Part shown: positions 1-63,916 of the stretch, piece by piece
Position numbering within the stretch: the first letter of the stretch is position 1
Layout: each line of letters begins with the position of its first letter
Assembly (NCBI RefSeq): GCF_900172265.1
Contig: NZ_FWFK01000010.1
Span: 1 to 63,916 of the forward strand
DNA from: Roseivivax jejudonensis
GTDB taxonomy: Bacteria > Pseudomonadota > Alphaproteobacteria > Rhodobacterales > Rhodobacteraceae
Reading direction: 5' to 3'
DNA length: 63,916 nt
The notes under the pieces: generated by a model
The model's database searches: none
What the model was told of the DNA's origin: nothing
Seen by the model: the letters and a program-made list of their open reading frames with translations, nothing else
Translations under genes and position numbers: made by a program

Positions 1-127
1 ACAACCATCACCGCCCGCACACGAGCCTCGACGGGCTTACCCCGCGGGAATACTTCAACAGGTCAGAGAAGGACCAAACCCGGAACGGACTAAACTTCTG
101 AACGAGGACAATCCGGGGAGCAGGTCA
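1..127 (+). mobile_element. Right end of an IS3-family insertion sequence
   Basis: The window opens inside an insertion sequence. Positions 3-101 read as the C-terminus of an IS3-type transposase. Twenty-six bases after its stop, the sequence ends in GGAGCAGGTCA at 127; its complement begins TGACCTGCTCC, and IS3-family inverted repeats characteristically start with TG and end with CA. I place the right terminus at about 127. The left end lies outside the window, so the target duplication cannot be checked. The stretch to about 550 is visibly less GC-rich than the rest, as expected for acquired DNA. Confidence 0.6.
3..101 (+). pseudogene. IS3-family transposase (OrfB), C-terminal end only
   Basis: The reading frame entering the window gives the typical tail of a DDE integrase-type transposase: NHHRPHTSLDGLTPREYF, then a short tail and a TGA stop at 99-101. 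The N-H/R-P-H-x-S-L-x-G-L-T-P pattern is the conserved end of the IS3-family rve domain. The catalytic DDE residues lie upstream of the window. The gene is cut by the window edge, so it may be complete and active in the genome; it is marked partial for that reason and not because a lesion is seen. Confidence 0.72.
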
Positions 128-156
128 ACGGCCATTGGGGATATCACTACCACTAT

Positions 157-414
157 TTGGACTCGAAGCGGCGGCGATCGGACACGCTCCTTACATTCGA
201 ACGCGAGCTTAAGGCTCTAGCCGGACGAGACCGCGTTAAGTTTCTTACCTGGGAACGCCACGCCGAGCGGAGCCATTTCACGGCGCGCGCCGCTAGCTGG
301 GGTGAGAAGAAAAGAGAAAGTGTCTACCAAGCTTGCATCGGCGATAGCGCCAAACGAAACCTGAGCGACTTCAAGGTGCCGGCGAAGGACGCTGAAGCGC
401 TCTGGCCGGTCTGA
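157..414 (+). pseudogene. Remnant 3' end of an unknown gene next to the IS
   Basis: An 85-codon frame from a TTG at 157 to TGA at 412-414. The frame stays open leftward through the presumed IS terminus at 127, so the original gene was probably cut by the insertion and only its 3' part remains. The peptide is basic at the start (SKRRRSD), has no membrane segment or signal peptide, and contains no motif I recognise. No Shine-Dalgarno sequence precedes the TTG. It could equally be a chance frame in a low-GC island. Positions 415-554 hold no gene that I can support. Confidence 0.3.
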
Positions 415-554
415 TTGCTCAGCCGTCCGCGAGACAGACAAGCTACCACAGGGGCAGAGCGAGAACAAAATTGTCCCACTTTTCCACGGCGCGGCGGGCG
501 GTGGGACAAAACGGCCATCCAAACCACTGATATTGAGGAGTGCGAAGGAAAGGA

Positions 555-629
555 TGGTGCCCGGGGGCGGAATCGAACCACCGACACGAGGATTTTCAAT
601 CCACTGCTCTACCCCTGAGCTACCCGGGC
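555..629 (-). tRNA. tRNA-Phe (anticodon GAA)
   Basis: The complement folds into a 75-nt cloverleaf: acceptor arm GCCCGGG/CCCGGGC, D arm GCTC/GAGC, anticodon loop TTGAAAA with GAA at 34-36, T arm GGTGG-TTCGATT-CCGCC, discriminator A and an encoded CCA (555-557). One U-U opposition (28-42) sits in the anticodon stem; the rest pairs, so I treat the gene as functional. tRNA genes are common integration sites, but the IS lies about 430 bp past the 3' end and no attachment-like duplication was seen. Confidence 0.93.
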
Positions 630-672
630 ACCGGGGGGATGCGGGCGCGGGGCCGTGCATCCGGGTGGCGAG

Positions 673-701
673 GGGATAGCCGAGGCCCCGGTCGGTGTCC
701 A
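673..701 (-). promoter_or_regulatory. Candidate promoter of tRNA-Phe
   Basis: On the minus strand a -35-like TGGACA (696-701) and a -10-like TATCCC (673-678) are separated by exactly 17 bp. The -10 lies 44 bp ahead of the mature tRNA 5' end at 629. The -10 match is weak; the call rests on spacing and position. Confidence 0.35.
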
Positions 702-777
702 GAGGGACGGCCGGAGAAAATTGCGGCCGGCACGGCGGGGCTTTCCCAGCGCGCGCGGAGGGGCTAGATCGCGTCGC

Positions 778-1839
778 ATGCCGCTTTCCCCGACCGCGCT
801 GGACCAGATCCTCGACCACGGCTTCGACACCGTCATCGACGTGCGCTCGCCCTCGGAATTCGCCGAGGACCACGTGCCCGGCGCGATCAGCCTGCCGGTC
901 CTCGACGACGCGGAGCGGGCGCGGGTGGGCACGATCTACAAGCAGCAATCGCCGTTCCTCGCGCGCAAGATCGGCGCGGCGCTCGTGTTCCGCAACGCCG
1001 CCGCGCATATCGAGGGGCCGCTCGCGCTGCATGAAGGCGGCTGGCGGCCGCTGGTCTATTGCTGGCGCGGCGGGCAGCGGTCGGGTGCGTTCCGCTGGAT
1101 GCTGGGCGAGATCGGCTGGCGCGCGGACACGATACAGGGCGGCTATCGGAGCTATCGCAGGCTGGTGACCGGCAGGCTCTACGATCAGGCGCTGCCGCAC
1201 CGTTTCGTGCAACTCGGCGGCTACACCGGGACAGCCAAGACCGAGCTTCTGTCGCACCTCGCCGCGCGCGGTGTGCAGGTGCTCGACCTCGAGGGGTTGG
1301 CGCGGCACCGCGGCTCGCTTCTGGGCGACATGCCGGGCGGGCAGCCGGCGCAGAAGGGGTTCGAGACGGCACTCGTGCAGGCGCTGCACGCGCTCGACCC
1401 CGCTCGGCCGGTCGTGGTCGAGGCCGAGAGCTCGAAGATCGGGGCGCTGAATTTGCCGCCCCGGCTGTGGGAAGCGATGAAGGCCGCGCCGTGGATCGAG
1501 ATGCGCGCCCCGCTTGAGGCGCGGGCGGTCTACCTCGCCGAGGCTTATGCCGACATCCTCGCCGATGGACCGGCGCTGAAGGACAAGCTCGCGCCGCTGC
1601 GCCGGTTCCGCGGGCACGCAACCGTCGACGGCTGGACCGCCCGCATCGACGCGGGTGACCGCGTCGGTCTGTGCGCGGCGCTCGCGTCGGAGCACTACGA
1701 TCCGGCCTACGAGACCGCGATGAAATCGGTGGCGCCCGAGATCCACGCGCGGGTAACCGTCGACCGGCTCGATCCGCCGGCGCTCGAAGGGGCGGCGGCG
1801 CGGATCGAACAGGCGCTTCAGTCGGTCAGGTCGAGCTGA
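778..1839 (+). CDS. mnmH: tRNA 2-selenouridine synthase MnmH/SelU
   Basis: 353 aa. MnmH geranylates 2-thiouridine at the wobble position of certain tRNAs and exchanges the sulfur for selenium from selenophosphate. Residues about 1-125 form a rhodanese domain (VIDVRSPSEFAEDHVPGA early; the active-site loop YCWRGGQRSG carries the catalytic Cys). A P-loop nucleotide-binding domain follows, with Walker A GGYTGTAKTELL near residue 145. The ATG at 778 fits the family's usual N-terminus; longer upstream starts would add unrelated sequence. The 3' end overlaps the 3' end of selD by 22 bp in opposite orientation, so selenium donor synthesis and its user are neighbours. No selA or selB is present here, so selenocysteine insertion cannot be inferred. 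Confidence 0.92.
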   Translation: MPLSPTALDQILDHGFDTVIDVRSPSEFAEDHVPGAISLPVLDDAERARVGTIYKQQSPFLARKIGAALVFRNAAAHIEGPLALHEGGWRPLVYCWRGGQRSGAFRWMLGEIGWRADTIQGGYRSYRRLVTGRLYDQALPHRFVQLGGYTGTAKTELLSHLAARGVQVLDLEGLARHRGSLLGDMPGGQPAQKGFETALVQALHALDPARPVVVEAESSKIGALNLPPRLWEAMKAAPWIEMRAPLEARAVYLAEAYADILADGPALKDKLAPLRRFRGHATVDGWTARIDAGDRVGLCAALASEHYDPAYETAMKSVAPEIHARVTVDRLDPPALEGAAARIEQALQSVRSS

Positions 1840-3980
1840 CCGGGCATCCCCTCGGTCAGCCAGCCGATCTGCGCGGCCTCGGGATAGCCGGCGGCGTGGA
1901 GCGCGGCGATGATATCGTCCACATTCTCCGGCGCGACGGCGGCCAGCAGCCCGCCCGCCGTCTGCGGATCGAACAGCAGCGCGATCTCGGGCGTCTCGGG
2001 CAGATCGGGCGCGACGCTGCGGTTCTGCGTGTAGAGCGAGGAGCGATGTCCCGCGGCGGCGAGCCTGCGCGCGCCATCGAGATGCGGCACGGCGTGCAGC
2101 CAGATTTCCGCTCCGCAGCCCGACGCCTCGGCCACGTTGGCGAGGTGCCCGGCCAGGCCGAAGCCGGTCACGTCCGTCATCGCGTGCGCGTCGGCAAGGA
2201 GGCGCGCGGCCTCTCCCTCGGAGCGCGTCATCCGCGCGATCGCCGCGGCGACGATGCGGCCCGGCGCCTCGAGCGCCATCTCGGCCGAGAGGATCGTGCC
2301 CGATCCCAACCCCTTGGTCAGGATCAACGCGTCGCCCGGCCGGCCGCCTGCATGCGTGATCGGATCGCGCGGGCACAGGCCGGTGATCGAGAAGCCGATG
2401 GTCAACTCGTCGCCGACGGAGGAATGGCCGCCGACGATGTCGGCGCCGGCCGCGCCCAGCACGGACTCGGCCGTCTGAAGGATCTCCTCGAGCGTCCGCG
2501 CGGCCAGCCGGTCGCCAAGACGCGGCAGCACGAGGTTCACGGTCGCGGCTTGCGGCTCGGCGCCCATCGACCAGATGTCGCCGAGCGCGTGGATCGCCGC
2601 GATGCGGGTCATGGTGACCGGATCGTCGACCAGGCTGCGCAGGTGATCGGTGGTCAGAACCGCCCGCGCGCCGCCGATCGTCAGGAGCGCGGCATCGTCG
2701 CCCGAAAGCGGCGTGACATCGTCGCGCGCAGGCGGGGCGAGCCGCGAGAGGGCCCGCGTCAACACCGACCGGCCGACCTTGGCGCCACACCCGCCGCAGA
2801 GTGGCTTCGGCCCCATCGCCTCGCGGACGCCGCGGGCGCGCGGCCACGGCAGAGCGGGTTGGGCCATCCGGGGCAGACGGTCGAACTTTTCCATGAACCG
2901 CCGGTCGATGCGGTCCTTCCAGCGCCAGATCCCCGGGCCCTGCAGGCTGAGGCCCGCGCGTTCGCCGATCGCGTTGCGCGCGCCGAGCGAGACGAGCTTG
3001 AGATAATCGCGCTGCGGGCTGTAGCGGCGATAGGCGCCGTGGCCGGCGGCGACCTGCAGGTTGTGAAACAGGATCGGCGCCTGCCGCACGGCATAGACGC
3101 CGGCCTTGGGGCGCGGGCTGTCGGTCAGGTGGGCGCAGTCGCCGGCGGCGAAGATCGCGGGAAACGAGCTTTGGAGGCGGGCGTTCACGTCGACGAAGCC
3201 ATCCGTGGTCGCCAGCCCGGAGCGCGCCAGCCACGGATGCGGCGCCGCCCCGGCTGCCCCGGCGACGAAGGCCGCGGAGATCTCGCGCCCTTCGGAAAGG
3301 ACAAGGCCGTGTTCGGTGATGCGGGTGACCTCGGTGCCTTCGTGCAGTGTCACGCCGGTGGCCCGCAGCGCCGTCATCAGCCGCCGCCGCGTGCCCGGCC
3401 GCAGCGCCGACAGCGCGGTGCCACGTTCGACGAGATGCACCGCGCGCCCCGTCCCGCGCAGACGGTGCGCCATCGCCATGGCCAGCTCCGCGCCCGCGAC
3501 GCCGGCGCCCAGCACGGCCGCGTCACCCTTCGCCCCCGCATCGAGGAACGCCTGCCAGCGCTGCGCGAAAGGTCCGAGCGGCTTGGCCGGCACCGCGTGC
3601 GCGGCAAAGCCCATGAGATCGGGCAGGTCCGAGGTCACGCCTACGTCGAAGGAGGCGACGTCGAATCCGACCGGCGCCCGGCCCGCGACGCGCACCTGCT
3701 GCCGTGCGAGATCGAGCCCCTCGGCGTGACCGAGGACGAGCCGCGCCCCGGTGAAGCGCGCGAGGCGCACCAGATCGATGTCGAGGTCGTCGCGGTCGTA
3801 GTGACCCGCGACGTGGCCCGGCAGCATTCCGGAATAGGCTGCGGTGGGTTCCGGGTCGATGAGAGTGAGCCGGACGCCTGGCAGGGGATCCATGCCCCAT
3901 TTCCGCAGCACAAGCGCATGGGTGTGACCGCCGCCGACGAGGACGACATCTCGGGTCAGGGGCAGGGGGGCGGCGTGCAT
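1818..3980 (-). CDS. selD: Selenophosphate synthetase SelD fused to an FAD/NAD(P)H oxidoreductase
   Basis: 720 aa, about twice a stand-alone SelD. Residues about 1-370 are a pyridine nucleotide-disulfide/NDH-2-like oxidoreductase: dinucleotide-binding VVLVGGGHTHALVL at the N-terminus, and AAGDCAHL as the FAD-contacting motif. The remainder is SelD, which makes selenophosphate from selenide and ATP: GGCGAKV carries the catalytic Cys and Lys, then LSGDDAALL, TDHLRSLVDDP and HALGDIWSMGA. The active residue is Cys (TGC), not selenocysteine. Fusions of this type are known; the oxidoreductase half is usually assumed to supply reduced selenium, which is inference. The gene converges on and overlaps mnmH, its likely client. 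Start ATG at 3978-3980. Confidence 0.93.
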   Translation of the reverse strand: MHAAPLPLTRDVVLVGGGHTHALVLRKWGMDPLPGVRLTLIDPEPTAAYSGMLPGHVAGHYDRDDLDIDLVRLARFTGARLVLGHAEGLDLARQQVRVAGRAPVGFDVASFDVGVTSDLPDLMGFAAHAVPAKPLGPFAQRWQAFLDAGAKGDAAVLGAGVAGAELAMAMAHRLRGTGRAVHLVERGTALSALRPGTRRRLMTALRATGVTLHEGTEVTRITEHGLVLSEGREISAAFVAGAAGAAPHPWLARSGLATTDGFVDVNARLQSSFPAIFAAGDCAHLTDSPRPKAGVYAVRQAPILFHNLQVAAGHGAYRRYSPQRDYLKLVSLGARNAIGERAGLSLQGPGIWRWKDRIDRRFMEKFDRLPRMAQPALPWPRARGVREAMGPKPLCGGCGAKVGRSVLTRALSRLAPPARDDVTPLSGDDAALLTIGGARAVLTTDHLRSLVDDPVTMTRIAAIHALGDIWSMGAEPQAATVNLVLPRLGDRLAARTLEEILQTAESVLGAAGADIVGGHSSVGDELTIGFSITGLCPRDPITHAGGRPGDALILTKGLGSGTILSAEMALEAPGRIVAAAIARMTRSEGEAARLLADAHAMTDVTGFGLAGHLANVAEASGCGAEIWLHAVPHLDGARRLAAAGHRSSLYTQNRSVAPDLPETPEIALLFDPQTAGGLLAAVAPENVDDIIAALHAAGYPEAAQIGWLTEGMPGQLDLTD

Positions 3981-4066
3981 CGGCTCTCCTCTCGCGTCAG
4001 AGAGGGCTTAGCATGGTCCCGCGGGGCCTCAAGCCCCCGCGACCCCGCGCAGCGTGCCGCGCCGCG

Positions 4067-4762
4067 TCAGATCGAGACGTGAGACAGCAGTTTTTCGCGG
4101 TCGACCTCGCCGGCCGCGCCCTCGAGGGAGACCGCGCCACGGGTCATCGCGACGAACCGGTCGGCGAGGCCCCAGGTGAAGTCGAAATATTGCTCCACGA
4201 GAACGATCGCCATCTCGCCCTCGTCGCGCAGCCGCGCGATCACCCGGCCGATATCCTGTATGATGTTGGGCTGGATGCCCTCGGTCGGCTCGTCGAGAAG
4301 CAACACCTTGGGCCGCGTGATGAGCGCGCGCGCGATCGCGAGTTGCTGCTGCTGGCCGCCCGAGAGGTCGCCGCCGCGCCGCGCGCGCATGTCCCTGAGT
4401 ACCGGAAACAACTCCCAGATCTGATCCGGCACGCCGCGGGTCGTGCGGGGCAGGCAGGCGAATCCGGCCTCGAGGTTTTCCTGCACCGTCAGCAGCGGAA
4501 AGACCTCGCGTCCCTGCGGCACGTAGGCGATGCCCGCGCGCGCGGCCCGTGTCGCCGTCGGATGATCCAGCACCGAGCCGTCGAGCCGGATCGTCCCGCG
4601 CGTGTAGGGATGGCGCCCCGCGATCGCCTTCAGCAGCGAGGTCTTGCCCACGCCGTTGGTGCCCATGACGGCCGTCACGCGGCCCGCGTCGGCCCTGAGG
4701 TCGATGCCGTGCAGGATCTGGCTCTGGCCGTAGTGGAGGGTGAGGTGTTCGACATGGAGCAT
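4067..4762 (-). CDS. urtE: Urea ABC transporter ATP-binding protein UrtE
   Basis: 231 aa LivF-type ATPase on the cytoplasmic face of the urea importer. Visible motifs: Walker A GTNGVGKTS, signature LSGGQQQQLAIAR, Walker B VLLLDEPTEGIQPN, and the LivF-type switch region LVEQY. The GIQPNIIQDI stretch is characteristic of UrtE. It is the last gene of the urt operon, 4 bp downstream of urtD, and is followed by about 85 bp before the 5' end of selD. Confidence 0.95.
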   Translation of the reverse strand: MLHVEHLTLHYGQSQILHGIDLRADAGRVTAVMGTNGVGKTSLLKAIAGRHPYTRGTIRLDGSVLDHPTATRAARAGIAYVPQGREVFPLLTVQENLEAGFACLPRTTRGVPDQIWELFPVLRDMRARRGGDLSGGQQQQLAIARALITRPKVLLLDEPTEGIQPNIIQDIGRVIARLRDEGEMAIVLVEQYFDFTWGLADRFVAMTRGAVSLEGAAGEVDREKLLSHVSI

Positions 4763-4766
4763 GGGA

Positions 4767-5588
4767 TTACCGTCCGAGATAGACCTCGATCACCTGCGGG
4801 TTCGCGGTGACGTGGTCGAGAGAGCCCTCGGCCAGAACCGAGCCCTCGTGCAGCACCGTGACCTTGCAATCGAGCCGGCGCACGAATTCCATGTCGTGTT
4901 CGACCACCACGACGGCGTGGCGCTCGGCCAGCCGCTTTAGCAGGTCGGTGGTGTGTTCGCGTTCCGCCGGGGTCATGCCGGCGGCGGGTTCGTCGACCAG
5001 AAGAAGGCGCGGGTCCTGCGCGAGAAGCATGCCGATCTCCAGCCACTGCTTCTGGCCGTGGCTGAGCTCGCCGGCGATGCGCGGCAGGTGCTCTGCCAGT
5101 CCGATCTCATGGGCGACCTCCTCGATCCGGCGGGCCCCCGCGGCGCTCTTGCGATGCAGAAGGACGTCGAGCGGCCCGCGCGGGTTCCGCAGCGCCATCG
5201 CGAGGTTCTCGCGCACGGTCTGGGCCTCGAACACGGTGGGTTTCTGGAACTTGCGGCCGATCCCCTCGCGGGCGATGCGGCTTTCGGACATCTTCAGCAG
5301 CGAGACGTTGCGCTCGCCCCATGTCACGCGGCCGGTATCGGGCCGGGTCTTTCCGGTGACGATATCCATGAACGTGGTCTTGCCGGCGCCGTTCGGGCCG
5401 ATCACCGCGCGCAGCTCCGGCTCGCCGATCTGGAACGACAGGTTGTTGATGGCGCGGAACCCGTCGAAGGACACCGACACGCCGGAGAGTTCGAGAAGCG
5501 TCGCGCGGCGGTCCCGCCGGCGCGGCGCGGCGTCGCCCCCCGCGGTCTTGTCCCCGGGTGCGGGGCGGTCCAGCACGGCCTCGGTCAT
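4767..5588 (-). CDS. urtD: Urea ABC transporter ATP-binding protein UrtD
   Basis: 273 aa LivG-type ATPase paired with UrtE. Walker A GPNGAGKTTFMDIVTG, signature LSHGQKQWLEIG, Walker B LLLVDEPAAGMTPAE, switch VVVEHDMEFVRRL. The first 30 residues are an unconserved, charged leader. The chosen ATG (5586-5588) overlaps the urtC stop by 4 bp, which indicates translational coupling; the frame also runs open far upstream inside urtC but nothing there is UrtD-like. Confidence 0.94.
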   Translation of the reverse strand: MTEAVLDRPAPGDKTAGGDAAPRRRDRRATLLELSGVSVSFDGFRAINNLSFQIGEPELRAVIGPNGAGKTTFMDIVTGKTRPDTGRVTWGERNVSLLKMSESRIAREGIGRKFQKPTVFEAQTVRENLAMALRNPRGPLDVLLHRKSAAGARRIEEVAHEIGLAEHLPRIAGELSHGQKQWLEIGMLLAQDPRLLLVDEPAAGMTPAEREHTTDLLKRLAERHAVVVVEHDMEFVRRLDCKVTVLHEGSVLAEGSLDHVTANPQVIEVYLGR

Positions 5589-6814
5589 TCCGCGGCCTCC
5601 GTCTTGCGCAGGGCGCCGGCGTCCGGCCCGACATCGCCCGTCCGCCGCGGCGCGCGGCGCTCGGCGATCAGGTCGACCAGCCCGCCGATCCCCTTGGGCG
5701 CGTAAAGCGTGACGAGGACGAAGGAGAGACCGAGCAGCACGAGCCACCAGTCGGTCCACCGGATCTCGTAGATGCCGAGGTCGATGTCCGGCGCCCCGCC
5801 GCCGGTGAACCACGACGACAGAAGCGAAACGAACGCCGCCCCGATCGCGGCGCCGTAGAGCCGGCCGCGCCCGCCGATCGCCACCCACACGGCCAGGTAG
5901 ATCGACGCGATGGGCGCGATCTCGGCGGGATTGATGATCCCCGCCTGCGGGTAGTAGAGGGCTCCGGCAAGGCCCGCGACGATCGCGGTGAGGGTGAAGA
6001 CGAAAAGCTTGAACCCCTCCACGTGGTAGCCGAGGAAGCGCACCCGCGCCTCGTCGTCGCGGATGCCGCGGATGACCGAGCCCATCTTGCCCGACACCAC
6101 CCACGCGAAGAGCAGGTAGCCCGCCGCGAGCGCGAGCGCGGAGGCCCAGAAGAAGGTGATCGAGACCACGCTCTGCGGCACCGCGCCGAGACCGGGAAGG
6201 TTCTGCAGGCCCGACAGGCCGTTGTTGCCGCGCAGCCCGCTGTCGTTCTGGAAGAGGTAGAGCGACAGCGCGAGCGTCATCGCCTGCGTCAGGATCGAGA
6301 GGTAGACGCCGGTCACGCGGCTGCGGAAAGCGAGCCAGCCGAAGACGAGGGCGAGAAGCCCCGGCACCAGCACGACCATCGCCAGCTGCAGGACGAAACT
6401 GTCGGCGAAGGCCCAGAGCCAGGGAAACTCGTTCGAGCCGACGACGCCGAAGATCTGTGTGGCGATCGCGTCCTCGACCTCCTGCGGGGTCGGCGGGATC
6501 GTGGCCGAGGCGAGGCTCTCGGCCACGATGATCTCGGTGCGGGCGTACATCAGCCACATGCCGATCGCGTAGCCGCCAAGCCCGAAGAACGCCATGTGCC
6601 CGAGCGAGAGGATCCCGCAATAGCCCCACACGACGTCCATCGCGATGGCCACGAGGCACAGGCACAGCGTCTTGCCGAGCGTCTTGACGAAGGAGGTCGA
6701 CAGCGCGCCCGTTCCCGTGGCCTCGGACAGCAGGGTCACGCCGAGGCAGAAGGCGGCGAGGATGCCCAGAAACCAGGGTATCGACGGCGTGTCGCGGACG
6801 AGCGAGCGGATCAT
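5585..6814 (-). CDS. urtC: Urea ABC transporter permease UrtC
   Basis: 409 aa inner-membrane permease of the LivM family. About ten hydrophobic segments; landmarks are VVWGYCGILSLGHMAFFGLG near residue 60, the cytoplasmic coupling helix RGIRDDEARVRFLGY and the end YAPKGIGGLVDLI. The ATG at 6812-6814 starts a typical N-terminus (MIRSLVRDTPSIPWF); the open frame upstream (to about 7020) is proline/arginine-rich intergenic sequence containing a dispersed repeat. Coupled to urtD by a 4 bp overlap. Confidence 0.93.
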   Translation of the reverse strand: MIRSLVRDTPSIPWFLGILAAFCLGVTLLSEATGTGALSTSFVKTLGKTLCLCLVAIAMDVVWGYCGILSLGHMAFFGLGGYAIGMWLMYARTEIIVAESLASATIPPTPQEVEDAIATQIFGVVGSNEFPWLWAFADSFVLQLAMVVLVPGLLALVFGWLAFRSRVTGVYLSILTQAMTLALSLYLFQNDSGLRGNNGLSGLQNLPGLGAVPQSVVSITFFWASALALAAGYLLFAWVVSGKMGSVIRGIRDDEARVRFLGYHVEGFKLFVFTLTAIVAGLAGALYYPQAGIINPAEIAPIASIYLAVWVAIGGRGRLYGAAIGAAFVSLLSSWFTGGGAPDIDLGIYEIRWTDWWLVLLGLSFVLVTLYAPKGIGGLVDLIAERRAPRRTGDVGPDAGALRKTEAAE

Positions 6815-6886
6815 GTGTCTGTTCCGGTGTCGAGTGGCGCCCGGCGGAGCGACGGCCCGGCCGCACGCGTGGCGTCGCGGTCGGGA

Positions 6887-6936
6887 GCGGGGGCCAGCCC
6901 CCGCACCCCCGGGGTTTGACGGGCAAGATGAAGGGG
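6887..6936 (+). repeat. Dispersed palindromic intergenic repeat, copy 1
   Basis: A perfect 7-bp palindrome (GCGGGGG-CCAG-CCCCCGC, 6887-6904) is followed by ACCCCCGGGGT and by GGCAAGATGAAGG. The same order of elements, inverted, occurs at 52636-52686. It sits in the 214 bp gap between urtB and urtC, the longest gap inside this operon. I recall similar elements scattered between genes in Rhodobacteraceae. Confidence 0.6.
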
Positions 6937-7028
6937 CAGCGGGCGCGCCCGGCTGGCCGGTCGCCGTGTCGGCCGCGGCCGGGCCGGCCCGCCGGCTGCG
7001 TCGGGGAGGGGCCTCGGGCACATCGCGG

Positions 7029-8984
7029 TCAGTCCCCGGCGGCGCGGCCCTTGAGGGCGACGATGCCCTTGGGCCGGATCTGGATGAAGAGGATGATGAA
7101 GAGGATCATGTAGGTCTGTGCCGCGAGCGTGTTCGAGGGGTTGAACCATTCGATGCCCTTCTGCAGCCCGCCGATCAGCGTGGCCCCGGCCAGCGTGCCC
7201 CAGACGTTGCCGACGCCGCCGACGACGACGGTCATGAAGCTCTGGACGATGTAGTTGGCGCCCATTTCGGAGGTGACCTGCGCATACAGGCCGATGGCGA
7301 CGCCGGCGACGCCGGCGATGCCGGAGCCGAGGCCGAAGGTCAGCATGTTGATCCGGCCGGGATCGATCCCCATCGAGCCGGCCATGCCGGGGTTCTGGGT
7401 GACCGCACGCACCTCCAGCCCGAGGCGCGTGCGCTTGAGGATCAGCAGCAGCACGGCGAGAAACACCAGCGCCAGCGCGAAGATCGCGATGCGGATGTTG
7501 GAGATCGCCACCACGTCGTTCAGCACCCATGCGCCGTCGAGCCAGCCCGGCGCGGTCAGCGGGCGTGCCTGCGTGCCGAAGATGTTCTTGGCGAGCTGTT
7601 GCAGCGCGATCGAGATCCCGAAGGTGGCGAGCAGCGTCTCGAGCGGCCGGTGGTACAAATGGCGGATCACCAGCCGTTCGAGCGCGACGCCCGCGCCGAA
7701 GGCGACCGCGAAGGCCAGCGGCAGCGCGACGACGAGCGACAGCGTGTAGTTCGGCACGATCGTCTGCACCACGTAGGCGGTGTAGGCGCCGATCATGATG
7801 AATTCGCCGTGGGCCATGTTGATGACGCCCATGACGCCGAAGGTGATCGCGAGACCGATCGCGGCGAGGAAGTAGATCGAGGCGAGCGAGATCGCGTCGA
7901 GACCGAGATCGAGAACCTGGTGGCGGCCGACGCGCGCCTCGACCTCGGCCAGGGCCGCCGAGGCCGCGTCCGTCACCGCCGGGTCGGGTTCGTTGTAGAG
8001 TTCGTAGAAGACGTGGTCCGCGACTGCCACGGCGCGGTCCTCCGGCGTCACCAAGGGCGGCACCGTGCCGGCCTCGGCGAGCGCGGCATAGGCGCGGGTG
8101 CGGGCCGCGGGATCGGAGAGATCGGCGCGCGGGACGCCGCCCACCCGGCCGCCCGCCATCGCGCCGGCGAGGGCCTCGCGGATGCCGGCGTTGGTCACAG
8201 GCGGCGGCGCGAGGTCGGCTTCCACGAGCTGCGAGTAGGCGTCGGCCTCGGACAGGTCGGAGCCGATCTCGAGCACGCGGGCGACGTTGGCGTCCGCGGG
8301 CAGATTGACTGCGACGCCGCGTTCGGCGGAGAGGATCTGTGAGAGGCCGGCGCGGGTCTCGAGGTCGATTGCGTCGGAGAGCCGTTCGATCGCCGCGATG
8401 CGGGTCTCGGTGTCCGCGCCGAAGCGGGCGGTCAGGAGATTGGCGAGCCGGTCCTTGCGGGCGCGGAGGGCGGGATCGGGTTCGTCGGGGATCGATGCGC
8501 GCAACGGCTCGAGCTGATCGGCGGCCGGGCGCCGGGCGATCGCGTCGAGCGCGGCGACCCGTGCCGCGCGGTCGGGATCGGAGAGCTGGAACTGCACCAG
8601 CGCCCCCGCGATGACCCGCCGCACGCCGCCGTTCGGACGGATCTCTTCGATCGCGTCGGCCGCGGCGCGGCCCGCGGGCTCGTCGGTCGCGATGTCGGCG
8701 AGGGCGTAGCCGTCGCCGTCCTCGGTGCCGTAGTAGAACAGCCCGTCGCCGGTGTTGCGCACCACCTGCTTGTCCGACCACCGTTCGAGGAACCGCGCCA
8801 CGCCGGGCAGGCCCGAACCGGCGAGGTCCTCCATGAGCGGGCCGACGGTGCGCCGGCCCGGGTCGGCGACCTCGCCGGCGTGGGTCTGCAGGATGTCCTG
8901 CAGCGTGCCGCTCTGAGCGTCGGCGCGCGGCGCGGCGAGGCCCACGAGAGCGGAGATAATCAGGAGGATCAGCGCGCGGCACAT
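7029..8984 (-). CDS. urtB: Urea ABC transporter permease UrtB with N-terminal extracytoplasmic domain
   Basis: 651 aa. Residues 1-23 are a signal peptide ending ADAQ. Residues about 24-335 form a periplasmic, helix-rich, acidic domain of unassigned function, repeating short units rich in Ala, Arg and Asp. From about residue 345 it is a LivH-type permease: GVMGVINMAHGEFIMIGAY, RHLYHRPLETLLATFGISI, RAVTQNPGMAGSMGID and the final FIQIRPKGIVALKGR. Many proteobacterial UrtB proteins carry such an extension; plain LivH homologues are about 300 aa. It lies 82 bp downstream of urtA and 214 bp upstream of urtC. Confidence 0.93.
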   Translation of the reverse strand: MCRALILLIISALVGLAAPRADAQSGTLQDILQTHAGEVADPGRRTVGPLMEDLAGSGLPGVARFLERWSDKQVVRNTGDGLFYYGTEDGDGYALADIATDEPAGRAAADAIEEIRPNGGVRRVIAGALVQFQLSDPDRAARVAALDAIARRPAADQLEPLRASIPDEPDPALRARKDRLANLLTARFGADTETRIAAIERLSDAIDLETRAGLSQILSAERGVAVNLPADANVARVLEIGSDLSEADAYSQLVEADLAPPPVTNAGIREALAGAMAGGRVGGVPRADLSDPAARTRAYAALAEAGTVPPLVTPEDRAVAVADHVFYELYNEPDPAVTDAASAALAEVEARVGRHQVLDLGLDAISLASIYFLAAIGLAITFGVMGVINMAHGEFIMIGAYTAYVVQTIVPNYTLSLVVALPLAFAVAFGAGVALERLVIRHLYHRPLETLLATFGISIALQQLAKNIFGTQARPLTAPGWLDGAWVLNDVVAISNIRIAIFALALVFLAVLLLILKRTRLGLEVRAVTQNPGMAGSMGIDPGRINMLTFGLGSGIAGVAGVAIGLYAQVTSEMGANYIVQSFMTVVVGGVGNVWGTLAGATLIGGLQKGIEWFNPSNTLAAQTYMILFIILFIQIRPKGIVALKGRAAGD

Positions 8985-9066
8985 GGCAAACCCGTTCGGT
9001 CTGGACGTGACGATGCGGACGGGCGCGGGAGGAGAAGGCCGCGCCCGTCCGCGAGATGCGTCCGGA

Positions 9067-10353
9067 TCAGTAGTTGGACTCGATCTGGACGCAGGTCTCG
9101 GTCTCGGTGTTGTACATGCCGCAGCCGAGCTCCTGCCAATCCGAGACCAGCACCGCCGAGTCCGGCAGGTAGTCGGTCCAGGCGTCGCCGGGCACTTCCT
9201 CGGTCTGGCTGATGATGTCGAACTGGCCGTCGGCGCGGATCTCGCCGATCAGCACCGGCTTGGACAGGTGGTGGTTGGCGTTCATCACCGCGGTGCCGCC
9301 GGTCAGGTTCGGAAACTCCTGTCCGTACATGGCATCGCGCACGGCGTCGACATCGGTGGTGCCCGCCGCCTCGACCGCGTTCGCCCACATGTTGAAGCCG
9401 ATGTAGTGCGCCTCCATCGGGTCGTTCGTCACCCGGCTCTCGTCACCGATGAATTCGTGCCAGGTGGCGATGAACTCGGCGTTCTCGGGCGTGTCGGCGG
9501 ACATGAAGTAGTTCCACGCCGCGAGGTGCCCTTCGAGGTTCGCGGTGTCGAAGCCGGACAGCTCTTCCTCGCCCACGGAGAAGGCGACGACGGGGATGTC
9601 CGCGGCGTCGATGCCCGAGGCGGCGAGCTCCTTGTAGAAGCCGACATTCGCGTCGCCGTTGATGGTCGAGACCACGCCGACGAGGCTGCCGTCCGCGGCG
9701 AGTTCCTGCACGTCGGCGACGATCGTCGACCAGTCGGAATGCCCGAAGGGCGTGTAGTTGACGAAGATGTCCTCCTCGGCGATGCCGTTGTCCTTCAGGT
9801 ATTGCTCGAGGATGTTGTTCGTGGTGCGCGGATAGACGTAGTCGGTCCCGAGCAGCGCGAATTTCTCGATGCCGAGCTCCTCGAGGTAGTAGTCGACGGC
9901 CGGGATCGCCTGCTGGTTGGGCGCCGCCCCGGTGTAGAAGACGTTCTTGGAGCTTTCCTCGCCCTCGTACTGCACCGGGTAGAACAGCAGGCCGTTCAGT
10001 TCCTCGATGACCGGCAGGACGGACTTGCGCGACACGCTGGTCCAGTTGCCGAAGATCACGTCGACCTCGTGCACGGTCAGCAGTTCGCGCGCCTTTTCGG
10101 CGAAGAGCGGCCAGTCGGATGCCGGGTCGACGACGACCGCCTCGATATCGCAGCCAAGAAGGCCGCCGGCCTCGTTCTGCTGTTCCACCAGCATCAGGAC
10201 CGTGTCCTTCAGCGTCGTCTCCGAAATCGCCATCGTGCCCGACAGCGAATGCAGGACGCCGACCTTGATCGGGCAGGCGGTCTCCTGGGCGAGCGCGGGC
10301 GCGGCGCCGGCGATGAGCGCGACAGCAGCGGTCAGAGTGAGTCTCGTCGTCAT
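9067..10353 (-). CDS. urtA: Urea ABC transporter substrate-binding protein UrtA
   Basis: 428 aa periplasmic binding protein. Signal peptide at residues 1-22 (cleavage after PALAQ). Family landmarks: IKVGVLHSLSGTMAISETTL directly after the signal peptide, VDVIFGNWTSVSRKSVLPV, LLFYPVQYEGEE and YPRTTNNILEQYL. The C-terminal part has two Cys (LGCGMYNTETETC) that may pair. The ATG at 10351-10353 follows GGGGAA as ribosome site. First gene of urtABCDE; urea imported here would feed a urease or urea amidolyase, neither of which is in the window. Nitrogen control by NtrC is usual for urt operons, but I see no convincing NtrC box. Confidence 0.96.
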   Translation of the reverse strand: MTTRLTLTAAVALIAGAAPALAQETACPIKVGVLHSLSGTMAISETTLKDTVLMLVEQQNEAGGLLGCDIEAVVVDPASDWPLFAEKARELLTVHEVDVIFGNWTSVSRKSVLPVIEELNGLLFYPVQYEGEESSKNVFYTGAAPNQQAIPAVDYYLEELGIEKFALLGTDYVYPRTTNNILEQYLKDNGIAEEDIFVNYTPFGHSDWSTIVADVQELAADGSLVGVVSTINGDANVGFYKELAASGIDAADIPVVAFSVGEEELSGFDTANLEGHLAAWNYFMSADTPENAEFIATWHEFIGDESRVTNDPMEAHYIGFNMWANAVEAAGTTDVDAVRDAMYGQEFPNLTGGTAVMNANHHLSKPVLIGEIRADGQFDIISQTEEVPGDAWTDYLPDSAVLVSDWQELGCGMYNTETETCVQIESNY

Positions 10354-10812
10354 GGTAATTCCCCGTTGGGCGACACGCCGCTCCCGTCCGGTGGCGGGAG
10401 GATCCCGACCGGCAGCGCCGGGGCGCGTGGCACAGACTGTTGTCTCTGGTGCCGCCCGCGACACGATCCGGCGTCCTGCCTTCATGTCCGGCGGCGGTTC
10501 CCCGTGCCTCGAAAGGCACCTCATCTGCGTATCGGCGCCGGCAGTGTGGCTCACGCGAAAGGGGAGCGCACGGACGCGGCAACCCGCAAAAGCCGAAATT
10601 TCAGGCAGTGCGACGCCGGGTTTGCGAATTTATCGGGCAGATGCTGCGCGCGTTGCACCGCTTGGCGCCAAGCACCGCGGGACATTATGATGAATCATGG
10701 CCAATCGCTGGGCATTTGACCGTCGCGCGCCGCTGCAAGCCGGCGCCCCGGCGCGAAGGACGTTGCAGATCAGTCTGTTCCGGTCTTTTCTGACCGAAAC
10801 GGGGGCAGTGGA
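10354..10812. other. Divergent intergenic region between urtA and the ATP-grasp operon
   Basis: 459 bp without a gene. It holds a perfect 14-bp palindrome GCTTGGCGCCAAGC at 10660-10673 (operator-like), a small hairpin GTGCCT-CGAA-AGGCAC at 10504-10519, and a candidate promoter at 10763-10791. A TGGCAC at 10429-10434 suggests a sigma-54 site, but the downstream GC is not at the right distance. Promoters of both operons must lie here. Confidence 0.55.
10763..10791 (+). promoter_or_regulatory. Candidate promoter of the ATP-grasp/Anbu operon
   Basis: TTGCAG (10763-10768), 17 bp, TTTTCT (10786-10791). The -35 is identical to those in front of efp, tRNA-Glu and the presumed rRNA operon in this window; the -10 is poor. 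The start site would lie only about 15 nt ahead of the ATG at 10813. Confidence 0.33.
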
Positions 10813-12237
10813 ATGACGCAGGCGGATCCGACCTATTTCAACGAGATGCTGAACGGCTCGGATGTCCGGGCGGCGTACGAGAGCCTCGAGCGATGGCAGG
10901 CGGCCATGCCCGCGGATCTCAGATCGCTGAAACAGCACGAGGCCGAACAACTGTTCCGGAGGGTCGGAATCACCTTCGCGGTGTATGGCGAGGGCGGGGA
11001 TCCCGAGCGGCTCATTCCCTTCGACATGTTCCCACGCGTCTTTACCGCGGAGGAATGGCGCAAGCTCGACCGCGGGATCCGCCAGCGCGCAGCGGCGCTC
11101 AACGCGTTCCTCGCCGACGTCTACGACCGCGGCGAGATCCTTCGCGCGGGCCGCATTCCCGAACACCTCGTCACCCATAACGAGGCTTTCGAGAAGGCGG
11201 TCGTCGGCATGCGTCCGTCGCGCAACGTCTGGAGCCACATCGTCGGCATCGACCTCGTGCGGACCGGCCGCGACCAGTTCTACGTCCTCGAGGACAATTG
11301 CCGCACCCCCTCCGGTGTGAGCTACATGCTGCAGAACCGCGAGATCATGATGCGGATGTTCCCGCAGCTTTTCCTCGAGAACCGGATCGCCCCGGTCGAC
11401 GGCTACGCCGCGGCGCTCAAGCGCACGCTCGTCTCGGTCGCGCCGCCGAAATGCGACGGCACGCCCAACGTCGTCATCCTGACCCCGGGACAGTTCAACT
11501 CGGCCTATTACGAACACTCGTTTCTCGCCGATCTGATGGGCGTCGAGCTTGTCGAGGGGCAGGATCTGTTCGTGGATGGCGATTTCGTGTGGATGAAGAC
11601 CACCGAGGGGCCGCAGAAGGTCGACGTGATCTATCGCCGGATCGACGATGCCTTCCTCGATCCGCTGTGTTTCCGGTCCGACTCGATGCTGGGCGTGCCG
11701 GGCCTGATGAACGTCTACCGGTCGGGCGGAGTGTCGATCTGTTCGGCCCCCGGCGCGGGCGTGGCCGACGACAAAGCGATCTACACCTTCGTGCCGGAGA
11801 TGGTGCGCTTCTACCTCGGCGAGGCCCCGGTCCTCGAGAACGTGCCGACATGGCAATGCGCCAAGCCCGACCAGTGCAAGTACGTGATCGAGAACCTCGC
11901 GGAACTGGTGGTCAAGGAAGTGCACGGCTCGGGCGGCTACGGAATGCTGGTTGGGCCGAAGGCGGACAAGAGCCAGCTCGAGGCGTTCCGCGCCAAGATC
12001 GAGGCGCGCCCCGAGAACTACATCGCCCAGCCCACGCTCGCCCTGTCTACGGTGCCGACCTTCGTCGACGAGGGCGTGGCGCCGCGCCACGTGGATCTGC
12101 GGCCATACTGTCTCGTCGGCGAAAAGATCGAGCTCGTGCCCGGCGGACTGACCCGCGTCGCGCTGAACGAGGGGTCGCTCGTCGTGAACTCCAGCCAGGG
12201 CGGCGGGGTCAAGGATACGTGGGTTCTGGCGGAGTGA
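10813..12237 (+). CDS. Circularly permuted ATP-grasp protein
   Basis: 474 aa. Belongs to the CP_ATPgrasp family (formerly DUF404/DUF407), whose ATP-grasp domain has swapped halves. Landmarks: LVTHNEAFEKAVVGMRP, FYVLEDNCRTPSGVSYML, the nucleotide-contacting VVILTPGQFNSAYYEHSFLA, VDVIYRRIDDAFLDPL, and the glycine-rich loop VKEVHGSGGYGMLVGPKA. Such proteins are predicted to ligate amino acids or peptides with ATP, but no substrate is established. It heads a four-gene operon with an alpha-E protein, a transglutaminase and Anbu. Start ATG at 10813, with GGGGGCAG 5 nt upstream. Confidence 0.9.
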   Translation: MTQADPTYFNEMLNGSDVRAAYESLERWQAAMPADLRSLKQHEAEQLFRRVGITFAVYGEGGDPERLIPFDMFPRVFTAEEWRKLDRGIRQRAAALNAFLADVYDRGEILRAGRIPEHLVTHNEAFEKAVVGMRPSRNVWSHIVGIDLVRTGRDQFYVLEDNCRTPSGVSYMLQNREIMMRMFPQLFLENRIAPVDGYAAALKRTLVSVAPPKCDGTPNVVILTPGQFNSAYYEHSFLADLMGVELVEGQDLFVDGDFVWMKTTEGPQKVDVIYRRIDDAFLDPLCFRSDSMLGVPGLMNVYRSGGVSICSAPGAGVADDKAIYTFVPEMVRFYLGEAPVLENVPTWQCAKPDQCKYVIENLAELVVKEVHGSGGYGMLVGPKADKSQLEAFRAKIEARPENYIAQPTLALSTVPTFVDEGVAPRHVDLRPYCLVGEKIELVPGGLTRVALNEGSLVVNSSQGGGVKDTWVLAE

Positions 12238-12244
12238 CGACGAC

Positions 12245-13198
12245 ATGCTGAGCCGGACGGCCTCTCATCTCTACTGGATGGCCCGCTACATCGAGCGGGC
12301 CGAGACGACCGCGCGACTGATGCAGGTCGGCGCGCGCAACGCGCTCCTGCCGGATATCGGTGGCGGCTACCGCAACGACTGGGAGGCGATCCTGCAGGCG
12401 TCCGGTTCGCTGGAGCCATTCCGCGAGAAATACGGCGAGACCAAGCAGCGCAACCTCGAGACGTTCCTGTTCTTCGACGAGGAGAACCCGGCGTCGGTGC
12501 GCTCCTGTCTCGCGCGGGCGCGCGAGAACGCGCGCGTCGTGCGCACGGCGCTGACCTCGCAGACCTGGGACGCGATGAACTCCACGTTCCAGGAGCTGAA
12601 CCAGCTTCACCGGACGGAACGGTCCAAGCTGTCGCTGACCGACCTTGCCGAATGGACATCGAACGCCTGCGCCCTCGCGCGGGGCTCCATCGAGGCGACG
12701 CAGTTGCGCAACGACGGCTTCCACTTCATGGGGCTGGGCTTCACGCTCGAACGGGCGGACAACACCGCCCGGCTGCTCGACGTGAAATACTACGTGCTGC
12801 TGCCCTCGCTGACCTATGTCGGCTCGGGTCTCGACCAGACGCAATGGGTCACGCTGCTGCGCTCGATGTCGGCGCACCGGGCGTTTCAATGGACCTATCG
12901 GGGCGAGATCACTGCCGCCCGCATCGCGCATTTTCTCATTCTGAACAGGCAGTTCCCGCGGTCACTTCTGACCGCGGTGCAGGGCACGTGCGACAATCTC
13001 GATCATCTCGCCCGCGGCTACCAGAACCCGAGCGAGGCGCAGTCCGCCGCCCGCCGGATCCTCGCCGAATTGGCCGAGGCGCGCGTCGAGGACATTTTCG
13101 ACGAGGGGCTGCACGAATTCCTCACCCGGTTCATGCGTCAGAACGCGGGGATCGCCGGGATCGTGCAGGACACCTACCTGACCGGAGAGCCGGCATGA
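12245..13198 (+). CDS. Alpha-E domain protein
   Basis: 317 aa. Opens with MLSRTASHLYWMARYIERAE, the hallmark of the all-helical alpha-E family (formerly DUF403). Other family stretches: GFHFMGLGFTLERADNTARL and LDVKYYVLLPS; it is rich in helices with Arg/Glu pairs and has no signal peptide. In other genomes it is nearly always next to, or fused with, the ATP-grasp protein, and it is thought to bind the substrate or product of that enzyme; its activity is unknown. It starts 7 bp after the ATP-grasp stop and overlaps the transglutaminase gene by 4 bp. Confidence 0.9.
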   Translation: MLSRTASHLYWMARYIERAETTARLMQVGARNALLPDIGGGYRNDWEAILQASGSLEPFREKYGETKQRNLETFLFFDEENPASVRSCLARARENARVVRTALTSQTWDAMNSTFQELNQLHRTERSKLSLTDLAEWTSNACALARGSIEATQLRNDGFHFMGLGFTLERADNTARLLDVKYYVLLPSLTYVGSGLDQTQWVTLLRSMSAHRAFQWTYRGEITAARIAHFLILNRQFPRSLLTAVQGTCDNLDHLARGYQNPSEAQSAARRILAELAEARVEDIFDEGLHEFLTRFMRQNAGIAGIVQDTYLTGEPA

Positions 13199-14034
13199 AG
13201 CTCCGCATCCGCCATGTCTCCACCTTCGCATTCGACGCGCCGGTCAAACGGCTCGTCCAGTCGCACCGGCTCAGCCCGACGGACACGGCGAGCCAGCGCA
13301 TTATGGCGTGGAACGTCGATACCGGTCCGGCCTCGATCGGGGCGGCCTTTCGCGACGGTGCGGGCGACTGGACGCAGACAGTGAGCCTGCGCGGTCCGCT
13401 CGAGACCTTCACGGTGACGGTCGAGGGCGAAGTGGAGACGCAGGACCAGTCGGGCGTGCTGCGCGGTCATCGCGAGCACGTGCCGCCCTCGGCATACCTC
13501 ACCAGCACCCGCCGAACCGCGCTGACCGCCGAACTTCGCGGTCTCGCCGCGGAGGCGTCGGAGGGCACCGCGCCAGGCCGGTCGCTCGATCGGGCGCATG
13601 CGCTCTGCCGGGCGGTGCACGACGCGGTGGCCTACGTTCCCGGCAGCACCGAGGCCGCCACCACCGCATCCGAGGCGCTGGAGGGCGGGCGCGGGGTCTG
13701 CCAGGATCACGCGCAGGTTCTGATCGCGCTGGCCCATGCCTGCGAGATTCCGGCGCGCTACGTCGCCGGATACCTGATGAGCACCGAGGACAGCGTGGGC
13801 GCCGAGGCCAGCCACGCCTGGGCGGAGCTTCATGTCGACGGGCTCGGCTGGGTCGGATTCGACGCGGCCAATGCGTGCTGCCCCGATGCGCGCTACGTGC
13901 GGCTCTGCTCGGGATACGATGCCGCGGACGGCGCGCCCATTCGCGGCGTGATCGACGGCGCCGCCGAAGAGTCTCTCGACGTGTCGGTGGCGGTCCTGCG
14001 CGACGGTCAATCCCAAAGCCAGAGCCAGGGCTGA
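13195..14034 (+). CDS. Transglutaminase-family protein
   Basis: 279 aa. N-terminal beta domain (residues about 1-110, MKLRIRHVSTFAFDAPVKRL) then a transglutaminase-like papain-fold core with a complete triad: Cys in GGRGVCQDHAQVLIAL, His in EASHAWAELHV and Asp in GWVGFDAANA. The family includes peptidases and amidases that act on peptides or isopeptides. Translationally coupled (ATGA) to the alpha-E gene. In this operon it may cleave or transfer a peptide tag built by the ATP-grasp enzyme; this is inference. The C-terminus ends in a short Gln-Ser repeat. Confidence 0.9.
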   Translation: MKLRIRHVSTFAFDAPVKRLVQSHRLSPTDTASQRIMAWNVDTGPASIGAAFRDGAGDWTQTVSLRGPLETFTVTVEGEVETQDQSGVLRGHREHVPPSAYLTSTRRTALTAELRGLAAEASEGTAPGRSLDRAHALCRAVHDAVAYVPGSTEAATTASEALEGGRGVCQDHAQVLIALAHACEIPARYVAGYLMSTEDSVGAEASHAWAELHVDGLGWVGFDAANACCPDARYVRLCSGYDAADGAPIRGVIDGAAEESLDVSVAVLRDGQSQSQSQG

Positions 14035-14171
14035 CGGCCGGGGCCGTGTCCGCTGTGGCGTGACGCGGTGCTTCGGCGGCCGCGTGCACGCGCCCGATTG
14101 CCGAACGCCGCGAGAGAGCCTAGCTGTGGTCGGGCGTGGGCGAGCGCCCGCCAGTCTTGGGAAGGATCGAC

Positions 14172-14900
14172 ATGACCTATTGCGTGGGCCTGCTGCTCAA
14201 GGCGGGCATCGTGCTTCTGTCCGACACGCGCACCAATGCCGGGCTCGACAACATCGCGACCTTCCGCAAGATGTTCACCTTCGTCGCCCCGGGCGAACGG
14301 GTGATCGCGATCATGACCGCGGGGTCGCTGTCGGTGACGCAGACGACGTTGGCGCGGCTGTCGGACGCCGTCGAGAACCCGGAGAGCGACGAGCACAGTT
14401 CCATCCTCAAGGCGCCATCGATGCTGAAGGTCGCCGAGATGATCGGCGCAACCCTGTCGGAGGTCCGCGCGGAAATTTCGGACAAGATGGACCGCATGAA
14501 GCAGTCCGCATCGGCCTCGCTGATCGTGGCGGGGCAGCGCAAGGGCGGACCGATGCGGATGTTCCTCGTCTATCCCGAGGGCAACTTCATCGAGGCGACC
14601 GAGGACACGCCCTACCTGCAGATCGGCGAGCACAAGTACGGCAAGCCGATCCTCGACCGGGTCATCACGCCGGAGACCTCGCTCGTCGATGCCGAAAAGG
14701 CGGTGCTCCTGTCGATGGATTCGACCCTTCGCTCCAACCTGTCGGTCGGGATGCCGCTCGACCTCGCGGTGATCGAGGCCGGCGGCCTCGAGATCGCCAA
14801 GTCGCGTCGGATCGAGGCCGAGGACGAAGGCTTTTCGCGCATGAGCCGCGCGTGGTCGGACGCGCTGCGCGACGCGTTCCAGCGCATCGACCCGGCCTGA
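14172..14900 (+). CDS. Proteasome-type protease Anbu
   Basis: 242 aa. Anbu is a bacterial relative of the 20S proteasome beta subunit and of HslV that forms ring or helical assemblies. The N-terminal MTYCVGLLLKAG places a Thr at position 2 as the presumed nucleophile after Met removal; VLLSDTRTNAGLDNIATFRK supplies the Asp and Lys of the active site. The rest keeps the family layout with SASLIVAGQRKGG in the middle and LDLAVIEAGGL near the end. It follows the transglutaminase gene by 137 bp, has GGAAGGA as ribosome site, and ends 13 bp before the convergent RibD-like gene. Confidence 0.92.
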   Translation: MTYCVGLLLKAGIVLLSDTRTNAGLDNIATFRKMFTFVAPGERVIAIMTAGSLSVTQTTLARLSDAVENPESDEHSSILKAPSMLKVAEMIGATLSEVRAEISDKMDRMKQSASASLIVAGQRKGGPMRMFLVYPEGNFIEATEDTPYLQIGEHKYGKPILDRVITPETSLVDAEKAVLLSMDSTLRSNLSVGMPLDLAVIEAGGLEIAKSRRIEAEDEGFSRMSRAWSDALRDAFQRIDPA

Positions 14901-14913
14901 GGCCGCGGTCGCA

Positions 14914-15741
14914 TCAGACTTGAGAGGCGCGCGCCTCCGGGACGTGCACGGGCTGCGTCGCGATCATCGCCGCCTCGGTCAGGCCGCAGTCGAACACGAC
15001 GTCGGACCCGAGCGGAAAGACCCGTGTGTCCGGGCGGATCGCGTCGGACAGTCGCTCGGTCGGACTCGGCATTGTCAGGCCCTGCGGCCCGCCACCGATC
15101 AGCAGCGGCGCGATCGCGACCTGGAGGCGCGTCAGCAATCCCGCCTCGAGGAAGCGGGAGATGGTGATGCCGCCGCCTTCGACCAGCAGCGAGGACAGCC
15201 CCGCGTCGTTCAATGCGGAGACGATCTCGACCGGGTCGAGCCCGGTGTCGCGCGCCTTGAGGCGGATTACTTCCACGCCGTCGGGGCGCGGGCGGTCGAC
15301 CGCCTGCACAACGATGCTGCGCGCGCCGTCGCGCTTGAGCACCGGCGCATCGTCCGGCAGCCGGCCCTTGGGGTCGATCACGACGCGCGTCGGGTGGCGT
15401 CCGTTGCATAGCCGGACCGTCAGGCGCGGGGTGTCGTGCAGCGCGGTGCGCACGCCGATCACCACGCCGTCGACCAGTGCGCGCATTCGGTGAAGGTGCG
15501 CCAGGCCGTCAGGGCCCGAAACGTCGCGCGCGTCGCCAGTGACCGTGGCCACCCGGCCGTCCAGCGATTGTCCGATCTGCGCGACCGTCATCGGGCCCAC
15601 GTCGCGACGCGCGAGCGGGCCGTAGAGATCGAGCGCGGCGCGTTCGCCCGCGCTCCATCGGCCGCAGCAGGTGCAGGCGGCGCCGTGGCGCACAGCCAGC
15701 AGCCGTTCCCAGACCCGTGGGGTGACGTCAACGCAGTGCAT
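14914..15741 (-). CDS. RibD C-terminal-type reductase
   Basis: 275 aa. Residues about 50-260 are the dihydrofolate-reductase-fold domain found at the C-terminus of RibD, which reduces ribosylaminopyrimidines with NADPH: IGQSLDGRVAT, RMRALVDGVVIGVRTALHD, LLVEGGGITISRFLEAGLL, IAPLLIGGG. The deaminase half of RibD is missing; instead there is a 48-residue leader with a CTCC cluster. It is the last gene of a tight five-gene operon headed by GTP cyclohydrolase II, so the substrate is probably a GTP-derived pyrimidine or pteridine. It overlaps the methyltransferase gene by 14 bp. A riboflavin role is possible but the missing deaminase argues for another product. Confidence 0.85.
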   Translation of the reverse strand: MHCVDVTPRVWERLLAVRHGAACTCCGRWSAGERAALDLYGPLARRDVGPMTVAQIGQSLDGRVATVTGDARDVSGPDGLAHLHRMRALVDGVVIGVRTALHDTPRLTVRLCNGRHPTRVVIDPKGRLPDDAPVLKRDGARSIVVQAVDRPRPDGVEVIRLKARDTGLDPVEIVSALNDAGLSSLLVEGGGITISRFLEAGLLTRLQVAIAPLLIGGGPQGLTMPSPTERLSDAIRPDTRVFPLGSDVVFDCGLTEAAMIATQPVHVPEARASQV

Positions 15742-16516
15742 GGCGCTCCTCCTTCGGGGTCCCGCGCGGCACGGCGAGGATATCGCCGTGTCCGATCAGG
15801 CAGGTCGTCTCGGTCGATCGTTCGATCCGCAGCGCGCCCCAATCGTCGGCCTCGGGCATGCCGGCCTCTCCGGCGGCGCGCGCGATCCCCTCTACCAGCA
15901 TGCGCTGGAGCGGGGCTGCGTCGGGGCCGAGCCGCCAGCGGCTGTCGGCCTGGCTGACCTCGAACCCGGCGTCGCGCAACACCGCGACGCTGCGCGTGAC
16001 GGCATCGGGGCCGAGTGCGGGGCCAAGCCCCTTGTCGCCCCTCTGATGACGGTTGAAGGCATCGGTCACCGCCGCGTCGCGCGGATCTTCGAGCGTCCAG
16101 CGCATGGCGCCATCGTAGGACAGCGCGGCGTATAGCGGCACCCCGAGCCGGGAGGCGAGATCGCGGACCCACGTTTCCGGGACGAGATCGAACAGCGCCG
16201 ACGCGGTCACGAGCGTCACGCCGTCGAGTGGCAGCGCGTCGAGATCGGCGATGTCGGTGCAGAAGGTTTCTGCCCGGGGGCCGGCCGCCGCCTTCGCGAG
16301 GTCCAGCAGCTCCGGATCGTTGTCGACCAGACGCCAGCGCGTGCCCTCCGGCAGGTAGGGCGCCATCGTTCGCACGGTCGAGCCGCTGCCGCATCCGAGA
16401 TCGAGGATCACCGGCGCGGGGCCGGCCGCCGCCGCGGCCCTGTGCAGCAGCACGTCGTCGCGGGCCGCCCGGTCGGCGGGTTCGCGCAGGGACAGCCAGT
16501 CGGCGGAAAAACTCAT
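15728..16516 (-). CDS. Class I SAM-dependent methyltransferase
   Basis: 262 aa, soluble. Motif I VILDLGCGSGSTVRTMAPYL near residue 37, acidic loop LVDNDPELLDLA, then TLVTASALFDLVPETWV as motifs III-IV. Substrate cannot be read from sequence. Its place between the PTPS-fold gene and the RibD-type reductase, with 1 bp and overlapping junctions, suggests that it methylates the operon's small-molecule product. The final residues are charged and probably disordered. Confidence 0.83.
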   Translation of the reverse strand: MSFSADWLSLREPADRAARDDVLLHRAAAAAGPAPVILDLGCGSGSTVRTMAPYLPEGTRWRLVDNDPELLDLAKAAAGPRAETFCTDIADLDALPLDGVTLVTASALFDLVPETWVRDLASRLGVPLYAALSYDGAMRWTLEDPRDAAVTDAFNRHQRGDKGLGPALGPDAVTRSVAVLRDAGFEVSQADSRWRLGPDAAPLQRMLVEGIARAAGEAGMPEADDWGALRIERSTETTCLIGHGDILAVPRGTPKEERHALR

Positions 16517-16517
16517 C

Positions 16518-16913
16518 TCAGATCTCGTCCTCGAACCAGGCGCGGGCCACGTGGCTTTCGTGCAGCAGGATCCGCAGGCGTTTCACCCGGCCGCCGTCGT
16601 TCAGCGCGCCGCTGCGCACCTTTTCCGCCATGCGCGCGAAGATGTGCCCGCACAGGAATTCGGTCGTTGTGAACTTTCCCTTGAATTCAGGTACTTCGTC
16701 GAGGTTCTTGTAGCGTAGCGGCCCGAGCACCTCGTTCAGCGCTTCGGTGGCGAGGCCGATATCGACCACGAGGCCATGATCGTCGATGTCGTTCGTGAAG
16801 AAGGCGGCATCGACCGTGAACGTGGCACCGTGCATCCCTTGCGCGGGTCCGAAAACCTCGGAAGGCAGCGAGTGTCCGATCATGATGTGGTCTGTGACTT
16901 CGACGGCGAACAT
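16518..16913 (-). CDS. PTPS-fold protein (6-pyruvoyl-tetrahydropterin synthase family), catalytically degenerate
   Basis: 131 aa, the usual length of a PTPS/QueD subunit (T-fold). Canonical enzymes bind zinc through three His and act with a Cys-Asp-His triad. Here His14 and His28 are kept, but the second His of HGH is Ala30 (MHGAT); the Cys four residues before the motif is Ala24; and the LDHKNLD motif reads LRYKNLD (residues 66-72), losing both Asp and His. TTTEF and the pterin-anchoring Glu in LLHESHVARAWF remain. So the pterin-binding fold is probably intact while the standard chemistry is not. It sits between the dehydrogenase and methyltransferase genes of the operon. Confidence 0.85.
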   Translation of the reverse strand: MFAVEVTDHIMIGHSLPSEVFGPAQGMHGATFTVDAAFFTNDIDDHGLVVDIGLATEALNEVLGPLRYKNLDEVPEFKGKFTTTEFLCGHIFARMAEKVRSGALNDGGRVKRLRILLHESHVARAWFEDEI

Positions 16914-16923
16914 GGATGGTCCC

Positions 16924-17877
16924 TCAGGTCGTTTTGTATTTGATACGGTGGCAGAGCGTCGCCGGATCCATCAGGATCGCGCCGTAACGCTCTGGAAGCG
17001 CTTCGAATTCCGTCTCTCCGGAAATCAGGACGTCCAGCGCGGGATCGTGCAGCAGGTCGAGCGCCGTCGCCAACCGACGCGCATGGTCCCAGCGCGGACC
17101 GCGCATTGCCGGCAGGTGCCCGACCTGCGAACTGACGAGGCGCAGGCGGCGCGAGTGGAAGGCGCCGCCGAGTGCGACGGGCACCGTGCCTGCGCCGTAC
17201 CAGCTCGCCTCGACGATCGTTGCCTCGAAACCTGCGCAATCGAGCGCGGTGTCGAGGCCGTCTGCCGTGGCCGTCGCATGGATCACCACGTCGCAGTCTC
17301 GCGGTGCGGCATCCGGTGCCGCGAAGGCGCAGCCGAGTGAATCCGCGAGCGATGCGCGCGCTGCGTTCACGTCGACGATCGTCACCGCGGCTCCCGGCAG
17401 ACGCGCGGCGAGATAGGCGACGAGCGCGCCGACGACACCGGCCCCGATCACAGCCACGCGGTCACCAGCGGCGGCGCCGCTGTCCCACAGCACGTTGAGC
17501 GCGGTTTCCATGTTCGAGGTCAGAACGGCCCGGTCCGGCGGCACGGCCTCGGGCAGCGGCGTCAGCATCGTCTCTGGTGCGCGGAAACGGGTCTGGTGCG
17601 GCTGGAGCGCGAACACCGTACGTCCCGCGAACGCACCTTCGGCCGGGCGGCCGACCGCGCAATATCCGTACTTCACCGGGAACGGGAACGCCCCTTCCTG
17701 CGCGGGCGCGCGCATGCGGTCGGCCTCGCTCTCGGGCACGCGCCCTTCGAAGACCAGCCGCTCCGTGCCCCGGCTTATGCCGGAGAACAGCGTCTCGACC
17801 AGCACACCGTCGCCCTCCGCGCCGGGGCCGAGCGCGGCCTCGCGCGGGGCCACGCACCACAGGGCGGTCGCGCTCAT
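16924..17877 (-). CDS. MDR-family dehydrogenase, zinc-dehydrogenase related
   Basis: 317 aa. Medium-chain dehydrogenase/reductase: N-terminal GroES-like part (LFSGISRGTERLVFEGRV, FPVKYGYCAVGRP), then a Rossmann domain with AVIGAGVVGALVAYLAA and acidic TIVDVN. The catalytic-zinc GHE motif is not evident, so it may be a non-zinc member. Close relatives, as I recall, sit in the same gene set in other alphaproteobacteria. It overlaps the GTP cyclohydrolase II stop by 4 bp, so it is co-translated with it. The frame is open upstream, but this ATG (17875-17877) is the only one giving a family-like N-terminus. Confidence 0.82.
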   Translation of the reverse strand: MSATALWCVAPREAALGPGAEGDGVLVETLFSGISRGTERLVFEGRVPESEADRMRAPAQEGAFPFPVKYGYCAVGRPAEGAFAGRTVFALQPHQTRFRAPETMLTPLPEAVPPDRAVLTSNMETALNVLWDSGAAAGDRVAVIGAGVVGALVAYLAARLPGAAVTIVDVNAARASLADSLGCAFAAPDAAPRDCDVVIHATATADGLDTALDCAGFEATIVEASWYGAGTVPVALGGAFHSRRLRLVSSQVGHLPAMRGPRWDHARRLATALDLLHDPALDVLISGETEFEALPERYGAILMDPATLCHRIKYKTT

Positions 17878-19034
17878 GTGAAGATGTGCCCCGACTTTGC
17901 CGCCTTGGTCGCGAGGTAACGCTCGTTCTGCGGCGTGCGACCGGCCTGAAGCGGCACCCGTTCGACCACGTCCACCCCGTGCCGGGTCAGGATGTCGACC
18001 TTGCGAGGGTTGTTCGTCATCAGGCGCACGCGCTGGATCCCGAGCCGAGCGAGCATCTGCGCACCAGTGCGGAAGTCGCGCAGATCGTCGTCGAAGCCGA
18101 GCCACTGGTTCGCCTCGACGGTGTCGAGACCGGAATCCTGCAGCGCGTAGGCCCGCATCTTGTTCGCGAGCCCGATCCCGCGGCCCTCCTGGTTGAGGTA
18201 GAGCAGCACGCCGCCATCACCCCCGGCCATCGCAGCCATCGCGGCATGAAGCTGCGGTCCGCAATCGCACTTGAGGCTGCCGAGAACGTCGCCGGTGAAG
18301 CAGGCCGAGTGGAGCCGCACGAGCACCGGCTGCGACAGATCCGGCGTGCCGACCTCGATTGCCGAATGCTCGATGCCGCCATCTTCGGGACGGAAGACAT
18401 GCACGCGCCCGGCATCGGAGGCCGCCATCGGCAGCGGGGCGGAGCTCACGCGGTCGTGGTGCGCGCCAGCGGCGAGCGTGTCCGTCACCTCGTGCGCCTG
18501 CATGACAGTGAGGCCGAGGCTGAGCGCCAGGTCCGGGCCCTCGCGAAGCGGCACGATCACCGCCGCCGGCAACACCTGCGCCGACTGTGCGAGCGTCGTG
18601 GCCGCCCGGTGGATGGCCGAGCCCGAGGCGAGGGGCGGCAGCGGGCAGGGCGTGGCGCCCGAATCCGCGACGCCGCCGGCCTGCGTCGTGATCCAGTCCA
18701 GCCCGGCAGTGGGCGGCAGGGCGGCCCGCAGCACGTCGCCCGGCGGCATCGCGATGCTGCCGAGCGCGCGTGCGCGGTGCCGGGTCAGCGCAAGCTCAGC
18801 CCGGCCCATCGCCGCAAGGGCAGCGAAGCGGTCCTCGGTCAGGGTTTCGGCCCAGGCGACCAGCGCGGCCTCGCCGTGATCGAGCAGGATCACCGGCAGC
18901 CCGAGACGCAGATCGCCCTTGAGCCGCATCAGCCGCTCGGACGCGCGCGGCGCCAGCGCCACGGGAAGAGTGGCCGTCTCGGGGCCGGCGGTCAGGTCAG
19001 GGCCGTCGATGGCGGCGGAGCGGAGTGGGCGCAA
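17874..19034 (-). CDS. GTP cyclohydrolase II with degenerate RibB-like N-terminal half
   Basis: 386 aa. Residues about 195-386 are GTP cyclohydrolase II, which opens GTP to 2,5-diamino-6-ribosylaminopyrimidinone phosphate: zinc cysteines in CFTGDVLGSLKCDCG, then YLNQEGRGIGLANKMRAYAL, DTVEAN and LMTNNPRKVDIL. Residues 1-190 resemble a worn-down 3,4-dihydroxybutanone-phosphate synthase: a GLPVILLD stretch and a PLREG stretch fit, but the acidic catalytic loop DDEDREN is absent. First gene of the operon. It could serve riboflavin synthesis (ribA), yet its partners suggest another GTP-derived product, so no symbol is given. Confidence 0.86.
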   Translation of the reverse strand: MRPLRSAAIDGPDLTAGPETATLPVALAPRASERLMRLKGDLRLGLPVILLDHGEAALVAWAETLTEDRFAALAAMGRAELALTRHRARALGSIAMPPGDVLRAALPPTAGLDWITTQAGGVADSGATPCPLPPLASGSAIHRAATTLAQSAQVLPAAVIVPLREGPDLALSLGLTVMQAHEVTDTLAAGAHHDRVSSAPLPMAASDAGRVHVFRPEDGGIEHSAIEVGTPDLSQPVLVRLHSACFTGDVLGSLKCDCGPQLHAAMAAMAGGDGGVLLYLNQEGRGIGLANKMRAYALQDSGLDTVEANQWLGFDDDLRDFRTGAQMLARLGIQRVRLMTNNPRKVDILTRHGVDVVERVPLQAGRTPQNERYLATKAAKSGHIFT

Positions 19035-19166
19035 GGTCAGAATCCCGTTTTCCGGTCTGGTAGGCGAGACTTAGGTCGCGACGGGCCGAGGCAAGAGGCG
19101 ACGGCTTAACTCCGCCTGCGGCTGGATCGGCGGCGGGGCGCGCTAGGTCTGCGTCAGGCATCGCAA

Positions 19167-19907
19167 ATGAGGCAGGACATGGACCGCTGGCTGGGACTCC
19201 TTCGATCACTGGTGATCTATCACAAGCCCGCGACCCGGCGCGCATGGCGCCAGTTTTACGCCGAGATCCTGTCCGACGGCGATCTCGCCTTCGACGTCGG
19301 CGCGCATGTCGGCACGCGGGCGCGGGCCATGAGGGCGGCCGGTGCGCGGGTCGTCGCGCTGGAGCCGCAGGCGCTGTTCGCGCGGTTCCTGCGCCGGACG
19401 CTGCCGCGGGACATCACGCTGATCGAGGCCGCCGCCGGCGGCGCCGAGAGCGAGGCTGTGATGGCGGTGTCGTCGCGCCATCCGACGGTGTCGTCGCTTC
19501 ATGCGGATTTCGTCTCCGGCGCCGCCAGTGCGCCCGGCTTCGGCCACGTCCGCTGGGACAGCGAACAGAAGGTGCAAGTGGTTACGCTCGACGGGCTGAT
19601 CGCCGCGCATGGCCTGCCCGATTACGTAAAGATCGACGTGGAGGGGTTCGAACTCGACGTGCTTGCGGGCCTGTCGCAGCCGGTGCCGCTCCTGTCGGTC
19701 GAGTTTCTTCCGGGCTTTCCGGATCTCACGCTGCGGGTGATGGACCGGCTGGCGGAGATCGGGGACTATCGCTTCAACCCGATCGTGGGGGAGGGCGGAC
19801 GCTTTCTCTGGTCCGACTGGCGGGATGGCTCGGCGGTCGCCGAATGGCTGTCCGGGCTGCCGCCGGAGTCGGAGTCGGGTGACCTGTTCGCGCGCCTCTC
19901 GCGCTGA
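19167..19907 (+). CDS. FkbM-family SAM methyltransferase
   Basis: 246 aa. SAM-binding core with LAFDVGAHVGTRARAMRAAG and VVALEPQ, followed by the FkbM signature LPDYVKIDVEGFELDVLAG and VPLLSVEFLPG. FkbM-type enzymes O-methylate sugars or natural products. It is divergent from the GTP cyclohydrolase II gene (132 bp apart) and converges on the inositol-phosphatase-family gene. A second in-frame ATG at 19179 (MDRWLG) is an equally good start and would shorten the product by four residues. Confidence 0.83.
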   Translation: MRQDMDRWLGLLRSLVIYHKPATRRAWRQFYAEILSDGDLAFDVGAHVGTRARAMRAAGARVVALEPQALFARFLRRTLPRDITLIEAAAGGAESEAVMAVSSRHPTVSSLHADFVSGAASAPGFGHVRWDSEQKVQVVTLDGLIAAHGLPDYVKIDVEGFELDVLAGLSQPVPLLSVEFLPGFPDLTLRVMDRLAEIGDYRFNPIVGEGGRFLWSDWRDGSAVAEWLSGLPPESESGDLFARLSR

Positions 19908-19916
19908 CGGCGCGCG

Positions 19917-20702
19917 TCAGGCCGCGCGCAGGATCGCCGCGAACTCCCCGAAAAGGGTCGGGGTCGCCGCGATCACCGTTCCGCTGGTCTCTGGCCTGTC
20001 GTCGGGGCTCCAGCCCTCCACCGTGACGCCGGCGGCGCGCAGGATCACGAGGCCGGCGGCGATATCCCACTGCTGCAGCCGCCGCTCCCAGAAGCCGTCG
20101 ATCCGACCGGCCGCGAGCCAGGCAAGATCGAGCGCCGCCGCGCCCATACGCCGCACCCCGGCGCAAGCCGGCATCAACCGGGCGATGTCTGCCGCGTGAT
20201 CGTCGATATGCGGCATCGTGCCGAACGGAATCCCCGTGCCGAAGAGCGCGGTGCCGAGCTGACCGGTCTGCGAGGGCTGCAGGGGATCGCCATTCAACAC
20301 CGCCTCGCGGCCGGCGCGCGCTGCGAACGTCTCGCCGCGCAGCGGGTCGTGGATCACGCCGATTGTGCGAACGCCTTCGACCTCCAGCGTGACAGATACC
20401 GCCCAGTGGGGGATGCCGCGCAGGAAGTTCGTGGTCCCGTCGAGCGGGTCGACGATCCAGCGACGCTGCGCCGTGCCTGCCGCGCCGGTTTCCTCCCCCA
20501 GCCAGCCGTCGTCGGGCCGCGCCGCGGCAAGGCGCGCGCGCAGGTGTCGCTCGGAGGCGAGATCGGCCTCGCTCGCGAAATCGCCCGCACGCTTCTCGGT
20601 CACCGTCAGACGGTCGCGCGCCTGCCAGTGTCCGAGCAGGATCTCGCCCGCCTCGATCGCGGCGTCCCGCGCGAGGCTGAGGTCGTTGTCCTCGCCGGTC
20701 AC
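19917..20702 (-). CDS. Inositol monophosphatase family protein
   Basis: 261 aa. Metal-dependent phosphomonoesterase of the IMPase/CysQ/FBPase superfamily with full metal-binding motifs: LGEETG, RRWIVDPLDGTTNFLRGIP and QWDIAAGLVILRAAG. Substrates in the family include inositol-1-phosphate, PAP and sugar phosphates; none can be assigned here. It overlaps the GT4 gene by 4 bp, suggesting that it dephosphorylates a product or precursor of that glycosyltransferase. Confidence 0.88.
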   Translation of the reverse strand: MTGEDNDLSLARDAAIEAGEILLGHWQARDRLTVTEKRAGDFASEADLASERHLRARLAAARPDDGWLGEETGAAGTAQRRWIVDPLDGTTNFLRGIPHWAVSVTLEVEGVRTIGVIHDPLRGETFAARAGREAVLNGDPLQPSQTGQLGTALFGTGIPFGTMPHIDDHAADIARLMPACAGVRRMGAAALDLAWLAAGRIDGFWERRLQQWDIAAGLVILRAAGVTVEGWSPDDRPETSGTVIAATPTLFGEFAAILRAA

Positions 20703-21751
20703 GGCGTTACCCGGTCGAGCACGGCGGCGACGGTTGCCGCCGTATCGTCCCAGGCGGGCAGGGCGGCGCCCGCGCGTGCGGCGCCGTCGGCCAGTGTCTT
20801 GCGATGCGCGGGGTCGGTCAGCAGGCGACGCAGCGCGTCCGCGACGGCGTCCACGTCCTCGACCGGAACCAGAACCCCGGCGTCGCCCGGAACCGTGCCC
20901 GGAACCGCGCCGGTGTCGCAGCTCACGATCGGCAAGCCGTAGGCCATGGCCTCGTCGAAGACGATGCCATAGCCCTCGTAGCGGGTGGCGAGCGCAAAGA
21001 TCGAGGCCCGCGCGTAGAACGAATCCAGCGTGTCGCGGTCGACCCGCCCGGCGAAGGTAACGCGATCATCGAGGCCCGACGCAGCCTTCAGCCGGTCGAG
21101 TTCGGCGGCATGGTCCGCGTCGTGGACGCCACCGGCGATCACGGCCTGCCAGTCGAGATCGGTCAGCCGTGACAGCGCGCGCAGGAGCACGTCGTGACCC
21201 TTGCGCCGAACGCGGATCCCCACGGACAGGATGAGCGGCGGGTCGGCGGGCGCGCCAACGCCCGCCGGTCGGTCGGTTCCGGGGCGCGCCACGGTGATCG
21301 CCGCCGCCGGCACGCCGTAGTCGGCCGCGAGAAGGTCCGCCGTATGCGGGCTCGTCACCACGACAGCGGACGCACGCTCTAGAATCGCGCGCTCGGTCTC
21401 GAAGAGATGGGCCCGCCGCGCCTCGGGCAGCCCGCCTTCGTGCGCGAGAGGGTGATGCACCATCGCCACCAGCGGTGCCGCCATGCCGTCGAGCGCGTGG
21501 ACGGGAAGCGCCCCGAGCGCGAGCCCGTCGACCAGGACAGGGCAATCTGCGGGCAGGGCCGCCAGGCGCGCCGCGGCATCCGCGATCTCCGCCGCGCTCG
21601 GATCGGGAAAACCGGCCCCCAGCTCGATGAGCGCCACGTCGCGGCCCGCCGACCGCAGCCCGTCGAGAAGGCGCCGGTCGTAGATGTAGCCGCCGGTCAG
21701 CGTGGTGATGTCGCCGGGAACGGCGAGGGCGGCGCGGCGGGGGCGTGTCAT
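20699..21751 (-). CDS. Glycosyltransferase family 4
   Basis: 350 aa. GT-B fold: an N-terminal half with VPGDITTLTGGYIYDRRLL and a histidine-containing VAMVHHPLAHEGG, and a C-terminal nucleotide-sugar domain with ILSVGIRVRRKGHDVLLRAL and the E-x7-E motif EGYGIVFDEAMAYGLPIVSC. Probably retaining and cytoplasmic. The ATG at 21749-21751 is preferred; a longer start would add residues not seen in GT4 proteins. It could belong to the exopolysaccharide locus on its right or to the GTP-derived pathway on its left. Confidence 0.86.
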   Translation of the reverse strand: MTRPRRAALAVPGDITTLTGGYIYDRRLLDGLRSAGRDVALIELGAGFPDPSAAEIADAAARLAALPADCPVLVDGLALGALPVHALDGMAAPLVAMVHHPLAHEGGLPEARRAHLFETERAILERASAVVVTSPHTADLLAADYGVPAAAITVARPGTDRPAGVGAPADPPLILSVGIRVRRKGHDVLLRALSRLTDLDWQAVIAGGVHDADHAAELDRLKAASGLDDRVTFAGRVDRDTLDSFYARASIFALATRYEGYGIVFDEAMAYGLPIVSCDTGAVPGTVPGDAGVLVPVEDVDAVADALRRLLTDPAHRKTLADGAARAGAALPAWDDTAATVAAVLDRVTP

Positions 21752-21863
21752 GGTGGTCGTCGGCTTTCCGGTCAAGGGCTGGCGCACAGCGCCTCCGTTC
21801 GGCGCTCCAGATGGCGCGCGGCGGCCGGCGGGCAAGCGCTTCGGCTGTGGCTAGCGCACGTGG

Positions 21864-22400
21864 CTAGCGCACGGCTCTCTCGACGATGGACGCCGGCACC
21901 TCGACCCGCGTCGCCTGTCCCATGAGGTCGATCAGCAGGCGCAGGCGCTGGTCCGAGGTCAGGTCCTCGACCCGCGCGACGATATCCGCAAACGGACCGG
22001 ACAGGATCCGGATCTCGTCTCCAACCGCGATGCGATCCGGCTCCTGAAGCGTACCGGAGCCGTCGCATCTTGCGCGGAGCCCTTCGATGAAGCCTTCGGG
22101 AAGGGCGCGCGGGCGGCGCGGATCGGACACCACGAGCCGGGTGATTCCGCGGGTCGCGTTGATCGCGCGCCAGGAATCGCCGGCCGGATCGAAGCGCACG
22201 AATACGTAGCCCGGAAAGAGCGGCCTTTCGCCCGTCCGCATGCCGTGGGCGCTGCGCGTCGACACCGTGAGCAGCGGCGCGAAATGCTCGAACTTCTGCC
22301 GCGTCAGGTTCGTGCGCGCAATGCGGAGCGCGTTCGGTTTGACCTGCGCCGCATACCAGCCCGCTTTGCGGGTCGCCGCATCGAGAACGATTTCGGGCAT
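21864..22400 (-). CDS. NusG/RfaH-like transcription antitermination factor
   Basis: 178 aa, as expected for a specialised NusG paralogue. The NGN domain shows GWYAAQVKPNALRIARTNLT and ERPLFPGYVFVRFD; the C-terminus keeps a KOW-like VGDEIRILSGPFADIVARVE. Such paralogues load onto RNA polymerase at the start of long polysaccharide operons and suppress termination and polarity. Its place beside the exopolysaccharide genes fits. It is not the housekeeping nusG, which normally lies with secE and rplK. The ATG at 22398-22400 fits the NGN start; an earlier in-frame ATG has no family support. Confidence 0.85.
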   Translation of the reverse strand: MPEIVLDAATRKAGWYAAQVKPNALRIARTNLTRQKFEHFAPLLTVSTRSAHGMRTGERPLFPGYVFVRFDPAGDSWRAINATRGITRLVVSDPRRPRALPEGFIEGLRARCDGSGTLQEPDRIAVGDEIRILSGPFADIVARVEDLTSDQRLRLLIDLMGQATRVEVPASIVERAVR

Positions 22401-22599
22401 TCCTGGATCACCGTTTTGCTGTCCGCCGCGACGGGTAGTGCATCGCCGCTGCCGATCCAAGGCGAGGGGCATTCAATTAAACGTTTCATCGCGACGTGCG
22501 CGTCATTCCGCGTGTGATTCAGGCAACGGAAAGACTTCGGGCCTAGCGTGTCGCGGCGCCCCGGGGGTGGGGTGCGTCGATCTACCTGGAGTATCCAAG

Positions 22600-23064
22600 A
22601 TGGTTGCTTTCGCAGTCGCGAAAGCGTGTCGAGCCGCTGTGCTCGGCGCGCTTCTCGCTGTCGTGCCGGCCGTCGGCATGGCGGCGCAGGCCAAGACGAC
22701 GAGGATCGTCATTTCCGACGATCGGGGTGGGCTGGTGCATACGCGCGCACAAGATGTCGCGCGGATCCGGGCCCGGGGACAGACCGTGGCGATATCCGGC
22801 CGCGTCTGCCTTTCGTCTTGTACGATGTATCTCGGGGCCGGGGACGTGTGCGTCCGGCCCGACGTCACCTTCGGCTTTCACGGGCCCAGTTACTACGGTC
22901 GCCGGCTCAGCCAACACGACTTCGACTACTGGAGCGCCGTGATTTCAAGCCATTACCCGCCGGCATTGCGGAAATGGTACATGCAGAAGGCGCGCTTCCG
23001 CCTGCGCGGGTTCTACAGGATCTCGGGCCGCCAGCTGATCGCCATGGGCGTGCCCGAGTGCTGA
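22600..23064 (+). CDS. Exported ClpP-like (COG3904-type) protein
   Basis: 154 aa. Signal peptide at residues 1-29 (ending GMAAQA). The mature part has a region resembling ClpP-fold periplasmic proteins: AISGRVCLSSCTMYLGAGDV followed by FGFHGPSYYGRR, where Ser in SSCT and His in FHGPS would take the positions of a ClpP-type Ser-His pair. The Asp is unclear. Four Cys could form disulfides. It is the only plus-strand gene in this part of the exopolysaccharide locus. Function unknown; assignment to the fold is by motif only. Confidence 0.68.
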   Translation: MVAFAVAKACRAAVLGALLAVVPAVGMAAQAKTTRIVISDDRGGLVHTRAQDVARIRARGQTVAISGRVCLSSCTMYLGAGDVCVRPDVTFGFHGPSYYGRRLSQHDFDYWSAVISSHYPPALRKWYMQKARFRLRGFYRISGRQLIAMGVPEC

Positions 23065-23096
23065 AGACACGCTGAGCGTGGCGCTATGCGCCGCGC

Positions 23097-23456
23097 TCAG
23101 TTCGTGCCGCTGGTGCTGGAAGTCGAGGATGTGTTCGACGTGCCGCCGCCGTTGCCGCCAGCCGCGGCCAGAGCGCCGGCTGCCGCAACGCCGCCCAGGA
23201 TCGGGGCGAGGCCACCGAAGAGCGGCGCGACGTTCGTCGCCGCACCGGCGGCACCGGCCGGCACCGCGGCGCCCGCGATCTCGTCGTCGCTGCAGGTCAC
23301 CTCGAGACGGCTGTCTTCGAGCCAGCGGGCGGACGCGACGGCGCGGTCCTCGCACACGTTCAGGCGTTCGGCAGCCGCGACCGGGGATTCCGGTGCCGCA
23401 GACATGGCCGGCGTGGCCAGAGCGCAAACAATGGCGAAACTCGCGAGGGTCTTCAT
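23097..23456 (-). CDS. GfcA/YjbE-like small exported Gly/Ser/Thr-rich protein
   Basis: 119 aa. Signal peptide at residues 1-20 (ending AMSA); a central part with two Cys (NVCEDR, VTCSDDE); an Ala/Gly/Pro-rich hydrophobic stretch; and a C-terminal low-complexity tail of Gly, Ser, Asn and Thr (GGNGGGTSNTSSTSSTSGTN). That tail resembles the end of Escherichia coli YjbE/GfcA, the small first protein of group-4-capsule and Yjb operons. GfcB-, GfcD- and Wza-like genes lie upstream on the same strand. The two-Cys part is not found in YjbE as I recall it. Confidence 0.6.
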   Translation of the reverse strand: MKTLASFAIVCALATPAMSAAPESPVAAAERLNVCEDRAVASARWLEDSRLEVTCSDDEIAGAAVPAGAAGAATNVAPLFGGLAPILGGVAAAGALAAAGGNGGGTSNTSSTSSTSGTN

Positions 23457-23572
23457 TTGATACTCCACTCGAAATGCTGCCCCGACACGTAACGCAATTT
23501 CCGGCCTCGGACCAGAAAAGGCTTCAAATTGCGCGAATAAATTTCGCGTATCGGCCTGCGATGCCCGGAAGG

Positions 23573-23594
23573 ACGGCCACCCGGGGGCGGCCGT
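23573..23594 (-). terminator. Weak GC hairpin after the Wzc-like gene
   Basis: ACGGCC (23573-23578) pairs with GGCCGT (23589-23594) across a 10-nt loop just past the stop of the autokinase gene. There is no clear T-run, and the GfcA-like gene follows on the same strand, so it may attenuate more than end transcription. Confidence 0.3.
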
Positions 23595-23598
23595 GCCA

Positions 23599-25785
23599 TC
23601 ACGATGTGTAGTAGTTGGACCCGTAGGCCGCGTAGGCGCCGTACTTTCCGCCGTAGCCGTAGCGGCGCATCCCGCGCGGATCGATCTGTGCAAGAACGAG
23701 GCCGTTGACCCGCGTGTTGACGGAGCGGAACTGTCGCAGCGCCTCTGCAACCTGGGTCTTGCTGGTCCTGTCCCAAGCGACGGTGAACAGAACGGCGTCG
23801 GTGTATTGCGACACGATCCGCGCATCCGGTACCACCAGCACCGGAGGGGTATCGACCACGATGAAGTCGTAGGAATCACGCAGGCTGCCCAGGAAGTCGC
23901 GGAAACGATCGGACGAGAACAGGTCCGCGGCGTTGGCGGAGGTGCGTTCCGCCATCATGATGTCGGCGTTCATCGCCTCGTCGCGGATCACGCACTCCTC
24001 GAACGGCACCGTACCCGTCATCGCGGCGATGACGCCGCCGGCGGCCCGGTCCTTGCCGAAGTACTCGCCGAAGGTCCGGCGACGGATGTCGCCCTCGACC
24101 AGCAACACGCGGCGGCCCAGGCCGGCGAGGTTGTGGGCAAGCGCGATGGCCTGCGTCGTCTTGCCTTCGCCCGGAAGGGCCGAGGTCGACATGATAATCT
24201 GCGGCGGATTGTCGATGTCGGACAGCAGCACCGACGTCCGCAGGTTGCGGATCGCCTCGGAGGCGGCGGAGGTCGGCTTGCGGTTCAGGTAGTCGACCAG
24301 TTGTCCCCGCTTGCGGATCGGGATCTTCGGGATCTGGCCGAGGATCGGCAGGCCGGTCTCTGCCTCGAGATCTTCGCTGGTGCGGAAGCCGCGATGGAGG
24401 AACTGCCGGCCCATCACGATCGCCGCGCCCACCATGAGGCCGAGGATCAGCGAGAGCGCCACGATACGCGACTTCCGCGGCTCGACATACGTGCCCGGCG
24501 TCGCGCGCGACAGAAGGCGGCTGTCGGCCTGCTGCAGACCGCGCTGCACCGATGTCTCCTTCAGACGCGTCAGGAACGTCTCGTAGAGCGTTCGCGTCGA
24601 CTGAAGCTCGCGCTCCAGCTGCTGCAGCTCCGAGAACTGCTGCGACTGATCGTTGAAGCGTTGCTGCAGATCGTCGTAGCTCGCCGAAAGCGCTTCGGCC
24701 TGTTGCGAAGACCGGCTGGCATTGGTCGTGAGGCGTGCGGTCAGCGTGTCCAGACGGGTTTCGAAGAGCTGCTGCGCGTCCGTGTCGCCCGCCACAGCGT
24801 CGTCGACGATACGGTTGAGCGTCGGATCGTCGAGCTCGCCGGCAATGTCTTCGTAGGCACCGGCGTCGCGCAGATCGCTGATCCGGTCGATACGCGCCGT
24901 CTGGACCGAGGCCGTGCTGCGCGCGTCGGCAAGTCGGGCGCGGATGTCACGCAGCTGCTGGTTCAGACCTTCGAGAGCTTCGGGACTCGACAGCTCCATG
25001 TCGGCGCGCATGTTCTTCACGGCCGCCTGCTGGTCCTCAAGCTCGCCTTCAAGGTCGACCACGCGCTCCGACAGCCAGGTGACGGCGTTCTCCGTCGCCT
25101 GGAATTTCACGTCGATCTGGTTCTGGATGTACAGCTCGGACAGGGTGTTGGCTATGCGGGCCGACTTCATCGGGTCGCCGGTCTGGGCACGGACGTTGAA
25201 GACGTAGGTGTTGCGCTGGTTCGTTGCCGACACCGCGGAACGGACGGCATTGACCGTCCTGTTCAGGGTCCGTTCTTCTTCGCTGATGGTTTCGCCGGTA
25301 GGCGCTGTCGTGGTGGGCGCCGCTGCGTCGTCGCCGACAAGACCCCGGACCGCACCGACCACCGAGCCGATGATCGGACGGATCGCGAAATCGGGCTCCG
25401 GGCGGAGCGCGGAGTTGAACTCTGGATCGTTGGTCAGATCGAGCGTGCTCACAAGCTCTTCGATCAGGCTGCGCGAGCGGATGACCTCGAGCTCCGTGTT
25501 GATCGACGAATCCTCCGTCGACACGCCGGACACGACGCTCTCGATGTCCACGACCTGCTCGTTGCGCAACTGGAGGGCGAGTGACGTGGTTGCCGCGTAC
25601 TTCGGCTCGGCCACCACGAAAGCCTGGTATCCACCGATCAGCGCCGCGACCGCTGCGCAGCCCGCGATGATCCACTTGCCCCGCCAAAGCGTGCCCGCGA
25701 TTTCCAGGAGGTCTATTTCGTCATCCTCTTGCGCAGGCGGCTGATAGGGCTGCGTCGCGGTGACGTTCCGAGGCTTTTCGAGCAT
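23599..25785 (-). CDS. Wzc/ExoP-like polysaccharide co-polymerase with tyrosine autokinase
   Basis: 728 aa inner-membrane protein. N-terminal Wzz domain: EIDLLEIAGTLWRGKW, first membrane helix near residue 40, a long periplasmic coiled coil (residues about 200-420), second membrane helix (VALSLILGLMVGAAIVMG). The cytoplasmic BY-kinase has Walker A ALPGEGKTTQAIALAHNLAG, A' motif VLLVEGDIRRR, Walker B IVVDTPPVLVVPDA, and a Tyr-rich tail (seven Tyr in the last 22 residues) as autophosphorylation site. It controls chain length and export with the Wza-like protein. The 75 bp before the ExoY-like gene suggest one transcript. Confidence 0.92.
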   Translation of the reverse strand: MLEKPRNVTATQPYQPPAQEDDEIDLLEIAGTLWRGKWIIAGCAAVAALIGGYQAFVVAEPKYAATTSLALQLRNEQVVDIESVVSGVSTEDSSINTELEVIRSRSLIEELVSTLDLTNDPEFNSALRPEPDFAIRPIIGSVVGAVRGLVGDDAAAPTTTAPTGETISEEERTLNRTVNAVRSAVSATNQRNTYVFNVRAQTGDPMKSARIANTLSELYIQNQIDVKFQATENAVTWLSERVVDLEGELEDQQAAVKNMRADMELSSPEALEGLNQQLRDIRARLADARSTASVQTARIDRISDLRDAGAYEDIAGELDDPTLNRIVDDAVAGDTDAQQLFETRLDTLTARLTTNASRSSQQAEALSASYDDLQQRFNDQSQQFSELQQLERELQSTRTLYETFLTRLKETSVQRGLQQADSRLLSRATPGTYVEPRKSRIVALSLILGLMVGAAIVMGRQFLHRGFRTSEDLEAETGLPILGQIPKIPIRKRGQLVDYLNRKPTSAASEAIRNLRTSVLLSDIDNPPQIIMSTSALPGEGKTTQAIALAHNLAGLGRRVLLVEGDIRRRTFGEYFGKDRAAGGVIAAMTGTVPFEECVIRDEAMNADIMMAERTSANAADLFSSDRFRDFLGSLRDSYDFIVVDTPPVLVVPDARIVSQYTDAVLFTVAWDRTSKTQVAEALRQFRSVNTRVNGLVLAQIDPRGMRRYGYGGKYGAYAAYGSNYYTS

Positions 25786-25860
25786 GCGTCCACATGAAAT
25801 TCTGATCTCACGGCGTCATCGCATGTCTGCGATGAGCGGGCAATGCACGAAGCGGTCAAC

Positions 25861-26526
25861 TCAGGTGCCGTGTCCCCTCAGAATTGTCATTACGGTGCGG
25901 CAGAAGATGAGAGTATCGAGCCAGAATCCGGCATTTCGGATATACGCGAGATCGTCACGGACCTTTGCTGCGGTCGCCTCGAGGCCGTTCGCGTAGCCGA
26001 GACGCACCTGGGCGAGACCGCTGATTCCCGGGCGGACGGCGTGGCGCTCGCGGTAGCCCGGCACGTGCCGGACGAAGCGGCGGGCATGGTTGAAGTAGTC
26101 CGGGCGCGGCCCGATAAGGCTCATGTCGCCGCGCAAGACGTTGAAAATCTGCGGCAATTCGTCGAGACGGGATTTGCGCAGAAAGCGACCGAGGCGCGTG
26201 ATCCGGTCCAGTTCGAGCGGATCGTCCGCGCCACGCGCGATACGCTCGACCGGCCGCATCGTCCGGAACTTGATCGCCGGGAAAGCGCGGCAATGCCGCC
26301 CCATCCGCGCCTGAATGAAGAACAGCGGTCCGGCATTGAAAATCGGATTCGCGGCGATAAGCAGCGCGGCCACGGCAAGCGTGAGCGGCAACAAGACAAG
26401 CGCGCCGACGATATCGAATACCCGTTTAACAGAACGGTAAATCGCTCGATCAATTCCGGTCTCGGAATATTCGAATTCCGCTACATCAACCGAGCCGCGA
26501 AATGCGACACCGTGCAAATCGAACAT
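25861..26526 (-). CDS. ExoY-like undecaprenyl-phosphate sugar-phosphate transferase
   Basis: 221 aa. Initiates repeat-unit synthesis by moving a hexose-1-phosphate to undecaprenyl phosphate at the inner membrane. One membrane segment near residue 40 (FDIVGALVLLPLTLAVAALL), then the bacterial transferase core: FPAIKFRTM, LRKSRLDELPQIFNVLRGDM, SLIGPRPDYF, PGISGLAQV. The short form with a single N-terminal helix is typical of ExoY rather than WbaP. It lies between the Wza-like and Wzc-like genes. Confidence 0.9.
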   Translation of the reverse strand: MFDLHGVAFRGSVDVAEFEYSETGIDRAIYRSVKRVFDIVGALVLLPLTLAVAALLIAANPIFNAGPLFFIQARMGRHCRAFPAIKFRTMRPVERIARGADDPLELDRITRLGRFLRKSRLDELPQIFNVLRGDMSLIGPRPDYFNHARRFVRHVPGYRERHAVRPGISGLAQVRLGYANGLEATAAKVRDDLAYIRNAGFWLDTLIFCRTVMTILRGHGT

Positions 26527-26738
26527 AAACGTCCCCCGGCGCGCTCAGGCCTCGAGCCGAGCCGCGCAGTTCCAGAATCGCTGTCGAGCTTATTTTCCGT
26601 TAACCTTCTTGCGGAATGAGGGCTCTCGATCAAGTCCCGTCTGACGCGAAAGAGCAGCATTTTTGCAAGGCCACATTTTTGCCGCAGTTCTGATCACTCG
26701 GTGAGCAGACGCGCAGGGGCCAGCCCTACAGAACGCGT

Positions 26739-26768
26739 CGGGCCGCCCCCGTGATCGAGGGCGGCCCG
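26739..26768 (-). terminator. Strong hairpin after the Wza-like gene
   Basis: CGGGCCGCCC (26739-26748) pairs perfectly over 10 bp with GGGCGGCCCG (26759-26768). It begins 24 bp past the Wza-like stop on the minus strand. No T-run follows, so termination may be partial, or the hairpin may stabilise the 3' end. The remaining bases to 26527 hold an A/T-rich patch around 26590-26680, where a promoter of the ExoY-like gene could lie; I cannot place its boxes. Confidence 0.5.
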
Positions 26769-26791
26769 TGCATTTCGGCGCTTACGTTGGA

Positions 26792-28156
26792 TCAGTTTCC
26801 GACGGCCGAAGTCGCAGTGTTGATGATCGTCGGGAAGAACTGCTGCAGCGCGCGGTTCCATTTGGTGATCGGCTGCTCCTCGATGAAGACGATGTCGTTC
26901 GGGCGCATCGTCATCTGCGTCGCGAGGGTCAGGTTCGCCGCGTTCGCCGCATTGAGATGCCAGGCAGTGACCGCGTTGAACTCGGCCGGGTTCTCGGACG
27001 CGCGCAGCACGTAGATCTCGGCCGGATCGCCGGTCGTCGTCTCGAACCCGCCATTGGAGTAGATCACGTCAGCCAGCGTCGCCTGGCGTCCGAAGGGCAG
27101 GGTGAAGCGGCTCTGGGTGCTGACCTCGCCAGCGAGATAGACGTAGTCGCGCTCCACGGCGTCGAGCTCGAGCTGCGCCGAGAAGTTCCCGCGCCGCTCG
27201 TCCAGCGCCGCGCGGCGCAGCGAGATTTCCTGCGACAGCTCGGACAGCGCCTGCTGGCGGGCCTGCTGGCGCAGATTGATGACGTCGATTTCGGCCTGGT
27301 AGAACGCGAAGGCCTGTTCGAGGTCATAGGTCGTGTCCACGAAGACCGCGTCACCGTTGACCAGCTCGAGCCGCTGCAGGTCGGGCCGTGCGAGGTAGTC
27401 CTCGAGCGGGATCTGGTAGAGATTGCCGTCGCGGTAGATGCGGATCGAGACGTATTCCTCGTTCGGGGCGGTCACGCCCCCGGCCGCTGTCACAGCCTCG
27501 CCGAGATTGAGCGTGTTGAGCGTGATCGGCACGAGCGTCGGGGCGGCGACGGAGCCGCCGACGGTCACCCGCTTCGAGTTAAACTCGGCGATCTCGAGCG
27601 AGAAGGCGGGATCGATCTGGTTCTCGACGAGCACCTGGAACAACCGCGCCTCGGCTTCCTCGAGCGTCATGCCGGCGAGCTGCACGGTGCCGATTTCGGG
27701 GATCGCGATGGCGCCGTCGTCGCGCACGGTAAAGCCCTGGCGCTGGTTCTGGATGGCAAGGAGGCCCGAGAGCTCCTGAATCGTGTCCGCAGTGCTCTGC
27801 ACGGCAAGCAGAACGACATCGCCGACGCCGATCCGGTAGGGCTCGTCCGCCGGCTCTGGCGGCACACGCAGCTCCAGCGTCGTGGGGCGCTCGGTCGGCA
27901 CGACGGGCTGCTCGGGCAGCGCCCCGACCCCACGTCCGCTGCCGCTTCCGCCGGCGGCCTGGAAGAATGCCGCGGGCAGCGTCCGCGGCCGGTAGGAGTT
28001 GCGGTTCGCCACCGCCACCGTCTGGGGCGTCAGGTTGATGACCCGCACCGCGGAGCCCGCGGCCTGAGACCGGACCGTCGGGCTGTTATAGGTCACGCCA
28101 CAGGCGCTCAGGGCGATGAGGGCGGCGCTCAGCGGCGCGATCCATGTCCGTGTCAT
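26792..28156 (-). CDS. Wza-like polysaccharide export lipoprotein
   Basis: 454 aa outer-membrane exporter. Signal peptide with lipobox LSAC (Cys near residue 19). Polysaccharide-export domain EPYRIGVGDVVLLAVQ, followed by SLBB repeats (FNSKRVTVGGSVAAPTLVPI and VYLAGEVSTQSRFTL). A Gln-rich helix (DVINLRQQARQQALSEL) lies between them, longer than in Escherichia coli Wza. The C-terminus MTMRPNDIVFIEEQPI then WNRALQQFFPTI is typical. It follows the GfcB-like gene by 25 bp. Confidence 0.9.
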   Translation of the reverse strand: MTRTWIAPLSAALIALSACGVTYNSPTVRSQAAGSAVRVINLTPQTVAVANRNSYRPRTLPAAFFQAAGGSGSGRGVGALPEQPVVPTERPTTLELRVPPEPADEPYRIGVGDVVLLAVQSTADTIQELSGLLAIQNQRQGFTVRDDGAIAIPEIGTVQLAGMTLEEAEARLFQVLVENQIDPAFSLEIAEFNSKRVTVGGSVAAPTLVPITLNTLNLGEAVTAAGGVTAPNEEYVSIRIYRDGNLYQIPLEDYLARPDLQRLELVNGDAVFVDTTYDLEQAFAFYQAEIDVINLRQQARQQALSELSQEISLRRAALDERRGNFSAQLELDAVERDYVYLAGEVSTQSRFTLPFGRQATLADVIYSNGGFETTTGDPAEIYVLRASENPAEFNAVTAWHLNAANAANLTLATQMTMRPNDIVFIEEQPITKWNRALQQFFPTIINTATSAVGN

Positions 28157-28181
28157 GCGGTCTCCATTCCGGCTGAACGCG

Positions 28182-28775
28182 TCATCGTGTCAGCCTTTCG
28201 GTCAGAAGGTATCCGGCGCCGTCGCCGATCCATTGGCGCGCCTTGACGACCGTGCCGTCGGCACGGCGCCAATAGGCATTGTCGAAACTCCGGTCGGGGA
28301 GGTGGCAGCGTTCGTCCGTCCGGATCGTGGCGACGCCGAGACCGATCAGATCGAGCGTCTCGGCGGTCCGTCCGGTCACGCGGCACTGAAGCGTGACGAA
28401 GGCGATCTGGTCCTCGCCGTCGAGATAGGTGTGAAAGCGCGGGTAGTATCCGGCCGCGCCCGCCCCGAGCGCCGCGCGCCGGCTGCCCTCGACGTCGGCG
28501 CTCATCAAATCGAAGCCCGTGCCGCGTGTCGCCACGGCAACGCCGTCACGAAGCGAGATCCGGACGCCGTCGGCGGTCTGCCAGTGCACGACGCCATCGC
28601 GGGCGGCGACCGGCGCCAGCGTCGCGGCGGTCTCCAGCTCGGGAAGTTCGGCGAGGAGGATCGGCGTCGGCGAGGCGTCGAGAGTCTCGCGCGTCAGAAC
28701 GGAGCGCGGGTCCACGGCCGCGCCCGAGGCGCAGGCGGCCAGCCCAGTCAGCAGCAGGAGCGCGCGCCATCTCAT
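28182..28775 (-). CDS. YjbF/GfcB-family lipoprotein
   Basis: 197 aa. Lipobox LAAC near residue 15. The mature part matches the YjbF/GfcB family (group 4 capsule lipoprotein): LMSADVEGSR, YYPRFHTYLDGEDQIAFVTL and, near the end, YWRRADGTVVKARQWIGDGA. These proteins assist outer-membrane export of polysaccharide together with YjbH/GfcD. The ATG overlaps the YjbH stop by 4 bp, so the pair is translationally coupled. Confidence 0.85.
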   Translation of the reverse strand: MRWRALLLLTGLAACASGAAVDPRSVLTRETLDASPTPILLAELPELETAATLAPVAARDGVVHWQTADGVRISLRDGVAVATRGTGFDLMSADVEGSRRAALGAGAAGYYPRFHTYLDGEDQIAFVTLQCRVTGRTAETLDLIGLGVATIRTDERCHLPDRSFDNAYWRRADGTVVKARQWIGDGAGYLLTERLTR

Positions 28776-30886
28776 CGCCAGAACCGGCCCCATCCGTCCT
28801 CGAGTTCGGTTTCGTGGCTGTCGCGCACGAGCGGGTAGAGACGGTCGGCCACGTCGAGCCGCGCGCCGCCGTCCCGTTGCACGGGGCGGATCGCGGTCGA
28901 GAAGGTGTCCTTCGTCGGCTGGCCCGACACCCAGCCGATCGGGATGGTCAGGGTGATGCCCTTGTCGAAGCTGCCCTCGCCGAACTCGTCGGCGGACACC
29001 TCGGTGAAGGTGGCGAAACCGCCGACCTTCCAGCCGTTCTCGAACTCGCGCTCGAGGGTCAGGGTCGTGCCCCAATCCCCGGCGAGGTATTTGCCCACGT
29101 CGACCTGTCCGCGGAACGCGTTGTCGAAATCGTAGTAGGCCGACACGTGGCCGGTTCCGACCTCGTAGTCGCGGAAGTCGAACAGCATCTCGAAGTCGCG
29201 CTGCTTCACGTAGTTGGCTTCGATCCCGAACCCGAGTTTGCTGTCGACCGGCTTCCACAGAAGCTCGGCGGACACGCCGCCGAAGAAGGGTTCGAGATAT
29301 CCGGCGCTGACGCGACCGTAGAGATCCTCACCCGGGCGGAAGAAATAGGAGCCCGTCAGCTGGGTCAGGCGCGGGTCCGCGTTGCGGTCGTAGCGGTTGA
29401 ATTCGCTGCGGACGCGCGGAAGGACCGAGTCCGACTCGCGCGTGCTCTCGTCGAGATTGCCAAACACCTTCTTGCGGACCTGTCCCCGGAAGACGAGGCC
29501 GGCGGTGGGCTCGTAGGTCGCGGCGAGCTGTGCGCCGACATCGGCTCGGAACGGTGCGTCCGGGTCGAACAGGCTCGGTGCGATATAGGGTGTCAGGCCG
29601 AAGCTGAGGCGAGGGTAGGCCTCCGGGATCGGGTCGACCGGCTCGGCCGTCGCGTCGATGTCGGCGCGCGCGTAGGACGACCACGAGTTGTCGAAGTCGG
29701 TTTCCAGCGTCTCGAGGTCCCCGCGGTCGAGCGTGACGCGGCTGAGCGGGATGCCGTTCTGCACGAGCACGATCTCGAAGATGTCGACCGACGGAGGCAT
29801 CGTGCGGGTCAGCACGCGCGACGCCCGGCCCACCGCCTGCGCCTGTTGAAGGTATGTCTCGTTCTGCACCTCGGCGCGCACACGGGTGCCCGACAGGTCG
29901 AGACCGATGAGGTCCACGCCTTCGGCGTCCATCGCGAGCTCGGTGCGCTCGATCACCTCGGCCCGCGCAGCGCGGGTGCCGCCCTGGTCCCAGCCCAGGT
30001 CGCCGGCATCGGCACGCACCGCCACGGCCGGCGGCGCGCGGTCGAGGCCGCTGGTCGATCGCGGATTCTTGGGGTTGAGCGCGAAGCTGGTCTGGATGCC
30101 GATCTCGCTGCCGTAAAGATAGCGCAAGCTGATATCGACGCCCGGTCGCAAGGTGTAGGTGGCGCCAATGTTGATCGGGACCTGATAGTCGAAGGCGGTT
30201 TCGCCTTCGAACGGGTAGTTGTCCGAGGAGTACTCGAGCGTATAGCGCAAGCGATCGGTCGCCTGATACTCGAGGCCGCCGAAGATCGCGGTCGGACCGC
30301 TGAAGAGCTGGTCGAGCTCGACCTGGCCGCCCTCGTTGCCGTCGCGATCCGGGCGATCCTCGAGATCCGACGCAATGTAGGAGAGGGGGTTGCGGAAGCC
30401 GTTCACCAGGCCGAGCCGGCCCCAGCCGATTCCGCCCGTGACCCGGAGCCGATTGCCCAGGTGCTTCGTGGCCACGATGTATTCCGAGCGATAGCGGCCC
30501 GTCCCGAGAAAGTCGTTCAGGCCGACCGCAAGGGCGGGCATCGTCTCGGTCTCGTAGCCGAGCTGGTAGTGAAGCGAGAAGCTGCGGTCGAAGATGAACT
30601 CTTGCACTCGATCGGAGTCGGGATTGCTGCGGATGTCGTAGAGGTTCGAGTAGCGGAACGCGCCCGACAGGCGGGGCGTGACCTGAAAGCTCAGCGTGTT
30701 GCGCAGCGTGTTCTTGAAGTACGACGTGGTGAAGCCGAGTTCGCCGTCCGGACGGCCGGGCGCCGCGGGCATGTCGATGAGGCCCGGCATGCCAAAGCTG
30801 TTCAACCGCGTCTCGACGAGCGGCTCGGCGCCGGACGCCAGGGCGCAACTGCACAGGCACGCCGCTACGGTTGCTCTTCGGTACAA
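28772..30886 (-). CDS. YjbH/GfcD-family outer-membrane protein
   Basis: 704 aa. Signal peptide at residues 1-20 followed by the family start NSFGMPGLIDMPAAPGRPDG; the body alternates short beta strands ending in aromatic residues, as in a beta-barrel (LGFTTSYFKNTLRNTLSFQV, then ATKHLGNRLRVTGGIGWGRL), and it ends RFWR. YjbH/GfcD proteins form an outer-membrane component for exopolysaccharide or capsule secretion. The start codon is TTG (30884-30886), 8 bp after a GAGG ribosome site. First gene of the minus-strand export operon; the promoter should lie in 30887-31093, which contains a T-rich stretch near 30905. Confidence 0.87.
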   Translation of the reverse strand: MYRRATVAACLCSCALASGAEPLVETRLNSFGMPGLIDMPAAPGRPDGELGFTTSYFKNTLRNTLSFQVTPRLSGAFRYSNLYDIRSNPDSDRVQEFIFDRSFSLHYQLGYETETMPALAVGLNDFLGTGRYRSEYIVATKHLGNRLRVTGGIGWGRLGLVNGFRNPLSYIASDLEDRPDRDGNEGGQVELDQLFSGPTAIFGGLEYQATDRLRYTLEYSSDNYPFEGETAFDYQVPINIGATYTLRPGVDISLRYLYGSEIGIQTSFALNPKNPRSTSGLDRAPPAVAVRADAGDLGWDQGGTRAARAEVIERTELAMDAEGVDLIGLDLSGTRVRAEVQNETYLQQAQAVGRASRVLTRTMPPSVDIFEIVLVQNGIPLSRVTLDRGDLETLETDFDNSWSSYARADIDATAEPVDPIPEAYPRLSFGLTPYIAPSLFDPDAPFRADVGAQLAATYEPTAGLVFRGQVRKKVFGNLDESTRESDSVLPRVRSEFNRYDRNADPRLTQLTGSYFFRPGEDLYGRVSAGYLEPFFGGVSAELLWKPVDSKLGFGIEANYVKQRDFEMLFDFRDYEVGTGHVSAYYDFDNAFRGQVDVGKYLAGDWGTTLTLEREFENGWKVGGFATFTEVSADEFGEGSFDKGITLTIPIGWVSGQPTKDTFSTAIRPVQRDGGARLDVADRLYPLVRDSHETELEDGWGRFWR

Positions 30887-31093
30887 AATGACTGCCTCGG
30901 CCTTTTTTTGTTTCGATACGCCATTTCTGCAGGCTGGTGCAGGTTGGAGTCAGGTGGGCGTGCCTTGCGATCGCCGGGTTGTGTTGAATAGGTCACGCGT
31001 CGGCACCGGCGTGCGCATGCAGCGGGGACTTTTCCACCGAAGCCGGATCTCATATCTGACGAGCAGACAAAAGAACCGACACAAGGGCAGGCA

Positions 31094-31831
31094 ATGGCGC
31101 TCCGCGCATTTTTCGGACGGGCTCAGGACGAGGCCGAACGTCCCCTATTCGGGCCGATCCGGCCCGATCGCACGCTGACCATCATCGGCGACGTGCACGG
31201 CAGTTTCGAGGCCCTCGACAGGCTGCTTCCGAAGCTGCCCCAGGAGGGCGAGATCGTCTTCGTGGGCGACCTGATCGACCGCGGCGAACGCAGCGCCGAG
31301 GTGCTCGACCTCGTGGCCGGCCATGACGGCGTGACCGTCCTGAAAGGCAACCACGAGCAGCTTTTGCTGGACTTTCTGGCAGACCCGGCGCGGCACGGGC
31401 GGCGCTGGCTCCGCTACGGCGGTCTGCAGACCTGCGCCAGCTACGGGCTGTCGGATCTCAGCCTTAGCGCAAACTCCGACCAGCTGGAACGGGCGCGTGA
31501 CGCGCTGGCCCAGAGAATGGGCGCGCCGCTCCTGCGCTGGCTGTCCGGCCTGCCGAGTTCGCTGACCTCCGGCAACGTCACGGTTCTGCACGCCGGCGCC
31601 GATCCGCGCCGCGCGATCGAAGAGCAGGACGAAAGCGTCCTGCTCTGGGGTCATCCGGAATTTCACCGCGAAGCGCGCACCGACGGCATGTGGGTCGTCC
31701 ACGGGCACACGATCGTGAACGCGCCTTCGATCGCGGATGGTCGTATCGCGGTCGATACCGGCGCCTACGCGACGGGCCGGCTGACGGCGCTGGTGCTGTC
31801 GCGGGACGTGACCGCCTTCATCTCGTCCTGA
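31094..31831 (+). CDS. PPP-type metallophosphatase (serine/threonine phosphatase)
   Basis: 245 aa. All metal-binding motifs of the PPP family are present: IIGDVHGSFEALD, FVGDLIDRGERS, LKGNHEQLLL, the later His in TVLHAGADP, and VVHGHTIVNAP. The fold serves protein phosphatases and bis(5'-nucleosyl)-tetraphosphatases. It is divergent from the exopolysaccharide operon, whose autokinase is tyrosine-phosphorylated, but PPP enzymes act mainly on Ser/Thr, so a link is only positional. Confidence 0.87.
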   Translation: MALRAFFGRAQDEAERPLFGPIRPDRTLTIIGDVHGSFEALDRLLPKLPQEGEIVFVGDLIDRGERSAEVLDLVAGHDGVTVLKGNHEQLLLDFLADPARHGRRWLRYGGLQTCASYGLSDLSLSANSDQLERARDALAQRMGAPLLRWLSGLPSSLTSGNVTVLHAGADPRRAIEEQDESVLLWGHPEFHREARTDGMWVVHGHTIVNAPSIADGRIAVDTGAYATGRLTALVLSRDVTAFISS

Positions 31832-31843
31832 CCGGCGCGTGCG

Positions 31844-31860
31844 AACCGGCTGCGCCGGTT
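31844..31860 (+). terminator. Short hairpin after the phosphatase gene
   Basis: AACCGGC-TGC-GCCGGTT, a 7-bp perfect stem 13 bp past the stop. No T-run follows. Confidence 0.35.
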
Positions 31861-31964
31861 GCACATCGGCGGTGTCGCACGGCCGTTGCAGCGCGGTTCC
31901 GACCGGCGCCCAGTAGACCGCGGGCTTGACGCCGCGGCATCATGCAATGCGTGTGAGGTGCATG

Positions 31965-31990
31965 GGAACTCGCGGCTGGGCTGCGTCGTT
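31965..31990 (+). promoter_or_regulatory. EcfG (general stress sigma) promoter
   Basis: GGAAC (31965-31969), 17 bp, CGTT (31987-31990): an exact match to the alphaproteobacterial EcfG consensus GGAAC-N16/17-CGTT. It ends 33 bp before the DUF883 start at 32023, leaving a leader of about 25 nt. The downstream genes encode membrane proteins of families typical of the general stress response. Confidence 0.68.
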
Positions 31991-32022
31991 CTGTCACGAA
32001 ACTGCGAGTTACAGGGAACACC

Positions 32023-32370
32023 ATGGCAGAGACAAACCTCAAGGACGTCCAGTCGGACGCGAAGAAAGCAGCCGGACGCGACACCGACGCGCTGGCAGAT
32101 CAAATCGATGTCCTGCGCCGCGACCTGGCGAGCATCACCGAACTTCTCGGCGACATCGGAGTGCGCCGGAAAGATGAGACGGTGGCCGCCGCGCGCGATC
32201 GGATGGAGCGTCTGCGCCGGGAGGGCGAGGCCCGCTGGAGCGATGCCCAGAACTACGCGCACGAGACGCAGGACGAACTGTTGTCGGCGATCCGTCGCCA
32301 GCCCGGCACCGCGATCGGTATCGCAGTCGCAGCGGGCTTCCTCGCGGGGCTCATCACCAGCCGCAAATAA
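32023..32370 (+). CDS. DUF883 (ElaB/YqjD-family) membrane-anchored stress protein
   Basis: 115 aa. Charged helical N-terminal two-thirds with coiled-coil character (ADQIDVLRRDLASITELLGD, then AARDRMERLRREGEARW) and a C-terminal membrane anchor IGIAVAAGFLAGLITSRK. Escherichia coli ElaB and YqjD share this plan and associate with the inner membrane and ribosomes in stationary phase. The gene stands directly behind the EcfG-type promoter and is followed without a gap by the holin-X-like gene (TAA then ATG). Confidence 0.85.
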   Translation: MAETNLKDVQSDAKKAAGRDTDALADQIDVLRRDLASITELLGDIGVRRKDETVAAARDRMERLRREGEARWSDAQNYAHETQDELLSAIRRQPGTAIGIAVAAGFLAGLITSRK

Positions 32371-32724
32371 ATGGCGCTGTTTGCCTACTATGAGGCGCTC
32401 GCGCGCCGGAAGGTTCGCGGCGCCGCCTATTCGCTGACGGGCGTTCTGTTCCTGCTCGTCGGCGTCGGCTTTCTGGCCGCGGCGCTCTGGATGGTGCTGG
32501 CGGAGTTGCGCGACGCGCAATTCGCCGCGTTGGTCATGGGCTTCGGCTTCGTCGCGATCGGTCTGATCGTGATGGGGATCGGCAAGCTCATCTCGCGGCT
32601 GCGCGTCCGGCACGTGCCACCACTGCAGGGCGCAGCGACGCGGGCGCCGCTCATACAACTCGTCGAGGGCTTTCTGGTCGGCGTCGATGCGGGGCGCCGG
32701 TCGCGCGGGCCCCGGCGCGACTGA
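32371..32724 (+). CDS. Small membrane protein, phage-holin-X/YqjE-like
   Basis: 117 aa with two hydrophobic segments (TGVLFLLVGVGFLAAALWMV and FAALVMGFGFVAIGLIVMGI) linked by a short charged loop, and a basic C-terminus. The layout matches the holin-superfamily/YqjE proteins often found next to DUF883 genes; it is not evidence of a phage. The ATG abuts the DUF883 stop codon, so the two are almost certainly co-expressed under the stress promoter. Function unknown. Confidence 0.7.
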   Translation: MALFAYYEALARRKVRGAAYSLTGVLFLLVGVGFLAAALWMVLAELRDAQFAALVMGFGFVAIGLIVMGIGKLISRLRVRHVPPLQGAATRAPLIQLVEGFLVGVDAGRRSRGPRRD

Positions 32725-32774
32725 TTTATCGCTCAGCCGGAGTGACCGGCGTCTCCTGAAAGGACTCCGGTTCA

Positions 32775-33860
32775 GTGGCTTCCACTCCCGACTCCCTGCG
32801 CATTCCGCTCGTCATCCTCGCCACCGTCGCGGCGGGTTTCGTGCTGTATGTTGCGAACGACATCATCGCGCCGATGACCCTTGCCGTGGTCATCGGCGTG
32901 ATCGTCGCGCCGGTGATGGACGTGTCCAAGCGCATCGGCCTGCCCGAAGGGCTCGCCGCGACGCTTATCCTGATCATCACCGTGGCGGGCATCGCCGCGC
33001 TCGGGTTCGCGCTCGAGCCGCTGTTCTGGCGCATCGTCGACGAACTGCCGTCGATCCGGCTGGAACTGCGGGCCCTCGTCTACCAGTTCCAGGGCGTCAT
33101 CCAGGGTATCGACAACGTCCAGGAAGAAATGAAGCAGGCCCTGGGCGCGGCAGAGGAGGCGGCGGCCGGCGGTGCGGCGGCCGAAGAGGGAGCCGAAAAC
33201 GGTGGCGGTCCCCAGATTCCGACGCTGACCGATGCGATGTTTCTCGCGCCGATCATCCTCGGCAAGTTCCTGATCTTTGTCGGCACCTTCTATTTCTTCC
33301 TCGTGACGCGCCACCGCGTCTATTCGGCGCTGGCGCAGCGCATGAGCCAGGTCGGCGAGTCGACGGTGCTGCTGTCGCGGTTCCACCGCGCCGAATACCT
33401 CGTCTCGCGATATTTCGTGACGATCTCGATCATCAACGTCACGCTGGGCTTCGCGCTCGCGGGATACCTGATGGCGATCGGGCTCCCGCTGCCACTCGTC
33501 TGGGGCGCCGCGGCGGCGATCCTGAACTTCGTCCTCTATGTCGGGCCGGCGGCGGTCGCGTGCGGGCTGCTGCTCAGTGGGCTGATCAATTTCGACGGCC
33601 TGATGGTTCTGGCGCCGGCCTTCGGGTACCTCTGCATCAACATGACGGAGGCCCAGTTCGTGACGCCGTCGCTGGTTGGTCGGCACGTCGCGCTGAACCC
33701 GCTGCTGGTCTTCTCGACCCTGTGTTTCGGCATCTGGTTCTGGGGGCCGATCGGCGGCATCGTCGCCATTCCCGTGATCGTGATCGTGATGGCGCTGCTC
33801 GACGATCCGGCGAGCCGAACCCACGCCAATACGGCCCGACGCGCGCCGGCGCGCGACTGA
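32775..33860 (+). CDS. AI-2E family transporter (PerM-like)
   Basis: 361 aa with about eight membrane segments. Family signs: ANDIIAPMTLAVVIGVIVAP near the start, a cytoplasmic/periplasmic helical insert (residues about 85-140, rich in Ala, Glu and Gly), GYLMAIGLPLPLVWG and GIWFWGPIGGIVAIPVIVI. Family members have been linked to autoinducer-2 export and Na+/H+ antiport; substrate here is unknown. It begins 50 bp after the holin-like gene and may extend the stress operon. Confidence 0.88.
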   Translation: MASTPDSLRIPLVILATVAAGFVLYVANDIIAPMTLAVVIGVIVAPVMDVSKRIGLPEGLAATLILIITVAGIAALGFALEPLFWRIVDELPSIRLELRALVYQFQGVIQGIDNVQEEMKQALGAAEEAAAGGAAAEEGAENGGGPQIPTLTDAMFLAPIILGKFLIFVGTFYFFLVTRHRVYSALAQRMSQVGESTVLLSRFHRAEYLVSRYFVTISIINVTLGFALAGYLMAIGLPLPLVWGAAAAILNFVLYVGPAAVACGLLLSGLINFDGLMVLAPAFGYLCINMTEAQFVTPSLVGRHVALNPLLVFSTLCFGIWFWGPIGGIVAIPVIVIVMALLDDPASRTHANTARRAPARD

Positions 33861-34016
33861 CGCGCGTCAACCCGGCCGCGAAACGCGGCCGGGCAGGCGA
33901 CGCAGCCTCGCAACGCTTTGCCGCAATCCTGACACGGCGGTCCGAAGGGTCGTTGCCGCAATGCCCGTGCTGTGGCAGAAGAGCGGCAATCTCAGCACTA
34001 CGGACGGTTTCTTATC

Positions 34017-34670
34017 ATGGTCGACAACGCAGAGCGCCGGAAGTTGATGGTCGACACGCAGGTCCGCACGGCCGATGTGACGAAGTTTCCGATCATCTCG
34101 GCGATGTTGCGCGTCCCGCGCGAGGCGTTCCTTCCGGCCGACCGAACCGCCGCCGCCTATGTCAGCGAGAACGTGCCGCTCTCCCCCGGACGGGTGCTGC
34201 TCGAGCCGCGCACGTTCTCCAAGATGCTCGACTCGCTGGCGCTCACCGACGAGATGCTCGTGCTCGATCTGGGATGTGGCTACGGATACTCGTCCGCGAT
34301 CCTGTCGGAGATCGCCGAGGCGGTCGTCGCCGTCGAAGAGGACGAGAGCCTCGCCGACGAAGCCGAGGCGCTGCTGTCGGAGCATCACGCGGACAACGTC
34401 ATTCTGCACCGCGGCCCTCTGACCGAGGGCGCGCTGGAACACGGGCCCTACGACGCGATCGTCGTCGAGGGCGCGGTCGAGCAGGTGCCGCAGGCATTGC
34501 TCGACCAGATCAAGGAAGGCGGGCGCATCGCCTGCATATTCGAGGAGCGTCGGCTCGGCGTCGTGCGGATCGGCTACAAGATCGATGGACACGTGTCGTG
34601 GCGCTTCGGGTTCAATGCCGGAGCGCCGGTTCTACCGGGGTTCGAACGGCATACGGCATTCGCGCTCTAG
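34017..34670 (+). CDS. pcm: Protein-L-isoaspartate O-methyltransferase
   Basis: 217 aa. Repairs isoaspartyl residues by SAM-dependent methylation. RRKLMVDTQVRTADVT at the start is the alphaproteobacterial form; SAM motif LVLDLGCGYGYSSAIL; then AVVAVEEDESLADEAEALL and YDAIVVEGAVEQVP. The ATG at 34017 (MVDNAERR) is chosen over a GTG at 33972 because the family begins about ten residues before MVDTQVR. It is followed 58 bp later by tolC. Confidence 0.87.
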   Translation: MVDNAERRKLMVDTQVRTADVTKFPIISAMLRVPREAFLPADRTAAAYVSENVPLSPGRVLLEPRTFSKMLDSLALTDEMLVLDLGCGYGYSSAILSEIAEAVVAVEEDESLADEAEALLSEHHADNVILHRGPLTEGALEHGPYDAIVVEGAVEQVPQALLDQIKEGGRIACIFEERRLGVVRIGYKIDGHVSWRFGFNAGAPVLPGFERHTAFAL

Positions 34671-34728
34671 ACGGGCGCGCACGGGGCCGCGCCGGAGGCG
34701 GCCGGGCAAGACAGGGCAGGATGGCAGC

Positions 34729-36171
34729 ATGAGATCGAACCGACTGAAGCGCCTTGCGGCGGGAATCTGTCTCGCGGCCGGGATGACGGCGGGGGCAGCG
34801 CCGGCGGACACGCTCGCCGACGCGATGGTCGGCGCCTACCAGACGAGCGGTCTGCTGGAGCAGAACCGCGCCGTCCTGCGCGCCGCCGACGAGGACGTGG
34901 CGCAGGCGATCGCGGCCCTGCGCCCGGTGCTGAGCTGGTCGGCCAGCGCCACCCGCAACTTCGGCGAGTCGCAGAGCACGTCGCAGACGCTGAACCCCTC
35001 GACCCTGTCGTTCGAGACGCAGACGCGGACCACCCCGACGGTGTCGAATACCGCCTCGGTCGGCCTGTCGCTCAGCCTTTTGGTCTATGACTTCGGCCGC
35101 ACCCGCATGGGTGTCGATCTGGCGAAGGAATCGGTTCTGGCCGCGCGCCACGCTCTCGTCAGCGTCGAGCAGCAGGTGCTGTTCCGGGCGGTGCAGGCCT
35201 TCTGGGAGGTCCGGCGCGCACAGCAGACCGTGGACCTGCGCCAGAGCAACCTGCGTCTCATCGAGCAGGAACTCCAGGCCGCCCGCGACCGCTTCGAGGT
35301 GGGCGAGGTCACCCGGACCGACGTCGCGCTGGCCGAGGCACGGCTGGCCGAGGCACGCAGCCAGCTCGCGACGGCGCAGGGCAACCTGACCATCGCGATC
35401 GAGGAATACGTGGTCGCCGTCGGCCGCCGGCCTGGCCCTCTTCAGGTGCCGGGCTCGGTGCCGTCGCTGCCCGATACGGTCGAGGCTGCGACCGCCACCG
35501 CGCTGCGCCTTCATCCCGAGATCGTCTCGCAGCAGCACAACGTGACCGTTGCCGAGCTGCAGATCGCGATCGCCGAGGCGGCGATGAAGCCGCGCTTCAA
35601 CCTGACGGGCAACCTCGGGTACCAGAGCGACTTCGACAGCGAGGATTACTCGCGGTCGGGCTCGATCTCGCTCGGGGCGCAGGGGCCGATCTACCAGGGC
35701 GGCGAGCTGTCCTCCCTGGTGCGGCAGGCGATGGCGCAGCGTGACCAGCAGCGCGCGCTTCTGCTGCAGATCACCCGGCAGATCCGGCAGGGCGTCGCGA
35801 ACGCCTACATCCAGCTGCGTGTGGCGCGGTCCTCGATCTCGTCCGGCAACGACCAGGTCCGTGCCGCCCGCATCGCCTTCGAAGGCATCCGCGAGGAGGC
35901 CACGCTCGGCGCGCGCACCACGCTCGACGTGCTGAACGCGGAACAGGACCTTCTGGACGCGCGCACGCTGCTGATCTCGGCGCAGGTGGACGAGTACATC
36001 GCCGCCTACAACGTGATCCAGGCAATGGGTCTTCTGACGGTCGATCAACTCGATCTGCCGGTCCAACGCTACGATCCGTCGGTCTACTACAACCTCGTGA
36101 AGACCGCGCCGGCGCGCAGCCAGGAGGGGCAGAAACTCGACCGTGTCCTTCGGGCATTGGGAAAACAGTAG
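34729..36171 (+). CDS. tolC: TolC-family outer-membrane efflux protein
   Basis: 480 aa. Signal peptide at residues 1-26 (ending AAPADT). Two outer-membrane-efflux repeats with long helices (LRQSNLRLIEQELQAARDRF, then VGEVTRTDVALAEARLAEA) and the second-repeat marks GPIYQGGELSSLVRQA and ARTTLDVLNAEQDLLDAR. The trimer forms the exit duct for type I secretion and RND/ABC efflux. No membrane-fusion partner is nearby. The ATG at 34729 is the only one followed by a signal peptide. It lies between pcm and a PopZ-like gene, a neighbourhood I recall from other alphaproteobacteria. Confidence 0.92.
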   Translation: MRSNRLKRLAAGICLAAGMTAGAAPADTLADAMVGAYQTSGLLEQNRAVLRAADEDVAQAIAALRPVLSWSASATRNFGESQSTSQTLNPSTLSFETQTRTTPTVSNTASVGLSLSLLVYDFGRTRMGVDLAKESVLAARHALVSVEQQVLFRAVQAFWEVRRAQQTVDLRQSNLRLIEQELQAARDRFEVGEVTRTDVALAEARLAEARSQLATAQGNLTIAIEEYVVAVGRRPGPLQVPGSVPSLPDTVEAATATALRLHPEIVSQQHNVTVAELQIAIAEAAMKPRFNLTGNLGYQSDFDSEDYSRSGSISLGAQGPIYQGGELSSLVRQAMAQRDQQRALLLQITRQIRQGVANAYIQLRVARSSISSGNDQVRAARIAFEGIREEATLGARTTLDVLNAEQDLLDARTLLISAQVDEYIAAYNVIQAMGLLTVDQLDLPVQRYDPSVYYNLVKTAPARSQEGQKLDRVLRALGKQ

Positions 36172-36243
36172 AATTATCCGTGTCTGTTGTGCCGATTCAG
36201 TCGCTGGGCTATTCTCTGGCGCTGAGGTGAGAGTGGTACCCGG

Positions 36244-37731
36244 ATGACAAATCACCCTTCGCATTCGGAAATCGAGGACGTTCTGTCTTCGATCCGGCGT
36301 CTCGTGTCGGAGGATGGGCGTGCGCCCCTCCGCAGCGAGCGGGCCAAGCCCGTGGCGTCGCCTGACGCTCTCGTGCTCACGCCGCAGCAGCGGGTGATCG
36401 ACGGCAGCGCCGAAAGGTCCGACCCGGTCGACGACGCCGACGACATGCCCGATGAACGGCGCGAGGCGTCAGCAGAGGCGCCCCCGGCGCCGGCACCCTT
36501 CGATTTCGACGACGATCCCGATCCGGCCCTCGAGTTCGTGACGCCGCGGCGCCCGAAACAGCCGCTGCGTTCGCTCCGCGACGAGGTGAGTGCGCCCGAG
36601 GCGGAAACGCCACGGCATACGGACCGAACCGCTGCGAACGACCGCGCGGACCACGTCGCGTTCAAGGCTGATTCCTTCGATCTTCGTGCGCTGGTGGAAC
36701 GGGAAGTGGCCGCGGCGCTCGCGCCCGCGCAGTACGAAGAGGGCGAGGACGAGGACGGGACCGACGCGGCCGCGGGACAGCCCGCGGCGGACACGGCGCG
36801 CGAGCCTGTGCGCAACAGCAGGGCGCCGTCGCGTCTGTCGCTGCGACCCGCCGACGCCGACGCCGATGACGACCCCGACGCGGAGACCGACAGCGACGAT
36901 GCCGGACCGGCGGTGATGCCACCATTGCGGCTGGGACGCGCGCAATCGGTCGCGCCAGTGCCGGACGCGCCGCGCGATGAGGCGGCTGAGGCAGAAGACC
37001 CGGCGCCCGAGGATACCGGTGCCGATGCGCACACGACGCCCGACGCCGCAATTGCGGCCGAATCGGTGGATGACCGCGACGACGACGACGATCCGCGTGA
37101 CGTGCGTATCGAGGATGTCGTGGAGGCCGCCGCGCGCGACGTGGCCGCGGCGGCGACCGATCATGCTCCGGAGCGCAGCGCAGAGATGGACGACGATGGC
37201 GCCGCGGCATCCGAAAGGGATCTCGCCGGCGTGACGGAGCCTGACGTTCTGAACGCCTCCGGGCCGGTAGCGGATGGCGCGCCTGAGGCTGCGCAACCGG
37301 CGACCGACGCGCCCGCATCCGACGTGCGCCCCGTGCCGTTCAGCATCCGCCGGGCGGCCGAGGCGCAGGACCGGGCGAAACCCACGCTGTCGCTCGAGGA
37401 CAAGATCTCGGAGCTCGAGGCGATGATCGCACAGGCCGATGCGGACTGGGAGCCGACGCCGCGCGCCCCGCGGCGCGCGCCCGAGGAACGCGGCGTGACC
37501 GTGCCCGGCCCGTGGCCCGAACGGCTCGAGCCGCAGGAGACACGGCCCGCGACGACGACGTCGCCTGACGTTCCCGCATTGCCGCTCGACGCGGACGCGC
37601 TGCGAGAGGTCGTGGCGGATATCGTGCGCCAGGAGCTTCAGGGCATGCTGGGCGAGCGGATTACGCGCAACGTGCGCAAGCTCGTGCGGCGCGAGATCAA
37701 CCGCGCGCTGGCGGGCTACGACGCCGACTGA
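36244..37731 (+). CDS. PopZ-like (DUF2497-type) polar scaffold candidate
   Basis: 495 aa. The N-terminus [18 protein letters not shown] matches the short helix that opens PopZ/DUF2497 proteins. The middle (about 400 residues) is intrinsically disordered: Asp-, Glu-, Ala- and Pro-rich with acidic blocks ([14 protein letters not shown]). The C-terminus is helical and basic ([20 protein letters not shown], then [14 protein letters not shown]), like PopZ's oligomerisation region. PopZ anchors the chromosome origin at the cell pole. At 495 aa it is much longer than Caulobacter PopZ (177 aa), all of it in the acidic linker. Two in-frame helical ends with a disordered bridge are what is seen; polar assembly is inference. 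Confidence 0.62.
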
Positions 37732-37773
37732 GGGCGGACCGCCGGCGCGTCACGCCGCCCTTCCCAAAACATG

Positions 37774-37804
37774 AAAAAAGCGCGCCCGAAGGCGCGCCAT
37801 TTTC
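37774..37804. terminator. Bidirectional intrinsic terminator
   Basis: AAAAAA (37774-37779) precedes a perfect 7-bp stem GCGCGCC-CGAA-GGCGCGC (37780-37797), followed by CATTTT. It lies between two convergent genes and can serve both; the minus-strand side has the better T-run. Confidence 0.8.
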
Positions 37805-37828
37805 ATCCGGTCGGGCCGGAAGATCGTT

Positions 37829-38158
37829 TCAGGCTGCCTGGGCAGCCTCCGCCAGCAGCGCGGCGTTGCGACGCTCGCTCTCTTCGCGCGACAGCGCGAC
37901 AGAGGTGCGCACGCCCTTGGACACGAATTCCATCAGACCGGACACGACCCGCTCGTTGGGGTCGATTCCGGCACAGGTCAGGACTTCGCGTCCATCGCGC
38001 GAGCGCGCCCAGCGGGCGATCTGTTCAGGGCCGTTGCCGTACTTCTTGTCGTCGGCAATGGCATCGTCGAGAGCGGCGAGAACAACGGCAGCGAACAGTT
38101 TGCGGGCACGATTGCCCTGTTCGGCGTTGAACGCCGTCCCATCCACGAAATCTCGCAT
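37829..38158 (-). CDS. Small conserved alphaproteobacterial protein (DUF6280-like)
   Basis: 109 aa, soluble, no signal peptide. The start [20 protein letters not shown] and the middle [20 protein letters not shown] are, as I recall, almost invariant among Rhodobacterales and belong to DUF6280. Predicted all-alpha with one Cys ([12 protein letters not shown]). No function is known to me. Single gene, transcribed toward the terminator at 37774-37804 and divergent from efp (217 bp apart). Confidence 0.72.
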
Positions 38159-38304
38159 GAAGTGCGTCCTTGCTTATTGGTCTTGTATTTCCGGGCGTGA
38201 GGGGCGTTATGGGACATCCGACGCGATTCTCATACCCCGATTATGCATGGCTCCTCTGCAGGCAGCGCATGTCTCGAACAAAAGCTATACGAGATCTGGT
38301 TGTC

Positions 38305-38333
38305 TTGCAGGCGCAGCATCAGCAAGATATAGG
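38305..38333 (+). promoter_or_regulatory. Sigma-70 promoter of efp
   Basis: TTGCAG (38305-38310), 17 bp, TATAGG (38328-38333). The start site would be near 38341, giving a leader of about 35 nt before the efp ATG. Confidence 0.65.
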
Positions 38334-38375
38334 CGCAGCCAGTTTGCAATCAAGCATTGGCCACGGTTTCGACAC

Positions 38376-38939
38376 ATGCCCAAGATCAACGGTAACGAGA
38401 TCCGCCCCGGCAACGTTCTCGAGCACAACGGCGGCCTCTGGGCCGCGGTGAAGGTCGATCACGTCAAGCCCGGAAAGGGCGGCGCCTTCGCGCAGGTCGA
38501 GATGCGCAATCTGCGAAACGGCTCCAAGCTGAACGAGCGCTTCCGCTCCGCGGACAAGGTCGAGCGGGTCCGGCTCGAACAGCGCGACATGCAGTTTCTC
38601 TTTGAATCCGAGGGCTTGCTGACGTTCATGGACGCCGAGACCTTCGACCAGGTGACACTGCCGGCGGACATCCTCGGGGAGCGTCGCCCGTTCCTGCAGG
38701 ACGGGATGACGATCGTCGTGGAGTTCTACGAGAGCGAGGCGCTCAACGCGACGCTGCCGCAGAAGGTCACCTGCACGGTCGTCGAGACCGAGCCGGTGGT
38801 GAAGGGGCAGACTGCTGCGAACTCGTTCAAGCCGGCGGTTCTCGACAATGGCGTGAAGGTCCAGGTGCCGCCCTTCGTCGGTCCCGACGAGGACATCGTG
38901 GTGAACACCGAAACGATGGAATACGCCGAACGCGCATGA
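38376..38939 (+). CDS. efp: Translation elongation factor P
   Basis: 187 aa, the normal EF-P length. EF-P relieves ribosome stalling at polyproline. The loop that enters the peptidyl-transferase centre reads VKPGKGGAF, with Lys at the modifiable tip, so the EpmA lysylation type (or no modification) fits better than the EarP/Arg type. Two OB-fold domains follow ([38 protein letters not shown]), with the EF-P signature at about residues 150-175. Single gene with its own promoter and terminator. Confidence 0.96.
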
Positions 38940-38969
38940 CACGCTGACGCGACGTCATTGAGCGTGGCG

Positions 38970-39000
38970 CAGGGCGCGGGGGTTCCCCGCGCCCTGTTTC
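38970..39000 (+). terminator. Intrinsic terminator of efp
   Basis: CAGGGCGCGGGG (38970-38981) and CCCCGCGCCCTG (38985-38996) form a perfect 12-bp stem with a 3-nt loop, followed by TTTC. It lies 31 bp past the efp stop and just before the convergent kinase gene. Confidence 0.8.
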
Positions 39001-39008
39001 GTTCCGAC

Positions 39009-39818
39009 TCAGACGCCGATGTCGTCCAGAAGCCCGGTGACCATCGCGTGGTAACCGCCGCCGAACAGGCGCAGATGCACCATGGCAGGCCACAGCTGGT
39101 AGATTGGGCGGCGGTCCTCGGCGCCGGGCTCGAGCTTGCCGTAGCCGCGCCAGAACGCCTGATCGGGTGTACCGAAGAGCGTCAGCATCGCGAGGTCGAC
39201 CTCGTCATGGCCGTAATACGCGGCCGGGTCGATCATCATGGCGCGCTGCTCGGTGAAGTGAAGGTTTCCGCCCCACAGATCGCCGTGCAGGAGGCTCGCC
39301 CGCGGCTCTTTTGGCAGAAGCTCCGGCAGACGCGCGGCAAGCCGTTCCACTCGTCGCGCCACGTCGGCGGGCAGGGCGCCCGGATCGGCCAGGAGGCGGC
39401 GCTCGGCCCAGAATTCCGGCCAGGTGTCGGTCGCGTCGTTGGGAATCGGCACGGAGCCGAAGGCATAGCCCTCGGACCAGCCGTAATGGCCGCCGTCCCA
39501 CGAATGCATCCGCGCGAGATCCTCGCCAAAGCCGCGCCAGGTCTCGCGCGTCGCCTCGGCCTTGGGCAGATAGTCGAGGCAGATCAACTTGTGCTCGGTA
39601 TGCAGCAGCTCCGGAACGGGCGCGTGCAGAAGCGCCATCGCCGACAGCATGCGCGCTTCCACGTGCACCAGCGGACCGGTCTTGACCACGAGTTCGCGCC
39701 CAGTGTCGAGCTTGACGTAGGCCACGTCCGACAAGTCACCGCCGGAGAGCGGCCGGATCTCGGCGACGCTGCCGCCGAAGGCGTCGAGAAGGGCAGGGGG
39801 AAGGGTGTCGATCGTCAT
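39009..39818 (-). CDS. Fructosamine kinase family protein
   Basis: 269 aa. Kinase-like fold: ELVVKTG supplies the ATP-binding Lys, LICLDYLPKAEATRETWRGF the hinge, LLHGDLWGGNLHF the catalytic loop with the Asp, and MIDPAAYYGHDEVDLAML the metal-binding Asp. Family members phosphorylate ribulosamines or fructosamines, a step that lets glycated proteins shed the adduct. The last gene of a coupled pair: the ATG overlaps the ygfZ stop by 4 bp. Confidence 0.87.
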   Translation of the reverse strand: MTIDTLPPALLDAFGGSVAEIRPLSGGDLSDVAYVKLDTGRELVVKTGPLVHVEARMLSAMALLHAPVPELLHTEHKLICLDYLPKAEATRETWRGFGEDLARMHSWDGGHYGWSEGYAFGSVPIPNDATDTWPEFWAERRLLADPGALPADVARRVERLAARLPELLPKEPRASLLHGDLWGGNLHFTEQRAMMIDPAAYYGHDEVDLAMLTLFGTPDQAFWRGYGKLEPGAEDRRPIYQLWPAMVHLRLFGGGYHAMVTGLLDDIGV

Positions 39819-40555
39819 GCCTCGTACCTCACGACCGCATCGCCGGCCCGCATCTCGGACGTCGCCTGCGGGAAGCGCAGATGCGCCAGCGCAGCGCCGC
39901 CGGCTTGCGTAAAGAGCGTGCCGACGCGTTTCTCGCCGGCGAGTATGTCGGTGCCGACGGGCGCGGTGCCATCGACCGCGACGCGCGCGAGCCCCTTCTT
40001 GAGCTCGGTCTTGTGTTTCATGCGCGCGGTCACCTCCTGGCCCACGTAGCATCCCTTGCGGAAGTCCACACCCGACAGGCGTTCGAAGCCGGCTTCGAGA
40101 ATGAAGGTCTCCGGCGTCAGCTCGATTCCGCTTTCGGGCACGGCGTGCGCGACGCGCAGGCCCGCCCAGTCGATGCCCTCTTCCGAGGCGCGGCCGTCGT
40201 AGGCGCGCCAGCCGAGGCCCGGGGCGCGCGGATCGGTGAACGCGCCTTCGGGCGCGGGCCCGGTGCCGCGGGCGGGAACGATGCCCGTCTCCTCGACCGC
40301 GACCTTCGAGCGAAGCTTGTAGAGCATCAGCGCCTTCTTGAGATCGTCGGCAATCGGCTCGGCCACGTCGATCAGGATGTCGGCGCCGTCGGGCACCAGG
40401 AAGAAGTCCGCGCGATACTTGCCCTGCGGGGTGAGCAGGGCGGCGTAAACGAGCCCGTCGCTGAGGCCGTTCACGTCGTTCGTCACGAGATTCTGGAGAA
40501 AGTCCGCGGCCTCGGGCCCGGAAAGGCGCAGCACACGGCGGTCGAGATCTGTCAT
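39815..40555 (-). CDS. ygfZ: YgfZ/GcvT-domain protein
   Basis: 246 aa. Folate-dependent protein that supports Fe-S cluster enzymes. The invariant motif is GVDFRKGCYVGQEVTARMKH with its Cys; the N-terminus has FLQNLVTNDVNGL. Shorter than Escherichia coli YgfZ (326 aa) but a common alphaproteobacterial length. The chosen ATG (40553-40555) starts at the family N-terminus. Confidence 0.88.
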   Translation of the reverse strand: MTDLDRRVLRLSGPEAADFLQNLVTNDVNGLSDGLVYAALLTPQGKYRADFFLVPDGADILIDVAEPIADDLKKALMLYKLRSKVAVEETGIVPARGTGPAPEGAFTDPRAPGLGWRAYDGRASEEGIDWAGLRVAHAVPESGIELTPETFILEAGFERLSGVDFRKGCYVGQEVTARMKHKTELKKGLARVAVDGTAPVGTDILAGEKRVGTLFTQAGGAALAHLRFPQATSEMRAGDAVVRYEA

Positions 40556-40619
40556 CGTCTCCGCTCCGGTCGAAACAGGAACTCTTATGTAACAAGCCGC
40601 AGAACGGAGCGACAGGGGG

Positions 40620-42398
40620 TCAGCCGTCTTCGGACTGGAGCCGGTGGAGATCTGCGTAGACACCGCGCCGCGCCAGCAGGCTCTCGTGCGTGCCCTCCTC
40701 GACGACGCGGCCGTCCTTCATCACGACGATCTTGTCAGCGTCGCGGATCGTCGACAGGCGGTGCGCGATCACGAGCGTCGTGCGCCCGCGGGCGAGCCGG
40801 TCCAGCGCATCCTGGACGACCGCCTCGCTCGCGGCGTCGAGGGCGGAGGTCGCCTCGTCCAGGAGCAGGATCGGCGTGTCGCGCAGAAGCGCACGCGCGA
40901 TCGCCACCCGCTGACGCTGTCCGCCCGAGAGGTTCGAGCCGCGCGCGCCGACCTGTGTTTCCAATCCGTGCGGCAGGCGCGGCAGGAAGTCGGTCACGTG
41001 CGCGGCTTCGAGCGCGGACTGAAGCCTGTCATCGTCGATATCGGTTCGGCCGAGCACGATGTTCTCGCGCAGGGTCTCGTCGAACAGCAGCGCGTCCTGA
41101 CTGACCACCGAAAACAGCCGGCGCAGGTCCTTCAGGCGCATCTCGTCGACACCGACACCGCCGATGCTGACGCGGCCCGCATGCGGGTCGACGAGCCGGG
41201 TGAGCAGGTTGAACACCGTCGACTTGCCGGCGCCCGAGGGCCCGACGAGCGCGGTGATCTCGCCCGCCTTGGCGGTCAGGTTGACACCTTCCAGCACGGC
41301 AGCATCGCCGTAGGCTGCGTGGACGTCCTCAAGCACCACGTCCGGCACACCATCGGGCACGTCGCGCGGGGAGGCCGGATCGGCGATCTCGGGGCGCAGG
41401 TCGAAGATCTGCTTGATCCGTTCGAGTCCGGCCGCCGCGACCTGCAGGACCCCCGACACCGCGCCAAGGCGGCGAAGCGGCTCGAAGGCGAGGCCGATCG
41501 CGGTGAAGAAGGCCATGAAGTCGCCGACCGTCTTGTCGCCGGACAGGATCTCTCCGCCGCCGTAGAGCAGCACGCCGGCGAAGCCGAGGCCGGACATGAT
41601 GTCGATCAGCCCGGGGATCGAGGCCTGCCCGGCCGAGGAGCGCACCTCGGTCCGGATGCGCCGGCGGGTAAGGTTGCGATAGCGCTCGGCCTGGTAGCGT
41701 TCGAGCGTGTTGAGCTTGACCGGGACGATGCCGTGCAGGATCTCGTTCAGCCGCGTCGACAGCCCGGCGGCCACGTCGCGCGCCGCCCGCGCGTTGCCGC
41801 GAACGAAGCGCTGCAGGAACAGCGCCGGCGCCACGAGGAGCGGCGCGCCGATGAGCGCGACCAGTGTCCACCGCCAGTCGATCGCGAAGGCCACGCCGAA
41901 GAGCGATACGAGGGCGATCACGTCGCGGCCGGCCCCGGTGATGAGCGCGCGCCAGACCTTTGTGATGGAGCCGACATCGCCCTCCACGCGCTGCATGAGG
42001 TAGCCGGGCGAGAACGACTGATGGAACGAGCCGTCGAGCGTCATCATGTGGCGGATCATGTCGACCCGGAGCGCCGACACGGTTTCCTGGCTCACCTTTG
42101 AAAGCACGACCTTCTGGATCACGCTCGCCACGGCGCGGAGCGCGAAGATCCCGAAGAAGGCGAGGGCGACGAGCGGCACGTACTCGGCGTTGCCGCCGAC
42201 GAAGACGCGGTCGAACATCGGCTTCATCATGTAGCTGAGCGCGCCGAACATCGCGCCCTCGATCGCCATGAACGTGACGGCGAGGAGGATCAGCGGCCAG
42301 TGCGGCTGCAAGTAGTGCCGCCAGAGCCACGCGAAGAGCCTCGCGCGTTCGCGGGCGGAGGTGTCCGGTGCGTCTTCGCCGAGCGGGTCGCGCGTCAT
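40620..42398 (-). CDS. MsbA-like ABC exporter (permease-ATPase fusion)
   Basis: 592 aa half-transporter. Six membrane helices in residues about 25-310 (LILLAVTFMAIEGAMFGALS first), then the ATPase: Walker [22 protein letters not shown] loop VVSQDALLFDET, signature NLSGGQRQRVAIARALL, Walker B ILLLDEATSALD, H loop VIAHRLSTI. All catalytic residues are intact, so a homodimer would have two working sites. The family moves lipid A, lipids or drugs. It overlaps the tyrosine-phosphatase gene by 4 bp. Confidence 0.88.
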   Translation of the reverse strand: MTRDPLGEDAPDTSARERARLFAWLWRHYLQPHWPLILLAVTFMAIEGAMFGALSYMMKPMFDRVFVGGNAEYVPLVALAFFGIFALRAVASVIQKVVLSKVSQETVSALRVDMIRHMMTLDGSFHQSFSPGYLMQRVEGDVGSITKVWRALITGAGRDVIALVSLFGVAFAIDWRWTLVALIGAPLLVAPALFLQRFVRGNARAARDVAAGLSTRLNEILHGIVPVKLNTLERYQAERYRNLTRRRIRTEVRSSAGQASIPGLIDIMSGLGFAGVLLYGGGEILSGDKTVGDFMAFFTAIGLAFEPLRRLGAVSGVLQVAAAGLERIKQIFDLRPEIADPASPRDVPDGVPDVVLEDVHAAYGDAAVLEGVNLTAKAGEITALVGPSGAGKSTVFNLLTRLVDPHAGRVSIGGVGVDEMRLKDLRRLFSVVSQDALLFDETLRENIVLGRTDIDDDRLQSALEAAHVTDFLPRLPHGLETQVGARGSNLSGGQRQRVAIARALLRDTPILLLDEATSALDAASEAVVQDALDRLARGRTTLVIAHRLSTIRDADKIVVMKDGRVVEEGTHESLLARRGVYADLHRLQSEDG

Positions 42399-43114
42399 GC
42401 AGGCAGCGCCGCGGCGGGCTTCGCCGCGTCCTTGGGCGGCAGGCGGCGATCGAACGCCTTCTGCAGCCGCTTGTGGTCGTATTCGTTGCGGATCCAGTCC
42501 TCGAACCCGATGGTGCCGAAGCCCTGGCGGGCGGCGAAGACATCGATCACGTAATCCTGGATCCCGGTCTTGGTCCAGTCGAGGTGGATGTACCGGATGC
42601 CGAGCTGTTTCTTGGCCTCGTGGATCGACGCGCCCTCGAAGATCAGCAGGTAGAGGGCGCCGACGAAGCCGGTGCGGTCCGCCCCGGATTTGCAGTGGAA
42701 GACGAGCGGCCGTTCGGCATCGCGGATCGCGTCGATCACAGCGACGATCCGGTCGCGTCGGGCTGCCTGGCGGGCCATCAGCTTTGCATCGACGAGAACG
42801 AGCCCGAGCTTGTCGCAGGTCTCCTTCTCGAAGAGATAGTAGGAAAAGCGGTCCTCGCCGCGCAGGTTGATGACGGTGCGGATGCCCATCGCGGCATATT
42901 TCTCGAACCGCCGGTGCGTCGGCTGGTTGGAGCGATAGACGCCCGGCGCGACCTCGTGAAAGTTCGTCCAGAACGCGCGAAGAAAGGCATGGTCGAACAC
43001 GTGGTAATGCACCCATGCGCCTACGCGGCCGCGGGGTGTCGCGATGTCACGCCCGAACGAGCGCCGGAAACGGCGCTCGGCGGTCTCGATCCGATCCCAG
43101 AGCTTGGCGAGCAT
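42395..43114 (-). CDS. Tyrosine/dual-specificity phosphatase family protein
   Basis: 239 aa. The Cys-loop phosphatase signature is complete: LVFHCKSGADRTGFVGALYL (HC-x5-R). Upstream it carries HEVAPGVYRSNQPTHRRFEK and TVINLRGED, typical of bacterial DSP-like phosphatases that act on phosphotyrosine or phosphoinositides. No signal peptide. Translationally coupled to the exporter gene downstream. It might regulate that exporter or act on lipid phosphates; both are guesses. Confidence 0.85.
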   Translation of the reverse strand: MLAKLWDRIETAERRFRRSFGRDIATPRGRVGAWVHYHVFDHAFLRAFWTNFHEVAPGVYRSNQPTHRRFEKYAAMGIRTVINLRGEDRFSYYLFEKETCDKLGLVLVDAKLMARQAARRDRIVAVIDAIRDAERPLVFHCKSGADRTGFVGALYLLIFEGASIHEAKKQLGIRYIHLDWTKTGIQDYVIDVFAARQGFGTIGFEDWIRNEYDHKRLQKAFDRRLPPKDAAKPAAALPA

Positions 43115-43309
43115 CGCGTGGCGGTCCTCAAACGGTCTGCCGGGGTCTACCGGAGCGGCGGCCCCGGGAAAAGCGGCGTTTCCGCCGACGTCGGCCTGCC
43201 GTCGCGATCCGACCCGGCGATAGGGTGCGCGTTGACGGCGGCGGCGGCATTCGTAGGTTGGGCGCCGGCGCCGCCGGTTCAAGGGGCGCGTTTCCCGGAG
43301 GTCCGCCCC

Positions 43310-44506
43310 ATGTCGCTCGCTCACGGCCGTCCCTACCTCGCGATTCCCGGACCGTCGGTCATGCCGGACCGCGTCCTGCAGGCGATGCACCGTGCCGCGC
43401 CAAACATCTACGAGGGCGCGCTGCCAGACATGGTGGCGGGGATGATTCCCGACCTGCGCGCCGTCGCCCGCACCGAGGGACAAGTGGCGATCTACATCGC
43501 CAACGGCCACGGCGCGTGGGAGGCGGCGCTCGCCAACACCGTCGCGCCCGGCGAGCGTGTGCTCGTCTGCGCAACCGGTCGGTTCGGTCATGGCTGGGCG
43601 GAAATGGCCGACGCGCTGGGCCTGGAGATCGAGCTTCTCGATTTCGGACGAAAGACGCCGATCGACGCGGAGCGGGTGCGGCAGGCTCTCGCGGCCGATC
43701 AGGGCCGGCGCATCAAGGCGGTGCTTGCAGTACACGTCGATACCTCCACCTCCCTGCGCTCGGACATCGCCGAGATCCGCCGCGCGCTGGACGAGGTTGG
43801 CCATCCCGCCCTCCTGATGGCCGATTGCATCGCGTCGCTGGGTTGCGACGTCTACGAGATGGATCTCTGGGGCGCGGACCTTACGGTGACGGGCTCGCAG
43901 AAGGGGCTGATGGTGCCGCCGGGGCTGTCGTTCCTGTTCTTCAACGAGCGCGCGGCCGACACGCGCCGCGCGATGCCGCGCGTGTCGCGCTACTGGGACT
44001 GGGCGCCGCGCGCGGATCCGGCGGCGTTCTACCAGTATTTCGGCGGCACTGCGCCGACGCACCACCTCTACGGCCTGCGCGCCGCGCTCGACATGATCGC
44101 CGAGGAGGGGATCGAGGCGATCTGGGCCCGTCACGCCACGCTCGCGCGGGCGATCTGGGCAGCGGCCGAGGTGTGGGGCGAGGGCGGCCCGCTGTCTCTC
44201 AACGTCGCCGAGCCCCGGCATCGCAGCCACGCGGTCACCGCGCTTCGTATCGGAAGCCCGCACGGCGCGCGTCTGCGCGAGTGGACGGCGGCCCAGGCCG
44301 GGGTGACGCTCGGCCTCGGGATAGGCATGAGCGAGGAGGGCGACCCCGACGGACGCGGCTTCTTCCGCTTCGGTCACATGGGCCACGTCAACGCGCACAT
44401 GATTCTCGGCCTTCTGGGCGTGGTCGAGGCCGGGCTCGGCGCGCTCGACATCCCGCATGGCCGTGGCGGCGTCGCGGCGGCCGCGGAGGTGATTGCCGGG
44501 GCGTGA
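43310..44506 (+). CDS. Class V aminotransferase (serine/alanine-glyoxylate type)
   Basis: 398 aa PLP enzyme. LAIPGPSVMPDRVLQAMHRA at the N-terminus, IYIANGHGAWEAALANTVAP, ADCIASLGCDVYEMDLW, and the PLP Lys in DLTVTGSQKGLMVPPG. The closest family by motif is serine-glyoxylate/alanine-glyoxylate transaminase. The substrate pair is not assignable. The ATG at 43310 begins the conserved N-terminus; it is divergent from the phosphatase gene. Confidence 0.87.
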   Translation: MSLAHGRPYLAIPGPSVMPDRVLQAMHRAAPNIYEGALPDMVAGMIPDLRAVARTEGQVAIYIANGHGAWEAALANTVAPGERVLVCATGRFGHGWAEMADALGLEIELLDFGRKTPIDAERVRQALAADQGRRIKAVLAVHVDTSTSLRSDIAEIRRALDEVGHPALLMADCIASLGCDVYEMDLWGADLTVTGSQKGLMVPPGLSFLFFNERAADTRRAMPRVSRYWDWAPRADPAAFYQYFGGTAPTHHLYGLRAALDMIAEEGIEAIWARHATLARAIWAAAEVWGEGGPLSLNVAEPRHRSHAVTALRIGSPHGARLREWTAAQAGVTLGLGIGMSEEGDPDGRGFFRFGHMGHVNAHMILGLLGVVEAGLGALDIPHGRGGVAAAAEVIAGA

Positions 44507-44566
44507 TCCGCAGCGGGCAATCGTGTTTCGCATCAAGTGGTTGCGCGCGACGTCTGATGTGATGGG

Positions 44567-44740
44567 TCAGCTGCGGCGCGCGGCGAGCCGGGTGATCGCC
44601 CGGTTCAGCACCCACCCGACCAGAAGCACGACAGGCAGGCCGAAGAGCGCCCAGATCACGCCGAAGATCCAGATCAGATTGACCAGACCCATGGCGAGAG
44701 CGGCGTTGGTGTAGTCCGGGGCGCGTCCGCGTTGCTCCAT
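44567..44740 (-). CDS. Small two-helix membrane protein
   Basis: 57 aa. After a short charged start (MEQRGRAPDY) come two hydrophobic segments, ALAMGLVNLIWIFGVIWALF and LPVVLLVGWVLNRAI, and an Arg-rich end. GGGAGA precedes the ATG at 44738-44740 by 6 bp, so this start is preferred to one 27 bp upstream. Unknown function; it is in line with the following aminotransferase gene but 63 bp or more away. Confidence 0.6.
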   Translation of the reverse strand: MEQRGRAPDYTNAALAMGLVNLIWIFGVIWALFGLPVVLLVGWVLNRAITRLAARRS

Positions 44741-44803
44741 CTCGGATCTCCCGTCTGGCGCTGACACTGATCCTAACGCGGAATCGCGGCACGGAAAGAC
44801 CCG

Positions 44804-45928
44804 TCAGGCGGTGCTGCTTTCGCGCGCGTCCGCGAGCGCGGCCGGCAGTTCGGCCGCGAGCACGTCGAGCTCGTCCGGTAGGCCCGCACCGATGCGGATG
44901 CAGCGATCCTGCGGCGGGCGGAAGGGCATCCGGACGAAAACGCCGCGCGCGATCAGCGACTGCAGAACGGCGCGGGCGAACCGGCCGTCGCCGCCGCAAT
45001 CGATGGCGACGAAGTTCGTGGCGGAGGGCAGCGGCGCGAGGCCGGCGTCCTGCGCGATCGCGGCGATGCGCGCCTTGGCGGCATCGGTTCGGGCAATCAC
45101 CTCGGTCAGCCAGCCCTGGTCGGCGAGGGCGGCCAGCGCGGCCTCCTGGCTGGGCCGGGCCATGCCGAAATGGTCGCGCACCTTGTCGAAGGCACGGATC
45201 AGACCGCGCGCGCCGGTGGCGTAGCCGACCCTTGCTCCGGCCATGCCGTAGGCTTTGGAGAACGTGCGCATGCGGATCACGCGCGGATCCTCGGGGTCGA
45301 TGCGGGGGGCGGTGCCGGCCGGCGCGAATTCCACGTAGGCCTCGTCAAGCACGAGCAGTGTCCCGTCGGGAATTGCGTCGAGCGCAGCCTCGATCGTCGC
45401 ACCATCGTACCAAGAGCCCATCGGATTGTCGGGATTGGAGAGGTAGACGAGCTTCGCGTCGGTCTCGGCCGCGCGGGCCATGAGGGCGGGCAGGTCCTCG
45501 CGATCGTCCCGGAACGGCACCTTGTGAAGGTCCCCGCCGAAGCCGGTGACATGGTAGTTGAAAGTCGGGTAGGCGCCGTCCGAGGTCACGACGGCGTCGC
45601 CCTGAGTGACGGTCAAGCGCACCAGCGTGCCAAGCAGGCCGTCGATCCCGCCGCCGACGATGACCTGGTCCGGTGCCGCGCCCATGTGTTCGGCCAGCGC
45701 GTGGCGCAGCGCGTGATTCGTCGCTTCGGGATATTTCCACATCTCGGCGGCAGCGGCACCGTGCGCGGCGATGGCGCCGGGCGAGGGGCCGAAGGCACTT
45801 TCGTTCGCGCCGATGCGCGCGCGGAATGCGCGTCCGAGATCGCGTTCCTGCACTTCGGGTCCGACGAAGGGCACGTCGGCCGGCAGTGACGCGGCGAGCG
45901 GGGTAAGGCGGGGTCCGTGTCCGGTCAT
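44804..45928 (-). CDS. HisC-like class I/II aminotransferase
   Basis: 374 aa PLP enzyme of the histidinol-phosphate aminotransferase group: RIGANESAFGPSPGAIAAH, VIVGGGIDGLLGTLVRL, the binding motif YLSNPDNPMGSWYDG, Asp in LLVLDEAYVEFAPAG, and the PLP Lys in RTFSKAYGMAGARVGYATG. Such proteins act on histidinol phosphate or aromatic amino acids. No his or aro gene adjoins, so the substrate is open. Confidence 0.86.
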   Translation of the reverse strand: MTGHGPRLTPLAASLPADVPFVGPEVQERDLGRAFRARIGANESAFGPSPGAIAAHGAAAAEMWKYPEATNHALRHALAEHMGAAPDQVIVGGGIDGLLGTLVRLTVTQGDAVVTSDGAYPTFNYHVTGFGGDLHKVPFRDDREDLPALMARAAETDAKLVYLSNPDNPMGSWYDGATIEAALDAIPDGTLLVLDEAYVEFAPAGTAPRIDPEDPRVIRMRTFSKAYGMAGARVGYATGARGLIRAFDKVRDHFGMARPSQEAALAALADQGWLTEVIARTDAAKARIAAIAQDAGLAPLPSATNFVAIDCGGDGRFARAVLQSLIARGVFVRMPFRPPQDRCIRIGAGLPDELDVLAAELPAALADARESSTA

Positions 45929-45972
45929 GGCCGAAGTGTCGCGCGGGCCGACGCGCGGAGCAAGGGGCGGGC

Positions 45973-46302
45973 TCAGCCGCGTCCGCGTCGACGCTGCTCG
46001 ACGGCGAGGCCGTGGCGCATTCCAAGTTCCGCGATCTCGGCCATGAGTCGCTCCCGCTCCTGCGGATCCTCGCTCTTGCGCCATTTCGCGCGGGCGTCCT
46101 CGAGCGCGCGCCGCAGGCGCAGCTCTTCGGGCACCGCGCCGGCCTCGGCCATCAGGCGATACCCGAAGAGCGTCACCGGATCGTCCGGCCCGGACCACTC
46201 CGAGGTGGGCAGGGGCTGGCCGGCGCCTTCGAGGTTGTCGAACGCGCCGTCATCGATCGCATCCTTGATGCGCTGTTCGGTCAGGATCGGAAACAGGGCC
46301 AT
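45973..46302 (-). CDS. DUF1992 (DnaJ-homologue-like) small protein
   Basis: 109 aa. LTEQRIKDAIDDGAFDNLEG, then GAGQPLP and EELRLRRALEDARAKW make this a DUF1992 protein (related to YdhN and to the C-terminal part of DNAJC28). No J domain is present despite the family label. Basic C-terminus. Role unknown. Followed on the left by the aminotransferase gene (44 bp). Confidence 0.82.
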   Translation of the reverse strand: MALFPILTEQRIKDAIDDGAFDNLEGAGQPLPTSEWSGPDDPVTLFGYRLMAEAGAVPEELRLRRALEDARAKWRKSEDPQERERLMAEIAELGMRHGLAVEQRRRGRG

Positions 46303-46445
46303 GAGGGCGCTCCGTTTGCGGGCCGGTCGATGGGGCCGAATGGGTCGCCCACTCGGGGCCCAGCCCCGCCGGCGCGGTGTCGCGTCCGATCTGACACCAA
46401 CGCGCATTGTCGGGCAACATGTGCGGTCGTGCGTGGCGCAGGGTC

Positions 46446-47087
46446 TCAGCGAGTCAGGACCGGGGCCTGACCGACAAGGCTGTCGTCCGTCGCCGCGCGG
46501 ACTAGGAAATCGGCAACGTCGGCGCGGCTGATGATCCCCATGCGCCAGTCCTTGGGGTCCGTCAGCACCTTGTACCCGTCGGTACGCTTTCCGTTGGTCA
46601 GGATCACGGGCCGGGCGAAGGTCCAGCGGAGCGCGGAGGCGCGGATGATCTCCTCCTGCCGGGTCTTGTCCTTGTAAGGCTCGCCCAAGAGGAACGAGTG
46701 TCCCATGCGCTCGATCGTCGAGAGCGCCTCGATGCTCTCGGACGTTCCGATCCCGGTAAGTGCGACGAGGCGGTCGGGCCCCTGTTCCTCCATCGCGGTG
46801 ACGAGGGCGCGCGTCGCCTCGGAAAACAGCGTGACCTGCTTCCAGATCATCGACACGCTTTCCTTGATGCCGAGCGTCATCACCACGGCATCGACGCCGT
46901 CCAGCGCCTTGCGAATGTCTTCGGGTTTCGTGGCGTCGCCGGACACCGCGTCGAAATTCGGGTCCTGGATATCGATCTTTTCGGCGGAGCGCGAGAATCC
47001 GCGCATCCGATGGCCGAGTTCCAGCCCGCGCTTCAGGGTCTGGAGGCCGATTCCGCGGCTCGCGCCGATCACGAGGATGTGGGCCAT
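46446..47087 (-). CDS. NAD(P)-binding atypical SDR oxidoreductase
   Basis: 213 aa. Rossmann start MAHILVIGASRGIGLQTLKR and the NmrA-like pattern GDATKPEDIRKALDGVDAVV, then LVALTGIGTSES and ALRWTFARPVILTNG. The catalytic Tyr-x3-Lys of classical SDRs is not evident; members often sense NAD(P) or reduce quinones. The ATG at 47085-47087 has an excellent AAGGAGAC site 7 bp upstream, so it is chosen over an ATG 24 bp earlier. Confidence 0.83.
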   Translation of the reverse strand: MAHILVIGASRGIGLQTLKRGLELGHRMRGFSRSAEKIDIQDPNFDAVSGDATKPEDIRKALDGVDAVVMTLGIKESVSMIWKQVTLFSEATRALVTAMEEQGPDRLVALTGIGTSESIEALSTIERMGHSFLLGEPYKDKTRQEEIIRASALRWTFARPVILTNGKRTDGYKVLTDPKDWRMGIISRADVADFLVRAATDDSLVGQAPVLTR

Positions 47088-47229
47088 GAGTGTCTCCTTG
47101 GGTTGCGTCACGAGCTAAGGGGGGCCGGCGGCGTTTCAACGCCGCGTGCGGCTTGCATCGTCCGTTCCGAGCCGTCACTTATCGCCGCGCGTCAGGGCCC
47201 GGAGGTCCGCGCTGACCGAGAGGATCGCC

Positions 47230-48522
47230 ATGGCCCGCCGCACGCCGCCCTTCGCCCCGTTCGAATGGATGATCGCCTGGCGCTATCTGCGCGCGAAGCG
47301 GGCCGAGGGCGGGGTCAGCGTGATGACGTGGATCAGCCTCGTCGGGATCACCCTCGCCGTGTTCGCGCTGATCGCGACGCTCGCGGTGCGCTCGGGCTTC
47401 CGCACGGAGTTCGTCGACACGATCCTCGGGGCGAACGCGCACGTGACCGTCTATTCGGGGGGCGTCCGCGACGCCGAGACGGGCCGCGTGGACCGCTCGA
47501 TCCCCGAATACGCCGAGATGGCCGACCGCGTGCGCGGCGTCGAGGGCGTGACCCGCGTGGCGCCGCTCGTGAAGGGGCAGGTCATGGGCACCGCGAACGG
47601 CCGCAACGCCGGGGTCGAGGTGTTCGGCATCGCGCCGGAGGACCTCGCCACGATCCCGCGCGTGGCCGATCCGGAGACCGCCTCGGGTGATATCGACGCC
47701 TTCGGCGGCGAACGGATCGCAATTGGCTCGGGGATCGCGCGCGATCTCGATCTGGGTGTCGGAGACAGCATCCGCCTGATCTCGCCCGACGGGGTGAAGA
47801 CCGCCTTCGGCACCAGCCCGCGGGTAAAGGCCTACGAGATCGCCTACGTCTTCACGGCCGGGCGCTATGACATCGACCGGACGCGGGTCTACATGCCGTT
47901 CGAGGAGGCGCAGCTCTACTTCAATCGCGAGGGAGCGGCGGACGAACTCGAGGTGATGATCGACGATCCCGAGGCGGTCGATCGGCGCGTGCCAGAGATC
48001 CTCGCCGCCGCCGGCGACAACGCCTACGCCTGGACCTGGCAGGATGCGTCGGGCGGTTTCCTGCGCGCCCTGGAGATCGAGGACAACGTGATGTTCGTGA
48101 TCCTGTCGGTTCTCGTGCTGATCGCGGCGATGAACATCGTCTCGGGGCTCATCATGCTGGTCAAGAACAAGGGCCGCGACATCGGCATCCTGCGCACGAT
48201 GGGCCTGACCGAAGGCGCGGTCCTGCGTGTCTTCTTCATCTGCGGAGCGTTCACAGGGATCCTCGGCACCCTCGCCGGCACGATCCTCGGCTGTCTCTTC
48301 GCGATCTACATCGATCCGATCTTCTCGCTCGTGAACTACGTCTCCGGCGGCGGGGTCTGGGACCCGGCCGTGCGCGGCATCTACGCGCTGCCGGCGGAGC
48401 TTCAGCTGGCCGACGTGCTGTCGGCTGTGGCGCTGTCTCTCGGGCTGTCCTTCGTGGTGACGATCTTTCCGGCGCGCCGCGCGGCGCGGATGAACCCGGT
48501 GGAGGCGCTGCGCTATGAGTGA
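47230..48522 (+). CDS. lolC: Lipoprotein-releasing ABC permease LolC/LolE
   Basis: 430 aa inner-membrane MacB-type permease. Four membrane segments: [20 protein letters not shown] near the start, then three in residues about 285-425 ([20 protein letters not shown] first). [20 protein letters not shown] precedes helix 1; the large periplasmic domain lies between. The end [15 protein letters not shown] is typical. Alphaproteobacteria often have one such gene (LolF-like) as homodimer. It overlaps lolD by 8 bp. Confidence 0.93.
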
Positions 48523-49198
48523 TCCGGTTCTGCGCCTTTCGGGCGTCTCCAAGGACTACAACCACGGGCTGCCGAGCGAGGTCCAGGTGCTGCGCGGTGT
48601 CGACCTGGCCGTCCGACCGGGCGAGGTCGTGGCGCTCGTCGCGCCGTCGGGCGCGGGCAAGTCGACGCTCCTGCACATCGCGGGCCTTCTCGACACGCCG
48701 GACGAGGGGCAAGTGGCGATCGCGGGCGAGGACATGACCGGAATCGGCGACCGCCGTCGCACCGCCGTCCGCCGCGCCGACGTGGGCTTTGTTTACCAGT
48801 TCCATCACCTCCTGCCCGAATTCACCGCGCTCGAGAACATCGTGTTGCCGCAACTGGCCGACGGAACCGCGCGCGCGGAGGCCGAGAGCCGGGCGCGCGC
48901 GCTGCTCGACAGCGTGGGCGTGGCCGCGCGCGCCGACCACCGCCCCGCCGCGCTGTCGGGGGGCGAGCAGCAGCGGGTCGCTTTCTGCCGCGCGATGGCG
49001 AACCGGCCGCGGCTCCTGCTCGCCGACGAACCGACCGGCAACCTCGATCCCGACACGTCCGACCGGGTCTTCGCCGGGCTGCTCGATCTGGTGCGCGATA
49101 CCGGCCTTGCCGCGCTCATCGCGACCCATAACCTCGAGCTTGCAGCGCGGATGGATCGACGGGTGACGCTCGATCAGGGACATGTGACCCCGGATTGA
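48515..49198 (+). CDS. lolD: Lipoprotein-releasing ABC ATPase LolD
   Basis: 227 aa. Walker [21 protein letters not shown] loop [18 protein letters not shown] (the LolD mark), signature [18 protein letters not shown], Walker [17 protein letters not shown] loop IATHNLELA. Powers release of outer-membrane lipoproteins to LolA. Co-transcribed with lolC. A GC hairpin (about 49197-49220) follows the stop without a T-run. Confidence 0.94.
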
Positions 49199-49275
49199 TC
49201 GGGCCTGCGGCCCGGGATCGCGACAGGCACGGGCCCCGCGCTAGCTACTGAGCGGAAACCGAGACGGAGTCCTCC

Positions 49276-49926
49276 ATGCGCCTGCCTTCGATCCTCCTGT
49301 GTCTTGCCGCGCTGGCCCCGGCGGCCGCGGCGCTCGCGGGGTCGGTGCCCTTCGATGCCGGCTGGAAGACGCAGCGGCTCACGCTCTTCGGCCCGTCGAA
49401 CGACTACACCTTCGAGGGCGACGCGGTGCGCGTCGTGTCCGAGGACTCGGTGTCGCTGGCCTACCGCGAGCTCGACCCCGGTCTCGCCGATGCGCGGGCC
49501 GCACGCTGGCGCTGGCAAGTCTCCGAAGGCGTCGCCGCGACCGACCTCGCGCAAAAGGGCGGCGATGATCGCAACATCGCGGTCTACTTCATGTTCGTGC
49601 CCGAGGACCGCGCCGCCGAACTTCGCGGCAGCAACGTGGTGAGCCTTCTCGACGAGGACAGCGCGCGGGTGCTGGTCTATGTCTGGGGCGGCGCGCACGA
49701 GGCCGGCCAGATGCTCGAAAGCCCGTATCTCGGCGCGCGGGGCCGCACCGTCGTGTTGCGCCCGGCCGGCACCGGAGACGCGGAAGAGGCGGTCGATCTC
49801 GCCGCCGATCATGCGCGCGCCTTCGGCGGCGCGCCGGGGGCACTCGTCGGCGTGGCCGTCTCGGCGGACAGCGACGACACCGACGGACGCATCGACGCGC
49901 AGCTCTCCGATCTGCGGATCGAGTGA
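49276..49926 (+). CDS. Exported DUF3047 protein
   Basis: 216 aa. Signal peptide at residues 1-21 (ending AAALAG). The body is beta-rich with ARWRWQVSEGVAATDLAQKG, DDRNIAVYFMFVPED and LVYVWGG, which are the conserved parts of DUF3047, and it ends GVAVSADSDDTDGRIDAQLS. The function of the family is not known to me. It lies 77 bp after lolD with its own GGAG ribosome site. Confidence 0.8.
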   Translation: MRLPSILLCLAALAPAAAALAGSVPFDAGWKTQRLTLFGPSNDYTFEGDAVRVVSEDSVSLAYRELDPGLADARAARWRWQVSEGVAATDLAQKGGDDRNIAVYFMFVPEDRAAELRGSNVVSLLDEDSARVLVYVWGGAHEAGQMLESPYLGARGRTVVLRPAGTGDAEEAVDLAADHARAFGGAPGALVGVAVSADSDDTDGRIDAQLSDLRIE

Positions 49927-50074
49927 CGCGCCGGCCGGCGGCGTTTCGGCGCGATCCCGCCCGGGCGATCCCGCGCCGACACGTGCCGGCCGCGCGCGAC
50001 ATCGAAGGGACTTGCCCAACCGGCGGTCGAACGGGCAGACACGGAGGTGAACGCCGCTCGCTCCGGAGGAACCC

Positions 50075-50512
50075 ATGCGCATCCGCATCGCCGGCCTTGC
50101 CGGTCTCTTCGTGCTCCTGGCCGCCTGCGACGACGCATCGCCCGAACGCGGCGACGCGGGCGCGATGCCCGTCGCCGCCGAAGGCGCACAGATCTACACC
50201 GAGTACTGCGCGCTCTGTCACGGGGCGTCCGGGCGCGGAGATGGCCGTCTCGCATCCGAAATGACGCGGCAGCCGGCCGACCTCACGCGTCTTGCTGCCC
50301 AGAACGGCGGCACCTTCCCGACCGCCGCGGTCCTGTCGAAGATCGACGGCTACATCCAGGCCGATTCCGTTGCGCCGGTGATGCCGGAATTCGGCGAGCT
50401 CCTCGCGGGCGACACCGTGCCCTACGACTCGGGCGACGGGATCGAGACGCCGACGCCGCGACGGCTCGTGGCGCTCGTCGAATACCTGCGCACGATCCAG
50501 GCGGGCCCGTGA
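50075..50512 (+). CDS. Cytochrome c-family lipoprotein
   Basis: 145 aa. Lipobox LAAC (Cys near residue 19) predicts anchoring to a membrane on the periplasmic side. One heme site YTEYCALCHGASGRGDG (C-x2-C-H) at about residue 47; an axial Met may be that in VAPVMPEFG. The small class I fold suits electron transfer between periplasmic partners. The stop overlaps the start of the next lipoprotein gene (GTGA). GGAGG precedes the ATG. Confidence 0.87.
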   Translation: MRIRIAGLAGLFVLLAACDDASPERGDAGAMPVAAEGAQIYTEYCALCHGASGRGDGRLASEMTRQPADLTRLAAQNGGTFPTAAVLSKIDGYIQADSVAPVMPEFGELLAGDTVPYDSGDGIETPTPRRLVALVEYLRTIQAGP

Positions 50513-50832
50513 CCGCCGGTCCGCGCCGCGCCCTGACCGGGCTCTCGGCCGGCGCGCTTCTGCTCGCCGGCTGCGCCACCTTCCCCGAGATCGACGCCGC
50601 CGAAAGCGCCGACGTGGCGACCGCGCCCTATCCCGATCTCGTGCCGATCGGGACGCTGCTGGCACAGCAGCCGCCGCGCGCGACCCCGGCGCTCGAGGCC
50701 GAGGTCACCGCCCGGGCCGACGCGCTGCGCGCCCGGGCCGACGCGCTGCGCGGGCCGGTCATCGACGCCCCGACCCGCGATCGGCTGTCGCGCGGCGTCC
50801 GTGCAGACGCTCCTCAGGCCGCCGAGGGCTGA
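50509..50832 (+). CDS. Small lipoprotein
   Basis: 107 aa from a GTG start that overlaps the cytochrome stop. Lipobox LLAGC at about residue 22, then an Ala-rich, acidic-to-basic helical body with a tandem RADALRARADALRG. No known domain. Translational coupling suggests a partner of the cytochrome c. Confidence 0.68.
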   Translation: MTAGPRRALTGLSAGALLLAGCATFPEIDAAESADVATAPYPDLVPIGTLLAQQPPRATPALEAEVTARADALRARADALRGPVIDAPTRDRLSRGVRADAPQAAEG

Positions 50833-50927
50833 GCGCGCGGCCCGTTGCAGGCGCTCTCCGGACCGGCTACGAGGACGCGCGGCGCGGCGGTGCCGCGCCA
50901 GTCTCTCGTTCGAACAAGGAGCACGCC

Positions 50928-52214
50928 ATGACCACTCCCCTGCGCCTCGGGATCGCCGGCCTCGGCACGGTCGGCGCGGGCGTGGTCAAGATCGTGCGCC
51001 AGAAGGCGGACCTCCTGCGCGAGCGCACCGGCCGCCCGATCGAGATCGTCGCCGTCTCCGCGCGCAACCGCGACACCGATCGCGGCGTCTCGCTCTCGGA
51101 CTACGCCTGGGAGGACGATCCCGTCGCGCTTGCCCGCCGCGACGACGTCGATGTCTTCGTCGAGCTCATGGGCGGCGCCGACGGGCCGGCCAAGGCCGCC
51201 ACCGAGGCCGCGCTCGACTCCGGCACGGACGTGGTGACCGCCAACAAGGCGATGCTCGCCCATCACGGTCAGGCCCTGGCCGAACGGGCCGAGGCACACG
51301 ACGCGATCCTGCGTTTCGAGGCCGCGGTCGCCGGCGGCATCCCCGTCATCAAGGCGCTGACCGAGGGCCTCGCCGGCAACGAGATCACCCGCGTGATGGG
51401 GGTGATGAACGGCACCTGCAACTACATCCTCACCCGCATGGAAGGCGCGGGCCTGACCTACCAGGAGGCCTTCGACGAGGCCGACGCGCTGGGCTATCTC
51501 GAGGCCGATCCCGAGCTCGATGTCGGCGGGATCGACGCCGGCCACAAGCTGGCACTGCTCTCGTCGATCGCGTTCGGCACGCAGGTCGCCTTCGACGCGG
51601 TCGAGCTCGAAGGCATAGGCCGGGTGACCATCGACGATATCCGCCAGGCCGCCGACATGGACTTCAAGATCAAGCTGCTCGGCGTCTGCCGGATGACCGG
51701 TCGCGGCCTCGAACAGCGCATGGCGCCCTGCCTCGTGCCGGCGTCCTCGCCGCTCGGGCAACTCGACGGCGGCACCAACATGGTGGTGATCGAGGGCGAC
51801 CAGGTCGGCCAGATCGTCATGCGCGGCGCCGGCGCGGGCGAAGGGCCGACGGCCAGCGCGGTGATGGGCGATGTCATGGACCTCGCCCGCGGCTTCCGCG
51901 TCTCGACCTTCGGGCAATCGGCGGGCTCGCTCGTGGCGGCGACGCCGGCGCGCACCGCGACACCGGCGAGCTTCTACCTGCGCATGGCGCTCGCCGACCG
52001 GCCCGGCGCGCTCGCCAAGGTGGCGACCGCGCTCGGCGAAGCGGGAATCTCGATCGACCGGATGCGGCAATACGGCCATTCCTCCGACGCCGCCCCGGTG
52101 CTCATCGTAACCCACAAGACAACCCGCGGCGCGCTCGATCAGGCGATCGAGGCGATGCGCGCCACCGGCGTCGTGCGCGGCGAACCTGTGGCGCTGCGCA
52201 TCGAGCGTGTCTAG
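50928..52214 (+). CDS. hom: Homoserine dehydrogenase
   Basis: 428 aa, the standard length of the ACT-containing form. Reduces aspartate semialdehyde to homoserine for Thr and Met. NAD(P)-binding LGIAGLGTVGAGVVKIV, substrate loop EAAVAGGIPVIKALTEGL and GVMNGTCNYILTRME, catalytic region LDVGGIDAGHKLALLSSIAF. The C-terminal ACT domain (residues about 350-428, FYLRMALADRPGALAKVATA) is the feedback site for threonine. Overlaps the NUDIX gene by 8 bp. Confidence 0.96.
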   Translation: MTTPLRLGIAGLGTVGAGVVKIVRQKADLLRERTGRPIEIVAVSARNRDTDRGVSLSDYAWEDDPVALARRDDVDVFVELMGGADGPAKAATEAALDSGTDVVTANKAMLAHHGQALAERAEAHDAILRFEAAVAGGIPVIKALTEGLAGNEITRVMGVMNGTCNYILTRMEGAGLTYQEAFDEADALGYLEADPELDVGGIDAGHKLALLSSIAFGTQVAFDAVELEGIGRVTIDDIRQAADMDFKIKLLGVCRMTGRGLEQRMAPCLVPASSPLGQLDGGTNMVVIEGDQVGQIVMRGAGAGEGPTASAVMGDVMDLARGFRVSTFGQSAGSLVAATPARTATPASFYLRMALADRPGALAKVATALGEAGISIDRMRQYGHSSDAAPVLIVTHKTTRGALDQAIEAMRATGVVRGEPVALRIERV

Positions 52215-52611
52215 GACGCCGATCCGCGCGGCCCTCGCGGTCGTGATCCGCGACGGGGCGACGCTTCTCGTCCGCCGCCGCAACCGCCCCGATGCCGGCC
52301 TCTGGGGCTTTCCCGGCGGCAAGCTCGAGCTCGGCGAGGATCCGCAGGCGGCGGCGATCCGCGAACTCCGCGAGGAGACCGGCCTCCGCGCCCGCGCGCT
52401 CCAGCCGCTCGGGCAGTTCGACATCACCCATGTCGCGCCCGGCTACCGGCTCCACGCCGTCCTCTGCGACGCCGCTTCGGGCGATCCCGTGGCCGCCGAC
52501 GATGCCGAAGACGCGGCCTTCTTCCCGCTTGGCGCGGTCATCTCGGGCGCGCTCCTGGCCAGTCGCGACGTCGACCGTCTCGCGCTCCGCGCCGCCCTCC
52601 GCAGCCGGTGA
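52207..52611 (+). CDS. NUDIX hydrolase (MutT-like)
   Basis: 134 aa from a GTG inside the end of hom. The full Nudix box is present from GGKLELGEDPQAAA to REETGL (G-x5-E-x7-REUxEExGU) at about residues 37-59. WGFPGGKLELG and a preceding VIRDGATLLVRRR resemble MutT/ADP-ribose hydrolases. Substrate unknown; it follows hom in a coupled manner. Confidence 0.88.
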   Translation: MSRTPIRAALAVVIRDGATLLVRRRNRPDAGLWGFPGGKLELGEDPQAAAIRELREETGLRARALQPLGQFDITHVAPGYRLHAVLCDAASGDPVAADDAEDAAFFPLGAVISGALLASRDVDRLALRAALRSR

Positions 52612-52635
52612 ACCCCCGCGCTGCACCGCCTCCCT

Positions 52636-52686
52636 CCTTCTTCTTGGCCGAAATACTCCGGGGAGCGCGAGGGGCTGGCCCCTCGC
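52636..52686 (-). repeat. Dispersed palindromic intergenic repeat, copy 2
   Basis: Read on the minus strand: GCGAGGGG-CCAG-CCCCTCGC (8-bp perfect stem, 52667-52686), then GCTCCCCGGAGT and GGCCAAGAAGAAGG. It matches the copy at 6887-6936 element for element and lies in the gap between the NUDIX gene and glpX. Confidence 0.62.
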
Positions 52687-52798
52687 ATCCGGACCCCGCC
52701 ACCCGGGTCTCACCGACCGAGCCTGCGCTTGCGCCCCGCGCGCGGCCCGGGGTAGAGGTCTCGCGAACCCGTGAATGCCTCCCAGACCGGAGTACGAG

Positions 52799-53764
52799 AT
52801 GGCCGCGCCCAAGGATTTCAACGACCGTATGCTCTCCCTCGGGCTGGCACGGGTGGCCGAGCAGGCCGCCATTGCCTCGGCCGAGTTCATCGGCCGCGGC
52901 GACGAGAAGGCGGCCGATCAGGCCGCGGTCAACGCGATGCGCGAGCAGCTCAACCGCCTCGACATCCGCGGCACCGTGGTCATCGGCGAGGGCGAGCGCG
53001 ACGAGGCGCCGATGCTCTACATCGGCGAGGAAGTGGGCGCGGGCTCCGGCCCCGAGGTCGACATCGCGCTCGATCCGCTCGAGGGCACGACCCTGACCGC
53101 CAAGGACATGCCGAACGCGCTGACGGTGATCGCCATGGGCCCGCGCGGCACGATGCTGCACGCGCCGGACGTCTACATGGACAAACTCGCCATCGGCCCG
53201 GGCTATGCCGATGGCGTTGTCACGCTCGACATGAGCCCGGCCGAACGGGTCATGGCGCTGGCCAAGGCCAAGGGCGCCAAGCCCGGCGAGATCACGGTCT
53301 GCATCCTCGAGCGTCCGCGTCACGAGGAGATGATCGCCGAGGTGCGCGCCACCGGCGCGGCGATCCGCCTGATCACCGACGGCGACGTCGCCGGCGTGAT
53401 GCACACCGCCGAGCCGGGGACCACCGGCATCGACATGTACATGGGGTCGGGCGGCGCGCCCGAGGGCGTGCTTGCCGCTTCCGCGCTGAAGTGCATGGGC
53501 GGCCAGATCTACGGCCGGCTGCTGTTCCGCAACGACGACGAGCGCGGCCGCGCCCACAAGGCCGGGATCAGCGATCTCGACCGCATCTATTCGCGCGACG
53601 ACATGGTCACCGACAACGTGATCTTCGCGGCCACGGGCGTCACATCGGGCTCGCTGGTGCCCGGCATCAAGCGCGAGGTCGGCTACCTGACGACCGAGAC
53701 GATCCTGATGCGCTCGAAGACCGGGTCGGTGCGCCGCATGACCTACCGCAACCCGACACGCTGA
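52799..53764 (+). CDS. glpX: Class II fructose-1,6-bisphosphatase
   Basis: 321 aa, the usual GlpX length. Metal and substrate motifs: VVIGEGERDEAPMLYIGEEV, ALDPLEGTTLTAKDMPNAL, GDVAGVMHTAEPGTTGIDMY and MGSGGAPEGVLAASAL. Hydrolyses fructose-1,6-bisphosphate in gluconeogenesis. The ATG at 52799 (MAAPKDF) is favoured; one 24 bp upstream would add eight poorly conserved residues. glpX lies between hom and recJ as in many Rhodobacterales. Confidence 0.95.
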   Translation: MAAPKDFNDRMLSLGLARVAEQAAIASAEFIGRGDEKAADQAAVNAMREQLNRLDIRGTVVIGEGERDEAPMLYIGEEVGAGSGPEVDIALDPLEGTTLTAKDMPNALTVIAMGPRGTMLHAPDVYMDKLAIGPGYADGVVTLDMSPAERVMALAKAKGAKPGEITVCILERPRHEEMIAEVRATGAAIRLITDGDVAGVMHTAEPGTTGIDMYMGSGGAPEGVLAASALKCMGGQIYGRLLFRNDDERGRAHKAGISDLDRIYSRDDMVTDNVIFAATGVTSGSLVPGIKREVGYLTTETILMRSKTGSVRRMTYRNPTR

Positions 53765-53770
53765 CCAGAC

Positions 53771-53794
53771 GCTGCCACCATATCTGGTGGCAGC
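53771..53794 (+). terminator. Hairpin after glpX
   Basis: GCTGCCACC (53771-53779) pairs perfectly with GGTGGCAGC (53786-53794) across ATATCT. It starts 6 bp past the glpX stop. There is no T-run, so efficiency is uncertain; recJ begins 140 bp further on. Confidence 0.5.
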
Positions 53795-53934
53795 ACTCCG
53801 CGCCCGCGCGAGATGAAGCAAATTTTCGGCGCTCCCCGCTGGCGCCGGACCGATCTTTCGCGTAGGCTCGACCGTGCAGCAGGGACACCGGCACCGCCAC
53901 GAGAGGCCGGGCCCGCCAAGGCACGGGGGCAGGC

Positions 53935-55707
53935 ATGCTGGACAGCGGACGAGACGCCGACTCGGGTGTGGCCTATCTGGGGATCGAGCGATCGCTCACC
54001 GGACGGCGTTGGGTGGGCCCGGATCCCGAATCCGCCCGCGCGGGGGAACGGCTCGAACAGGAAACCGGCCTCGCGCCCGGTCTCTGCGCGACGCTGGCCC
54101 GGCTTGGCGTGCCGCCGGCCGAGGCGCCGGGCTTTCTCGCGCCGACGCTGCGCGACCTTCTGCCCGATCCGCGGCTCCTGCGCGACATGGAAGAGGCTGC
54201 CGCGCGGGTCTGTTCGGCGGTCGCGCGGGCCGAACGCATCGCGATCTTCGCCGATTACGACGTCGACGGCGGGGCATCGGCGGCGCTTCTGATCGACTGG
54301 CTGCGCCAACAGGGGCAGGCCGCGACGCTCTACATCCCGGACCGGATCGACGAGGGCTACGGACCGAACGACGCGGCGATGGCAGAACTTGCGCGGACGC
54401 ACGACCTGATCGTCTGCGTCGATTGCGGCACGCTGAGCCACGGTCCCATTGCCGCCGCACGGGGCGCCGACGTCGTCGTGCTCGATCACCACCTCGGCGG
54501 AGAGACGCTGCCCGACGCGCTGGCCGTGGTGAACCCGAACCGGCAGGACGAGGACGGCAGCCTCGGGCATCTCTGCGCCGCGGCCGTCGTCTTTCTGATG
54601 CTGGTCGAGGCCGGGCGCCAGATGCGCGCGGCCGGCCGCGAGGGGCCGAACCTGATGTCGATGCTCGATCTGGTCGCGCTTGCGACGGTCGCCGACGTGG
54701 CGCCGCTGCGCGGCGTGAATCGCGCGCTGGTCCGGCAGGGCCTCAAGGTCATGGCGGCGCGCACGCGCCCCGGTCTCGTCGCCCTGTCGGATGTCGCGCG
54801 GCTCGACTCGGCGCCGTCGAGCTATCACCTGGGCTACGTCCTCGGGCCGCGCGTGAATGCCGGCGGCCGGATCGGCAAGGCGGACCTCGGGGCCCGGCTT
54901 CTTGCCGAAACCGATCCGCAGACCGCGCGGGCAATGGCAGACCGACTCGACGCGCTCAACACGGAGCGCCGCGAGGTCGAGGCAGCTGTGCGGGCCGCGG
55001 CGCTGGTGCAGGCCGAAGAGCGCGGCCTCGATGCGCCGCTCGTCTGGGCGGCCGGCGAGGGATGGCACCCGGGTGTCGTCGGGATCGTGGCCTCCCGGCT
55101 CAAGGAACTGACGAACCGTCCGGCCGTGGTGATCGGCCTCGACGGCGACGCGGGCAAGGGCTCGGGCCGGTCGGTGGCCGGTGTCGATCTCGGGGCAAGC
55201 GTGCAGCGCCTCGCGTCAGAGGGGCTGCTCGACAAGGGCGGCGGGCACCGCATGGCGGCCGGGCTGACCGTCGCGAGAGACAAGCTTGAGCCGGCGATGG
55301 CGCGGCTCTCCGAGCTTCTCGGCAAGCAGGGTGCGGGGCAGGGCGGCGCGGCCGACCTTCGGCTCGACGCCATGCTGATGCCCGGCGCGGCGAACGTCGA
55401 GTTGATCGAGGCGCTGGAGCAGGCCGGGCCGTTCGGCGCCGGGGCCGCGGCGCCGCGCTTCGCCATTCCGGACGCGTCGATATCTTTCGCCAAGCGCGTG
55501 GGCGACAGCCACTTGCGACTGACCATCGGCGACGGTCTCGGCGCGTCGCTCGGCGCGATCGCGTTCGGCGCGTTCGATGGGCCGCTTGGGCCCGCGCTTC
55601 TGGCCCATGGCGGGGCGCGGTTCCACCTCGCGGGGCGCATCGAGATCAATACGTGGCAGGGTGCGCGCAGGGCCCAACTCCGGCTCGAGGATGCCGCGCC
55701 GGCCTGA
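53935..55707 (+). CDS. recJ: Single-stranded-DNA-specific exonuclease RecJ
   Basis: 590 aa. Metal-ligand motifs of the DHH phosphoesterase family: IFADYDVDGGASAALLIDWL, VCVDCGTLSHGP, VVVLDHHLGGETLPDAL (DHH) and, further on, GRIGKADLGARLL and GLLDKGGGHRMAAGLTVARD (DHHA1). The C-terminal OB domain ends RRAQLRLEDAAPA. RecJ degrades ssDNA 5' to 3' in recombination and mismatch repair. The ATG at 53935 gives a family-like N-terminus. Confidence 0.95.
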   Translation: MLDSGRDADSGVAYLGIERSLTGRRWVGPDPESARAGERLEQETGLAPGLCATLARLGVPPAEAPGFLAPTLRDLLPDPRLLRDMEEAAARVCSAVARAERIAIFADYDVDGGASAALLIDWLRQQGQAATLYIPDRIDEGYGPNDAAMAELARTHDLIVCVDCGTLSHGPIAAARGADVVVLDHHLGGETLPDALAVVNPNRQDEDGSLGHLCAAAVVFLMLVEAGRQMRAAGREGPNLMSMLDLVALATVADVAPLRGVNRALVRQGLKVMAARTRPGLVALSDVARLDSAPSSYHLGYVLGPRVNAGGRIGKADLGARLLAETDPQTARAMADRLDALNTERREVEAAVRAAALVQAEERGLDAPLVWAAGEGWHPGVVGIVASRLKELTNRPAVVIGLDGDAGKGSGRSVAGVDLGASVQRLASEGLLDKGGGHRMAAGLTVARDKLEPAMARLSELLGKQGAGQGGAADLRLDAMLMPGAANVELIEALEQAGPFGAGAAAPRFAIPDASISFAKRVGDSHLRLTIGDGLGASLGAIAFGAFDGPLGPALLAHGGARFHLAGRIEINTWQGARRAQLRLEDAAPA

Positions 55708-55741
55708 CCAGGGGGCAGGCGGAAAATCGTGAAAATACCTC

Positions 55742-55770
55742 TTGCAGGGGTCTGCGCTTTTTCTTAGACA
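55742..55770 (+). promoter_or_regulatory. Sigma-70 promoter of tRNA-Glu
   Basis: TTGCAG (55742-55747), 17 bp, TAGACA (55765-55770), followed by a GC-rich discriminator CCGCCCC as in stringently controlled stable-RNA promoters. The mature tRNA begins 19 bp after the -10. Confidence 0.7.
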
Positions 55771-55788
55771 CCGCCCCACGCCAAGCGC

Positions 55789-55863
55789 GGCCCGTTCGTC
55801 TATCGGTTAGGACGCCAGGTTTTCAACCTGGAAAGAGGGGTTCGATTCCCCTACGGGCTGCCA
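55789..55863 (+). tRNA. tRNA-Glu (anticodon UUC)
   Basis: 75 nt with encoded CCA (55861-55863). Anticodon arm CCAGG-TTTTCAA-CCTGG gives TTC; T arm AGGGG-TTCGATT-CCCCT; acceptor arm GGCCCGT pairs with ACGGGCT with a G-U pair at the end; discriminator G. The 167 bp to the next gene hold nothing I can support. Confidence 0.95.
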
Positions 55864-56030
55864 CTTTTCCCGCACATGTATCGCCTTGTCACTCGATGCC
55901 GGACGTGCGCGAGACCGTGCCGTCGAGCGTCGACAGGTGCTCTCCCAGTCCAGCGATCGGACCGCGAGGCGTCGGCGATGTGGGCCAGTCTCGCCGAGGG
56001 TACCGCGCCGTTCCCGGGCGGCGCCGGGCC

Positions 56031-56792
56031 TCAGGACGTGACGTGCAGCGCGACGTGCAGGTCGCGGCACCGCTCGACGATGTGGGGCGACGGCGGAGCG
56101 TCCGTGTAGAAGGCCGCAAGGTCGGCAAGCGCGGCGACGCGGACGGGCGCGTTGCGGCGGAACTTGGTGTGGTCGGCCACCAGGAACACGCGGCGCGACT
56201 GTTCTATGATGATGCGCGTCACGCCGACTTCCTGCATGTCGAAATCGAGGATGTCGCCCTCGTCATCGAGCGCCGAGCAGCCGATCACCGCGATGTCGAA
56301 CTTGAACTGACGGATCGTGCTCTGCGTGAGGTCGCCGGTCAGCCCGCCGTCTGAGCGCCGGAGCGCGCCGGCGGTCACCACCACCTCGCAGTCGGGATTG
56401 CGCGCCAGCGTCGCCGCCACGTTCAGGTTGTTGGTGACGGCGAGAATGTTGCGGTGCGTCAGCATCTGTTCGGCCACGGCCTCGGTGCTGGTGCCGATGT
56501 TGAGGAAGATCGAACAATCGTGAGGAATTGCGGCTGCGCAAGCCCGCGCGATCGCCGCCTTGCCCTCGGCGTTCAGCCCGCGTCGGTCCTCGTAGCCGAT
56601 GTTCATCGTGCCCGAGGGGAGGACGGCGCCGCCGTGGACCCGCTCGAGCCGACCGGTTTCGGCAAGGTCGCTGAGATCGCGCCGGATCGTCTGCAGGGTC
56701 ACGCCGAAATGTTCCGCGAGGCCGTCGACGGTCACCTTGCCGTCGCGCCGGGCGATCTCGAGGATTTCGGGGTGGCGAATGGAGTGAGACAT
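56031..56792 (-). CDS. glpR: DeoR-family repressor, GlpR-like
   Basis: 253 aa. N-terminal DeoR helix-turn-helix (HPEILEIARRDGKVTVDGLA, then LQTIRRDLSDLAETGRLERV) and a C-terminal sugar-phosphate sensor (IFLNIGTSTEAVAEQML, AVTNNLNVA, VVVTAGALRRSDGGLTG). The family senses phosphorylated sugars; beside a glycerol importer, glycerol-3-phosphate is the likely effector. Divergent from glpSTPQ-V, which it probably represses. The ATG at 56790-56792 (MSHSIRH) is preferred to a start 78 bp upstream. Confidence 0.86.
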   Translation of the reverse strand: MSHSIRHPEILEIARRDGKVTVDGLAEHFGVTLQTIRRDLSDLAETGRLERVHGGAVLPSGTMNIGYEDRRGLNAEGKAAIARACAAAIPHDCSIFLNIGTSTEAVAEQMLTHRNILAVTNNLNVAATLARNPDCEVVVTAGALRRSDGGLTGDLTQSTIRQFKFDIAVIGCSALDDEGDILDFDMQEVGVTRIIIEQSRRVFLVADHTKFRRNAPVRVAALADLAAFYTDAPPSPHIVERCRDLHVALHVTS

Positions 56793-57222
56793 GGCGCGCC
56801 CTTTCACCGCCAGTGTTCCATTGTTTTCTTTTTTGTCAATCGAGCGCTTCGCGCGCGCGACGTTTTTCACAGCAATACGTTGTTTGTAAATTATTTAACT
56901 GATTTTCGCCCGGTTCCGCTTCGCGCGTCTTGGGCAAATCGAAGAAAAACGAAAACATACGCTTCCATCCTGCGCCGCATTTCGCTACCAATTCTGCAGC
57001 GGTTGTTCTGGGTTTGGAGGGCTCGGTGGCGCGGGAGGATCATGGCATCGCGATATGGTCGTGCGGGCGCCGGAACGGCGCGGGCCGGGCGATCGGCGCG
57101 CGGCGCTTGCGCGATGGCAACGCCCCGCGCGGCGGATTTGATGCTACACTGGCGCCCGGATCCGAAGCGTATCGCCCGGCGTCGATTTCGACGGTTCGGC
57201 CGCACGGTCCAGGGGAGGTTGC
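56793..57222. other. Divergent regulatory region between glpR and glpS
   Basis: 430 bp without a gene, unusually A/T-rich at 56811-56960. It contains several CGAA/TTCG-type elements; two CGAA units exactly 10 bp apart are listed separately. No clean -35/-10 pair could be fixed for either direction. GGGGAGG ahead of 57223 is the glpS ribosome site. Confidence 0.5.
56939..56957 (+). promoter_or_regulatory. Candidate GlpR operator (direct repeats)
   Basis: CGAAGAAAAA-CGAAAACA: two CGAA units starting at 56940 and 56950, one helical turn apart. DeoR-family GlpR proteins of alphaproteobacteria bind repeats of TTTCG/CGAAA type as I recall. The site lies between the divergent genes. Confidence 0.35.
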
Positions 57223-58308
57223 ATGACGCTGACGCTCGAGAACGTGTCGAAGGTCGTCGGGTCTGACACGCACATCCACCCGACCGACCTGCGCCTCGAA
57301 CCCGGGACGATGAATGTCCTTCTTGGCCCAACGCTGTCGGGGAAGACGTCTCTCATGCGGCTGATGGCAGGGCTGGATCAGCCGTCGACCGGACGCATCC
57401 TGTGGCAGGGCGACGACGTGACCGGCATGCGAGTGCAGGACCGCAAGGTCGCCATGGTTTACCAGCAGTTCATCAACTACCCGTCGATGACGGTCTACGA
57501 CAATATCGCATCCCCGATGCGGCTTCTCGGGCTCGACCGTGCCGAGATCGACCGCAAGGTGCGCGAGACCGCCGACCTGATGAAGCTGTCGCCGCTTCTC
57601 GACCGCAAGCCGCTGGAGCTGTCGGGCGGCCAGCAACAGCGTTGCGCGCTCGCGCGGGCGCTCGTCAAGAACGCGGGTCTCGTGCTGCTGGACGAGCCGC
57701 TCGCCAACCTCGACTACAAGCTGCGCGAGGAACTGCGGGCCGAGATCCCGCGCATCTTCGAGGATTCCGGGGCGATCTTCGTCTACGCCACCACCGAGCC
57801 CGAGGAGGCGCTGCTGCTCGGCGGGCATTGCGCCACGCTCTGGGAGGGGCGGGTGACGCAATTCGGACCGACCCCGGTCGTCTATCGTCAGCCGGCCGAC
57901 ATGACGACGGCGCGCGTGTTCTCGGACCCGCCGATGAATTTTCTCTCGGTCGAGAAGCGCGGGGAGCGCCTGCATTTCGGCGATGGCCAGTCGGTTCCGG
58001 CGGGCTCGCTCGTGGCGGGGCTCAACGACGGCGGCTATATCGCCGGGTTCCGCCCGAACCACCTCGAGATCGATGCGCAAGACGGCGCGATGACGTTCGA
58101 AACGACGCTGACGGTGACCGAGATCACCGGTTCGGAAACCTTCGTGCACCTCGACCACCACGGCGAGCGCTGGGTCGGTCTTGTCCACGGCGTCCGGTCG
58201 CTAACGCCCGGGCAGACGCTGACGGTGCACCTGGATCCGAGCCACGTCTACCTGTTCGAGACCTCGGGCGCGCTGAAGCAGCCCGCGCCTTATTCGGAGG
58301 CTGCGTGA
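57223..58308 (+). CDS. glpS: Glycerol ABC importer ATPase GlpS
   Basis: 361 aa MalK/UgpC-type ATPase. Walker A GPTLSGKTSLMRLMAGLD, Q loop VYQQFINYPSMTV, canonical signature LELSGGQQQRCALARALV, Walker B VLLLDEPLANLDYKL. The H-loop His is replaced: the segment reads YATTEPEEA, with Thr191 where YVTHDQ has His. The C-terminal regulatory OB domain runs from about residue 235. Homologous to GlpS of the Rhizobium leguminosarum glycerol importer. One base separates its stop from glpT. Confidence 0.92.
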   Translation: MTLTLENVSKVVGSDTHIHPTDLRLEPGTMNVLLGPTLSGKTSLMRLMAGLDQPSTGRILWQGDDVTGMRVQDRKVAMVYQQFINYPSMTVYDNIASPMRLLGLDRAEIDRKVRETADLMKLSPLLDRKPLELSGGQQQRCALARALVKNAGLVLLDEPLANLDYKLREELRAEIPRIFEDSGAIFVYATTEPEEALLLGGHCATLWEGRVTQFGPTPVVYRQPADMTTARVFSDPPMNFLSVEKRGERLHFGDGQSVPAGSLVAGLNDGGYIAGFRPNHLEIDAQDGAMTFETTLTVTEITGSETFVHLDHHGERWVGLVHGVRSLTPGQTLTVHLDPSHVYLFETSGALKQPAPYSEAA

Positions 58309-58309
58309 C

Positions 58310-59400
58310 ATGGCCAAGATCACCCTCGACAACCTCGCCCATTCCTACCTTCCGAAACCGGAGTCCGAGGACGACTTCGCACTGAAGGAGCTGAACCACG
58401 ACTGGCAGGACGGCGAGGCTTATGCGCTTCTCGGCTCGTCGGGCTGCGGCAAGTCCACGCTTCTCAACATCATCTCGGGGCTGCTGCGACCGAGCCACGG
58501 GCGGGTATTGTTCGACGGTCAGGACGTCACAGACGCGCCGACGGCGGAGCGCAATATCGCGCAGGTGTTCCAGTTTCCGGTGGTCTACGACACGATGACC
58601 GTGCGGGCGAACCTCGCCTTCCCGCTGAAGAACCGCGGGATGCCGGCCGACGAGATCGCGCGGCGGGTGCAGAAGGTCGGCGCGATGATCGGCATGGAGG
58701 CCGAGCTCGACCGCAAGGCGCGCGGACTCACGGCGGACGCCAAGCAGAAGATCAGCCTCGGGCGCGGGATGGTGCGCGAGGATGTGAATGCGCTTCTCTT
58801 CGACGAGCCGCTGACCGTGATCGACCCGCACATGAAGTGGGAGCTCCGCACGCAGCTGAAAAAACTGCACCACGATTTCGGCCACACGATGATCTACGTC
58901 ACGCACGACCAGACGGAGGCGCTGACCTTCGCGGACAAGGTCGTGGTGATGTACGACGGCCGGGTGGTCCAGATCGGTACGCCGCAGGAGTTGTTCGAGC
59001 GCCCTGCGCATACCTTCGTGGGCTATTTCATCGGCTCGCCGGGCATGAACGTCTTCGACGCCGACATCGAGGGCAACGCCGCGCGGATCAACAACGTTCG
59101 CGTCCCGCTGCCGGCGGTCTACCCCTTTGGATCGGGGCACATGCAGATCGGCGTGCGGCCCGAATTCGTGCGGCTTGCCGAAGGCGGCGAGGGCGTGCCG
59201 GCGCGCGTGCTGCGCATCGAGGATGTCGGGCGGCACAAGATCGTCCGGCTCGACGCCGCAGGGCAGGAAGTCAACGCGACGCTTCCCGAGGGCGCACCGG
59301 TCCCGGCGGGTGCCGACCGAATCGTCTTCGATCCGGCAGGTATCAACGTGTACGAGAACGCCTGGCGCATCGCGCCCGAGGGGCGGCGGGAGGCTGCGTG

Positions 59401-59401
<1 letters not shown>
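58310..59401 (+). CDS. glpT: Glycerol ABC importer ATPase GlpT
   Basis: 363 aa partner of GlpS (not the MFS antiporter of the same name). Walker A LLGSSGCGKSTLLNIISGLL, Q loop QVFQFPVVYDTM, Walker B LLFDEPLTVIDPH and H loop VTHDQTEALTF are intact. The signature LSGGQ is degenerate: LTADAKQKISLGRG (residues 140-144 LTADA). C-terminal OB domain from about residue 235. Its stop overlaps the glpP ATG by one base (TGATG). Confidence 0.92.
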
Positions 59402-60272
<871 letters not shown>

Positions 60273-60273
<1 letters not shown>

Positions 60274-61163
60274 TGACCGACACCACCGCCGCGCCCGGAG
60301 CCGCCTCGATCCCGGGCGACGTGACGGCCGAGAGGAACCGCGCGACGACAGCGCGCCGCTTCCGCCCGAACGGGTCGGCCATCGTCATGGGGCTCTACCT
60401 GCTGTTCCTGATGCTGCCGATCTACTGGCTGCTGAACATGAGCCTGAAGACGAATGCCGAGATCCTCGGGACCTTCTCGCTCTGGCCGCGCGACGTCACC
60501 TTCGAGAACTACGTGACGATCCTGACCGATGCCTCCTGGTACATGGGCTACGTCAACTCGCTCATCTACGTGGTGCTGAACACGGTGATCTCGCTCGCTG
60601 TCGCGCTTCCGGCGGCTTACGCGTTCTCACGCTACTCGTTCGTCGGCGACAAGCACCTGTTCTTCTGGCTCCTGACGAACCGGATGGCGCCGCCGGCCGT
60701 CTTTGCGCTGCCGTTCTTCCAACTCTATTCTTCGGTCGGGCTCTTCGACACGCATATCGCGGTCGCGCTGGCGCACTGTCTCTTCAACGTGCCGCTGGCG
60801 GTCTGGATTCTCGAGGGCTTCATGCGCGGTGTTCCGAAGGAGATCGACGAGACCGCCTATATCGACGGCTATTCGTTCGGGCGCTTCTTCGTGCGGATCT
60901 TCATGCCGCTGATTTCCTCGGGCATCGGCGTCGCGGCGTTCTTCTGCTTCATGTTCTCTTGGGTGGAGCTCTTGCTGTCGCGCACCCTGACGAGCGTCGA
61001 CGCCAAGCCCATCGCCGCCACCATGACCCGCACAGTCGGCGCGGCCGGCATCGACTGGGGCGTTCTGGCCGCAGCCGGCGTGCTGACGATCATCCCTGGC
61101 GCGCTCGTGATCTACTTCGTGCGCAACTACATCGCCAAGGGCTTCGCCCTGGGACGGGTGTGA
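60273..61163 (+). CDS. glpQ: Glycerol ABC importer permease GlpQ
   Basis: 296 aa, six helices, MalG/UgpE type. EAA loop VPKEIDETAYIDGYSFGRFF. First helix GSAIVMGLYLLFLMLPIYWL preceded by a 35-residue polar leader. Partner of GlpP. The ATG overlaps the previous stop; the stop overlaps the start of the SH3-like gene in the same way. Confidence 0.92.
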
Positions 61164-61483
61164 TGGTCCGGCCGACCTGCCTTGCGCTGATCCTGGCCTG
61201 CGCCACCGCCGGTGCGGCGGGCGCTCAGGGCGCCGCCGAGCCGTGGGAGGCAGGGTGCCTCGTCCGGGGGCTCGATCCGAACGGCGACGGGTTCCTGTCG
61301 GTCCGCACGGGGCCGGGCAGCGACTACCGCGAGATCGCCCGCGTCCGGAACGGCGATTCGCTCTTTCTCGATACCCGCGAGTGCCGGGGAAACTGGTGCA
61401 TCTCGCAGGGCGCGGTCGTGAACGATCGGCGGACCGATCTGCGCGGCTGGTTCTACACCGCCTGGTGCGAATTCTATCCGTAG
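61163..61483 (+). CDS. Small exported SH3-like protein in the glp operon
   Basis: 106 aa. Signal peptide at residues 1-21 (ending AGAQG). The mature part resembles a bacterial SH3 domain: FLSVRTGPGSDYREIARVRN then GDSLFLDT, with four Cys (GCLVRG, RECRGNWC, AWCEFY) that could form two disulfides. It is inserted between glpQ and the DUF2160 gene with overlapping start/stop (TGATG), so it is translated with the importer. I do not know it from the Rhizobium operon; it may bind the cell wall or scaffold the importer. Confidence 0.72.
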   Translation: MVRPTCLALILACATAGAAGAQGAAEPWEAGCLVRGLDPNGDGFLSVRTGPGSDYREIARVRNGDSLFLDTRECRGNWCISQGAVVNDRRTDLRGWFYTAWCEFYP

Positions 61484-61495
61484 GGAGTGGGACAG

Positions 61496-61768
61496 ATGGC
61501 ATGGATGGCATGGACCTGGCCGACCGCGGCGTTCTTCGCGGTCATCGCCGCGCTCTTGATCACGTTCACCGTGCTCGCGGTGAAGTTTCCCGAAACCCCG
61601 CGCCGCGGGATCCTCGGGATCGAGACGACACGCGGCGACAGGCTCTTCATCACGCTGCTCGGCTCGGCGTTTCTCAATCTCGCGTGGCTCGGCTTCGGCA
61701 TCGCGCCGCAGCCTTACGCGCTTCTCGCATGTCTCGTCCTCGCGGCGGCGATCTTCCGCTTCGTGTGA
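61496..61768 (+). CDS. glpU: DUF2160 small membrane protein of the glycerol importer
   Basis: 90 aa with two to three hydrophobic segments (TAAFFAVIAALLITFTVLAV; FITLLGSAFLNLAWLGFGIA; YALLACLVLAAAIFRFV) and the polar middle FPETPRRGILGIETTRGDRL, which is the DUF2160 core. It regularly accompanies glpSTPQ and glpV. AGGGAGTGG lies 7 bp before the ATG at 61496; a GTG 9 bp upstream is less likely. Role unknown, probably an accessory membrane subunit. Confidence 0.85.
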   Translation: MAWMAWTWPTAAFFAVIAALLITFTVLAVKFPETPRRGILGIETTRGDRLFITLLGSAFLNLAWLGFGIAPQPYALLACLVLAAAIFRFV

Positions 61769-61805
61769 CGCGCCATATCAAACGTTCAAAACAAGGGAGG
61801 ATACG

Positions 61806-63527
<1,722 letters not shown>

Positions 63528-63563
63528 TCCGACTCGCCTGAGCCTCTCGCTCGGGTCTCTTGG

Positions 63564-63600
63564 GGGCGCGCCGGTGCGATACCGGCGCGCCCTTTCTCCT
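63564..63600 (+). terminator. Strong intrinsic terminator of the glp operon
   Basis: GGGCGCGCCGGT (63564-63575) pairs perfectly over 12 bp with ACCGGCGCGCCC (63581-63592) across GCGAT, followed by TTTCTCCTTTCC. It lies 36 bp past the glpV stop. Confidence 0.88.
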
Positions 63601-63796
63601 TTCCGGCTCCGGTCGGCTGCCCGAGTCGCCGCAGTGGTTCGCTCGACTCGCTCGACAGGGCGAATTCGGGCGGATTCGCGGGGCAGGGCGCCCCGAAATC
63701 CACATGACGCAGGGTCAGTACGTGCGATTTTCCGCCCGATCACGCGCCCGTGTCATGCTTTCTTCAAAAAAATCCGGGTTTCGGTGCTTTTTCCGC
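63601..63796. other. Intergenic region upstream of the presumed rRNA promoter
   Basis: 196 bp with no coding frame that I can support. It turns A/T-rich at 63750-63792 (runs of A and T), immediately before a -35 box. That position suits an UP-element or Fis-type activation region, but no specific site is recognised. Confidence 0.4.
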
Positions 63797-63825
63797 TTGC
63801 AGGGTTTGGGGGTGATCCGTAAATA
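63797..63825 (+). promoter_or_regulatory. Strong sigma-70 promoter, probably of an rRNA operon
   Basis: TTGCAG (63797-63802), 17 bp, TAAATA (63820-63825), then the GC-rich discriminator GCCCCTCACC typical of stringently controlled promoters. The G-rich spacer ending GGGGGTGATCCG and the TAGCCCCTCACCG start region resemble, as I recall, leaders of Rhodobacteraceae rRNA operons. Confidence 0.72.
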
Positions 63826-63916
63826 GCCCCTCACCGGCGGCGCTGAGGCGCGGTTGGGGCGCCAGACGGGGCGGACGGGCTGAGGCGGCGATGCTGCTGG
63901 CGTTTGGATCGCAGAC
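63826..63916 (+). other. Start of a transcript leader, presumably of the 16S-23S-5S operon
   Basis: GC-rich leader running off the window. It contains CACCGGCGGCGCTGAGG and no reading frame. The 16S rRNA 5' end (…AGAGTTTGATC) is not reached, so the assignment depends on the promoter and leader character only. Confidence 0.5.

Follow-up and report, generated by a model that had tools for sequence, protein, structure and literature searches.

The window analysed here, a 63,916-nucleotide stretch of DNA from Roseivivax jejudonensis, carries a compact operon that has, in our judgement, an even chance of being the biosynthetic arm of a two-part pathway, in which a methylated pterin-like compound would be made from GTP and subsequently glycosylated. 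Some other species probably import the same product, and a glycosyltransferase of the GT4 family would act on it. The sequence-only reading had described five tightly packed minus-strand genes, and all five open reading frames lie where it placed them, with junctions of -4, +10, +1 and -14 bp in transcription order. The identities given to them stood as well, four Pfam families being over their cut-offs, while the annotation of the MDR enzyme is weaker than that of the other four (PF00107, 26.1 bits against a cut-off of 31.8). Its core proposal of a GTP-derived, reduced and methylated pyrimidine or pteridine also appears supported, the sequence evidence speaking against the riboflavin and queuosine alternatives. 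The five members are genuine, but the set was drawn too small: the GT4 and IMPase-family phosphatase genes, whose open reading frames overlap by 4 bp and both lie upstream of RibA, are further members and are new here (Table 1). The FkbM methyltransferase is a frequent neighbour, and its membership in the set is uncertain. No Rfam match was found in the loci of seven relatives or in window positions 13000-24000, and thus no riboswitch naming the compound; phage carriage of the gene set was looked for and none was seen.

Table 1. Genes of the set and their neighbour in the window
Feature	Position	Strand	Family match
RibD_C reductase without deaminase domain	14914-15741	-	PF01872, 125 bits, over cut-off
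Class I SAM-dependent methyltransferase (MT)	15728-16516	-	PF13649, 37.1 bits, over cut-off
PTPS-IV T-fold protein	16518-16913	-	PF01242, 74.2 bits, over cut-off
MDR-superfamily oxidoreductase, BchC-like, probably zinc-free	16924-17877	-	PF00107, 26.1 bits, below cut-off
RibA, GTP cyclohydrolase II (GCH II), TTG start	17874-19034	-	PF00925, 200.7 bits, over cut-off
FkbM-family methyltransferase	19167-19907	+	PF05050, 58 bits
IMPase-family phosphatase	19917-20702	-	PF00459, 198 bits
GT4-family glycosyltransferase	20699-21835	-	PF00534, 113.4 bits

Linkage was followed over 107 distinct PTPS-IV loci, each flanked by 4 kb or more in both directions, counting matches above 60 bits. Within 5 kb of PTPS-IV, MDR was found at 103 loci, MT at 101, RibD_C at 88 and RibA at about 50, and the original five genes occur all together at 43; within 10 kb, GT4 was found at 87 loci, the FkbM methyltransferase at 57 and the IMPase-family phosphatase at 49. 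Because this linkage is kept over so many distinct loci, the clustering of the five genes is not a matter of chance, and the conserved co-occurrence that had been proposed as a test is present. Since RibA lies near only about half of the PTPS-IV genes, its function may often be supplied by another genomic copy where none adjoins PTPS-IV. The gene set recurs in Rhodobacterales and Hyphomicrobiales, as had been suggested for other alphaproteobacteria, and also in one gammaproteobacterium and in actinobacteria. Among 149 genomes of the same family, one per genus (13 with PTPS-IV and 136 without), the RibD_C orthologue is present in 11 of the 13 and in 0 of the 136, at a cut of at least 154 bits that was picked after a gap down to 86 was visible. 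The two PTPS-IV genomes without it are 82% (G008) and 97% (G017) complete, and the RibD_C match in G122 contains a stop. An unbiased neighbour search additionally returned open reading frames resembling MdoH/OpgH at 37 loci, endonuclease/exonuclease/phosphatase at 15 and YceI at 12, all named from their letters without a family search.

The window RibA has its PF00925 match at residues 195-361, behind an N-terminal extension of about 190 amino acids, and scores 210.8 with TIGR00505, above the cut-off of 205.85; its nearest solved structure is the GCH II 2bz0. Residues C245, C256, C258 and Tyr296, which we take to be the zinc cysteines and the active-site tyrosine of GCH II, are present and kept in relatives, so that the cysteine triad, the tyrosine and the family score all assign the protein, by sequence, to GCH II. 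RibD_C has no Pfam domain besides PF01872 and hence no N-terminal deaminase, and it scores 89.5 bits against the bifunctional RibD profile TIGR00326, below the cut-off of 156.35. Its two best solved relatives, 2azn and 6p8c, are both single-domain reductases, the latter named 2,5-diamino-6-ribosylamino-4(3H)-pyrimidinone 5'-phosphate reductase.

The PTPS-fold protein belongs, on its sequence, to the PTPS-IV subfamily. The signature FGPAQ lies at residues 21-25 of the window protein, and each of its positions is conserved in 119-120 of the 122 aligned rows; this signature has been reported to define the PTPS-IV subfamily of COG0720 (AGeNNT cluster 62), whose neighbourhood with PF00925 and PF01872 was published in 2017 (PMC5445326). 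The window protein shares both the signature and these adjoining families with cluster 62, which fits the subfamily neighbourhood. That paper calls PF00925 GTP cyclohydrolase I/FolE2, whereas here PF00925 is GCH II, and its section 19 names no MDR, GT4, importer, membrane genes or product for PTPS-IV. The CxxxHGH motif that it gives for QueD/PTPS-I (PMC5445326) is absent, the window protein reading AQGMHGA. The canonical Cys, the third zinc His and the catalytic dyad His occur in 0 of the 122 aligned PTPS-IV rows, and Glu119 is kept in 120. The missing motif residues and dyad His are presumably catalytic in QueD/PTPS-I, and PTPS-IV, we assume, retains the pterin-binding residues. The closest solved structure is SCO6650 of Streptomyces coelicolor (PDB 3d7j, E 2e-38, residues 1-128), a member of the same family that is said to be without zinc and without PTPS activity.

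The MDR enzyme scores 55.6 bits with the bchC profile TIGR01202, against a cut-off of 291.25. Its AlphaFold model (pLDDT 90.3) gave high-ranking Foldseek matches to polyol dehydrogenases (idonate, xylitol and sorbitol dehydrogenase, TarJ) among the 50 rows shown, at 12-19% identity and interspersed with other enzymes, acryloyl-CoA reductase among them, so this likeness is suggestive only. In a sequence alignment of 11 members no cysteine is invariant, and SGxSRGTE stands at what we take to be the usual place of the zinc cysteine in GxCGSD; another set of 17 has a single invariant cysteine, C309, close to the C-terminus. The enzyme appears to lack zinc ligands and may well be zinc-free. Double-bond reduction, not alcohol oxidation, is the reaction of many MDR enzymes without zinc, which counts against the oxidation step proposed for it below. 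The MT model has a pLDDT of 94.8, and its structural neighbours were uninformative.

In addition to the biosynthetic set, an ABC importer marks a second route on which the same GT4 occurs. With a GT4 orthologue cut of E ≤1e-40, fixed beforehand, and an importer cut of at least 499 bits, picked after a gap down to 289 was visible, GT4 is present in 26 of the 149 genomes, namely all 25 with PTPS-IV or the importer (13/13 and 13/13, respectively) and one more, the 73%-complete G147. One stop was flagged within the alignment in four of the 26 GT4 matches (G008, G035, G101 and G118), and the gene of G035 proved open when re-read. PTPS-IV and the importer meet in one genome, G063, where the binding protein contains a stop, the permease is broken and the sole GT4 beside them is open, so that no genome has PTPS-IV with an intact importer. 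Eleven importer loci, picked for a sulfatase-family gene and ten of them from PTPS-IV-negative genomes, carry GT4 (10/11), flippase (9/11) and cytochrome b (9/11), while RibA, MDR, MT and RibD_C are found in 0/11; the FkbM methyltransferase occurs in one and the IMPase phosphatase in one, L201, where it lies roughly 2 kb beyond the permease and on the opposite strand. The best solved relative of the importer binding protein, 3ix1 (E 3.7e-8), binds a formylaminopyrimidine. More distant binding-protein homologues (63-220 bits), which tell against the scheme, are present at two PTPS-IV loci (L051, L068) and in two PTPS-IV genomes (G083, G118). GT4 would thus be the step common to biosynthesis and import, and since the importer and the same GT4 occur in species without the biosynthetic genes, the aglycone is probably diffusible and vitamin-like.

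Often-linked genes encode a CDP-alcohol phosphotransferase, an LPG_TM flippase, a sulfatase-superfamily enzyme and a cytochrome b561, which suggests that the glycoside might be lipid-linked or exported and possibly redox-active. As strict members of the set the sulfatase, CDP-alcohol, flippase and cytochrome b genes were rejected: the sulfatase-family gene is in only 6 of the 13 PTPS-IV genomes and in 14 of the 136 others, and also in three genomes without GT4. This patchy distribution makes the membrane part looser.

In the proposed pathway, RibA would convert GTP to 2,5-diamino-6-ribosylamino-4(3H)-pyrimidinone 5'-phosphate, a reaction established for its family. RibD_C would then reduce the ribosyl group, giving a ribityl side chain, and would not deaminate, as its nearest solved relatives are reductases and the deaminase is missing, and the 2-amino group of a pterin would therefore stay. 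The IMPase-family enzyme, probably the phosphatase of the ribityl phosphate, would remove the phosphate, and MDR and PTPS-IV might together build a pterin-like bicycle from the ribitylamino-pyrimidine; in the simplest case the C2' hydroxyl of the side chain would be oxidised to a ketone, which would close the ring with the 5-amino group. The SAM enzyme would methylate the bicycle, these last two steps being the weakest, and GT4 would glycosylate the product, whereas importer species would take up the aglycone and glycosylate it with the same GT4 type. The ring structure, the sugar and the function of the product are all predicted. A bolder version, which we consider quite doubtful, would have an unrecognised pterin-type vitamin, made by some species, imported by others and arising without GTP cyclohydrolase I, act as a lipid-linked redox cofactor in the periplasm, with cytochrome b561 servicing it; the order would be GCH II first, then RibD_C for the reductive opening, MDR for the re-oxidation and PTPS-IV as an aid to ring closure, followed by glycosylation and lipid-linked display or export.

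GCH II and RibD_C are riboflavin enzymes and supply paralogues occur in bacteria, so the operon might be a back-up for riboflavin or its precursors, yet this is very improbable, because GCH II domains (C16 and C19), RibD_C (C20) and lumazine synthase (C19) lie elsewhere in the genome, the operon has no deaminase, and MDR, PTPS-IV, MT and GT4 would be left without a role. Riboflavin supply was rejected on these grounds, in agreement with the sequence-only reading, which the absence of any other ribA or ribD would have refuted. Even less credible is the synthesis of queuosine, tetrahydrobiopterin, folate or F420 through the PTPS-fold protein. Family membership would allow it, and PMC5041015 mentions, as an unpublished result, a role for PTPS-IV in F420 synthesis. 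In the same genome, however, QueC gave 0 matches (control detected in 12 of 14 genomes), no second PTPS was found, and the F420 ligase PF01996 gave 0 matches (control detected in 3 of 14); together with the canonical PTPS/QueD residues that PTPS-IV lacks (see above), this led to the rejection of queuosine, as had been claimed, and of F420.

A lumazine- or flavin-like product, formed from the ribitylamino-pyrimidine and a separate carbon unit and then methylated and glycosylated, is unlikely but deserves more weight. It would follow the riboflavin logic of GCH II and RibD_C, its 8-ribityl side chain would offer GT4, and a phosphodiester, a natural point of attachment, and no ring-closure role would be required of MDR. 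It is opposed by the lack of lumazine or riboflavin synthase among the window operon genes scanned or those listed in seven annotated relatives, by the missing deaminase, and by the PTPS-fold protein being the constant core, with its presumed pterin-binding residues and near-invariant Glu119. Alternatively, though somewhat less probably, the importer might bring in a different compound as another GT4 acceptor, the two routes yielding different molecules. NMT1/THI5-like proteins bind varied ligands, the solved relative is distant, and exclusivity of PTPS-IV and importer over the 149 genomes is not significant (Fisher p = 1.0, with 1 overlap); only among the 20 sulfatase-positive genomes is it unlikely by chance that no genome has both routes intact (P = 0.005). 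Nevertheless, GT4 is present almost exactly where one route or the other is, no genome has both routes intact, and the only genome to combine the two has a broken importer, which favors the same product for both routes.

The PTPS-IV/SCO6650 family had a solved structure, and no product for this gene set was found in the literature searched (mainly titles and abstract openings), as the sequence-only reading had held, although the link of PTPS-IV to PF00925 and PF01872 was already in print (PMC5445326). The presence of GT4 with either the biosynthetic set or the importer makes this orphan family a pathway, with GTP as its start, glycosylation as its likely next step and a salvage route that can be tested. 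If the scheme holds, common marine and soil bacteria would exchange a new heterocyclic cofactor or metabolite.

In the archaeal-type route, FAPy is formed and then separately deformylated by ArfB of the creatininase family; by comparison, the window RibA keeps its tyrosine and no creatininase is present. A creatininase homologue with a RibA having Met for the active-site Tyr was found in two Streptomyces plasmid clusters, but the pair was rejected as a strict FAPy signature: among 55 RibA rows, four clusters carry both genes, and only two of these show the change, the other two keeping the Tyr. BrbF is described as a bacterial alternative to ArfB (PMC9478397). The start of the riboflavin pathway (RibA, RibD) has the same first chemistry as the gene set, GCH II and a ribosyl reductase, whereas the set is without deaminase, lumazine or riboflavin synthase and has MDR, PTPS-IV, MT and GT4 in addition. 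Limipterin and cyanopterin, the bacterial pterin glycosides, start from GTP cyclohydrolase I and a true PTPS, a start not seen in this set; they are likewise glycosylated and partly methylated pterins, as would be the product predicted here.

The five open reading frames of the operon are real and correctly placed, as the sequence-only reading had claimed and as reading of the window and Pfam confirmed. The RibD_C, SAM methyltransferase (MT), PTPS and GTP cyclohydrolase II (RibA) proteins score over the Pfam cut-off, the MDR enzyme has an ADH_zinc_N match below it and a confident MDR fold in the predicted structure, and the intergenic gaps are -4, 10, 1 and -14 bp. The 882 bp upstream of the operon hold a divergent FkbM methyltransferase gene, beyond which lie an IMPase-family phosphatase gene and a GT4 glycosyltransferase gene overlapping by 4 bp. 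Just upstream of GT4, on the same strand, is a gene for a NusG-domain protein (PF02357), and a gene run convergent with the operon adjoins its other side.

The only strong solved relative of the window PTPS-fold protein is SCO6650 of Streptomyces coelicolor (3d7j). The window protein carries FGPAQ, the PTPS-IV signature according to the part of PMC5445326 consulted. Among 122 distinct PTPS-IV rows, with places set by alignment to PTPS 1b66, the PTPS Cys is replaced by Ala in 120 (Cys in none), the third zinc His by Ala in 120 (His in none) and the catalytic His by Tyr in 113 (His in none); the two other His (120 and 121 rows), the TTT-E region and Glu119 (120 rows) are retained. Because of these three replacements, PTPS-IV is unlikely to carry out the canonical reaction of PTPS or QueD.

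Whole-genome search of the organism (21 contigs, 99.98% complete) found GTP cyclohydrolase II domains at three places (in the window, on C16 and on C19), lumazine synthase adjoining the one on C19, a second RibD_C domain within a 515-aa frame on C20, and the window PTPS as the sole PTPS. These other genes support the earlier view that the operon does not serve riboflavin, and the lack of a QueC match in the 21 contigs supports the same for queuosine. A role of PTPS-IV in F420 synthesis is stated as unpublished in the part of PMC5041015 consulted; since no F420 ligase was matched in the 21 contigs, this role is disfavoured in this genome. As far as tested, the operon is not one of the organism's known pathways.

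Of 149 genomes of the same family, each from a different genus, 13 have PTPS-IV, and it is found in 20 of 72,556 plasmid records. A sample of 398 genomes from the phylum gave matches in 71 at E <= 0.001; 27 of these, including this genome, score at least 112 bits, and the other 44, below 37 bits, are probably ordinary PTPS/QueD proteins. The suggested recurrence in other alphaproteobacteria was seen in annotated examples from Palleronia, Agrobacterium, Rhizobium and Methylosinus; those read also included Thiodictyon (a gammaproteobacterium), Streptomyces and Microbacterium. Two Streptomyces plasmids carry a lone PTPS-IV gene, the rest of the set being absent, near cupin, MEKHLA-domain and BTAD-regulator genes. 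Three loci (L050, L051, L068) titled as actinobacterial MAGs (Aquiluna, Micrococcales) have sets in Rhodobacterales gene order, with PTPS-IV 73-79% identical to that of the window, and are possibly misbinned contigs.

Neighbours were counted within 10 kb of PTPS-IV at >60 bits in the 107 of 124 loci (121 distinct) in which it is flanked by 4 kb or more on each side. Since only the best 80 of at least 452 candidate stretches encoding a PTPS-IV relative in genome contigs were kept, this sample is weighted towards close relatives of the window. The counts were MDR 103, MT 101, RibD_C 91, GT4 87, CDP-alcohol phosphotransferase 59, FkbM 57, RibA 51, sulfatase family 51, LPG_TM flippase 49, IMPase 49, cytochrome b561 44 and creatininase 5, GT4 and IMPase being broad families. 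In those Hyphomicrobiales and actinobacteria among the annotated examples that have the set, PTPS-IV is followed directly by GT4 and then MT, and this order supports GT4 as a core member. Domains of four membrane-associated products are supported (PF01066, PF00884, LPG_synthase_TM PF03706 and PF01292 for the phosphotransferase, sulfatase superfamily, flippase and cytochrome, respectively), which suggests lipid linkage, export and redox use. The role of these genes in this organism is uncertain because its only sulfatase match (42% identity) is on another contig, C9, where a CDP-alcohol homologue and then a molybdopterin dehydrogenase subunit adjoin. An ORF that on reading looks like an MdoH/OpgH-type glucosyltransferase often lies near the set (L033 and 36 other loci; one is annotated mdoH in L147), and through it the sulfatase-family gene may be connected with periplasmic glucans.

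From the gene distribution, the set divides into a shared part led by GT4 and a biosynthetic part (RibA, RibD_C, MDR, PTPS-IV and MT, probably with IMPase) that an importer seems to replace in some relatives. The window RibA has the Cys triad and Tyr296, and this Tyr is present in 53 of 55 cluster RibA rows (one of the 53, L097, being a poorly aligned fragment); the other two, both from Streptomyces with a creatininase homologue, have Met, which would fit formation of a formylated pyrimidine followed by separate deformylation. The closest solved relatives of RibD_C are single-domain reductases, and an Aquifex IMP-family phosphatase acts in vitro, non-specifically, on the corresponding phosphorylated intermediate of riboflavin synthesis, according to the part of PMC12051542 consulted. 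From this point on, the steps up to the product are inferred: RibD_C and MDR acting in turn could bring about the equivalent of an Amadori rearrangement in steps, yielding a ketone that would close on the 5-amino group to give a dihydropterin. Structural neighbours of the MDR model include polyol dehydrogenases, but the enzyme seems to lack zinc ligands.

Of the 149 genomes, 20 have the sulfatase-family protein, and 14 of these lack PTPS-IV. Stretches around the gene cover 13 of the 14 (G147 offers only a 3.5-kb piece). Ten of the 13 hold, in the same stretch, an ABC importer with an NMT1/THI5-like binding protein, ATPase and fused permease, together with GT4 in nine; the stretches of G018, G065 and G094 have neither. 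Genome-wide, the binding protein scores at least 499 bits in 13 genomes, with 70-100% identity, a cut chosen after the gap to the next score, 289, was known. At E <= 1e-40, fixed beforehand, GT4 occurs in 26 genomes: every one of the 13 PTPS-IV genomes and of the 13 importer genomes, and also G147 (73% complete, sulfatase-positive); the association with either route gives Fisher 1.6e-27 with kinship of genomes ignored. GT4 had already been noticed beside the route genes in most of these genomes, so the search mainly added that importer genomes G011 and G125 have it and that 123 of the 124 genomes lacking both routes do not. Orthologues of RibD_C are present in 11 of the 13 PTPS-IV genomes and in none of the 136 others.

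The lack of genomes with both routes intact is statistically unlikely only within the 20 sulfatase-positive ones (P = 0.005). Across all 149, one overlap leaves the routes not significantly exclusive (Fisher p = 1.0), which counts against import replacing synthesis, as do more distant homologues of the binding protein within or close to some PTPS-IV sets (L051, L068; G083, G118) and stops flagged in one RibD_C match (G122) and four GT4 matches (G008, G035, G101, G118), the G035 gene being open on re-reading. The overlap, G063, has an internal stop in the binding protein, a broken permease and, adjacent to them, a single, open GT4 at E <= 1e-40. Its importer breaks may be sequencing errors; its flippase and its sulfatase-family gene each give one unbroken match, and the matched importer stretches of the other 10 loci have no stops.

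Coordinates of features in the window and in related loci
Feature	Location	Strand	Remark
Gene run	window 10813-14900	+	convergent with operon
ATP-grasp-like	window 10813-12237	+	in run; named from reading only
Alpha-E protein	window 12245-13198	+	in run
Transglutaminase-like	window about 13220-14034	+	in run; named from reading only
Proteasome-type protease	window 14136-14900	+	in run
Five-gene operon	window 14914-19034	-	
FkbM	window 19167-19907	+	
IMPase	window 19917-20702	-	
GT4	window 20699-21835	-	
NusG-domain protein	window 21864-22472	-	
MdoH/OpgH-like ORF	L033 2-1120		
Creatininase homologue and Met-RibA	L142 15645-17138		Streptomyces
Creatininase homologue and Met-RibA	L153 about 16336-17867		Streptomyces
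Lone PTPS-IV	L143 12001-12399		Streptomyces plasmid
Lone PTPS-IV	L144 12001-12426		Streptomyces plasmid
Importer locus of G063	L203 11946-14781		

Overall, the interpretation of a GTP-derived product distinct from riboflavin and queuosine is supported and extends to a larger gene set. This larger set was not found in the literature searched, nor were the pattern of GT4 occurrence and import as the alternative to synthesis; the PTPS-IV family and part of its neighbourhood are already in print, PF00925 and PF01872 being reported as PTPS-IV neighbours in the part of PMC5445326 consulted.
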